A stretch of 33,886 nt of DNA from Candidatus Sulfotelmatobacter sp. (GTDB lineage Bacteria; Eisenbacteria; RBG-16-71-46), in the NCBI GenBank assembly GCA_035498555.1, contig DATKAB010000130.1, positions 1 to 33,886 of the forward strand. Direction: 5' to 3'. Below the pieces are notes generated by a model, which searched no databases, had not been told where the DNA came from, and was given only the letters and a program-made list of their open reading frames with translations. Shown piece by piece: positions 1 to 33,886 of the stretch. Numbering within the stretch: the stretch's first letter is position 1; the number at the start of each line of letters is the position of its first letter. A program made the translations under genes and the position numbers.

Positions 1-1614
1 GCGAGCGTCGGCAACAAAGCCGAGGTCTCGGGCAACGATTTGCTCGAGTTCTGGGAGCGGGATCCCGGCACCCGCATCATCCTGCTCTACCTCGAGTCGT
101 TCGGGCACCCGGGTCGCTTCCTCGAGATCGCGCGGCGCGTCGGTCGCGCCAAGCCGATCGTCGCCGTGAAGAGCGGACGGACCCGGGCCGGCATTCGCGC
201 CGCTTCCTCGCATACCGGATCTCTGGCTGGCGCCGATACCGCGGTCAGCGCGCTGTGCGCGCAGGCGGGCGTGGTGCGAACCGACACCATGGAAGAGCTG
301 TTCGACGTCGCCATGCTGCTCGCCAACCAGCCGGTGCCGCACGGAATTCGGGTCGGCATCGTGACCAACGCCGGCGGGCCCGGGATCATGGCCTCCGACG
401 CCTGCGAGTCGCACGGGCTCGAAGTGGTCACGCTCGAGGACTCGACCGTGGCCGCGCTTCGCGCCTTCCTGCCGGTCGAGGCCAGCACCCGGAATCCGGT
501 CGACATGATCGCTTCGGCCACGCCGCAGTCGTTCGAGAAGGCGGTGCGGCTGGTCGCGAACGACCCCAATGTCGATGCGTTGCTGGTGTTGTACGTGCCG
601 CCGATCGTGACACGCCCGCTGGACGTGGCCCAGGCGATCGTGCGCGGCAACGAGGCCGCCAAGGCCGACGCCCGGGCGCGCGGCGCCGCGCCCAAGCCGG
701 TGCTGTCGTGCTTCATGGGCTCGCACGGCGTTCCCGAGGGGCTCCGCTCGCTGCAGGAGGGCCACATTCCGTCCTACGCGTTCCCCGAGTCCGCTGCCAT
801 CGCGCTGGCGCGCGCCGTGCGCTACGGGAAATGGCGGGACACTCCGGAGGGCGTGGTTCGTCGGTTCGACGACTTCGACCATGCCGCGCTGGGCCGCCTG
901 ATCCGCGGCCCCCTCCCATCGGCCGGCGGGGGCGCGGTGCGCTGGCTCGATCCCGACTCGGTCCGCACCCTGCTCGCCGCCTGCCGGATCGCGACGCCGG
1001 AGCAGGCCTCGGCCGCGACCGCCGGCGAGGCGGCCGCCGCCGCCGAGCGCATCGGTTTCCCGGTCGCCCTGAAGCTCGCCTCGCCCACCATCACCCACAA
1101 GTCGGACGTCGGCGGCGTGGTGCTCGACGTGCGCGATGTCGCCGAAGCGCGCGCCGCCTTCGAGGCGATCGCGGGACGGCTGCGTGCCGCGGGCCGGCTC
1201 GCCGACATGGCGGGGGTCACCATTCAGCCCATGATCCGCGAGGGCCTCGAATGCATCGTCGGCATGACGCGCGATCCGTCGTTCGGACCCCTGCTGATGT
1301 TCGGACTCGGCGGCGTCCAGGTCGAACTGCTCAAGGACGTGATGTTCCGCGTGCATCCGCTCACCGATCGGGACGCGACCGAAATGGTGAGCGGCATCAA
1401 GGGAGCGCCGCTGTTCGCGGGCTACCGCGGCGGTCCCCCGGCCGACCGGCCGGCGATCGAAGAGATCCTCCTGCGACTTTCCCAGCTGGCCGGAGAATTC
1501 CCGGAGCTCGTGGAACTCGACCTCAACCCCGTTCTGGTGCGGGAGCGTGGCAGGGGCTGCATCGCCCTCGACGCCCGCATTGGTGTTCGATCGGCCGCGG
1601 AGGCAACACGATGA
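1..1614 (+). CDS. ADP-forming acyl-CoA (acetyl-CoA) synthetase, 5'-truncated
   Basis: The reading frame is open from base 1, so the N-terminal CoA-binding (Rossmann) domain lies outside the window and 537 residues are visible. The family converts acyl-CoA + ADP + Pi to acid + CoA + ATP through a phosphohistidine, giving substrate-level ATP in the cytoplasm. The visible part starts in the succinyl-CoA-ligase-like domain (SVGNKAEVSGND). It contains SSHTGSLAG, whose His (codon 211-213) sits where the family's phosphorylated His is expected. An ATP-grasp domain follows (FPVALKLASPTITHKSDVGGV; FGLGGVQVELLKDV; ELDLNPV), so alpha and beta parts are fused in one chain. The stop overlaps the next gene's start (ATGA, 1611-1614), placing it in one operon with the downstream two-component genes. 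An internal TTG at 40 is not a credible start. Confidence 0.93.
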   Translation, partial: ASVGNKAEVSGNDLLEFWERDPGTRIILLYLESFGHPGRFLEIARRVGRAKPIVAVKSGRTRAGIRAASSHTGSLAGADTAVSALCAQAGVVRTDTMEELFDVAMLLANQPVPHGIRVGIVTNAGGPGIMASDACESHGLEVVTLEDSTVAALRAFLPVEASTRNPVDMIASATPQSFEKAVRLVANDPNVDALLVLYVPPIVTRPLDVAQAIVRGNEAAKADARARGAAPKPVLSCFMGSHGVPEGLRSLQEGHIPSYAFPESAAIALARAVRYGKWRDTPEGVVRRFDDFDHAALGRLIRGPLPSAGGGAVRWLDPDSVRTLLAACRIATPEQASAATAGEAAAAAERIGFPVALKLASPTITHKSDVGGVVLDVRDVAEARAAFEAIAGRLRAAGRLADMAGVTIQPMIREGLECIVGMTRDPSFGPLLMFGLGGVQVELLKDVMFRVHPLTDRDATEMVSGIKGAPLFAGYRGGPPADRPAIEEILLRLSQLAGEFPELVELDLNPVLVRERGRGCIALDARIGVRSAAEATR

Positions 1615-3140
1615 GCGGGTCCGCGAGTCATCGAGAGCTGCTCGAGCTGGCCTTCGACCTGTCGCCCGCCGGCATGGTGGTGGTGGACGGCAAGGGCGCG
1701 ATTCTGCTGGTCAATCGCGAGATCGAGCGACTGTTCGGATACGACCGGCTCGAGCTGCTCGGCCGGCCGATCGAGACCCTGATCCCCTCGCGCTTCCGGC
1801 CGCCCCACGCCGGCTATCGCGAACACTACGCCCAGGATCCGGCGAGGCGACCGATGGGCGCGGGGCGGGACCTGCACGGACTGCGCAAGGATGGCACCGA
1901 AGTGCCGGTCGAGATCGGCCTCAACCCGATCCAGACCGAGCAGGGCCTGCTGGTGCTCGGCACGGTGGTGGACATCAGCGCGCGCCGTGCCTTCGAGAAT
2001 CGGCTCCGCCAGTCGCAGAAGATGGAGGCCATCGGAACCCTTGCCGGCGGGATCGCGCACGACTTCAACAATCTGCTGCACGGGATCCTCGGCCACGCCG
2101 AGCTGATCCAGCGCCGCACATCCGGGGACGACGAGCGCCGCGCCGACGTCCAGCAGATCCTCAAGATCGCCGACCGCGGCCGACTGCTGGTGGATCGGAT
2201 CCTCGCGTTCAGCCGCGCGCGCGAAGCGACGCGAGCCCCGGTGCGGCTCGGCCCGCCGGTTCATGAAGCGCTCGAGCTGCTGCGCGCCTCGCTGCCGCGC
2301 GAGATCGAAATCCGCGAGTCGCTGTCGACCGCCACCCCGATGGTGAGCTGCGACGAAACCCAGATTCATCAGATCACGATGAACCTGTGCACCAATTCGG
2401 CGCAGGCCATGGAACGCGGCGGAACGCTGGAAGTGACGCTCGCGCCCTTCGAGGCGAGCGCCGAGTTCGCGACCGCGCATCCGCCACTCGAGGCGGGGCC
2501 TCACGCCCGCCTGAGCGTGCGCGACACCGGCGTCGGGATGGCTCGGGAGGTGATCGAGCGAGCGCTCGAACCCTTCTTCACCACCAAGCCGGCCGGGAAG
2601 GGCACGGGTCTCGGCCTGTCGGTGATCCACGGCATCGTTCAGAGTCTGGGCGGCGCCCTGGAGATCACGAGTCGCGTCGGCGACGGGACCCGCGTCGACA
2701 TCTACCTGCGCGCCGAGGAACAGGCGCGCGCGGCCGCGACTTCCGCCGGCCTCGAGCCAGGCGAGCACCGGCCGCACGTGCTGGTGGTCGAGGACGAGCC
2801 CGACCTCGCCAGCATGCTCCGGCGCCAGCTCGAGGCCTTCGAGTACCGGGCGACCGTCCACACCTCGAGCGTCGAAGCGCTCGACGACTTCCGTTCGCGG
2901 CCCGACGCATTCGACCTGCTGATGACCGACAACAGCATGCCGCGCATGTCGGGGATCCAGCTGGCCGGAGAGATTCGCCGGATCCGACCCGAGCTTCCGA
3001 TCCTGCTGGTCTCGGGGACGGCGGCGCTCGCCGATCCCGCCCAGCTCCAGGCGCTGGGCATCGTTCATGTCCTCGGCAAGCCGCATACCGGCCGGCAGAT
3101 GAGCAATGCGCTGCAGAAGGCGCTGGGGCGCGAGCCATGA
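1611..3140 (+). CDS. PAS-domain hybrid histidine kinase with C-terminal receiver
   Basis: 509 residues with no transmembrane segment, so probably a cytoplasmic sensor kinase. Order: PAS (about 8-125, LAFDLSPAGMVVVDGKGAILLVN); HisKA with the H-box GGIAHDFNNLL, phospho-acceptor His150; HATPase with the N-box NLCTNSAQAM, G1 DTGVGM and FFTTKPAGKGTGLGLSV; then a receiver (about 390-509) with acidic pair VEDEPD and phospho-acceptor Asp440 in MTDNSMP. The layout resembles sigma-54-associated NtrB/AtoS-like kinases with an added receiver, so a phosphorelay or autoregulation is likely. The start is fixed by the 4-bp ATGA overlap with the synthetase stop. The stop overlaps the next kinase the same way, suggesting translational coupling. 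The signal sensed is unknown. Confidence 0.93.
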   Translation: MSGSASHRELLELAFDLSPAGMVVVDGKGAILLVNREIERLFGYDRLELLGRPIETLIPSRFRPPHAGYREHYAQDPARRPMGAGRDLHGLRKDGTEVPVEIGLNPIQTEQGLLVLGTVVDISARRAFENRLRQSQKMEAIGTLAGGIAHDFNNLLHGILGHAELIQRRTSGDDERRADVQQILKIADRGRLLVDRILAFSRAREATRAPVRLGPPVHEALELLRASLPREIEIRESLSTATPMVSCDETQIHQITMNLCTNSAQAMERGGTLEVTLAPFEASAEFATAHPPLEAGPHARLSVRDTGVGMAREVIERALEPFFTTKPAGKGTGLGLSVIHGIVQSLGGALEITSRVGDGTRVDIYLRAEEQARAAATSAGLEPGEHRPHVLVVEDEPDLASMLRRQLEAFEYRATVHTSSVEALDDFRSRPDAFDLLMTDNSMPRMSGIQLAGEIRRIRPELPILLVSGTAALADPAQLQALGIVHVLGKPHTGRQMSNALQKALGREP

Positions 3141-4281
3141 TCGATTCGAGCGCGCGGCGGCCGGATCCCGCCCGAACGCTTCCCCTCCCGCCGTCGCTCG
3201 ATTTGCCGGCGGTGATGGATTCGCTGAGCGACGCGATCGTGGTGGTGGATCGCGCCCGCCGCGTGGTGGCCGCGAATCGCCGCTACCTCGAAGTGTTCGG
3301 CGCCGGGCGGGAACACGTCGTCGGCCTGCTGTGCGACGACGCGGTGGCGTGCCCGGAGGCCGCCGCGGGCCAGCTCGGCCGGTGTCCGGCGTGCCGGGCC
3401 CGCGATCTTCGCACGCCGCAGCGTGAAATCCGCGTGCTGCCCGACGCCGGCGGGGGCACGCGCCGCTGGGAGATCACGTTCAATCCCATTCTCGACGCGA
3501 ACGAAGTGACCACCCACGTGGTCGAGGTCTGGCGCGACATCAGCGAGCGGACCGCGCTCGAGGCGCAGCTCTCTCACAGCGAGCGACTGGCGTCGATCGG
3601 CATGCTGGCCGCAGGGGTCGGCCACGAGATCAACAATCCGCTGGCTTCGCTGATGGCGAGTGTCGAGAGCCTCGAGCGGCTGCTCAAGCGCGGGATGTCG
3701 ACGGATGCCGATCGGGCCGAGGCGCTGGAAATCGTCCAGCTCGCCGAACGCGAGGTGACGCGCTGCCGCGAGACCACCGACAAGCTGGTGCTTCTCGCCC
3801 AGCCCTATTCGGTGGCGCCGATCTGGGTGGACTTCAATCGCGCCGTACTCGACACCGCCTCTTTGTTGCGGCACCAGATGAACAAGCAGGGCATCGAATG
3901 GCGTGCCGAGCTCGAAGTCGGGCTCCCCCGCGTGTGGGCGCGGGAGTCCGGCATTCGCGGCGTGTGTCTCAATCTCATGATGAACGCGGTGCAGGCGATG
4001 CCCACGGGAGGAGTGCTCCGCGTTTCCACGCGCCTCGACGGGCGTACTGCCGAGATGCGCGTCGAGGACACCGGGCCGGGCATCCCGCCCGAGCACCTTC
4101 AACGCATCTGGGATCCGTTCTTCACCACCAAACCCGCGGGCCAGGGGACCGGCCTCGGTCTGTTCGTCACGCAATCCATCGTGCACCGCAACGGCGGTAC
4201 GATCCGGGTGGAGAACGTGCCTGGCCGAGGAGCCCGGTTCACACTTCGACTGCCGCTCGACTCGACGGAGGGAAACACCAC

Positions 4282-4285
<4 letters not shown>
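3137..4285 (+). CDS. PAS histidine kinase with cysteine-rich sensor domain (NtrB-like)
   Basis: 382 residues, soluble. A PAS domain (about 22-140) is followed by HisKA (LAAGVGHEINNPL, phospho-acceptor His163) and HATPase_c (NLMMNAVQAM; DTGPGIPP; FFTTKPAGQGTGLGLFV). Inside the PAS core are four cysteines, Cys66-x5-Cys72-x10-Cys83-x2-Cys86, a spacing that could bind Zn or Fe-S or form redox disulfides. That suggests an oxygen or redox input, but the ligand is inference. It overlaps the preceding kinase by 4 bp (ATGA at 3137-3140) and the NtrC-family gene by 4 bp (4282-4285). It is therefore the most likely direct partner of that activator. Confidence 0.92.
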
Positions 4286-5721
<1,436 letters not shown>

Positions 5722-5765
5722 GCTCGCAGCGCCGCTCTCGGCCGCCGCGCTCTGCCAAAGCTTCA

Positions 5766-5805
5766 GGCGTGGCGTGACGGGCTGTCAGAGTTTCGGCGCC
5801 ACGCC
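5766..5805 (+). promoter_or_regulatory. Candidate enhancer (UAS) inside a 9-bp inverted repeat
   Basis: Perfect 9-bp arms GGCGTGGCG (5766-5774) and CGCCACGCC (5797-5805) flank TGACGGGCTGTCAG (5775-5788), itself a TGAC-n5-GTCA dyad. The inner motif recurs upstream of uspA and hsp20 in the same orientation relative to transcription. It lies 94-107 bp upstream of the -24 GG of the promoter at 5881-5896, a normal distance for an NtrC-type enhancer. It is 54 bp beyond the stop of the NtrC-family gene. A terminator is less likely because the loop is 22 nt and no T-run follows. Confidence 0.6.
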
Positions 5806-5880
5806 CGTATCCGCCCTCACGACCGTTGCGCGGGGCCGTCGCTCGCAAGGGCTTGTCGAGTCGCAGCCTGACGCACGACC

Positions 5881-5896
5881 GGGCACGCGGCTTGCG
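5881..5896 (+). promoter_or_regulatory. Sigma-54 (-24/-12) promoter of the receiver-like gene
   Basis: GGGCACGcggcTTGCG matches the sigma-54 consensus TGGCACGnnnnTTGCW, with GG at 5882-5883 and GC at 5894-5895 separated by exactly 10 bp. Transcription is predicted to start near 5907, giving a leader of about 90 nt before the ATG at 6000. That leader can fold into two hairpins, with arms 5912-5917/5923-5928 and 5932-5939/5964-5971. A TGACnnnnTGnCAG enhancer candidate lies about 100 bp upstream. Confidence 0.72.
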
Positions 5897-5999
5897 GAGC
5901 AGGATCGTCATGGCGAGAGCGGCTCGCCGTCCGCTCGGGCCCGGAAACGGACCCGTGGACGGCCCCGAGCGCTCTCCATTCCAGCCCCGAGAGCGGCCG

Positions 6000-6380
6000 A
6001 TGCCCATGATCATGATCTGCGACCCGCGCCCCCGGCACGACGAAGTGGGTCGTGTCGCGGATACGCTACTCGACCGCGGCTACGGCGTCCGCTCCTTCAG
6101 CGACGGCGAGCGTTTCCTGGAGGCCGCGGTGGCGCAGCCGCCGGATCTGGTGGTGTACGCGCTCGGAGAAGAGCTGGAGTCGGACCTGGGCGTGCTCAAG
6201 CTGCTGCGACGCGCCCTTCCAGACATGCATCTGATCGTGCTTTCGGCGCAGCCGTCGTTGCGAACCCGGACCGCCGTCCAACCACTGCGACCGATCTTCT
6301 ACGCGGTGGATCCGCCCGATCCCGACGAGGTCATCGAGGTCGTGCAGACGGCGCTCGAGCGTCGCGAGCGGCCGAGCTGA
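6000..6380 (+). CDS. Receiver-like protein lacking the phospho-acceptor Asp
   Basis: 126 residues that follow a CheY-like fold pattern: MIMICDPRPRHDEV at beta1, QPPDLVVYALGEEL at beta3, DMHLIVLSAQPSL at beta4 and IFYAVDPPDPDEVIEVVQTAL at beta5-alpha5. The usual Asp at the end of beta3 is Ala, one of the beta1 acidic pair is Cys, and the beta5 Lys is missing. It is therefore a pseudo-receiver with no attached output domain, and phosphorylation is not expected. It could act by protein-protein contact, perhaps titrating or adapting the upstream kinases (inference). The ATG at 6000 gives a full domain; in-frame starts at 6006 and 6012 are possible, and the frame is open upstream to 5826. It converges with the SRPBCC gene with only 5 nt between stops. 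Confidence 0.72.
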   Translation: MPMIMICDPRPRHDEVGRVADTLLDRGYGVRSFSDGERFLEAAVAQPPDLVVYALGEELESDLGVLKLLRRALPDMHLIVLSAQPSLRTRTAVQPLRPIFYAVDPPDPDEVIEVVQTALERRERPS

Positions 6381-6385
6381 GCAAC

Positions 6386-7027
6386 TCAGCGCTCGGAGCG
6401 CTCCTCTTCCCGCGACTCCTCATGGCTCGCGCGCCGCAGCATTTCGACGCGAACCTGGCTCAGGAGGTCGCGGGCCACGTCGCGTAGCATGCCCCGGCAC
6501 ACGGACTTCGGCATCGCCATGTGGGGCTCGGCCTGCAGCTCGTAGTTCACCCGCGTCCCGGTCGAATCGGATGTGATTCGCCACTCGCCCTGATAGTCGC
6601 GGAAGTCCTTGCCGAGCACGTCGCGAAAGGTGATGCGACTCTCGGGAGTCTCGCGGACGTCGAGCAGCACCTGGACGCGATGGTGGAAGATGAAGAAGCT
6701 GCTGATCGCGTCCTGCCGTACCAGCAGGCTGTCGGCGTCGCGGCGCTCGACGTGGCTCTCCTTCATCGAGCTCACGAACTCGTGAATGTGATCGTAGTCG
6801 GTGAGCACCTGCCAGGCGACCGTCGAGGAGGCCGCCACCCGGAAGCTGCCGGCGACGTGGCACCCGGGACCGACGCTGCCGACGGCCACCGACGGCTCAT
6901 CGGCGCGGGCCGCGAAGGCCAGTGCCAGGGGGAGGATCAGCACAGGCAAGAGGCGGGCGCGATTTCTCGCGCCCGCCCTCCTGTTCCTTCCGGCTTCTTG
7001 CTCATAGCGGTCGGGGCGGATCCGCAT
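6386..7027 (-). CDS. Exported SRPBCC/START-like (COQ10-type) lipid-binding domain protein
   Basis: 213 residues. A basic N-terminus and hydrophobic stretch (LLPVLILPLALAFAARADEP) suggest a signal peptide or anchor. The remainder (about 50-195) resembles the polyketide-cyclase/START-like SRPBCC fold: SSTVAWQVLTDYDHIHEFVSSM, then TFRDVLGKDFRDYQGEWRI and VNYELQAEPHM. Such domains bind hydrophobic ligands such as quinones or lipids. The C-terminus is rich in Glu and Arg. It is the last gene of the uspA-yceI-porin operon, 16 nt after the porin stop. The upstream Shine-Dalgarno is weak, so the start at 7027 is the longest reasonable choice. The ligand is unknown. Confidence 0.75.
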   Translation of the reverse strand: MRIRPDRYEQEAGRNRRAGARNRARLLPVLILPLALAFAARADEPSVAVGSVGPGCHVAGSFRVAASSTVAWQVLTDYDHIHEFVSSMKESHVERRDADSLLVRQDAISSFFIFHHRVQVLLDVRETPESRITFRDVLGKDFRDYQGEWRITSDSTGTRVNYELQAEPHMAMPKSVCRGMLRDVARDLLSQVRVEMLRRASHEESREEERSER

Positions 7028-7043
7028 CGTGGGTCTCGCGCTG

Positions 7044-8438
7044 CTAGAAGGACACTCCGGCCTCGACCATCACGCCCTTGAACTGCCCGCCGTTGTGGAT
7101 ATCGCTCACCGGGTAGTCCTTGTAGTCCTGCTGAACGTACTCGATCTTGGCCAGCATGTTCTGGGTCAGGAACCAGCCGCCGCCAACCTCGGTGCGGTCC
7201 ACGGTCACGTCCTGCGTGAAGGCGGCGCCAGCCGGGCGACCCTTGACGATGTCGTAGCGCCCGCCGACGTAGAACTGATTCTTGAGGAACCGGTAAATGC
7301 CTTCCACCGCGTTCTGGGTGAACTTGCGGTCCGAGGTCTCGGTGGACTTGCGGCCGTTCGACTGCTCGACGTTGCCGAACAGCTCGAGACCCTGATACTT
7401 GATGAAGGGGTTGACCACCCACGCGGTGACCTTGTCGGACTGGCCGGGCTGGATGTCGCCCGACCACGCGTTGGCACTCTCGGTGGCGTTCACGTTCTCG
7501 AGCACGAAGTAGTAGCGCGACCCCGCCCGGCTACCGCTGTAGAGCGTGTTGCTCTGCGAGCTGTTGGTCGTGTAGATCGAGCCGGTGATGCGCACCCGGG
7601 CCGCCGGGTTCAGCTGCTTGTCGTAGCCGAGCTTGCCAATGAAGCTGGGCGAGCGCGCGTCGGGAGTGGTGACCAGACCGTGCACTTCGCCGCCGGTCAC
7701 CGCGACCATTCCGAAGGCGTCCTTGGCGTGGACGTAGGCTTCGCCGCCGATCTCGGTGGTGAAGGCGTCCATGATGAGATTGCCGACGAACGGATTGAAT
7801 ATCGTCTGGCCGTTGTCACTGCGCCGGAAATGCATGTCGCCATAGTTGATCTCGAAGTGCCCCAGCCTCAGGGTCAGGTACTTCATGATGTTGTCGAGCG
7901 TCTCGTTCTCCCACGGAGAGCCGTCGATCAACAGATAGCCGTCCTTGACCCAGGTCTCGTTGTGGTGACGCGAACTGAGGTACATGGTCAACGCCATCCG
8001 AATGCCGCGACCCAGCTGCGTGTCGATGTAGAGATTGGCGTCGGCGTTGTTGAAGCCGGGCCCGATGTCGATGAGCTTGTTCAGGTTCACGCCGCCGACG
8101 ACGTTCGGGGCGGCGGTGTTCTCGTGAGTGAGATCCTGGAACTGCTGGGTGAACGCGCCGCCGATCTGGAGCTGGAACCCGGTGTAGGGAACTGTCGAGG
8201 TTTTTGGCGGTTCGAACACGTTCAGCCCGCGGGCGTCATGCGGACGGAAATTGTCGATCACGATGATCTGTGGCTTGGCGCGCGGAAGCTCGGGAGGCGC
8301 CGCCGGGTTGGTGGCGGTTGAATCCCCCTCGGCCGCGAACGCAGCTCCGGCCAGCAGGAGGGCCATCCACGTCGCCAACGCCGCCACTCGCGCGAAACGG
8401 CGGGCACTGGGGCGAGCACTCAGGTCGTTCGTGTGCAT
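7044..8438 (-). CDS. Outer-membrane beta-barrel (porin-like) protein
   Basis: 464 residues with a signal peptide (ARVAALATWMALLLAGAAFAAEG). The rest consists of alternating amphipathic strands rich in Tyr, Asn and Gly (FQLQIGGAFTQQF; LTLRLGHFEINYGDMHFRRSDNG; QFYVGGRYDIVKG; MLAKIEYVQQDYKDY), and it ends in MVEAGVSF with a terminal Phe, as barrels recognised by the BAM machinery do. I do not recognise a named porin family. The ATG at 8438 has AAGGGG about 7 nt upstream and lies 13 nt after the yceI stop, so the two are co-transcribed. Together with UspA and the YceI-like protein it suggests envelope remodelling under the sigma-54 promoter at 9646-9661. Confidence 0.82.
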   Translation of the reverse strand: MHTNDLSARPSARRFARVAALATWMALLLAGAAFAAEGDSTATNPAAPPELPRAKPQIIVIDNFRPHDARGLNVFEPPKTSTVPYTGFQLQIGGAFTQQFQDLTHENTAAPNVVGGVNLNKLIDIGPGFNNADANLYIDTQLGRGIRMALTMYLSSRHHNETWVKDGYLLIDGSPWENETLDNIMKYLTLRLGHFEINYGDMHFRRSDNGQTIFNPFVGNLIMDAFTTEIGGEAYVHAKDAFGMVAVTGGEVHGLVTTPDARSPSFIGKLGYDKQLNPAARVRITGSIYTTNSSQSNTLYSGSRAGSRYYFVLENVNATESANAWSGDIQPGQSDKVTAWVVNPFIKYQGLELFGNVEQSNGRKSTETSDRKFTQNAVEGIYRFLKNQFYVGGRYDIVKGRPAGAAFTQDVTVDRTEVGGGWFLTQNMLAKIEYVQQDYKDYPVSDIHNGGQFKGVMVEAGVSF

Positions 8439-8451
8439 GACGTTCCCCTTT

Positions 8452-9141
8452 CTAATTGACTCGGGTGGGAAGCGACGCGCTGCCGTCACCCTTGGGTACC
8501 AGAAGCAGCTTGTAGCGAACCACGATTCGATCGGCGACCTTGAGGGCGCCGAGCATCATCGCGGGCGGATGGATACCGAACTCGCTCATGAGCAGCGGCT
8601 CGCTGCCCTCGAGCCAGACGCCTTCGGATGCGCGGAAGGCGCGGGCCTCGAGCGTGTCCGGTCGCTGGACCCCGGCCACTTCGAGCGTGCCTTCCGCGCG
8701 GATCTGCATCGTGTCGCCGGGAACTCCCGCCGGCGAGACGACATAGTGCGTGAGGTGAAACTTGACCGACGGATACTGCTCGGCCTTCAAATCCTTCCAG
8801 AGGTTCTTGTCGAGCCCCGACTTCTCGGACTTGAGGCTGGTGACCGGAACGTCCAGATCCACCGAGCGGATGGAGCCGCCGCGGATCAGGCTCTCGAGCC
8901 CGGCGACGTCGGCGGGCGAAGTCGAGGCCGGATCGCGGGTCAGGCTGAGCGTGGAACTCGAAGTGCGGCTCTCGAAATCATGGAGCGTCGACTTGCCTTC
9001 GAGCCACAGCGAGCTGCCCGCTCCCATCGTGATCGGAACTGGCGTGGCGGTGTCGGCGGCCAGCGAGCGAATCACCGTTGCGGCCGCCAGCAACGCGGCC
9101 ATCATCAGCATGGCGAGCGCGAACCTGCGTCCGGCGCTCAC
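8452..9141 (-). CDS. YceI-like periplasmic lipocalin-fold protein
   Basis: 229 residues, with an N-terminal hydrophobic segment (ALAMLMMAALLAAATVIRSLAA) for export or anchoring. The body has YceI-family features: SLWLEGKSTLHDFESRT, VDLDVPVTSLKSEKSGLDKNLWKDLKAEQYPSVKFHL, and a final hydrophobic strand. YceI-fold proteins bind long isoprenoids or lipids in the periplasm. The chosen GTG start at 9141 overlaps the uspA stop (GTGA, 9138-9141), which explains the start and implies translational coupling. A downstream ATG at the hydrophobic segment would be too short for a signal peptide. Confidence 0.85.
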   Translation of the reverse strand: MSAGRRFALAMLMMAALLAAATVIRSLAADTATPVPITMGAGSSLWLEGKSTLHDFESRTSSSTLSLTRDPASTSPADVAGLESLIRGGSIRSVDLDVPVTSLKSEKSGLDKNLWKDLKAEQYPSVKFHLTHYVVSPAGVPGDTMQIRAEGTLEVAGVQRPDTLEARAFRASEGVWLEGSEPLLMSEFGIHPPAMMLGALKVADRIVVRYKLLLVPKGDGSASLPTRVN

Positions 9142-9605
9142 GACGGCACCTTCGGGTTCTTGGCGCCGTTGGCCAGCTTCACCACCAGCACGCTGCACGG
9201 CGCATGAGTCACCACGTGGCTCGCCACGCTCCCCAGCAGCAACTTGGTGAAGCCGGTGCGCCCGTGCGAACCGAGCACCACCAGGTCCACACCATGTTCG
9301 CGCACCGCGTCCACGATGGCTTCACGCGGATCGCCTTGCGCGACCAGGGCCCGGCTCTTGAAGCCGTGGTCCCGGAGCTGCCGCTCGAAACGAGCGCTGA
9401 TCTCCTGGTGATGCTTCACTTCCTCTTCGTAGATTTCGGCCGGGAAGCCCATCGCCGGTGCCTCGGCGACGGCGTAGGACGCGACGATCGGGCGCGCCGC
9501 CGACAGCACGAGGAATTCGGTGCGGGCCGGCCACGTCATGCTCTTGGCCCAGTCCATCGCGGCCTGCGAGTAGGCCGAGTCGTCCACTGCGATCAGGATC
9601 TTCAT
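9138..9605 (-). CDS. Universal stress protein, UspA family (ATP-binding type)
   Basis: 155 residues, a single Usp domain: MKILIAVDDSAYSQAAMDWA at beta1, DLVVLGSHGRTGFTKLLLGSVASHVVTHAPCSVLVV at the nucleotide loop. The latter fits the G-x2-G-x9-G-S pattern of ATP-binding Usps. Family members support survival under starvation or hypoxia. The ATG at 9605 has a strong AGGAGG (9611-9616). It is the first gene of a four-gene operon (uspA-yceI-porin-SRPBCC) and is served by the sigma-54 promoter at 9646-9661. It lies directly downstream of the MgtA-like ATPase on the same strand but has its own promoter. Confidence 0.94.
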   Translation of the reverse strand: MKILIAVDDSAYSQAAMDWAKSMTWPARTEFLVLSAARPIVASYAVAEAPAMGFPAEIYEEEVKHHQEISARFERQLRDHGFKSRALVAQGDPREAIVDAVREHGVDLVVLGSHGRTGFTKLLLGSVASHVVTHAPCSVLVVKLANGAKNPKVPS

Positions 9606-9617
9606 GGCTTCCTCCTT

Positions 9618-9632
9618 CGCCCCAAAGGGGTG
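9618..9632 (-). other. Short hairpin at the predicted 5' end of the uspA mRNA
   Basis: CCCC (9620-9623), AAA, GGGG (9627-9630), extended by one G-T and one C-G pair. It sits between the predicted start site near 9635 and the AGGAGG at 9611-9616, so the transcript would begin almost inside the hairpin. Such 5'-terminal stems can protect mRNA from decay; that role is inference. Confidence 0.4.
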
Positions 9633-9645
9633 CGAAATCGGACAG

Positions 9646-9661
9646 GGCAACGCTCGTGCCA
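9646..9661 (-). promoter_or_regulatory. Sigma-54 (-24/-12) promoter of the uspA operon
   Basis: On the minus strand TGGCACGagcgTTGCC matches the sigma-54 consensus at every defined position of TGGCACGnnnnTTGC. The -12 GC is at 9648-9647, so transcription should start near 9635, 30 nt before the uspA ATG. Two enhancer candidates lie at 9772-9806, about 112-146 bp upstream of the -24 GG. Confidence 0.85.
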
Positions 9662-9771
9662 TCGGCGGGCGCAGTCACGCAAGATGCGGTGTTCCCGTGA
9701 ATTGAATGCGCGTTCCGGCGCAACCACCCCTCGCTCGGACCGGCGGCGCCCCTCCGGCGCTCGGCCCGCTC

Positions 9772-9806
9772 CCGCCACTCTGTCAGGCGCCGCTGCCAGC
9801 GTGTCA
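9772..9806 (-). promoter_or_regulatory. Tandem candidate enhancer sites (UAS) for the uspA promoter
   Basis: Read on the minus strand: TGACACGCTGGCAG (9806-9793) and TGACAGAGTGGCGG (9785-9772). Both fit TGACnnnnTGnC(A/G)G and are 21 bp apart start to start, about two helical turns, as expected for cooperative activator dimers. The outer copy contains the stop codon of the MgtA-like ATPase (9804-9806), so coding and regulatory sequence overlap. Confidence 0.6.
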
Positions 9807-12386
9807 CGCCGCCGATTCGGCGCGATGCGATGGCGCGGGGATGGCGGGGCGCGTCCGATAGAAGGGGATCTTGGCGAGCTCTGCCGAAACCACGTAGGCG
9901 AGTGCGATCGCGACCAGCATCCCGACCAGCGGCAACGGAAGGGGCACGAAACCCATCAGGCCGGCGAACGGCAGGTAGGGGAGCGCGAACGCCAGCGGGA
10001 TCAACGCCACCGTCGCCCAGAACAGGAACGGCCCGGGGAGGCTGCGGAAGAAGGGGCGCCGCGTCCTCACCACCAGCGCCACCAGCAGCTCGGTGAGCAG
10101 CGATTCGACGAACCAGCCGGTGCGGAAGGTGGCGGGCGGGGCGTGGAAGATGCCCAGCAGTGCGCCGAACGTGACGAAGTCGAAGACCGAGCTGAGCACT
10201 CCGAACACCAGCATGAACCGCCCGATGAACAGGATGTTCCAGCGTTCCGGCTTCTCGACCATCTCGGGATCCACACGATCCTCGGCCAGCCCCAGCGCCG
10301 GCACGTCGGCGAGGAAATTGTTGAGCAGGATCTGGCTCGCCAGCAGCGGCAGGAAGGGGAGGAACAACGAAGCCAGCGCCATGCTCAGCATGTTGCCGAG
10401 ATTGGCGCTGGTGGTGGTGAGGATGTACTTCATGCTGTTGGCGAAGGTGCGCCGGCCCTCCTCGATGCCCCGCCGGATCACGTCGAGATCGCGCTCGAGC
10501 AGCACGAAGTCGGCGGCCTCGCGGGCCACGTCGACCGCCTGATCCACCGACAGGCTGGTGTCGGCGGCATGCATCGCCGGCGCGTCGTTGACCCCGTCGC
10601 CGAGGAACCCGACCACGTGGCCCGAATGGCGGAGCGCGCGGATCACCCGCTCCTTCTGGGTCGGATCCACCTCGACGAACAATCGGGCCCGCTCCACTTC
10701 CCGGGGAAGCGCTTCGTCGCTGATGTCATCGAGCTCCGCTCCGCTGAGGAGTCCCCCCTCCGTGAGACCGACCTGATCCGCGACCTGCCGGGCCACCAGG
10801 CGGTTGTCGCCGGTGATGATCTTGACCGACACGCCGAGCCGGGCGAGATCGGCGAGCGCGCCGGCCACGCCGGGCTTGGGCCGGTCGCTGAAGGTCACGA
10901 ATCCTTCGAAGGTGAGATCGCGCTCGTCGTCGCGCGAGTAGCTCGCGCGCTCCGGGAGATCGCGGCTGGCGATGCCCAGCACGCGGATCCCGCGCGCGCC
11001 CCATTCGTCGAAGCGCCGCTCCAGTTCGGCGCGCCGCGCGCCGTCGAGAGCCGTGCCGCCGGGGAGCGAAGAGCAGATCGCGAGCAGCGGCTCGAACGCG
11101 CCCTTGGTCACGAGTCGCACGCCTTGCGCCTCGCGAACCACCACGCTGACCCTGCGACGCACGAAGTCGAACGGGATCTCGGCGAGCTTCTGGACCGCCG
11201 GAGCCGGCTTGCAGGCCGCGACGATTGCGTCGTCGAGCGGGCTGCCGATCCCGGTCTCGAGCGCGGCGTTGCAGCCGGCGAGGTCCAGCACCGACGTCAG
11301 GGTCTCCCCGTCGGGTCCGTAACTGCCCTCCAGTCGCACCACGCCCTCGGTCAGCGTGCCGGTCTTGTCGGTGCAGAGCACGTCCATGCTCCCCAGGTTC
11401 TCGATCGCCTGGAGTCTTCGCACCAGGACGCCGGCCGTGGCCATCTGTGACGCGCCCCGCGCCAGATTGATGCTCAGGATCGCCGGCAGCAGCTCGGGCG
11501 AAAGGCCCACCGCCAGCGCCACCGAGAACAGCAGCGTCTCGATCGGCGGCCGGCCGCGCAGCACGTGGATCACGAACACCGCGAGGGTCATGACCACCAT
11601 CACGCTGGTGAGGAGATACCCAAAGCGCAGGATGCCGCGATCGAACTCGGTCTCGGTCGGGCGCGTACGCAGCCGCCGCGCGATCGCGCCGTACTGGGTG
11701 CCGAGCCCCGTCGACACGACCAGGAATCGCGCCGTTCCGCTCCGGACGTTGGTGCCGAGGAACACGCAATTGCTGCGGGCCCCGAGCGGTGCGCCGGCCT
11801 CGACGACGCCCGGCTGTTTCTGGATCGGGAAGCTCTCGCCGGTGAGCGCGGCCTCGTTGACGTGGAAATCGGTGGCCTCGATCAGCACGCCGTCAGCCGG
11901 GACCAGACTGCCCGCCGACAGCAGCACCACGTCGCCGGGGACCACCTCGGCCACGGGAATCCGCACCGCGCCGCCGTCCCGGAGCGCGGTGACGAGAGTC
12001 TGCACGCGCGCCTCGAGCGCCGCCGCGGCGCGGTAAGCGCCGATCTCGCGCGCCGCGCCCAGGCTCACGGTGAGCGCCACGATCACCAGCACGATGATCG
12101 ATTCGATCCAGGAACCGGTCAGCGCCGAAGCCGCCGAGGCGAACAGCAGCACCAGCAGCAGAGGGTTGGAGAACTGGCGCAGCAGCACCCCCAGCGGCGT
12201 GCGCCGGTCCCGGCGGCGCGTTTCGTTGCGCCCGTAGCGCCTGAGCCGATCGGCCGCTTCAGTCGACGACAGGCCGTTCGTGTCCGAGCCCATTTTCAGG
12301 AGGAGGTCGGCGGCCGGGGCAGACCAGTAGGGGGCCGATCCGTCCGTTCGGCGATCAGCGCGGTCGTTCGCGTTCGAGCGCGACAT
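9804..12386 (-). CDS. P-type cation-transporting ATPase, MgtA-like
   Basis: 860 residues, close to MgtA/MgtB length. Cation-ATPase N-terminal domain (about 25-95), actuator motif ALTGESFPIQK, M4 region VALAVGLSPELLPAILSINLARGA as in magnesium-type P-ATPases, phosphorylation motif CTDKTGTLTEG with Asp340, hinge GFLGDGVNDAPAM, and C-terminal membrane helices. By family it would import Mg2+ or a similar cation using ATP; substrate specificity is not proven. The ATG at 12386 lacks a Shine-Dalgarno but has TACCTT 6 nt before it, so the mRNA may be leaderless. It is divergent from the DUF6920-like gene 48 bp away. Related ATPases often sit with UspA and Hsp20 genes in energy-stress clusters. Confidence 0.9.
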   Translation of the reverse strand: MSRSNANDRADRRTDGSAPYWSAPAADLLLKMGSDTNGLSSTEAADRLRRYGRNETRRRDRRTPLGVLLRQFSNPLLLVLLFASAASALTGSWIESIIVLVIVALTVSLGAAREIGAYRAAAALEARVQTLVTALRDGGAVRIPVAEVVPGDVVLLSAGSLVPADGVLIEATDFHVNEAALTGESFPIQKQPGVVEAGAPLGARSNCVFLGTNVRSGTARFLVVSTGLGTQYGAIARRLRTRPTETEFDRGILRFGYLLTSVMVVMTLAVFVIHVLRGRPPIETLLFSVALAVGLSPELLPAILSINLARGASQMATAGVLVRRLQAIENLGSMDVLCTDKTGTLTEGVVRLEGSYGPDGETLTSVLDLAGCNAALETGIGSPLDDAIVAACKPAPAVQKLAEIPFDFVRRRVSVVVREAQGVRLVTKGAFEPLLAICSSLPGGTALDGARRAELERRFDEWGARGIRVLGIASRDLPERASYSRDDERDLTFEGFVTFSDRPKPGVAGALADLARLGVSVKIITGDNRLVARQVADQVGLTEGGLLSGAELDDISDEALPREVERARLFVEVDPTQKERVIRALRHSGHVVGFLGDGVNDAPAMHAADTSLSVDQAVDVAREAADFVLLERDLDVIRRGIEEGRRTFANSMKYILTTTSANLGNMLSMALASLFLPFLPLLASQILLNNFLADVPALGLAEDRVDPEMVEKPERWNILFIGRFMLVFGVLSSVFDFVTFGALLGIFHAPPATFRTGWFVESLLTELLVALVVRTRRPFFRSLPGPFLFWATVALIPLAFALPYLPFAGLMGFVPLPLPLVGMLVAIALAYVVSAELAKIPFYRTRPAIPAPSHRAESAA

Positions 12387-12392
12387 GGCGCA

Positions 12393-12398
12393 AAGGTA
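12393..12398 (-). promoter_or_regulatory. -10 element for possible leaderless mgtA-like transcript
   Basis: TACCTT on the minus strand ends 6 nt before the ATG at 12386. A weak -35 match ACGACA lies 17 nt upstream. No ribosome binding site is present between the two. Confidence 0.42.
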
Positions 12399-12420
12399 GT
12401 GCAATTCCTGGCCGCTGTCG

Positions 12421-12426
12421 TACATT
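12421..12426 (+). promoter_or_regulatory. -10 element for possible leaderless DUF6920-like transcript
   Basis: TACATT ends 8 nt before the ATG at 12435, and no Shine-Dalgarno is present in the gap (CCCGACCG). The predicted transcription start coincides with the start codon. No good -35 is visible. Confidence 0.42.
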
Positions 12427-12434
12427 CCCGACCG

Positions 12435-13280
12435 ATGCTGATGCCGATCGTGATCGTGGTCCTGGTGCTGGTCGCGCTGCTCGGCGCCGGTGCGCTGGCC
12501 GCGCAGTGGTGGAACGCCGAGTCCAATCGCACCATGGCGCGGCTCACCAGGGCCATGCCGCGCGCCGCCGCGCGCACTCTTCAACCCGGCGACCTCGACG
12601 CGCTGCCGAGACCGGTGGCCCGCTATCTCCGCGAGCGTCTTCCGCCGAACCAGCGCCTGATCCGGCGCGCGCAGATCTGGACCCGCGGTGAATTCCTGAT
12701 CCGGCCCGGCCCCTCGGGCTGGCGGAGGTTCCGCGCCAAACAGCTCTTCACCTGGCAGCCGGCGGGATACGTCTGGGACGCGCGCATTCGCATGCTGCCC
12801 GGCCTCGACATCTTCGTGCGGGATGCTCTGGTGGCCGGCGAAGGCTCGATTCGGGCCGCGGTCGCCGGGCTGGTGCCACTGGTCTCCTCGCGCGGCTCGC
12901 CGGGCCTCGCCGCCGGCGCGTCGCACCGATTCCTGGCCGAGGCGCTGTGGTTCCCGACCGCGCTGGTGCTGAACCCGATCCTGCGCTGGGTGCCCATCGA
13001 TGACGACAAGGCCCGCGTCACGCTCGAGCAGGGCGCGACCACCGTGGCTCTCGAATATCGCTTCGGCCCGGACGGCCTTCCCGTCAGCGTGTTCGCCCCG
13101 GATCGCTTCCGCGAACAGGGGGGCCGGGGCGTCCCGACTCCCTGGCAGGTCCGCTTCCTGCGTCACGAAATCCGCGGCGGCATGATGATTCCGGTCTCGG
13201 CAGTGGTCGAATGGCTGCTGCCGAGCGGTCCGCTCGCCTACTGGCGCGGCACGGTCGGCGAGGTGCGTTACGAATTCTGA
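12435..13280 (+). CDS. DUF6920/DUF6544-like membrane-anchored protein
   Basis: 281 residues. One N-terminal transmembrane helix (PIVIVVLVLVALLGAGALAAQWW) is followed by a soluble domain with features I associate with the DUF6544/DUF6920 family: ALPRPVARYLRERLP, GYVWDARIRMLPGLDIFVRDALV, RFLAEALWFPTALVL, WVPIDDDKARVTLEQG and PLAYWRGTVGEVRYEF. The family has no firm function. The family name is from memory and needs a profile search. It is divergent from the MgtA-like gene (48 bp) and followed after 31 bp by an MFS transporter on the same strand. Confidence 0.72.
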   Translation: MLMPIVIVVLVLVALLGAGALAAQWWNAESNRTMARLTRAMPRAAARTLQPGDLDALPRPVARYLRERLPPNQRLIRRAQIWTRGEFLIRPGPSGWRRFRAKQLFTWQPAGYVWDARIRMLPGLDIFVRDALVAGEGSIRAAVAGLVPLVSSRGSPGLAAGASHRFLAEALWFPTALVLNPILRWVPIDDDKARVTLEQGATTVALEYRFGPDGLPVSVFAPDRFREQGGRGVPTPWQVRFLRHEIRGGMMIPVSAVVEWLLPSGPLAYWRGTVGEVRYEF

Positions 13281-13311
13281 GCGCGGAGTCGTCACCCGCT
13301 ATCACGCGCTG

Positions 13312-14571
13312 GTGCTGCTGGTGGCGTGGATGGGCTGGGTGTTCGACTCGATGGACTCGACGCTCTACGTGCTGGTGCTGACCCCGGCGCTGAAGGGTCT
13401 GCTGGGAAGTGGCGCCACCGAGGCCGCGATCGCGCAGCACGGCGGCTGGATCCTCTCGATCTTCCTGATCGGCTGGGCGGCGGGCGGCGTGCTGTTCGGC
13501 GTGCTGGCCGATCGCATCGGACGCACGCGCGCCCTGGTGTGGACGATTCTCATCTACGCCACGTTCACGGGACTCGCGGCCGTCTCCCGCACCTGGTGGC
13601 AGCTCGCCGCGTTCCGCTTTCTCACCGCGCTCGGAGTCGGCGGCGAGTGGGCGGCGGGAGCGGCGCTGGTCGCGGAGGTGTGGCCCGGTCGCAAGCGCGC
13701 CACGGCCGCGGGGATTCTCCAGTCCGCCTGGGCGGTGGGAGTGTTCGTCGCCGCCCTGGTCAACTACTTCGTCGGGCCGTTCAGCTGGCGAGCGGTGTTC
13801 CTGGTCGGCGTCGCTCCGGCCCTGCTGGCGCTGGTGATTCGCCGCAACGTCCGCGAGCCGGAGCTGTGGTCGGCGGCGATCGCCGGCGGGGTTGCGCGCG
13901 GGAGCGCCGGGTCTCGATCCGGCGAAGGCGCCGCCGCGCCGCGGCTCGCCTCGCTGCGCGAGCTGTTCCGACCCGAGTTCCGCCGCACGACCTGGATTGG
14001 ATTCGCGCTCGCCTTCGCGGCGGTGTTCGGGCTGTGGGGCGTCACCTACTGGACTCCGGTACTGCTCCGGCACTTGCCGGATACCGCCCGGATCGGTGAA
14101 GCCGCCACCGTGCATCGGGTGAGCGTCGCCGTGATGGTGCTGAACGCCGGCTCGCTGGCCGGCTACCTGGTGTTCGCGCCGCTGGCCGGCGCGCTCGGCC
14201 GCCGCTGGACGTTCGCACTCTACTACCTGGGCGCGCTGATATCGGTCCCGCTCACTTTCGCGCCCGGAAGAACCTACCAGGCGACGCTCGCGTTGCTGCC
14301 CGTGCTCGGATTCTTCACCAATGGAGTGTTCACCGGCTTCGCGATCTACCTGCCCGAGCTCTATCCCACGCGGCTGCGCGCCACCGGCTCGGGCTTCTGC
14401 TTCAACGCGGCGCGGGTCTTCGCCGCCACCGGGCCGTTCCTCACCGGAACCCTGGTGGGACTGTTCGGATCGTTCAACCGGGCGGTTACGGCGGTCGGAA
14501 CGATCTACCTTCTCGGGCTGATCGTCTTGCCGTTGGCGCGCGAAACTCGAGGCCACGACCTTCCCGCCTGA
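13312..14571 (+). CDS. Major facilitator superfamily transporter
   Basis: About 419 residues with roughly 12 hydrophobic segments, typical of MFS carriers. The loop 2-3 signature GVLADRIGRTRALVW and the N-terminal stretch AWMGWVFDSMDSTLYVLVLTPAL resemble the sugar/organic-acid MFS group. GGEWAAGAALVAEVWP and LPELYPTRLRATGSGFCFN are characteristic of metabolite symporters. The substrate is not predictable. The start is uncertain. GTG 13312 has no properly spaced Shine-Dalgarno, and the frame upstream (TRYHAL) looks like the normal N-terminus of this family, yet no ATG, GTG or TTG occurs between the in-frame stop at about 13183 and 13312. A non-standard start or a sequence error is possible. 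Confidence 0.85.
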   Translation: MLLVAWMGWVFDSMDSTLYVLVLTPALKGLLGSGATEAAIAQHGGWILSIFLIGWAAGGVLFGVLADRIGRTRALVWTILIYATFTGLAAVSRTWWQLAAFRFLTALGVGGEWAAGAALVAEVWPGRKRATAAGILQSAWAVGVFVAALVNYFVGPFSWRAVFLVGVAPALLALVIRRNVREPELWSAAIAGGVARGSAGSRSGEGAAAPRLASLRELFRPEFRRTTWIGFALAFAAVFGLWGVTYWTPVLLRHLPDTARIGEAATVHRVSVAVMVLNAGSLAGYLVFAPLAGALGRRWTFALYYLGALISVPLTFAPGRTYQATLALLPVLGFFTNGVFTGFAIYLPELYPTRLRATGSGFCFNAARVFAATGPFLTGTLVGLFGSFNRAVTAVGTIYLLGLIVLPLARETRGHDLPA

Positions 14572-14591
14572 GTGACAAATCCGGCCTTCCC

Positions 14592-14605
14592 TGACGGAAT
14601 GACAG
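14592..14605 (+). promoter_or_regulatory. Candidate enhancer (UAS) for hsp20
   Basis: TGACGGAATGACAG fits TGACnnnnTGnCAG. It shares 11 of 14 bases with the site at 5775-5788 and has the same orientation relative to the gene it would serve. It lies about 119-132 bp upstream of the -24 GG of the promoter at 14723-14738. A further TGAC occurs at 14573, 19 bp upstream, but its downstream half is not conserved. Confidence 0.58.
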
Positions 14606-14722
14606 CGGGACCCGGCGCGGGCGTCTGATCGGGCGCTGGGGCGAGCCGGTGGGTGCCCGCGCAACTCGCGGAGCCGGGCGCGGTTTCATGATCGCGCGGC
14701 CGCTCTCTCGCGGGCCGCGGAC

Positions 14723-14738
14723 TGGCACGCGCTCTGCA
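14723..14738 (+). promoter_or_regulatory. Sigma-54 (-24/-12) promoter of hsp20
   Basis: TGGCACGcgctCTGCA matches TGGCACGnnnnTTGCA at all but one defined base. GG at 14724-14725 and GC at 14736-14737 are 10 bp apart. The predicted start near 14749 leaves a leader of about 94 nt before the hsp20 ATG. Confidence 0.8.
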
Positions 14739-14842
14739 GAGTGTTCTGCTGCCGTTTCGTAGCACGAAGCGGGCGGTGCGCCGGGCGACGACGCAGGCGC
14801 GGCGGATCGAATCAGGATCAGTGCGCAAAGCGGGAGGAATGT

Positions 14843-15277
14843 ATGAAGGCGACTCTGGTGCCCACCACGGGAGCTCGGTGGCTCCGCAATGAGATGGATC
14901 GGCTGTTCGATCGGGTGTGGGACGGGGATGAATTCTCGACCATGGGGGAGTGGGCGCCGCGTATGGATGTGTCCGAGACCCCGGATGCGCTGACGGCGCG
15001 CATCGAGATCCCGGGAATCGAGCCCAAGGACGTTCAGGTGCTGATCGAGCACGACGTCCTCACCGTCAAAGGCGAGAAGCACGAGGAAGCCGAGCAGAAG
15101 AGCGAGAAGTACTTGAGGCTCGAGCGCGGCTACGGGGCCTTCACGAGGAGCGTGCGGCTGCCGGCTCCGGTCGAGGCGAACAAGGTGGTGGCGACGTTCA
15201 AGAACGGACTGCTCGTGATCACGATGCCCAAGGCCGCCGAGGCCAAGGGGGTCACGGTCCCGATCAAGCTGACCTGA
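14843..15277 (+). CDS. Small heat shock protein, Hsp20 / alpha-crystallin family
   Basis: 144 residues. The N-terminal arm (MKATLVPTTGARWLRNEMDRLFDRVW) precedes an alpha-crystallin domain (about 38-135): RMDVSETPDALTARIEIPGI, VLTVKGEKHEE and FKNGLLVITMPKA, the last being the A-x-x-x-n-G-v-L family signature. The tail VTVPIKLT carries an I-x-L/V-like motif. It is an ATP-independent holdase chaperone in the cytoplasm. The ATG has GGGAGG at 14832-14837. A sigma-54 promoter rather than a heat-shock promoter lies upstream, linking it to the two-component system at 1.6-5.7 kb. Confidence 0.94.
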   Translation: MKATLVPTTGARWLRNEMDRLFDRVWDGDEFSTMGEWAPRMDVSETPDALTARIEIPGIEPKDVQVLIEHDVLTVKGEKHEEAEQKSEKYLRLERGYGAFTRSVRLPAPVEANKVVATFKNGLLVITMPKAAEAKGVTVPIKLT

Positions 15278-15416
15278 CGTTCGCGAACGCATCGTGACGT
15301 CCGCCGGTGCCGGTGCTCCGCGAGGAGGCCGGCGGCCGCGCCACGACGAGGGCTCCGCGGGGATCATCGCCGCGGGGCCCTCACCCGATCCGGAGCAGGA
15401 ACTCTCGAGAGCGAGG

Positions 15417-15422
15417 TACGAT
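15417..15422 (+). promoter_or_regulatory. -10 element for possible leaderless fdhB transcript
   Basis: TACGAT ends 7 nt before the ATG at 15430. GAGCGAGG further upstream is too far (13 nt) to be a good ribosome binding site. No convincing -35 is visible, and read-through from hsp20 (152 bp upstream) is an alternative. Confidence 0.38.
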
Positions 15423-15429
15423 TCCCTCC

Positions 15430-16917
15430 ATGCCCACGCCCAGGTCGGAACCGCTGATTCTCGCCCGGGCCCGCCGGCTGGCCGGAGGGGCCGCCAGCGG
15501 GAACGCCATCGGCGACCTCATGAGGGGGAGTGGCGACGATGAAGTCGCCGCAAAGCGCGGGCTCCCGCTCGCCACCGTCGAGGGCATTCGAAGCGGTTAC
15601 GACCTGATCGCGCCGGGGCCGCGCTACTGCGACGGGACCAGCTGCCACTTCGCCGGCGCGGCCGAAGTGCGCTCGCGTCATCCCCATCTCGACGCCGCCT
15701 CGGCGGTGCGCTGTCTCGGACATTGTTACGAGCCGCCGGCATTCCAGGTGCAGGGCCGCGTGTACGCCGGAGCGGAGGGCTGGGAGGCGGGCGAGATTCC
15801 GCGCCGGTCTCTCGCCGAATCGCCGGTCGTCTTACGACATCTCGTCGCAGGCGCGGCGCCCGCGGACTTCTCCGAGTACGATCTGCCGCCGGGCGCGGAA
15901 ATCCTGGCCGCGCTCGAGCAATCGCATCTTCGCGGACGCGGCGGCGCTTCCTTCCCGACTGCGGCCAAATGGCGCACCGCGCGCGACACCGCGGCCGAGC
16001 GGCGCTACGTGGTCGCGAACGGCGACGAGGGAGATCCCGGCTCGTTCGTGGACCGCCTGCTGATGGAGGAGGACCCGCACGCGATCCTGGCGGGGATGGC
16101 GGCGTGCGCGAAGGTCATCGGCGCCACCCATGGCATCGTCTACGTGCGCGGGGAGTACCCGCGAGCCCAGGCCTCGATTCGCGCCGCCATCGAGGCGGCG
16201 CGCGCGGCGGATCGCCTGGGGCGCGGATTCGACATCGAGGTGATCTCGGGCGCCGGCTCCTACGTCTGCGGCGAAGAGACCGCGCTGCTCCGCTCGATCG
16301 CGGGCCTGCGCGGCGAGGCGCAGCCCAAGCCGCCCTATCCGGCCGAAGCCGGGCTGCACGGCTTCCCGACCGTGGTGCAGAACGTCGAAACCCTGGCGAT
16401 CGTGCCATGGGCCGCGCGCCAGCGACGGCCGAGCGGGACGAAGGCCATGAGCCTCTCGGGCGCGATCCGTCATCCCGGGGTCGTCGAGGTTCCGCTCGGC
16501 ACGCCGCTCCGCCGCGTGCTCACCCAGGCCGGCGGCGGTCCGCCGGCCGATCGCGGCTGGCGCATGGCGCTGATCGGCGGTCCGCTCGGACGCGTGGTTC
16601 CCGAACGGGATTTCGACGTCCCGCTGTCCTATGAAGGCTTGCCGGGCCTCGGGCATGCCGGCATCGTGGTGCTGGACGAGGGCGTGAGCCCTCGCGCACT
16701 GGCCGAGCACCTGTTCGAATTCGCGCGGCTCGAATCCTGCGGCGCGTGCGCCCCGTGCCGCATCGGCGCCGCGCGACTCGCGGGACTCCGGGACGCGGGC
16801 TCGATGCGGAGGTTGCTCGAGACCCTCGAGATGGGAAGCCTGTGCGGCTTCGGCCAGAGCGTTCCGCGGCCGATTCGCGATCTGCTCGAGCACTTCGGCG
16901 ACCAGGTGTTCGCATGA
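15430..16917 (+). CDS. NAD-dependent formate dehydrogenase beta subunit (NuoE-NuoF fusion)
   Basis: 495 residues. A NuoE-like thioredoxin-fold [2Fe-2S] domain carries Cys67-x4-Cys72 and Cys95-x3-Cys99. It is fused to a NuoF-like domain with RGRGGASFPTAAKW and NGDEGDPGSFVDR for FMN/NADH, GSYVCGEETAL, and the [4Fe-4S] motif ESCGACAPCR (Cys437, 440, 443) with Cys472 in SLCGFGQ. It passes electrons from the alpha subunit to NAD+ in the cytoplasm. The ATG at 15430 is the first start giving the complete NuoE domain; the frame is open further upstream but not conserved-looking. The stop overlaps fdhA by 4 bp. The last cysteine is only 29 residues after Cys443, shorter than in typical NuoF. Confidence 0.9.
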   Translation: MPTPRSEPLILARARRLAGGAASGNAIGDLMRGSGDDEVAAKRGLPLATVEGIRSGYDLIAPGPRYCDGTSCHFAGAAEVRSRHPHLDAASAVRCLGHCYEPPAFQVQGRVYAGAEGWEAGEIPRRSLAESPVVLRHLVAGAAPADFSEYDLPPGAEILAALEQSHLRGRGGASFPTAAKWRTARDTAAERRYVVANGDEGDPGSFVDRLLMEEDPHAILAGMAACAKVIGATHGIVYVRGEYPRAQASIRAAIEAARAADRLGRGFDIEVISGAGSYVCGEETALLRSIAGLRGEAQPKPPYPAEAGLHGFPTVVQNVETLAIVPWAARQRRPSGTKAMSLSGAIRHPGVVEVPLGTPLRRVLTQAGGGPPADRGWRMALIGGPLGRVVPERDFDVPLSYEGLPGLGHAGIVVLDEGVSPRALAEHLFEFARLESCGACAPCRIGAARLAGLRDAGSMRRLLETLEMGSLCGFGQSVPRPIRDLLEHFGDQVFA

Positions 16918-19517
16918 TGCGCATCGACGGGATCGCGGTCGAGCCGAAGGGAACGGTGCTCGAGGCCTGTCGCGCGGCCGGGATCCCGCTCGCCGCCTTC
17001 TGCTGGAACGAGAAGCTGAGAAGCGGCGGCCACTGCCGGGCCTGCCTGGTCGAGATGGACGGCCGCTTCATGGCCGCGTGCACCACGCCGTCACGCGAAG
17101 GAGCCTCGATCGCGACGCGCAGCGCACGCCTCGAGGCCTACCGGCGCGATCTCGGCGAGCTGATCGTGGCGGCATCGAAGCCCGGGGGCCGGGTCGGCGA
17201 GACCCTGCGCGAGTGGGGGGTGCGCGGCGATCGCTACGCCGCCGACGGATCGCCGCCGCGACGCGACGAGACTCACCCCTACCTGCGCATCGATCTCTCC
17301 GCCTGCATCCTGTGCCGGGCCTGCGTGCGAGCCTGCGAGGAAATCCAGGGCCAGTTCGTCTACGCGGTAAGGGGTCGCGGCGCGGAGGCTTCGCTCACCT
17401 GGACGCCGGAGCGCTTTGGCGCGAGCGATTGCGTCTCGTGCGGCGCCTGCCTCGGCGCCTGTCCCACCGAGGCGATCTCCAGCGTCGATCTCGAGCGCGT
17501 GCGCACTGCGCCGACTCCGATCCAGACCAGGCGCACCACCTGCGGCTACTGCGGCGTCGGCTGCGGCCTCGAAGTCCAGGTCGCGGGCGACCGCGTGGTG
17601 CGCATCGAGGGCGCCGACTCACCGGTCAACCGCGGCCACCTGTGCGTGAAGGGCCGCTTCGCGCACGGCTTCTCGCGTCACCCGGACCGGCTGCGCACGC
17701 CGCTGGTGCGTCGCGGCGGCCGGCTGGTGGAGGCGGGCTGGGACGAGGCGGTCGGGCTGGTGGCCCGCGAGCTCTCGCGCTTCCGAGGCGCGGTCGCCGG
17801 ACTCTCGTCCTCGCGCTGCACCAACGAGGAGAATTATCTCTTCCAGAAATGGCTGCGCGCCGGGCTCGGCACGAATGACGTGGACTGCTGCGCGCGGGTC
17901 TGCCATGCGCCGTCGGCGGCCGGGATGCGCGTGGCGTTCGGGACCGGCGCCGCGACCAATTCGCTCGCCGACATCGACCGCGCCGACCTGCTGCTGGTGG
18001 TGGGGGCCAATCCCACCGAGGCGCACCCGGTGACCGGTGCGCGCCTGCGGCGGGCGGCGCTCGAGGGCTCGCGCCTGATCGTGGTGGATCCTCGCCGCAC
18101 CGAGCTGGCCGAGATCGCGGACCTCCATTTGCAGCTCCGGCCCGGCACCAACGTGCCGCTCCTCAACGCGCTGGCGCGCGTGCTGGTCGAAGAAGACCTG
18201 GTGGATCACGATTTCCTCGCCGCGCGCGCCGAAGGGTGGAAGGAATTCCGGGCGTTCGCGCTCGCGACAAGCCTCGAGTGGGCGGCGGGGATTACCGGTG
18301 TGCCGGCGGGGAGGATTCGCGAAGCGGCCCATCTCTACGCCCGCGCACGACGCCCGATGGCGCTGCACGGCCTGGGCGTCACCGAGCATCTGCAGGGAAG
18401 CGAGGCGGTGATGCTGCTGTGCAATCTCGCGCTGCTCCGGGGCGCGATCGGGCGCGAAGGCGTTGGAATCAATCCGTTGCGTGGCCAGAACAACGTGCAG
18501 GGCTCGGCCGACATGGGCTGCCAGCCGGACTTCCTGCCCGGATATCAGAGTGTCGAGGATCCCGAGATGCGCGAGAAGTTCGGCCGAGTTTGGGGCCGGC
18601 CAGTGCCCGAGCGTCCCGGCCGCACCATCCCGCGCATGTACGGTGCGGCCCTCGATCGCGAGATCCGCGCCATGGTCATCCTCGGCGAGGACGTGGCACA
18701 GACCGATCCCGACACCGGCCAGGTGCGCGCCGCGCTGTCCGCTCTCGACTTTCTCGTGGTTCAGGAGCTGTTCCCGTCAGAGACCGCGAAGCTCGCGCAC
18801 GTGGTGCTGCCGGGCGCGAGCTTCCTCGAGAAGGACGGAACCTTCACCAACGGCGAACGCCGCATCCAGCGCGTGCGCATGGCCCTTCCGCCGGTCGCCG
18901 GGGCGCGCCCCGACTGGCAGGTGCTGCTGGAGCTGATGAACGCGACCGGACTGCCTCAGAGCTTCACGAGTCCGGCCGAGATCATGGCCGAGATCGCGGG
19001 CTTGACGCCGATCTATGCCGGCGTCCGCTACCACCGGCTCGATGGCGAGGGACTCCAGTGGCCGGTCCCATCGCTCGATCACCCCGGCACCCCGATTCTG
19101 CACCGGGAAGAATTCACCCGCGGTCGCGGTCGCTTGTCGCGCGTCACGTACCTGCCGTCGCCTCAGCTGCGCGACGGCCTCACCCTGGTGACGGGCCGCC
19201 GGCTCGTTCATTACAACGCCGGCACCATGACGCGCCGGACCCCCGATCTCGAGCTGGTCCCGGAAGAGCGGCTGGACATGAACCCCGACGATGCCGCGGA
19301 TCGGGGGATCGGTGACGGTGCGAGGGTCTCGGTGGCCAGTGATTCGGGCGAGATCGAGGTCCGGGCGCGACTCTCGCCCGGGCTCCAGCGCGGCACGGTG
19401 TTCCTGAGCTTCCATTTCCCGGAATGCGAGACCAATCGGCTCACCAGCACGGTGACGGATCGGTTCACCGATTGCCCCGAATACAAGATCACCGCGGTCG
19501 AGGTGCGACCGCGGTGA
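16914..19517 (+). CDS. NAD-dependent formate dehydrogenase alpha (catalytic) subunit
   Basis: 867 residues, molybdopterin-dependent (Mo or W). Order: plant-type [2Fe-2S] ferredoxin domain (about 22-60, GGHCRACLVEMD); two [4Fe-4S] motifs (CILCRACVRACEE; CVSCGACLGACP); the molybdopterin Fe4S4 motif (CGYCGVGCGLEV); then the catalytic core with CCARVCHAPS, where Cys330 takes the place of the metal-ligating Sec of E. coli FdhF. NPLRGQNNVQGSADMG and the C-terminal dinucleotide-binding domain (VTGRRLVHYNAGTMTRRTP) follow. It oxidises formate to CO2 with the beta subunit, or could run in reverse. The [4Fe-4S] region with His and three Cys usual in NuoG-like chains is absent at about residues 82-105. 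No fdhD/fdsD is next to it. Confidence 0.93.
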   Translation: MMRIDGIAVEPKGTVLEACRAAGIPLAAFCWNEKLRSGGHCRACLVEMDGRFMAACTTPSREGASIATRSARLEAYRRDLGELIVAASKPGGRVGETLREWGVRGDRYAADGSPPRRDETHPYLRIDLSACILCRACVRACEEIQGQFVYAVRGRGAEASLTWTPERFGASDCVSCGACLGACPTEAISSVDLERVRTAPTPIQTRRTTCGYCGVGCGLEVQVAGDRVVRIEGADSPVNRGHLCVKGRFAHGFSRHPDRLRTPLVRRGGRLVEAGWDEAVGLVARELSRFRGAVAGLSSSRCTNEENYLFQKWLRAGLGTNDVDCCARVCHAPSAAGMRVAFGTGAATNSLADIDRADLLLVVGANPTEAHPVTGARLRRAALEGSRLIVVDPRRTELAEIADLHLQLRPGTNVPLLNALARVLVEEDLVDHDFLAARAEGWKEFRAFALATSLEWAAGITGVPAGRIREAAHLYARARRPMALHGLGVTEHLQGSEAVMLLCNLALLRGAIGREGVGINPLRGQNNVQGSADMGCQPDFLPGYQSVEDPEMREKFGRVWGRPVPERPGRTIPRMYGAALDREIRAMVILGEDVAQTDPDTGQVRAALSALDFLVVQELFPSETAKLAHVVLPGASFLEKDGTFTNGERRIQRVRMALPPVAGARPDWQVLLELMNATGLPQSFTSPAEIMAEIAGLTPIYAGVRYHRLDGEGLQWPVPSLDHPGTPILHREEFTRGRGRLSRVTYLPSPQLRDGLTLVTGRRLVHYNAGTMTRRTPDLELVPEERLDMNPDDAADRGIGDGARVSVASDSGEIEVRARLSPGLQRGTVFLSFHFPECETNRLTSTVTDRFTDCPEYKITAVEVRPR

Positions 19518-19519
19518 TC
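19487..19519. terminator. Hairpin containing the fdhA stop codon
   Basis: A perfect 14-bp inverted repeat, 19487-19500 and 19506-19519, with a 5-nt loop AGGTG. It spans the last codons and TGA (19515-19517) of fdhA, and lies 22 bp from the stop of the convergent outer-membrane gene. There is no T-run on the plus side; TTGTATT follows on the minus side. It probably terminates both converging transcripts, more conventionally the minus one. Confidence 0.55.
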
Positions 19520-19541
19520 GGACCGCCCGAACGTCGCCGGC

Positions 19542-20258
19542 TCAGCGGCCGAGATTCATCCGGTAGGTGAGGCCGCCGGTCAGCTCGCCACTGTTGTAGG
19601 TGCTGGAGGCGTAGGTGTAGCAGTACCCGTAATAGTCGCACCACGTGCCGGCGCTGGTGGTGATGTTGGTGTCGGTGATGCGCCAGCGGCCCTCGAGGCG
19701 CAGCAGCAGGTTCGAGGTGAGGGAGATCTTGGTGCCGAGCCCGAAATTCCAGGCGAACAGCGAATTGCCGGAGAAGGTCTTGCCCGACGGGGCGTTGATC
19801 TGGGGATCGGTGTCGGTCCAGCCGAGGCCGAAGGTGAAGAAGCCGGCCGCCCGCTGCTGATAGGGAATCGGCTGACTGAACAGGAAGTTGAAATCGTACT
19901 CATTGCCGTTGATCTTGCCGAGGCCCTGCGGATTGAACCCGCCGTAGCTGCCGCCGACCTTCACGTCCGAGCTCACCCGCGTGTAGCCGAACTCGAAGCC
20001 GAAGCCCGGGCTCGGGTTGATGCCGATGCGGCCGCCGTACTCACCGGAGTTTCCGAGTCCGATGTGGCCGCCACCCGTGCCGCCCACCGAGGTGTAGAGG
20101 TCGCTGGCGATGTAGTAGCCATAGAACCCGGTCAGCTCGAGGTTCTTCTCGAACGCGCGGTAGCTGCTCTGGGCGCTCGCGGTCGAGGTGACGAAACCGG
20201 CCAGGCCGAGGGCGACCAGCGCCACCCGGAACCCACGTTCAGCAAGGGACCACCGCAT
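19542..20258 (-). CDS. Outer-membrane beta-barrel protein, OmpW/opacity-like size
   Basis: 238 residues with a signal peptide ending ASAQS (VALVALGLAGFVTSTASAQ). The mature part is Gly/Tyr-rich amphipathic strands (ELTGFYGYYIASDLY; FGFEFGYTRVSSDVKVGG; GFFTFGLGWTDTDP; LLLRLEGRWRITDTNI), ending GLTYRMNLGR. Size and pattern fit an 8-stranded barrel; no named family is recognised. A two-cysteine loop WCDYYGYCYTY near the C-terminus could form a surface disulfide. The ATG has GGGAGG close upstream. It is convergent with fdhA and divergent from the rhodanese-domain gene. Confidence 0.78.
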   Translation of the reverse strand: MRWSLAERGFRVALVALGLAGFVTSTASAQSSYRAFEKNLELTGFYGYYIASDLYTSVGGTGGGHIGLGNSGEYGGRIGINPSPGFGFEFGYTRVSSDVKVGGSYGGFNPQGLGKINGNEYDFNFLFSQPIPYQQRAAGFFTFGLGWTDTDPQINAPSGKTFSGNSLFAWNFGLGTKISLTSNLLLRLEGRWRITDTNITTSAGTWCDYYGYCYTYASSTYNSGELTGGLTYRMNLGR

Positions 20259-20484
20259 GCCTGCCTCCCGAAATGAGAACCACCGTCATGACGCCGCTCC
20301 AGGGGCCGTGAGGTGGGCGTCGTCGTCTCCAGAACTTCAATCAGCGGCTCGATCGCCTGTATCCTCCCGAGCCATGCAGCAAGAGGGCGGAACGCTAGGC
20401 GGTCACTCGACGCCCGTCAAGTCCAGTCAAACCAGTGCGCGCTCGCCGGCGCGCGCAACCCGAACGGACGCAAGGGGGACGAGA

Positions 20485-21456
20485 GTGCATGGAAAGTGGA
20501 TCGGGGCGAGTACCATCGTGCTTGCGCTGGCGCTGCTCGCCGCACCCGCAGCGCTGGCGGCGAAGAGGAAGCCGGCGGCGCCAACTCTGGCCCCGGCAGC
20601 GCCCGACACCGCGCGCGTCGACCGATTGAGCGTGCCTCAGGCCGTCGCCGCGCAGAGCCGCGGCGACATCGTGCTGGTGGACGTGCGCCCCGCGCCGCAA
20701 CGCGAGATCGGGCACATACGCGATGACCTCTCGGCGCCGCTCGATGGCCCGGCGGTCGAGCTTCCGCCAGGGAAGAAGCTGGTGTTCTACTGTTCGTGTC
20801 TCGCCGAGGAGCTGGCGCTGGATGCGGCGCGTTCCTGGATGCGAAGGGGGCGGCCCGATGTCGCGGTGCTGGTGGGCGGCTTCGACGCCTGGCGGGAGGC
20901 GGGCGCACCGGTGGCGATGGAGGCGTCCTGGGACGACGTGTTTCGCGTGAACCAGGCGCCGGTCGGGTGGGGCAAGACGCCGGTCGACTCGTTCCGCTGT
21001 CGTTACGACCGCGACGATGACGTCGCCTTCAGCGGTCGCTCGAGCGGCCGCGTCGGGTGTCTCACCGACACCTCCACGACCGGCCTCGCCGGTCTCGCCG
21101 GCCTGATCCAGCGCGTGGACGCCTCCCCGGCGCTCGGCCGCAGCGTTCGCCTGACCGCCGCGGTCCGCAGCCAGCGCGTCACGGGCATCGCCTATCTCTG
21201 GATCGGCGCCGAGGATTCGAAGGGGAAGCTGATCCTCATGCGTCGTGCGGAGCAGACCCCGATTCGCGGCAGTCAGGAGTGGCACTTCGTCCAGATCGCG
21301 GCCGACGTTCCCGCCGACGCCGCGCGGCTGCTGGTCGGGCTCTCGATGGCCGGATCGGGGGTGGCCTGGCTCGACGAGGTGAAGCTCAAGGTCGAGGAGG
21401 CCGGGGATCTGCCGGCGCGACCGCTGCTGCTGAGGAACCCCGGCTTCGAGGAGTGA
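20485..21456 (+). CDS. Exported rhodanese-domain protein with C-terminal carbohydrate-binding-like domain
   Basis: 323 residues. GTG 20485 is chosen because GGGGG at about 20474-20478 is well placed and the protein then begins with a compact signal peptide (VHGKWIGASTIVLALALLAAPAALAAKRK); an ATG at 20374 would put about 37 extra residues in front. A rhodanese domain (about 50-145) follows: GDIVLVDVRPAPQREIGHI, then the active-site loop VFYCSCLAEELALDAA with the expected catalytic Cys. The second half (about 160-323) looks like a beta-sandwich: SGRVGCLTD, VRLTAAVRSQRVTGIAYLWIGAED, VAWLDEVKLKVEE. This resembles proteins with a carbohydrate-binding-like module after a catalytic domain. Substrate unknown. 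Confidence 0.75.
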   Translation: MHGKWIGASTIVLALALLAAPAALAAKRKPAAPTLAPAAPDTARVDRLSVPQAVAAQSRGDIVLVDVRPAPQREIGHIRDDLSAPLDGPAVELPPGKKLVFYCSCLAEELALDAARSWMRRGRPDVAVLVGGFDAWREAGAPVAMEASWDDVFRVNQAPVGWGKTPVDSFRCRYDRDDDVAFSGRSSGRVGCLTDTSTTGLAGLAGLIQRVDASPALGRSVRLTAAVRSQRVTGIAYLWIGAEDSKGKLILMRRAEQTPIRGSQEWHFVQIAADVPADAARLLVGLSMAGSGVAWLDEVKLKVEEAGDLPARPLLLRNPGFEE

Positions 21457-21470
21457 CCCCCTCGAAGCGC

Positions 21471-21508
21471 TCGGGGCCGAACGCCCGTTGATCGGCGCTC
21501 GGCCCCGA
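21471..21508. terminator. Strong GC-rich terminator hairpin between convergent genes
   Basis: TCGGGGCCGA (21471-21480) pairs perfectly with TCGGCCCCGA (21499-21508). An inner CGCC/GGCG (21482-21485/21494-21497) extends the stem, leaving an 8-nt loop. It lies 15 bp after the rhodanese-domain stop and is followed by ACTTTC. The convergent H1-like gene ends at 21530. Confidence 0.75.
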
Positions 21509-21529
21509 ACTTTCAGCGACGAAGCGCGA

Positions 21530-21862
21530 TCAGGGCGTGCCCATCTCCGGGCTGCCTTCCATCATCGCCTCGACCGCTTTCTTCACACGGCGGCGGCGAA
21601 CGGCGCGGCGAACCACGGCGCGACGCACCCGCTTCTTCACGCGGCGGACCGTCCGACGCACTTTCCGCTTCGCGCGACGAACGCGGCGAGCGCCGCGGCG
21701 TACCACGCGACGGCCGCGGCGAGCCTTGCGTCTGCCGCGGCGAACGGTCTTGCGGACTGCGCGACGGACTTTGCGGCGCGCACCGCGCTTGGCGCGCCGA
21801 ACCCGGCGGACCGTCCGCCGAGCGCCTCTCTTCGCCTTCTTTCTCGTTCTCCTGCCGGCCAT
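21530..21862 (-). CDS. Arg-rich histone H1-like nucleoid protein
   Basis: 110 residues, of which 44 are Arg and 13 Lys (52% basic). Nearly the whole chain consists of degenerate RRxVRR / AKRGARR / RRGRR units with Ala, Val and Gly spacers. It ends in a short neutral-to-acidic tail (VEAMMEGSPEMGTP). Composition and repeats match histone H1-like or HC2-like DNA-binding proteins, which compact DNA or bind RNA. It is unusual for using Arg rather than Lys/Ala/Pro repeats. The ATG at 21862 has GGAGGG 4-5 nt upstream; the frame is open further upstream (to 21937) but that part has no basic repeat. Codon use follows a GC-rich pattern, so the opposite strand is also open; I treat that as a shadow. Confidence 0.78.
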   Translation of the reverse strand: MAGRRTRKKAKRGARRTVRRVRRAKRGARRKVRRAVRKTVRRGRRKARRGRRVVRRGARRVRRAKRKVRRTVRRVKKRVRRAVVRRAVRRRRVKKAVEAMMEGSPEMGTP

Positions 21863-22115
21863 CGTTCCCTCCGGTGTAGGAAAACTACGTGGGCAACGCC
21901 GAACGGTCGAGTTCGCGTTGCGCGGGTGACGAGTCACCCATCCGTGCGCTCTGATTGCCAGCGCTGAGGCGACAGCTTACATGTGGCGGGAATTGTTGCA
22001 AGCAAGAATGACATGATTGCGCGAGAATTGTCGTCACCGATCGCGCACGACACGCGCTAAGCTCCGGTCGATCGGCTGAAATGTTTCCATCGACAATCAC
22101 CGAGAGGAGCCGCAC

Positions 22116-22520
22116 ATGGCGATATCCATGATCGATGGACTGGCCGCCCGGCTGACCGGGCCGATGAACTTCCGATTCATCCTGCAGCCGGTGCTGGCCA
22201 TCCTGATGGGGATTCGCGACGGGCGGCACGACTCGAAGGCGGGGACGCCGCCGTTCCTGTTCGAGGTGTTCACCGATCCCGCACACCGGAAGCGGAATCT
22301 GGTTGGAGCGTTGAAGTCGCTGCTGGTGCCGATTGCGATCGGTACGGTGCTGGACGGGGTCGCGCAGTACCTGATCTTCCGCGACGTCCCGGGCCGCACG
22401 CTCGTGGTGCACCCGCTCGCGGCGCTGGTCGTGGGGACGACTGTGATCGGGATCCCTTACGCGCTGGCTCGCAGCCTCACCAATCGGCTCCTGCGCTCGC
22501 GCCGTTCGCCGCCGGCCTGA
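22116..22520 (+). CDS. Small membrane protein of unknown function
   Basis: 134 residues. Two or three hydrophobic stretches: FILQPVLAILMGIRDG, LLVPIAIGTVLDGVAQYLIF, and HPLAALVVGTTVIGIPYALARSLTNRLL. The C-terminus is basic (RLLRSRRSPPA). GAGAGGAG lies 7-8 nt before the ATG. No family recognised. It is divergent from the H1-like gene (253 bp between them, in which I see no confident promoter, only TAAGCT at 22058-22063) and convergent with the pirin gene. Confidence 0.75.
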   Translation: MAISMIDGLAARLTGPMNFRFILQPVLAILMGIRDGRHDSKAGTPPFLFEVFTDPAHRKRNLVGALKSLLVPIAIGTVLDGVAQYLIFRDVPGRTLVVHPLAALVVGTTVIGIPYALARSLTNRLLRSRRSPPA

Positions 22521-22533
22521 GCCCGGCCGCGCG

Positions 22534-23448
22534 TCAGCGACGCCGCCCGTCGCGGATGAAGGTGCCAGCCTGCAGCTCTTCGTAGGCCTTGCGCAGTTCG
22601 GCCTCGGTGTTCATCACGATCGGTCCGTACCAGGCGACCGGCTCCTCGATCGGTCTGCCCGACACCAGCAGGAAGCGGATGCCCTGCTCGCCGGCCTGCA
22701 CGGTGACTTCGTCCCCCGACCCGAACAGCACCAGCGAACGGTTGCCGGTCTGCTCGCGCACGACGCGCTCGACCGGACCGGGCTGGTCGGTCAATACCCC
22801 CATCGGCGGCGACGCGTCGCGGAACGAGCCGCTGCCCTCGAACACGTAGGCGAAGGCATTGCGCCGCGTGTCCATCGGGAAGCTCCGGTGCTTGCCGGGC
22901 GGCACCCACACGTCGAGATAGCTGGGATCCGCGGCGACGCGGTCGACCGGTCCCTGCTTGCCCCAGAACTCGCCGCACACCACGCGCACGCGCGTGCCGT
23001 CGTCTTCCGTGACCTCCGGAATCGCGACCGCCGGCACGTCCTGATAGCGGGGCGCGGTCATCTTGAGCGACGAGGGCAGGTTCGCCCAGAGCTGGAAGCC
23101 GTGCATGCGTCCCTGCGCGTCGCCCCTGGGCATCTCCTGATGGAGGATCCCGCGCCCGGCCGTCATCCACTGGATATCGCCGGCACCCAGCGCGCCCGAG
23201 TTCCCGAGGCTGTCCCCGTGCGCCACCGTTCCCGCCAGCACGTAAGTGATGGTTTCGATCCCGCGGTGCGGGTGCCAGGGAAAGCCGGCCAGGTAGTCGG
23301 CAGGCCGATCGTTGCGGAAGTCGTCGAGCAGCAGGAACGGGTCGGTCTCTTCGGTGTCGCCGAAGCCAAAGGCCCGGCGCAGGCGGACTCCCGCGCCCTC
23401 GACGGTGGGTTGGGCTTCGATGATTCGCTTCACGGCGCGTATCGACAT
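22534..23448 (-). CDS. Pirin family protein
   Basis: 304 residues, bicupin. The metal-binding pirin signature GFPWHPHRGIETITYVLAGTVAHGDSLGNSG is present, followed by GDIQWMTAGRGILHQEMP and the Gln/Trp-rich GFQLWANLP. Pirins are Fe-binding cytoplasmic proteins, some with quercetinase activity and some regulatory. Length is normal. The ATG at 23448 has GGGAG upstream. Its stop lies 13 bp from the stop of the convergent small membrane protein. Specific function cannot be read from sequence. Confidence 0.92.
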   Translation of the reverse strand: MSIRAVKRIIEAQPTVEGAGVRLRRAFGFGDTEETDPFLLLDDFRNDRPADYLAGFPWHPHRGIETITYVLAGTVAHGDSLGNSGALGAGDIQWMTAGRGILHQEMPRGDAQGRMHGFQLWANLPSSLKMTAPRYQDVPAVAIPEVTEDDGTRVRVVCGEFWGKQGPVDRVAADPSYLDVWVPPGKHRSFPMDTRRNAFAYVFEGSGSFRDASPPMGVLTDQPGPVERVVREQTGNRSLVLFGSGDEVTVQAGEQGIRFLLVSGRPIEEPVAWYGPIVMNTEAELRKAYEELQAGTFIRDGRRR

Positions 23449-23535
23449 GGGGTGCTCCCGCTTGACGTAAGCTGGTCACTGGCTGGCGGCCGAAGGCTAC
23501 ATTAGATGAGGGGCGAGAGGTCGGGTTTCCCGGCC

Positions 23536-23565
23536 TTGCCCGGCGGCCGCGCCGCCGCGTAGGCT
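23536..23565 (+). promoter_or_regulatory. Possible sigma-70-type promoter for the 23614 gene
   Basis: TTGCCC (23536-23541), 18 bp, TAGGCT (23560-23565), with a predicted leader of about 42 nt. A weak match in GC-rich sequence. Confidence 0.3.
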
Positions 23566-23613
23566 TTGAGTGGCACCAGTGCTCCCGTTCGCTCCCCGCC
23601 TCGAGGAGGAAGC

Positions 23614-23997
23614 ATGAGACGGCTGATTTCCGCCGCGCTGGTCGCGGTCGCCCTGGGTCCGAATCCTGCGCGCGCCGCGGTCAACGTCGAGCGGCATGGC
23701 TCCGAGAACGGCATGGTCGAGATCGCACGCTCGACGATCTACGGAGCGCTGGCCGGCCTGGTCGTGGGCGGCGCGATCGAGCTCGCGGCCAAGGACGACA
23801 GCGGCGAGCCGCTCCGCTGGGGGATCGTGATCGGCACCTTCGCCGGTCTCGGCTACGGGATCTACTCGGTGGCGACCCGCCCGAAGCCGACCGCGCTGCT
23901 CGAACTGGACCGCGGCGAGCTCAAGCTTCACGCGCTGCCCACCATCGTCCCCGAGCGGGGCGGCGCGCGTGCCTATCTGGTCTCGAGATCGTTCTAG
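23614..23997 (+). CDS. Small exported/membrane protein of unknown function
   Basis: 127 residues. Signal peptide MRRLISAALVAVALGPNPARAAV. Two Gly-rich hydrophobic stretches follow, STIYGALAGLVVGGAIELAA and GIVIGTFAGLGYGIYSV, as in glycine-zipper membrane segments, then a soluble tail ending LVSRSF. The ATG has GAGGAGGAAGC directly upstream. No family recognised. It is divergent from pirin and convergent with the next gene (11 bp between stops). Confidence 0.75.
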   Translation: MRRLISAALVAVALGPNPARAAVNVERHGSENGMVEIARSTIYGALAGLVVGGAIELAAKDDSGEPLRWGIVIGTFAGLGYGIYSVATRPKPTALLELDRGELKLHALPTIVPERGGARAYLVSRSF

Positions 23998-24008
23998 AGC
24001 GGTCGCGG

Positions 24009-25283
24009 TTACTTGCGGGGCGCGAAGTGACCCGCGAGGCCGCGGGCCATCTGGAACACCGGTGCGAATTCGCGCGAGGAGCCGAGCCACTGGCCGGTCC
24101 ACGCATTGGCGGCTCCGCCGGTGATCTCGCCGTCGAGCCACGGCCTCCAGGCTTCGGGGCAGCCGGCCGGAAGCAGGGGCAGATCGTCGGCGACGAAGCC
24201 CTCGGTGTCGCCCTCGCGAACCAGGATCCGCGGGCCGACCCAGATCCGCCGCTCGTCACTGGCGGTGGGCTGGAGGCCGTACCAGGCGAGCGTGCCCAGA
24301 TACCTCATGCGCTCTTCGCCCGCGGGCGGAATCGCGTCGGCGGCCCAGTGTCCGCGGCGGTCGAGCAGGCTGGCCCAGTTTTCGATCGCGGCGAAGTCGG
24401 CGCTCGAAAGCGTGGAATCGCGCGCGACGCGCGAGACCGCCGCCGCGAAGCGTTCCATCGCGCGAGCCTCGCTCGCGCGTCCGGCGCTGTCGAGCCGCGC
24501 CACCTCGCGCGGGATGAATCCGTCGCTGTCGTCGAGCGCGAGCCGGAAGAAGTTGGTGTAGAGCCGCTGCGTTCCGTGCAGCGCCGCGATGCGGCTCGCA
24601 TCGCCCTCGTTGCCCATCAGCACGGGCTCGATCAGCACGCGCCGCCAGGCCTCTCGCGCGATCCGACGGGCGATGCCCGGGCTTTCGAGGATCTTTTCCT
24701 GCACGCGCGGATTGGCGAGCGTCCGGCTCCAGGTGGCGAGCCGGTAGCCGACCGAGTACCCGGACAGCGTGCCGAGCACGGTGGTGACGATCGAGACCGG
24801 CTTCACGTAGTCGAGCGTGGTCTGATAGAGCTCCTGAAATTGCTCGGGCAGGAGCATGCGGATGCTGGAGTCGGGCATCTCGAGCCAGAAGCCCCGACCG
24901 ACATGGCCACGCACCCGCAACGCCGGATAGTGCGTGCCGCTGATCGCGCGGCGATAATCGCGGCCCTCGATCGGGGCGCGAAACGTCCGCGCGTCCACGT
25001 CGTATTCGCGGAACACGTGCTTCGCGGCCCACAACTGCACCACGAAGTGCGCCGAGGAATCCGAGGGCGACTCGCGGTAGGAAAGCACGCTCAAGTTTTC
25101 GAACAGCTGGTCGAAAGGCAGCGCGCCCGCGGCCGGCCGGGACTTGAGGCCCATCCACACGCCCAGCCCGCACAGCAGCAGGAACACGGTGAGAAGCTGG
25201 CTCTTGAGCAGGAAGGCGGCGAGCTTCCAGCTCCAGTGGTTCAGGGGCTTCTGCTTGAAGAAGGAGAAACGCTTCTTTCCCAC
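24009..25283 (-). CDS. Conserved-looking membrane protein of unknown function
   Basis: 424 residues from the GTG at 25283, chosen because CCGGAG lies just upstream and the residues before it (to 25385) look non-coding. A basic N-terminus (VGKKRFSFFKQKPLNHWSWK) precedes one transmembrane helix (SQLLTVFLLLCGLGVWMGL). The periplasmic part has a second hydrophobic stretch (VKPVSIVTTVLGTLSGYSVGYRL). It has a Tyr/Trp-rich region and ends GLAGHFAPRK. No motif I recognise. Not clearly in an operon. Confidence 0.72.
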   Translation of the reverse strand: MGKKRFSFFKQKPLNHWSWKLAAFLLKSQLLTVFLLLCGLGVWMGLKSRPAAGALPFDQLFENLSVLSYRESPSDSSAHFVVQLWAAKHVFREYDVDARTFRAPIEGRDYRRAISGTHYPALRVRGHVGRGFWLEMPDSSIRMLLPEQFQELYQTTLDYVKPVSIVTTVLGTLSGYSVGYRLATWSRTLANPRVQEKILESPGIARRIAREAWRRVLIEPVLMGNEGDASRIAALHGTQRLYTNFFRLALDDSDGFIPREVARLDSAGRASEARAMERFAAAVSRVARDSTLSSADFAAIENWASLLDRRGHWAADAIPPAGEERMRYLGTLAWYGLQPTASDERRIWVGPRILVREGDTEGFVADDLPLLPAGCPEAWRPWLDGEITGGAANAWTGQWLGSSREFAPVFQMARGLAGHFAPRK

Positions 25284-25509
25284 GAGATCTCCGGTATGAG
25301 GCGCGACGCGGCCAGTGTTCTGGTCTGAGGGGCCCGGGCGAGCGCCTGCCGAGGAGTTATCGGCAGCGCCGGCGACGCCCTTCACCCGCGCCGGCGACGC
25401 GATTTTCGTGTGGCGGCACGCGGCGCCAATGCTAGGGTGGCGATTCGCAGCATCGAGCGTGCAGGGCCGTCCGGCTCTCGCTCCGTGCTTTCACATCCTC
25501 GAGGCCGCC

Positions 25510-26289
25510 ATGAAATTTCGCTCGCTGCTGCTTCCCTCACTGCTCCTGTTGCTCGCCTGTCCCGCCGCCGCCGGTCTGCTCGGCATCGACGACAATTTCG
25601 TGCTGCGCGACATCAATCCCGCGACCGCGGTCACCAGCAATCCGCGCACCGTGGGCAACAAGGTCAACATGATCGCCTATGCGCCATCGGGCACCCTGTA
25701 CGGCGTCTCCCAGGGATTCCCGAGCGACTCGCCGCCCGGCGGCATGCTCTACACGATCAACATCACGACCGGAGCGGCGACCTACGTGGCGACGCTCGAC
25801 ACCTACGTGATCGTGGAAGGCGACATCGCCTGCGATCCCACCAACGGGAAGCTCTACGCGATCGACTCGCAGGGCCAGCTCTTCACCATCAACACCGGCA
25901 ACGGCGCCGGCACGGTGGTTGGCAACATCTCCGGCAACATCGATCTGTCGGCCATGGCGTTCGACGCCGCCGGCAACCTCTACATGGTGGATTCGTTCGG
26001 TCCCAGCCTGCTCAAGGTGAACAAGAGCAACGCGGCGGTGATCGCGACGCTGCCGATGGGCCCGGTCGGGCAGCAGGTCGGCGGGCTCGCCTTCGTGCCC
26101 GGTAACGGCACGCTTTATTACGCGGCCGACATTCCCGGCAAGCTCTACACCGTGAACACGACCACGGGAACGGCGACGCTGGTCAATTCGATCGCACCGT
26201 CGGTGGGCATCTGGGCCCTCACCTACGTGCCCGACGCGACGCCCGCGCACACCTCTTCGTGGGGAAGATTGAAGTCGCTGTACAAGTAG
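25510..26289 (+). CDS. Exported beta-propeller-like protein with WGRLKSLYK tail
   Basis: 259 residues. Signal peptide MKFRSLLLPSLLLLLACPAAAG, with a Cys near the end that could also fit a lipoprotein. The mature part has repeats of the form G-x-LY-x-(I/V)(N/D)-T-x-(T/N)G: GMLYTINITTGAATYV, GKLYAIDSQGQLFTINTGNG, GNLYMVDSFGPSLLKVN, GTLYYAADIPGKLYTVNTTTGTAT. This suggests a DUF4394-like or YVTN-type propeller. The last 11 residues, SSWGRLKSLYK, look like a conserved terminal signal rather than part of a blade. TAGGGT at 25433-25438 is a weak -10 candidate. The ATG has CTCGAGG about 7 nt upstream. Confidence 0.78.
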   Translation: MKFRSLLLPSLLLLLACPAAAGLLGIDDNFVLRDINPATAVTSNPRTVGNKVNMIAYAPSGTLYGVSQGFPSDSPPGGMLYTINITTGAATYVATLDTYVIVEGDIACDPTNGKLYAIDSQGQLFTINTGNGAGTVVGNISGNIDLSAMAFDAAGNLYMVDSFGPSLLKVNKSNAAVIATLPMGPVGQQVGGLAFVPGNGTLYYAADIPGKLYTVNTTTGTATLVNSIAPSVGIWALTYVPDATPAHTSSWGRLKSLYK

Positions 26290-26304
26290 GCGAAACGCCA
26301 CGAC

Positions 26305-27048
26305 TCACAGCAAACCTTCGTCCCATTTCTCGACGCCGGCCGGCGTTCGCCCCTCGAGCAGCGCGGCGAACGCCTGCACGGCGCGCCGCGCGTCGCCAAT
26401 CGGCTCCGGGAACGCGTCCCAGTGCTCGCTGTCCTCGCCATCGTGGTTCACGATCACGTGATCGAATCGCCAGGCCAGCTGCAGCTCGCGATACGCGCTC
26501 TTCGCCCGCCGCTCGATGATCTCGAGGTCGCGCGGGCTCAAGGCGCCCAGGTGACGAGTCGTGCGGCGCAGTAGCTTTCGTCGCATCAGATCGGTGACGA
26601 GATCGGCAAGCGCCGGCTCGCCACGCGCCTTGAACGCGAGAATCTCCTCGCGCGAAAGCGGCGAGAGGTAGCAGGAGAGCCTGGGAACCGGAGCCAGCCG
26701 CGGATGCGTGAGCATCAGGCTGGCCACGAATGGATTGCCTTCGAAGAATGCGTCGCCTCGCTCGAGCAGAGCGGTCAGCTCGTCGAGATCGAGCGCCTGC
26801 AGATCGCCACGAACGTCGAGCGTCGCGTAGCGCGGCTGCGATCCCAGCCGCTCGATCATCACTCGTGGCCGGAAGTGGTAGTCGATTCCGTCCCATTCCC
26901 CCGGGCGCGGCGCGCGATCGTTGTAGAGCACGAGGCGGGCGAGGCGGGCGCTCAGGTCGGGGTAGAGGCGACCCAGGGCGTGGTCCAACGGCGTCTTCCC
27001 GACGCACGACGGCCCGGTGAGGATGACCAATCGGCCCGAGCGAGGCAT
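26305..27048 (-). CDS. Guanylate-kinase-like P-loop protein
   Basis: 247 residues. P-loop GPSCVGKTPL (about 11-20), then RAPRPGEWDGIDYHF, which matches the GMP-binding R-x-PRPGE-x-DG-x-DYHF motif, and later YLSPLSREEI and RRAKSAYRELQLAWRFDHVIVN, as in guanylate kinases. The family phosphorylates GMP to GDP. This one is longer than Gmk (about 200), has Cys-Val in place of Gly-Ala in the P-loop, and changes part of the GMP-binding stretch (LVLYNDRAPRPGE). It may be a second nucleotide or non-nucleotide kinase rather than the housekeeping enzyme. No Shine-Dalgarno; TAGACT lies 9 nt before the ATG. Confidence 0.78.
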   Translation of the reverse strand: MPRSGRLVILTGPSCVGKTPLDHALGRLYPDLSARLARLVLYNDRAPRPGEWDGIDYHFRPRVMIERLGSQPRYATLDVRGDLQALDLDELTALLERGDAFFEGNPFVASLMLTHPRLAPVPRLSCYLSPLSREEILAFKARGEPALADLVTDLMRRKLLRRTTRHLGALSPRDLEIIERRAKSAYRELQLAWRFDHVIVNHDGEDSEHWDAFPEPIGDARRAVQAFAALLEGRTPAGVEKWDEGLL

Positions 27049-27057
27049 GACGCGGGA

Positions 27058-27063
27058 AGTCTA
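27058..27063 (-). promoter_or_regulatory. -10 element for possible leaderless guanylate-kinase-like transcript
   Basis: TAGACT on the minus strand ends 9 nt before the ATG at 27048. The gap TCCCGCGTC contains no Shine-Dalgarno. Confidence 0.38.
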
Positions 27064-27112
27064 GCACCGCGTTTCGCCGCGCGAACGGACGCGCACCGAA
27101 CCCGCGATCGCG

Positions 27113-27118
27113 TATCAT
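27113..27118 (+). promoter_or_regulatory. Possible -10 element for the propeller gene
   Basis: TATCAT, with a predicted start near 27125 and a 25-nt leader that includes GGAG. No good -35. Confidence 0.3.
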
Positions 27119-27149
27119 GAATGGCCTGCCGTTCGACCTCGGAGACTGC

Positions 27150-28757
27150 ATGACTGGCCGCGCTCGACTCCCATCCCTGGTCGCGCCCCTCGTTGCCGGC
27201 GCCGCTCTGCTCGCCGCGCCCGTGCGGGCCCAGTTCCCGGCCTGCCCTCCGCACCCGGTCTCGAGCCTTTCGAGCCCCACGCCGCTCACCACCGCGCTCG
27301 TCATCAGTTCCGACTTCGCGGTGCCGCGCGGGTTCGTCGGGGCGGGCGACAAGCTCATGGCCTTCGATCCGGCCGCCGGGACGTGGCTCTGGACCATCGC
27401 GCTCTCGGGCGCCGCCCGGTGCGATCCCGTACCCGTCCGGCTGAAGAGTGGCGCCGAAGTGGTGCTGGTCACCGAGGCGGGCTGCCACCTGGCGTGCGTG
27501 CGCGCCAGCGACGGCTTCGTGCTGTGGAACGCCGATCTTCGCACCGCGCTGCCCGATCCGGCCGACGAAATCGGCGGGGCGCCCGCGGTACAGCGCTGGG
27601 CCGATTCCGACTCGGTGTTCCAGTCCGCGATCCCGAACGACCTGGTGTTTGCGGCGACGCAGTACGTCTCGACCTTCGCGAACCGCGTCTACGCGCTCAA
27701 CGCGACCGACGGCAGCGTGCGCTGGCGGTTCAATCTCGCCGGAACGAACAGCATGGACGCGGCTCGGGCCGGGCCGGTCGTGGATCTCGCCCACGACGCG
27801 GTCTACGTGGGCACGGACCAGTCATCGCCGATCCAGAACAGCCTGTGGGCCCTCAAGTCCGTAAGCGGCCAGCGCGCCTGGGCGGGATTCGGGATGCCTG
27901 CGGGACCGATCACCCAGCGGCCGCTGCTCGCCGGCGGCCGGCTCTATACCACCGGCTCCGACGCCATTCTGCGTGCGACCGACACCGATGCGATTCCGGG
28001 CAATCCGATCTGGTCGGTCGCATACGCCAGCGCGCCGCTGTCCGATCCATCGCTCGATCCCGATTCGCCGACGCCGCTGGTTTCGATCGCCTGCGCCGGT
28101 GGCGTGCTGCGAAGCTTCGTCGACGGCGGAAGCCTGGGCTCGGAAGTGCTGCCGCTCAGTGGAGTGTTTTCCGCTCCGATCTATCTGCCGGGCGCGGGCG
28201 TCTGCTATGCCGCCGACGCGAGCGGGCACGTCCAGACATTCGACGTGGCCGCGCGACTCGCGATCGGGCCGCCGGCGATTCTGTGCGACGACCCGGCACT
28301 CCATCTTTCGCTCGGGCACGCGTCGGTTCTGCCGCTGCCGTGGCGCCTGTGCGTGGTGGGCGCCGGTGGAGGCGGCGGGCGAGTGACGCAGCTCTGCGTG
28401 CCGTGGGCTTTCGGCGCGGCACCCGGCGGCTGCGTCGCCGACGTCGCACTGGCCGATGCCGGGCCGGCGGGCGACGCACCGCAGCTCGCGCCACCCTCGC
28501 CCAATCCGACGCGAGGGGCGACCCGGCTCGCGTTTTGGACGCGGGCCTCGCAGCGTGCCGAATTGTCCATCACCGACGTCCAGGGCCGGCGGGTGCGCAG
28601 GTTGAGCGAGTCCGGCCGGGCGTCCGGGCCACGGAGCCTGGTGTGGGACGGGCTGGACGACGCGGGTCGCGCGGCCCCGGCCGGGCTCTACACCGCGCGC
28701 CTCTACCTGGACGGCGAGGCGACGCCCCAGGCGCGAAAGGTGCTGCTCGTGCGTTAG
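27150..28757 (+). CDS. Exported PQQ-type beta-propeller protein with FlgD-like C-terminal domain
   Basis: 535 residues from the ATG at 27150 (GGAG 5 nt upstream; signal peptide MTGRARLPSLVAPLVAGAALLAAPVRAQ). An earlier in-frame ATG at 27117 is less likely. Residues about 50-430 form PQQ-like propeller blades (GDKLMAFDPAAGTWLWTIAL; RVYALNATDGSVRWRFNL; LWALKSVSGQRAWAG). From about 445 the motif PPSPNPTRGATRLAFWT begins a C-terminal FlgD-Ig / type IX-sorting-like domain that ends GLYTARLYLDGEATPQARKVLLVR. This tail is typical of secreted proteins in FCB-group and Eisenbacteria-like genomes. Extracellular or surface location is inferred. Confidence 0.87.
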   Translation: MTGRARLPSLVAPLVAGAALLAAPVRAQFPACPPHPVSSLSSPTPLTTALVISSDFAVPRGFVGAGDKLMAFDPAAGTWLWTIALSGAARCDPVPVRLKSGAEVVLVTEAGCHLACVRASDGFVLWNADLRTALPDPADEIGGAPAVQRWADSDSVFQSAIPNDLVFAATQYVSTFANRVYALNATDGSVRWRFNLAGTNSMDAARAGPVVDLAHDAVYVGTDQSSPIQNSLWALKSVSGQRAWAGFGMPAGPITQRPLLAGGRLYTTGSDAILRATDTDAIPGNPIWSVAYASAPLSDPSLDPDSPTPLVSIACAGGVLRSFVDGGSLGSEVLPLSGVFSAPIYLPGAGVCYAADASGHVQTFDVAARLAIGPPAILCDDPALHLSLGHASVLPLPWRLCVVGAGGGGGRVTQLCVPWAFGAAPGGCVADVALADAGPAGDAPQLAPPSPNPTRGATRLAFWTRASQRAELSITDVQGRRVRRLSESGRASGPRSLVWDGLDDAGRAAPAGLYTARLYLDGEATPQARKVLLVR

Positions 28758-28788
28758 CCCCGTGCGGGTGGCGGCGCCGGACTCGCGC

Positions 28789-30123
28789 TCACGCCGCTCG
28801 CCGGACCGGCGCCGACTCCTTCACCAGGATCATGGCCACCAGCCCGACCACAGCGGCGCCGGTCCAGTAGTAGGCGGGCGCCAGCGGATTGCCGGTCTTC
28901 TCGATCAGGAACTTGAGCATGAACTGGGTCGAGCCGCCAAAGATCGAGATCGCAAACGCGTAGATCGTCGCGACCGCACCCGAGCGAATGTGGGGGGGCA
29001 GCGTCTCGGTGATCGTGACGATCACGGGAACCGAAGCGACCGCGGCGAACATCGTCATCACCGCCTCGGCCCCATAGAGCGTCCAGATGCCCTTCGAGTG
29101 CCCGATGATCCAGAAGCAGGGGAGAATCGAGGCGATCAGCAGGATCATCGGCACGATCATCACCGGCTTCCTGCCGAAGCGGTCCGAGAGCAGGCCGCTC
29201 AGCGCCTCGAACATCACCGAGAAACCGCCGTTGATGATGATGAGGGTGAACGAGATCGTCGCCGGCAGGTGCAGCGTGTCGAGCGCGTAGGTGGTCATGT
29301 AGCTCAGGGTGTAGCTGCCGATCGTGCCTGCGGTCAGCATCATCAGCCCGAACACGATGATCGGCAGGAACGGCCGCACGCGCTCCGCGCGCGAGCGCTC
29401 GGCGGCCAGCACCGGCACCGAGGCGGCGCCGGCCAGTGGCACCGCGGCGGCCGCCTCGGGGGTGCGAGGGAGCGTCTCGGGCAGCGAGCGCCGCACCGCG
29501 ATGCCGAACGGCACGATCAGCGCGCCGATCAGCATCGCGAGGCGCCAGCCCCAATCTTGAAGTTGCTGCGCGCTGAGATGGGCCGCGAGAAAGGTGCCGA
29601 TCAATCCCGCCCCCAGGACCGCGCAGTCCTGGGTGGCATACTGCATCGAGAGGTAAAGCCCGCGGCGCCGCTCGGGTGCCGCCTCCGCCATGTAGGCGGT
29701 CGTAGGCCCGACCTCGCCGCCCAGTGCGAAGCCCTGCACCAGCCGGAACAGCAGCACGATGATCGGTGCCGCCGGGCCGATCCTGGCGTAGGAGGGCGTG
29801 AGTGTCAGGCCGATGATCGCGACGCCCATCAGGGTGAACGAGAAGATCATCGCCGGCTTGCGGCCGATGCGATCGCCCATGCCGCCGATCACGATTGCGC
29901 CGATCGGCCGGGTCAGGAATCCCGCGCCAAAGGTGGCCAGGGTGGCGAGCAGCGCCGCCGACGGGTTGCCGGGCGGGAAGAAGGTGCGCGAGATGTAGAC
30001 CGCGAAGTAGGAGAAGGTGAGGAAGTCGTAGAACTCGAGGCCGTTCCCGATGAAGACGGCGATCACGTGCCGCAGCGGAATGCGCGGGCGAATGTCGCTC
30101 ACGACGGCCTGGGAAGTGGACAC
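28789..30123 (-). CDS. MFS transporter, metabolite:H+ symporter (MHS) family
   Basis: 444 residues, 12 transmembrane helices. MHS signatures: FIGNGLEFYDFLTFSYFAVYI in helix 1, FLTRPIGAIVIGGMGDRIGRKPAM in loop 2-3, and FRLVQGFALGGEVGPTTAYMAE. The family takes up citrate, alpha-ketoglutarate, proline/betaine or similar with protons; the substrate is not decidable, though it is nearest in appearance to citrate-type members. The GTG at 30123 is chosen by family N-terminal length; the frame is open to 30270 but that part looks non-coding. TAGGAT lies 8 nt before this start with no Shine-Dalgarno. Confidence 0.88.
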   Translation of the reverse strand: MSTSQAVVSDIRPRIPLRHVIAVFIGNGLEFYDFLTFSYFAVYISRTFFPPGNPSAALLATLATFGAGFLTRPIGAIVIGGMGDRIGRKPAMIFSFTLMGVAIIGLTLTPSYARIGPAAPIIVLLFRLVQGFALGGEVGPTTAYMAEAAPERRRGLYLSMQYATQDCAVLGAGLIGTFLAAHLSAQQLQDWGWRLAMLIGALIVPFGIAVRRSLPETLPRTPEAAAAVPLAGAASVPVLAAERSRAERVRPFLPIIVFGLMMLTAGTIGSYTLSYMTTYALDTLHLPATISFTLIIINGGFSVMFEALSGLLSDRFGRKPVMIVPMILLIASILPCFWIIGHSKGIWTLYGAEAVMTMFAAVASVPVIVTITETLPPHIRSGAVATIYAFAISIFGGSTQFMLKFLIEKTGNPLAPAYYWTGAAVVGLVAMILVKESAPVRRAA

Positions 30124-30131
30124 GGGATGGG

Positions 30132-30137
30132 ATCCTA
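30132..30137 (-). promoter_or_regulatory. -10 element for possible leaderless MHS transporter transcript
   Basis: TAGGAT on the minus strand ends 8 nt before GTG 30123. The gap CCCATCCC cannot act as a Shine-Dalgarno. Confidence 0.38.
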
Positions 30138-30176
30138 GAGGATTTCGCGCCGCGGGGCCGGCGGCTTCGGCGTCAC

Positions 30177-30680
30177 TCAGGGACGCCAGTGGGCGTGCGC
30201 GCGGTAGGCCGGCACGACCGGAATCTTCGTCTCGCGCTCGATCATCCGCTCCGCCAGCCACTGGAACCACTCGAGCAGGGTCTCGCGTCCACGCGCCGCG
30301 CGCTCCTCAATGACGTAGCGCTCGAGCTTGCGCCACGAGAGCAGCACCGACCCGCTTACGAAGTCGTCGACCAGGGCCAGGGCGAGCTGGCGCCGGTACA
30401 CCAGCACTCCGAGACTTTCCCAGGAGACCATCATCGCGTACACGTGATTCATGTCGTCGCCGAGCCGCGCCTCGACCTCTGAGCGCGACAGGCCGGGCTC
30501 GAGGTCGTAGACCAGGCGCAGCGCCTTCACGAACTCCGGAGTCTGCAGCAGCCGGAGGATCTCGAGGGCGACCTCGCGCTCCCGGGCGCGACGGGCGAGC
30601 CGAAGCTGGCCCACGGTGAACAGCGCGCCCAGCACGAACGTGGCCGTCGCGATCGCCTGCAGCACCACCGAAATCGTCAC
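30177..30680 (-). CDS. Small membrane-anchored protein, DUF4760-like
   Basis: 167 residues from GTG 30680. One N-terminal transmembrane helix (VVTISVVLQAIATATFVLGALFTVGQL) is followed by a helical cytoplasmic domain (RREREVALEILRLLQTPEFVKALRLVYDLE; GDDMNHVYAMMVSWESLGVLVYRRQLALALVDDFVSG; WRKLERYVIEER). This resembles DUF4760 proteins; the family name is from memory. TAGAGT lies 7 nt before the GTG with no Shine-Dalgarno. Bases 30569-30623, coding here, are repeated exactly at the end of the contig. Confidence 0.72.
   Translation of the reverse strand: MTISVVLQAIATATFVLGALFTVGQLRLARRAREREVALEILRLLQTPEFVKALRLVYDLEPGLSRSEVEARLGDDMNHVYAMMVSWESLGVLVYRRQLALALVDDFVSGSVLLSWRKLERYVIEERAARGRETLLEWFQWLAERMIERETKIPVVPAYRAHAHWRP
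30569..30623. repeat. 55-bp direct repeat, internal copy
   Basis: Identical base for base to 33832-33886. This copy lies in the DUF4760-like coding region and is in frame, so it is the genuine one. Confidence 0.9.
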
Positions 30681-30687
30681 GACGCCC

Positions 30688-30693
30688 ACTCTA
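30688..30693 (-). promoter_or_regulatory. -10 element for possible leaderless DUF4760-like transcript
   Basis: TAGAGT on the minus strand ends 7 nt before GTG 30680. The gap is GGGCGTC. Confidence 0.4.
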
Positions 30694-30732
30694 GCCGAAA
30701 TCGAATTTGCGAGGTGGGCGCCGGGAAAGGAG

Positions 30733-30738
30733 TAGACT
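30733..30738 (+). promoter_or_regulatory. Possible -10 element for the beta-helix-like gene
   Basis: TAGACT, with a predicted start near 30745 and a leader of about 73 nt ending in AGGAGG. TTGCGA at 30707-30712 is 20 bp away, too far for a normal -35. Confidence 0.3.
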
Positions 30739-30817
30739 CCCCGCGGTGTTCGCCCGCCGAGGATCAGACGTATTGCGGAGCGTTCACTTACCCCGCCCAT
30801 CGCACAGGAGGTCCCTC

Positions 30818-33193
30818 GTGCGCCCCGCCCCGATTCGCCCCGCGCTCGTCGCGGCTCTCGCATTGTTCCTTTCGATCCCCTTTGCAGCGTCGCCCGCCGG
30901 CGCCGTCGTCCGTTCGTGGGTCTCGGCGGTGAGCGGTCACGCCGACAACTCCCTGCTCTGGAATCCGATGGGCATCCCGGGCGCGGGCGACAATCTGATC
31001 TTCCCGGTCGCCGGCGCCTATGCGGTGTTGTTTCCCACCACCGTCCCGACGGTGATCAGCCACGACTACCGCGCCGGCGTGGTGAGCATCTCGGCCACCG
31101 ACACGCACACCTGCTCGAGCAGCTTTGGCGTCGGACAGACCGGGAGCGGCGGGGTCAACGTGACCGGCGGAACCTTCCAGGCCAGCCTGCTCCACATCGG
31201 CGGATCGGCGGGCGTCTACGGCCGGCTCACGCTGACCCACGGCGGCGGCATCAGCTCCACGCCGCCCTCGGCGATCTTCCAGCAGACCGACAGCACCATG
31301 ACGTCCACCTACGGCGATGACGGTATCGCGCGGCTCGAGATCATCGGCGGCGCCATGCACTCTCTCGAGGGCGCGATCACCATGGCCAACACGTCGACCG
31401 CGATCTGCACGCTGACCGTGGCCGGCAACAATCCCTCGACGCTCACGAACGCCACGCTCGTTACCAACAATCCGCGCCGAAACGTGACGCTGGGCGCGAC
31501 CGGCCATTTCGTCGGCAACATCGACGAAGGCGGCATCCTGCACATCGCCGGCACGACCTGGATCGGGCAGCGCGCGGGAAGCGTCGCGTATCTCGACATC
31601 GGGGCCGCGACCACCACGTTGCCACCCAGCGTGCGCTTCGACGGCCTGCTGCGCATCGGCGACACCGGATTTCTCGGCAGTCAGGGTGGCACCGCCGAGG
31701 TGCGGCTTTACACGGGCTCGCTCGACGTCGAAGGTCTGTGCACGATCGGCGATCCCGACGGCACGCCCGGCTCGGTGCCCGCACTGCGCGTGTACGGTGG
31801 CACCGCGACTTTCGCGGGCGGCGTGACGCGCTATTCGCCCACCGACAACACGCACCTGGGCGGCACCGAGCGCTTCATCTCGGGTCCCGTGACCTGGGGT
31901 GGCACGTTCACCGAGACCGGGCCTGCGCCCGGGCCATTGCTCTATCTGGAGAACGGTGCCGCCGACAGCGTGATGTCGGACGTCATCGTCGGCAAGAACG
32001 GTGTGGGACGCATGCGCGTCACGCGACCGGGCACCGTGCTCGGGAGCGCAACCTCACTCATCGTGGCCGACTCGCTTGGAGGATCGGGCACGATCGAGCT
32101 GGACTCGAGCGCCGTGGCGCGCTGCTCCATTCCGATGTATCTGGGGCGCGCCGGAGCCGCGACGGTGTCGGTGCGCGGCGGGGCATTGCTCGGCGCGAGC
32201 CAGATCGACTGCGCGCTTGCGGCCGGCTCGACCAGCAACGTGAGTGTTTCCGGCGCCGGCTCGGCGTTGGGATTCCAGGAGTTGTTCGTCGGGGGAGAGG
32301 TGTCCACGGGCGGAGTCGCGGACGTCGTCGTCGATTCGAGCGGAGTCGCGGCCGGGCAGACCGTCCATGTCTTCCCGACCTCCACGCTCGACATCCGGCA
32401 CGGTGGCCTGGTTGAGATGCAGAACTTCATCGGCGACGGAGACCTGCAGCTCGACGGCGGCACGCTTCAGATGTCACCTCCGGCAACGCTCTTCCTGAAC
32501 TCGGTGCACGGACGCGGCACGCTGATCAGTTCGGTGCAGGCCTCGGGCCCGATCGACACGCGCCGCGCTGCCGGAACCTACGGCCGGCTCAACGTGCAGG
32601 GCGACTTCATTCCCTACAACAGCCGCACGACGGTCGGGATCGGCCGGCCGGGCACGCCGCGCAGCGACACGATCTCGGTGAGCGGCAACGCCGGATTGCT
32701 CGACACGCTCGACGTCGAGCCGGACGGCTCGTTCCTGTCGGTCGAAAGCGATGGATACACGATCGCGACGTGGGGCTCGAACTCCGGCACGTTTTCGCCG
32801 GTGTTGCTGCGCGGTTCCGCAACCGCGATGTCCGACTCGTTCCTGGTCGTCTACGGGCCGAACAGTCTGGTGCTGATCGCGAAGTACGGCTCGGCCGGCG
32901 TGGGGGGCGGGCCCGCGCCCGTGAAGGCGCTCAGCCTGCGTGCGCTTGGCTCGCCCGGCCCGCGGCCGGCGTTCTCGCTTCAGCTTCCCAAGGCCGCGAT
33001 CGCGCACGTGACCGTGCTCGATGTGAGCGGCCGCGTCGTCGGGCGATTGCAGGACGGGCCGCTCGCGGCCGGTGAGCATCGTTTCGATTTCGCTTCGCGG
33101 GATCTGCCGGCCGGCATCTACCTGGCGCGTGCCGTGATTGACCATGACGGGATGGAGGAGACGCGAACCGCGAAGGCGACCAAGCTGCGGTAG
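30818..33193 (+). CDS. Large exported beta-helix-like repeat protein with FlgD-like tail
   Basis: 791 residues. GTG 30818 has a perfect AGGAGG at 30806-30811 and opens a signal peptide (LVAALALFLSIPFAASPAGAV). The mature chain is Gly/Thr/Ser-rich with irregular repeats of the type seen in autotransporter- or PEP-CTERM-associated beta-solenoids: GSGGVNVTGGTFQASLLHIGG, YGRLTLTHGGGI, GGTAEVRLYTGSLDVEGLCTIGD, GSGTIELDSSAVARC. The C-terminal about 75 residues, from PAFSLQLPKAAIAHVTVLD to GIYLARAVIDHDG, form a FlgD/type IX-like Ig domain. It is probably a secreted surface structural protein or adhesin. No catalytic motif seen. Confidence 0.85.
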   Translation: MRPAPIRPALVAALALFLSIPFAASPAGAVVRSWVSAVSGHADNSLLWNPMGIPGAGDNLIFPVAGAYAVLFPTTVPTVISHDYRAGVVSISATDTHTCSSSFGVGQTGSGGVNVTGGTFQASLLHIGGSAGVYGRLTLTHGGGISSTPPSAIFQQTDSTMTSTYGDDGIARLEIIGGAMHSLEGAITMANTSTAICTLTVAGNNPSTLTNATLVTNNPRRNVTLGATGHFVGNIDEGGILHIAGTTWIGQRAGSVAYLDIGAATTTLPPSVRFDGLLRIGDTGFLGSQGGTAEVRLYTGSLDVEGLCTIGDPDGTPGSVPALRVYGGTATFAGGVTRYSPTDNTHLGGTERFISGPVTWGGTFTETGPAPGPLLYLENGAADSVMSDVIVGKNGVGRMRVTRPGTVLGSATSLIVADSLGGSGTIELDSSAVARCSIPMYLGRAGAATVSVRGGALLGASQIDCALAAGSTSNVSVSGAGSALGFQELFVGGEVSTGGVADVVVDSSGVAAGQTVHVFPTSTLDIRHGGLVEMQNFIGDGDLQLDGGTLQMSPPATLFLNSVHGRGTLISSVQASGPIDTRRAAGTYGRLNVQGDFIPYNSRTTVGIGRPGTPRSDTISVSGNAGLLDTLDVEPDGSFLSVESDGYTIATWGSNSGTFSPVLLRGSATAMSDSFLVVYGPNSLVLIAKYGSAGVGGGPAPVKALSLRALGSPGPRPAFSLQLPKAAIAHVTVLDVSGRVVGRLQDGPLAAGEHRFDFASRDLPAGIYLARAVIDHDGMEETRTAKATKLR

Positions 33194-33197
33194 AGAG

Positions 33198-33223
33198 GCG
33201 GCGCGCGTGGGCCCGCGCGCCGC
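33198..33223. terminator. Terminator-like hairpin after the beta-helix gene
   Basis: GCGGCGCGCG (33198-33207) pairs perfectly with CGCGCGCCGC (33214-33223) around the 6-nt loop TGGGCC, five bases after the stop. No T-run follows. It sits between converging genes and may serve both strands. Confidence 0.62.
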
Positions 33224-33246
33224 ATCCTGGCCAACAGGCGGACTTC

Positions 33247-33831
33247 TTAGTACTGCAACGTGTAGTTCAGGCGCACCCCGAGCCCAGGCTGAGGCAGGAA
33301 GTCCTTCACCACGGAGAGGTGGTCGCTGTACCGGCGATTGAACAGATTGTCGCAATGGACGCTGACGTCGTGTACCACCCCCCCTGGCAACGCGCGCGCC
33401 TGCTCCCATATTGGCGATGCCGTAGCCGGATGTGCGCGTGTCGCCGTCGCCAAGCCGATTCTGGGTCGCGGCGCCCCGCCACTCCATCACATCGCCATGT
33501 ACCGGTCGTCCTGGTAGGTCCCGCGCACGAGGCCTCGCAGCGGCGGTGTGAACGGGAGCGGCACGTCCTGCTTGGTGTCCTGCGCATGCACGTAGTCCGA
33601 GCTTGCGGGAAGGCCTGGATCGTGTCTCCGCGCAGAAACCCGTAGATGTAGTTGTGGATCACGTTCAGATACGGAGAGACCTCGAACAGGGCCTTCTGGA
33701 AAGGCCCCTTCAGCGAGAGATCAACGCCGAATCCGGTCTCCGGATCCAGGTCGGGGTCGCCAATGGTGTACGAACCGCTCGTGGCATCGAGGCCGTTCGC
33801 GAACAACTCCTGCACCGTCGGGGCGCGGAAC
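33247..33831 (-). pseudogene. TonB-dependent receptor C-terminal fragment, frameshifted
   Basis: The minus strand encodes recognisable TonB-dependent receptor segments in three different frames: FRAPTVQELFANGLDATSG...DPDLDPETGFGVDLSLKG...YLNVIHNYIYGFLRGDT (33816-33635 approx.), then LRGLVRGTYQDDRYMAM (about 33540-33490), WRGAATQNRLGDGD..YGIANMGAGARV (about 33485-33400), and DVSVHCDNLFNRRYSDHLSVVKDFLPQPGLGVRLNYTLQY ending at 33247. The final Tyr and NLFNRRYSDH are typical of the receptor C-terminus. At least three frame changes in under 600 bp mean either a decayed gene or poor sequence at the contig end. The N-terminal plug and most of the barrel are not present. Confidence 0.8.
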
Positions 33832-33886
33832 CGACCTCGCGCTCCCGGGCGCGACGGGCGAGCCGAAGCTGGCCCACGGTGAACAG
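33832..33886. repeat. 55-bp direct repeat at the contig end
   Basis: An exact copy of 30569-30623 occupying the last 55 bases. The length and terminal position suggest an overlap left by a de Bruijn graph assembler, not biology. Confidence 0.9.

Follow-up and report, generated by a model that had tools for sequence, protein, structure and literature searches.

The activator locus and its promoters

The window analyzed here, a stretch of 33,886 nucleotides from a Candidatus Sulfotelmatobacter sp. contig, codes near its start for two histidine kinases and an NtrC-type activator. The two kinase genes overlap and precede the activator gene; the first codes for a hybrid histidine kinase with a PAS-HisKA-HATPase-receiver architecture (1611-3140, plus strand), and the second (3137-4285, plus strand) overlaps the activator gene (4282-5721, plus strand). 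The PAS region of the second kinase has four conserved cysteines in the pattern C-x6-C ... C-x2-C, kept in most orthologs, and these could form a metal or Fe-S redox sensor. We note that a truncated acyl-CoA ligase of the ADP-forming type (Succ_CoA_lig, Ligase_CoA_2, and ATP-grasp_5) lies just upstream of the kinases, at 1-1614.

NtrC-type bacterial enhancer-binding proteins are recognized by a receiver, a sigma-54 AAA+ domain with a GAFTGA loop, and a Fis-type helix-turn-helix (HTH), and the activator has the corresponding Pfam domains (Response_reg, Sigma54_activat, and HTH_8). Its sigma-54 contact loop reads GAYTDA, versus GAYTGA in most orthologs. Thirteen other genomes of the phylum carry orthologs with 65 to 76% identity; G078, which belongs to another phylum, and G022 carry relatives with 50 to 52% identity. 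The HTH region, GHRxxAAxILGISERNLYRKL, is nearly invariant among the orthologs, and the HTH domain of the activator spans approximately residues 415 to 469. Each genome encodes many similar activators, and within the own genome no other HTH exceeds 55% identity to that of the activator. The ortholog in G006 (C59:48062-49435; loci L068 and L097) has two in-frame stops within the match, reflecting either an assembly error or decay.

Three sigma-54 promoters lie in the window, each with GG and GC dinucleotides 10 bp apart within a TGGCACG-N4-TTGC element, and four copies of a dyad-like motif lie upstream of them, at the positions given in the earlier note. There are three exact matches to TGACNNNNTGNCAG (a pattern also written TGACnnnnTGnCAG) and one near match, all intergenic and all co-oriented with their promoters. 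The first, GTGACGGGCTGTCAG (5775-5788, plus strand, exact; 5774-5788 as the refined 15-mer), is directly behind the activator gene, an autoregulatory position, and is followed by the promoter GGGCACGCGGCTTGC (5881-5895, plus strand, one mismatch) and a gene for a small receiver-fold protein (6006-6380, plus strand, with an ATG at 6000 or 6006). Two sites, the distal TGACACGCTGGCAG (9806-9793, exact) and the proximal TGACAGAGTGGCGG (9785-9772, one mismatch), precede the promoter TGGCACGAGCGTTGC (9661-9647, no mismatches) on the minus strand. This promoter serves uspA (9138-9605), the first gene of a minus-strand run continuing through a YceI-domain gene (8452-9141), a gene at 7044-8438, and a polyketide-cyclase-like gene (6386-7027). 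The fourth site, TGACGGAATGACAG (14592-14605, plus strand, exact), lies ahead of the promoter TGGCACGCGCTCTGC (14723-14737, plus strand, one mismatch) and hsp20 (14843-15277, plus strand), with formate-dehydrogenase-like genes (15307-16917 and 16914-19517) closely behind. From the end of the motif to the -24 box there are 92 bp at the first promoter, 131 and 110 bp at the uspA pair, and 117 bp at hsp20. The distal site at uspA shares bases with the stop codon of the cation-ATPase gene lying upstream (9804-13295, minus strand).

Anatomy of the refined motif

Comparison of 47 genomes of the phylum yields a longer consensus, CTGACAGnCTGgCAG, a 15-bp imperfect palindrome (CTGaCAG-n-CTGtCAG) whose relative entropy is 19 bits. 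Several of its columns are independent of how the sites were selected and are conserved nonetheless, including C at -1 (32/38), A at +4 (26/38), and G at +5 (26/38); C at +7 is a further column of this kind. The earlier note described the core as an imperfect TGAC-n5-GTCA dyad; the true consensus extends further.

The two halves of the motif are unequal: the left half-site has its central A in 50 of 62 sites and the right has the matching T in only 17. With an orientation-neutral matrix, 45 of these 62 sites are oriented as in the window, 9 are reversed, and 8 are symmetric; the orientation labels come from a matrix trained on co-oriented sites, and the associated p value of 7e-7 is therefore optimistic. 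Sites had previously been described as always co-oriented, which is true of the window and holds across the 62 sites as a strong preference (45:9), not as a rule. Of 11 promoters served by two sites, 8 have starts separated by 20 to 21 bp, as with the 21 bp noted earlier between the two uspA copies, and the remainder have 28, 31, or 8 bp. The gap to the -24 box peaks at 75 to 125 bp in a set that includes loci partly chosen by spacing. Upstream activating sequences are dyad symmetric, often in phased tandem, and placed roughly 80 to 200 bp upstream of the start, and the sites have this layout in their symmetry, phased pairs, and distance from the promoter. Placement ahead of sigma-54 promoters and conservation across genomes favor the predicted role of the motif as an enhancer, as the earlier note had proposed.

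Distribution of the motif in the host genome

The motif as first described has only nine fixed positions and was derived from three regions, and the arrangement in the window was said to be hard to get by chance. This does not stand for the window alone, since at least nine shared columns arise in 82 of 150 random triplets of 150-bp window pieces, about half of the draws, and the window by itself is therefore not significant. Counts in the whole 3.8-Mb genome show no excess either, with 16 matches to the exact motif and 16 to the reversed motif, and are thus uninformative on their own.

The placement of the matches is different. Nine of the 16 exact matches are intergenic, versus 1 of the 15 readable reversed-motif controls. 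A co-oriented sigma-54 element follows 7 of the 16 at a distance of 51 to 192 bp, a count that includes three of the sites in the earlier note and one element, TAGCACGGCTCTTGC on contig C119, admitted under a one-mismatch rule and not by score; no strong element follows any of the 15 readable controls. Outside the window there are three co-oriented pairs of motif and one-mismatch element, where about 0.02 would be expected. A genome-wide scan for enrichment near sigma-54 promoters had been put forward at the outset as a way to refute the motif, and enrichment is what the scan returned. The significance of the motif rests on the placement of its matches and on conservation in relatives, not on the window or on counts.

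Co-occurrence of the motif and the activator

The motif follows the activator across the phylum. At 15 loci picked by the activator, without reference to the motif, 27 motif matches lie before a sigma-54 element and 1 lies after one; the corresponding numbers for the reversed motif at these loci are 4 and 2. We also searched the phylum with the refined motif and checked each retrieved place for a sigma-54 element 40 to 160 bp downstream. In genomes with an activator ortholog, a group counted to include G017 and one site in G011, which belongs to the same genus and in which no ortholog was found, a sigma-54 promoter is present at 29 of 43 motif places; in genomes without an ortholog, G020 aside, it is present at 0 of 18 (Fisher p 4e-7, or 9e-6 with unretrieved places counted as failures). 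G017 was considered as a motif-bearing genome lacking the activator and rejected as such, because its contig breaks off within the activator gene. Where an ortholog is present, about a third of the motif places still lack a recognizable sigma-54 element at the set spacing. We note that related loci are partly dependent on one another and that the genomes are draft, MAG-like assemblies.

The exception, G020, has two motif-promoter pairs at two motif places (L179 and L194), preceding a Rieske protein and a 2-oxoacid:ferredoxin oxidoreductase, and lacks a clear ortholog of the activator; the best-matching HTH there has 49% identity and reads GIGLRTLYRK. Beyond the phylum, the single genome-wide match to TGACAnnnTGnCAG in G078 is directly behind the relative of the activator and precedes a promoter-like element, AGGCACGATTTTTGT, with a weak -12 region, and then a receiver-like gene. 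Among the matches listed for 80 loci of more distant activators, retrieved by a contig scan with the activator alignment and matched through a common ELFGHEKG stretch, motif and promoter occur together at one locus, with a mismatched core. The Fis-type HTH of the adjacent activator, suggested earlier as a natural binder, is a good candidate for that role given the co-occurrence, the sites behind the ortholog genes, and the near-invariant recognition-helix region.

Predicted regulon and the receiver-like protein

Three motif-promoter pairs of the own genome lie outside the window and precede citrate synthase (C119), the cbb3 oxidase CcoNO (C184), and a zinc-ribbon protein that follows a ribonucleotide reductase (C73); the CcoNO site is accompanied by two additional near-copies. 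Several targets recur in relatives: Hsp20 in the own genome, G015, G017, and G030; UspA in the own genome, G006, and G030; CcoNO in the own genome and G011 (loci L058 and L177); and citrate synthase in the own genome and G033. At most ortholog loci, the receiver-like gene that follows the activator is a target as well. Further targets in relatives are 2-oxoacid:ferredoxin oxidoreductase, the Rieske protein, multiheme c-type cytochromes, OsmC, an ABC1 kinase, and alanine dehydrogenase/transhydrogenase, together with the gene of a Crp-type regulator in G035. The citrate synthase motif of G033 and the alanine dehydrogenase motif of G002 have no good promoter element at the set spacing, and these assignments are weaker for that reason. 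By gene content, we infer that the regulon adjusts the cell to a limited supply of electron acceptor. Textbook hypoxia control is that by Fnr and FixLJ.

The product of 6006-6380 has a predicted receiver-domain fold (pLDDT 92) with many receiver matches in the PDB, has no Pfam match, and lacks the phospho-acceptor aspartate. Its gene is conserved behind the activator at L097, L098, L099, L101, L102, L104, L105, L107, L108, and L111, and the protein may act as a feedback partner for this activator. A broader reading would join an undescribed sigma-54 oxygen or redox regulon that predates the phylum, a polar enhancer, with its strict CTGACAG half pointing away from the promoter at most sites, and a receiver-fold feedback protein that has lost its phosphorylation site and is made from the regulon's own promoter; we regard this combination as speculative and rather unlikely in its entirety.

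Proposed mechanism and alternatives

Judged from sequence comparisons, CTGACAGnCTGgCAG is very probably the enhancer of the activator at 4282-5721, read by it to drive a sigma-54 stress and respiration regulon. The motif, CTGACAGnCTG(g/t/a)CAG, would be the upstream activating sequence of this NtrC-type protein. One or both of the kinases encoded just before the activator would phosphorylate it, probably in response to oxygen or redox limitation, and the phosphorylated protein would bind either a single site or a pair spaced by about 20 bp. The bound activator would then loop the DNA and open sigma-54 polymerase at a -24/-12 promoter about 75 to 125 bp downstream. The regulon would combine redox and respiratory adjustment with protein protection, and its members in the own genome would be UspA, Hsp20 with the formate-dehydrogenase-like genes, the cbb3 oxidase, citrate synthase, the zinc-ribbon protein, and the receiver-like protein.

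The enhancer could be genuine and have another binder, either a different NtrC-type protein or several paralogs, with the neighboring gene only a member of the regulon. The motif-promoter pairs of G020 and the abundance of similar activators in each genome speak for this. However, none of the 18 motif places in the other genomes that lack the ortholog has a promoter, the site is immediately behind the activator across phyla, and no other HTH of the own genome is more than 55% identical, whereas the orthologs keep GISERNLYRK; we consider a different binder improbable. Still less probable is that the repeats are sites of a non-sigma-54 coregulator, such as a Crp/Fnr-like or PhoB-like protein, acting at the same promoters. 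The half-site CTGaCAG does resemble the CTGTCAT repeat of the Escherichia coli PhoB box (PMC3333781), and the Crp-type gene of G035 is itself a target, but PhoB boxes consist of direct repeats separated by 4 bp and adjoin sigma-70 promoters, whereas the motif here is a 15-bp dyad 75 to 125 bp from -24/-12 elements, and its phylogenetic tie is to the activator.

A chance likeness in GC-rich intergenic DNA, assembled post hoc from three regions, would agree with the insignificance of the window and with genome counts equal to those of the control. This explanation is refuted at the level of sequence statistics by the controlled positional enrichment and the conservation across genomes, and we give it the least credence of all.

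Comparison with known systems

The literature searched, coverage of which was incomplete, did not contain the motif; the motif and regulon are new and of an already known kind, a sigma-54 enhancer with an NtrC-type activator. Two described sites were compared with it and judged to be different. One is the PhoB box, with its direct repeats at sigma-70 promoters. The other is the DVU2894/FlrA-type site, yGTCA-N6-TGACr, found before sigma-54 promoters in Desulfovibrio and Vibrio (PMC4641369), which is likewise a dyad with GTCA and TGAC half-sites but has them in the opposite order and belongs to a regulator of the flagellar cascade. In gene content there is a likeness to the low-oxygen-activated (lxa) locus of Burkholderia cenocepacia, where low oxygen induces cytochrome c, a heat-shock protein, and several universal stress proteins; in the part of that account available (PMC6127331), the Crp-type BCAM0049 is the suspected controller and no sigma-54 enhancer is reported.

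The nearest described system is NmpRSTU of Myxococcus xanthus, in which the NtrC-like, autoregulated NmpR acts at sigma-54 promoters with paired dyad sites and, when oxygen is limiting, turns on the cbb3 oxidase and a universal stress protein (PMC11841059). The present system, set beside NmpR by its published description, may by analogy work in the same way, as it shares the targets uspA and ccoNO and a site behind the activator's own gene. The DNA sites differ, with CTGACAGnCTGgCAG and starts 20 to 21 bp apart here versus a proven GCGCA-N5-TGCGC for NmpR with sites mostly 14 to 15 bp apart (PMC11841059). An NmpR site at the window promoters was rejected, as GCGCA-N5-TGCGC within one mismatch occurs only away from the three promoters. 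The protoglobin kinase NmpU and the receiver-kinase NmpS have no counterpart beside the window activator, which is instead adjoined by PAS kinases in which no globin domain was found.

A previously orphan two-component activator from uncultured bacteria would thereby gain a regulon with a readable DNA code, and the promoters that it likely controls can now be listed from any genome of this group, with targets that point to respiration under a limited electron acceptor. Taken with NmpR, this suggests that sigma-54 hypoxia activators governing universal stress proteins, Hsp20, and cbb3 oxidase recur across distant phyla while using different DNA sites.

Follow-up and report, generated by a model that had tools for sequence, protein, structure and literature searches.

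In the literature consulted, receiver-like proteins that inhibit histidine kinases are documented only in alphaproteobacteria, where FixT (PMC7078487) and Osp (PMC9430884) have been described. FixT of Sinorhizobium meliloti and Caulobacter crescentus is presented as a single-domain receiver that is not phosphorylated and that, once induced by FixLJ, blocks autophosphorylation of FixL, the kinase of the very pathway that induces it (PMC7078487). Osp of Rhodobacter sphaeroides is reported to be activated by CtrA, to bind the transmitter domain of CckA and to block its kinase activity, and the authors propose that inhibition of this kind could be frequent (PMC9430884).

Here we describe a stand-alone pseudo-receiver encoded behind an NtrC-like activator gene in the window, by which we mean the whole stretch of 33,886 nucleotides analysed. 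In its predicted anatomy the protein fits the functional type of FixT and Osp, being apparently non-phosphorylatable, stand-alone and a putative member of its neighbour's regulon. The FixT trait of being transcribed by the pathway that it restrains may have a counterpart here, as a sigma-54 site and a shared upstream dyad would suggest. A further likeness to the present system lies in the ties of FixT with a PAS sensor kinase and with O2/redox biology; FixT differs, however, in belonging to an alphaproteobacterial FixLJ system that is not sigma-54-dependent (PMC7078487). Osp is likewise a receiver-like protein exerting negative feedback on the kinase of the system that induces it, but by its published description it keeps Asp51 while lacking both beta1 acids and the Lys, it operates in a hybrid kinase-phosphorelay, and its gene does not lie beside the regulator of its system (PMC9430884). 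The original prediction had regarded the arrangement as unfamiliar, and it is less so once set beside the published accounts of FixT (PMC7078487) and Osp (PMC9430884), both receiver-like inhibitors induced by the system that they restrain.

The principle of receiver-like feedback is known, while the present version of it, the regulon and a live sister module described below appear to be undescribed. Judged by titles and abstract openings, among them that of PMC12316311 on sigma-54 regulons across phyla, and by excerpts of a review (PMC12471899), the arrangement is not described in papers on pseudo-receivers and sigma-54, on receiver-like inhibitors, on single-domain or stand-alone receivers with NtrC, on sigma-54 in Eisenbacteria, on Hsp20/Usp sigma-54 regulons or on four-Cys PAS domains.

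The resemblance to FixT does not extend to the sequence. A FixT candidate in S. meliloti, picked by its position beside FixL- and FixJ-like ORFs in an unannotated record, matched the profile of the pseudo-receiver family with an E value of 2.4 among the ORFs of 30 kb and of 0.02 when searched alone, against 3e-7 for the FixJ-like ORF; it is no closer to the family than receivers in general, and no homology of the pseudo-receiver to FixT can be detected by sequence. Inspected by eye, this candidate seems to have retained the Asp of beta3 and the Lys of beta5 and to be without the beta1 acids, a pattern of loss opposite to the one seen here.

Table 1. Features of the pseudo-receiver locus and of its candidate regulon, in window positions.
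Feature	Position	Strand	Remarks
Hybrid histidine kinase HK1	1611..3140	+	PAS, HisKA, HATPase, canonical receiver
Sensor histidine kinase HK2	3137..4285	+	PAS, HisKA, HATPase; conserved with activator
4-Cys motif in HK2 PAS	3332..3394	+	C66-x5-C72-x10-C83-x2-C86; residue numbers counted by hand
NtrC-like sigma-54 activator	4282..5721	+	Canonical receiver, AAA+, Fis HTH
Candidate upstream activator site 1	5752..5766	+	CTGCCAAAGCTTCAG; 7/8 dyad positions
Candidate upstream activator site 2	5774..5788	+	GTGACGGGCTGTCAG; 7/8 dyad positions; 22 bp from site 1
Sigma-54-type promoter, putative, of pseudo-receiver gene	5881..5896	+	GGGCACGCGGCTTGCG; GG/GC elements 5882-5883 and 5894-5895
Pseudo-receiver gene	6000..6380	+	126 aa; Asp8, Pro9, Ala54, Ser82, Asp104 at classical active-site positions
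Sigma-54-type promoter, putative, of Usp gene 9138-9605	9646..9661	-	TGGCACGAGCGTTGCC; dyads 9772-9786, 9793-9807
Sigma-54-type promoter, putative, of Hsp20 gene 14834-15277	14723..14738	+	TGGCACGCGCTCTGCA; dyad CTGACGGAATGACAG at 14591-14605

The pseudo-receiver ORF comprises 126 codons (6000-6377) followed by a stop codon at 6378-6380, and this length is confirmed by the homologues of other genomes, which have their start at the corresponding codon. A longer version of 156 residues would start at an in-frame ATG at 5910, but this codon lies almost on the predicted transcription start. The Pfam Response_reg model gave only an E value of 0.0061, below Pfam's cut-off, while the receiver part of the NCBIfam NtrC model matched at 1.9e-7, and a profile of 15 homologues, searched against PDB chains, matched receivers with a best E value of 4e-9. 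Structure prediction for the monomer returned a confident (beta-alpha)5 fold (pLDDT 93.4, pTM 0.87) whose structural matches are CheY-like receivers; superposition on the KdpE receiver gave Z 19.0 and rmsd 1.6 over 118 residues. By its predicted fold the protein is thus a member of the CheY-like receiver superfamily, and the stand-alone CheY-like chain of the original prediction is borne out by the ORF, the starts of the homologues, the profile matches and the structural model alike.

The active site is eroded as had been claimed: Ala54 takes the place of the phospho-acceptor Asp, Asp104 that of the beta5 Lys and Pro9 that of the second beta1 acid, leaving Asp8 as the one acid of the pair, while the Thr/Ser site is kept as Ser82. 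Neither the beta3 Asp with the beta5 Lys nor the acidic pair after beta1, the two marks of a canonical receiver, is therefore present. This condition is shared by the family, in which the phospho-acceptor Asp occurs in 0/15 members (Glu in 3/15) and the beta5 Lys in 0/15. In a control set of 33 further receivers encoded by these genomes, the Asp is present in 32 and the Lys in all 29 that have a residue at that site, and the activator's own receiver is canonical in 12/12 aligned orthologues. As the 15 family members form one clade (FastTree support 1.0, UFBoot 83), an old, single loss is more probable than several independent ones.

A search with the family profile located the pseudo-receiver in 14 of 47 genomes of the phylum, the class and phylum searches having covered the same 47 genomes. 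These are GC-rich, MAG-like assemblies of a phylum with a single class, and together with their gene content this may point to Eisenbacteria or a comparable candidate phylum. Family members scored at least 128 bits, the outlier in G032 94 and all other listed receivers at most 60, a gap measured with a profile trained on the family itself. An activator orthologue (E<=1e-150) was present in 13/47 genomes and both genes in 12, a co-occurrence with a Fisher p of 2e-8, uncorrected for genome relatedness. The coupling to the neighbouring operon, on which the original prediction hinged, is conserved: in 12 loci, that of the window among them, the gene is the immediate downstream neighbour of the activator and has its orientation. 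It is nonetheless dispensable, since genome G038 has the activator and no pseudo-receiver gene. Genomes G023 and G024 carry the gene without a full-length activator match, and in G024 an activator fragment at a contig end adjoins it. A scan of genome contigs gave a single match, an ordinary NtrC receiver from a Nitrospirota MAG. The family has diverged fast, with a mean pairwise identity of 0.34 against 0.64 for the activator's receiver over largely overlapping genome sets, which could reflect relaxed constraint. Three family copies (L048, 6999-7340; L050, 8013-8426; L118, near 3040-3389) stand away from a full activator gene and are without sigma-54 site or dyad.

The original prediction also placed a sigma-54 promoter directly behind the activator gene. 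The site at 5881-5896 fits 10 of the 12 specified positions of TGGCACGNNNNTTGCW and on its own is moderate evidence, because 0.7% of shuffles of that intergenic region score as well. A GG-N10-GC site that agrees with the consensus at 9 to 11 of its 12 positions is, however, kept in 12/12 activator-pseudo-receiver intergenic regions, with a combined p of 4.6e-12 that overstates independence because some of the genomes are close relatives (L044, L046 and L020 being of one genus). No site reaching at least 9/12 was found within 700 bp downstream of the two activators that have no pseudo-receiver neighbour, and an rpoN gene is present in the genome. Such a promoter is absent at the second copies in G024 and G028 and at the only copy in G032. 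In G023, by comparison, the gene lies away from the activator, yet it has a sigma-54 site and dyads that it shares with a divergent Hsp20 gene; as the promoter is kept there without a close activator nearby, it appears to travel with the pseudo-receiver gene and not only with the place.

In 9/12 loci a palindrome, CTGNC-N5-GNCAG, lies some 80 to 130 bp ahead of the promoter and is matched at 7 or 8 of its 8 positions, and in L041, L042 and L043 the region between activator and pseudo-receiver holds no dyad at threshold. The dyad was found by eye and then scanned, and its combined p of 1e-6 over the 12 loci applies to a motif chosen from the same regions on which it was scored. Seven loci have an Hsp20 match, and in 5 of these (window, L037, L040, L041 and L049) the pair of dyad and promoter recurs upstream of the Hsp20 gene. 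In single loci it precedes the genes for Usp (window), YceI (L038), a porin (L036), an ADP-forming CoA ligase (L050) and the kinase HK2 (L036), the names YceI, porin and ligase resting on similarity to window genes. The Hsp20, Usp and pseudo-receiver promoters define, as far as can be read from the DNA, a sigma-54 stress regulon, and because the palindrome is common to Hsp20, Usp, YceI, porin and other promoters, the pseudo-receiver looks like a member of the activator's regulon. Its gene has a putative -24/-12 site together with candidate upstream activator sites common to Hsp20 and Usp, and the induction by the adjacent activator that was first proposed gains support from this conserved site and shared palindrome.

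In a scan across the 47 genomes, the pattern matched 28 times in activator genomes against 4 reversed-pattern controls and 30 times against 13 in the others, a difference that is not significant (p 0.096) and is suggestive only. In the window's own genome the dyad alone (CTGACN5GNCAG) occurs near chance, with 16 sites on each strand where the reversed-pattern control gives 10 and 14, and only the combination of dyad and promoter stands out (4 against 0). The exact strong sigma-54 motif TGGCACGN4TTGC occurs twice in this genome, at Usp and upstream of a gene on contig C140 called ArsR-like by eye, the latter site without a dyad, and GGCACN5TTGCA occurs once, also without one. Two further combinations of dyad and sigma-54 site were noted in the same genome, in L127 (contig C60) and L128 (contig C192), the one on C192 preceding the gene of a secreted-looking protein. 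Combinations at 4006 in L037 and at 6206 in L041 likewise lie upstream of a gene, which we take to be AarF/UbiB-like.

Receivers paired at a spacing of about 1.7 kb also turned up when these genomes were searched with the family profile. In a sample of eight regions chosen for receiver pairing or for an NtrC-like gene, one of them from the window's own genome (contig C203, L161) and the others L162-L168, all eight have a stand-alone receiver behind a different NtrC-like activator; a sigma-54 site matching 10 or 11 of 12 positions lies 55 to 68 bp ahead of the domain of this receiver. This sister module has the same order of NtrC-like activator, strong sigma-54 site and stand-alone receiver as the module in the window, and differs from it in the identity of the activator and in the state of the receiver. 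The sister receivers are very conserved in sequence and keep the D/E-D pair and the Thr/Ser, the Asp in 7/8 (Glu in one) and the Lys in 8/8, so they should be phosphorylatable; the layout thus occurs in phosphorylation-competent and -incompetent versions. In the trees, the nearest relatives of the dead family are the sister receivers and the receiver of HK1 (joint group FastTree 0.82, UFBoot 100), from which it appears that the dead form did not arise from the receiver of its own activator. As the live and the dead module occur side by side in these genomes, the change from feedback that accepts phosphate to feedback by binding alone is open to direct test, and a conserved pseudo-receiver in another phylum, with another sigma factor and a defined target site, would point to more than one origin of the design.

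We consider it somewhat probable that the pseudo-receiver is a FixT- or Osp-like feedback protein in the regulon of HK2 and the NtrC-like activator, acting by binding rather than by phosphorylation. What this reading takes from the sequence is the predicted fold, the family-wide loss of residues, the place behind the activator, the putative sigma-54 site and the upstream dyad. The kinase would phosphorylate the activator, which would bind CTGNC-N5-GNCAG sites and drive the promoter along with those of Hsp20, Usp and other stress genes; as it accumulates, the pseudo-receiver would bind a partner in the same pathway and limit its output, much as FixT acts on FixL and Osp on CckA. That the feedback would be negative is inferred from precedent only. 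The transmitter domain of the kinase has about an even chance of being the partner; the receiver of the activator (or of the hybrid kinase), contacted through the alpha4-beta5-alpha5 face, is a possible but less likely one, and a partner outside the pathway is less likely still.

The distribution of conserved residues bears on the choice of partner. Receivers usually dock to their kinases through alpha1, and of all helices in the family this one varies most (mean pairwise identity 0.20, compared with 0.34 for the protein overall), so FixT-like docking to the kinase is not favoured. Conservation is instead concentrated at the end of alpha3 and in beta4, alpha4, beta5 and alpha5, the alpha4-beta5 loop being the best-kept stretch (0.58), with Arg70, Pro98 and Pro105 invariant and an RP-x-Y/F-Y/F stretch conserved. 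As conservation lies on the alpha3-alpha4-beta5-alpha5 side and the weakest helix is alpha1, receiver-receiver contact with the activator is a serious alternative, in which the pseudo-receiver would pair with the receiver domain of the activator in a mixed dimer joined at the alpha4-beta5-alpha5 face and would poison activator assembly or sustain it, in the latter case giving positive feedback. Some of the conserved positions are, however, ordinary receiver core that is common in the controls, Arg70 occurring in 26 of 34 rows that include one family member (L110, the second copy of L020, which was left out of the 33-receiver control set), and titles and abstract openings provided no example of such a dimer; overall we regard it as rather improbable.

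Receivers of the FrzS and RssB types bind proteins outside their own pathway, and as a regulon member the pseudo-receiver might similarly serve as an output or protease adaptor. Its apparent membership of the stress regulon to which Hsp20 and Usp belong would suit this role, as would the locus in G023, where the gene is divergent to Hsp20 and not beside the activator. The profile or fold matches also include receivers of RssB and FrzS, but these matches reflect the common fold, and in 12 loci the gene is attached to the activator and not to effector genes, so we think an adaptor role unlikely. It is very improbable that the gene is merely a decaying receiver duplicate without a function of its own, as its fast divergence, lost active site and absence from G038 might suggest, given that an open frame, the fold residues and the promoter are kept in 12 synteny-conserved loci, that the family is monophyletic and that Cys or His has become newly common at position 7.

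Of the two kinases, HK2 stands beside the activator in most loci; HK1 does so in few and is usually absent at related loci. The PAS domain of HK2 contains a four-Cys motif in which three positions are Cys in 9/9 and one in 8/9 of the orthologues that keep the PAS domain, making it a candidate Fe-S or zinc sensor. Other four-Cys PAS sensors exist, the Fe-S protein NreB among them. As the final residue of beta1, 10/15 members of the pseudo-receiver family have Cys (Cys7 in the window) and 3/15 have His, against Cys or His in 0/33 controls, and position 33 at the end of beta2 is Cys in 11/15 (Phe in the window) against 3/33. A redox link between these residues and the four-Cys PAS domain of HK2 is a lead only. 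Taken further, an activator with its own sigma-54-driven receiver could be a recurrent feedback module of this phylum in live and dead forms, in which the dead form gave up phosphate chemistry in exchange for a Cys/His pair at the ends of beta1 and beta2, so that the brake itself would sense redox state or metal, matching the four-Cys PAS domain of the kinase, as a separately evolved counterpart of the Fe-S feedback of Caulobacter FixT; we consider this whole scheme distinctly unlikely.

Elsewhere in the window, a short and very Arg/Lys-rich ORF on the minus strand (21530-21937) resembles a histone-H1-like or AlgP-type tail.
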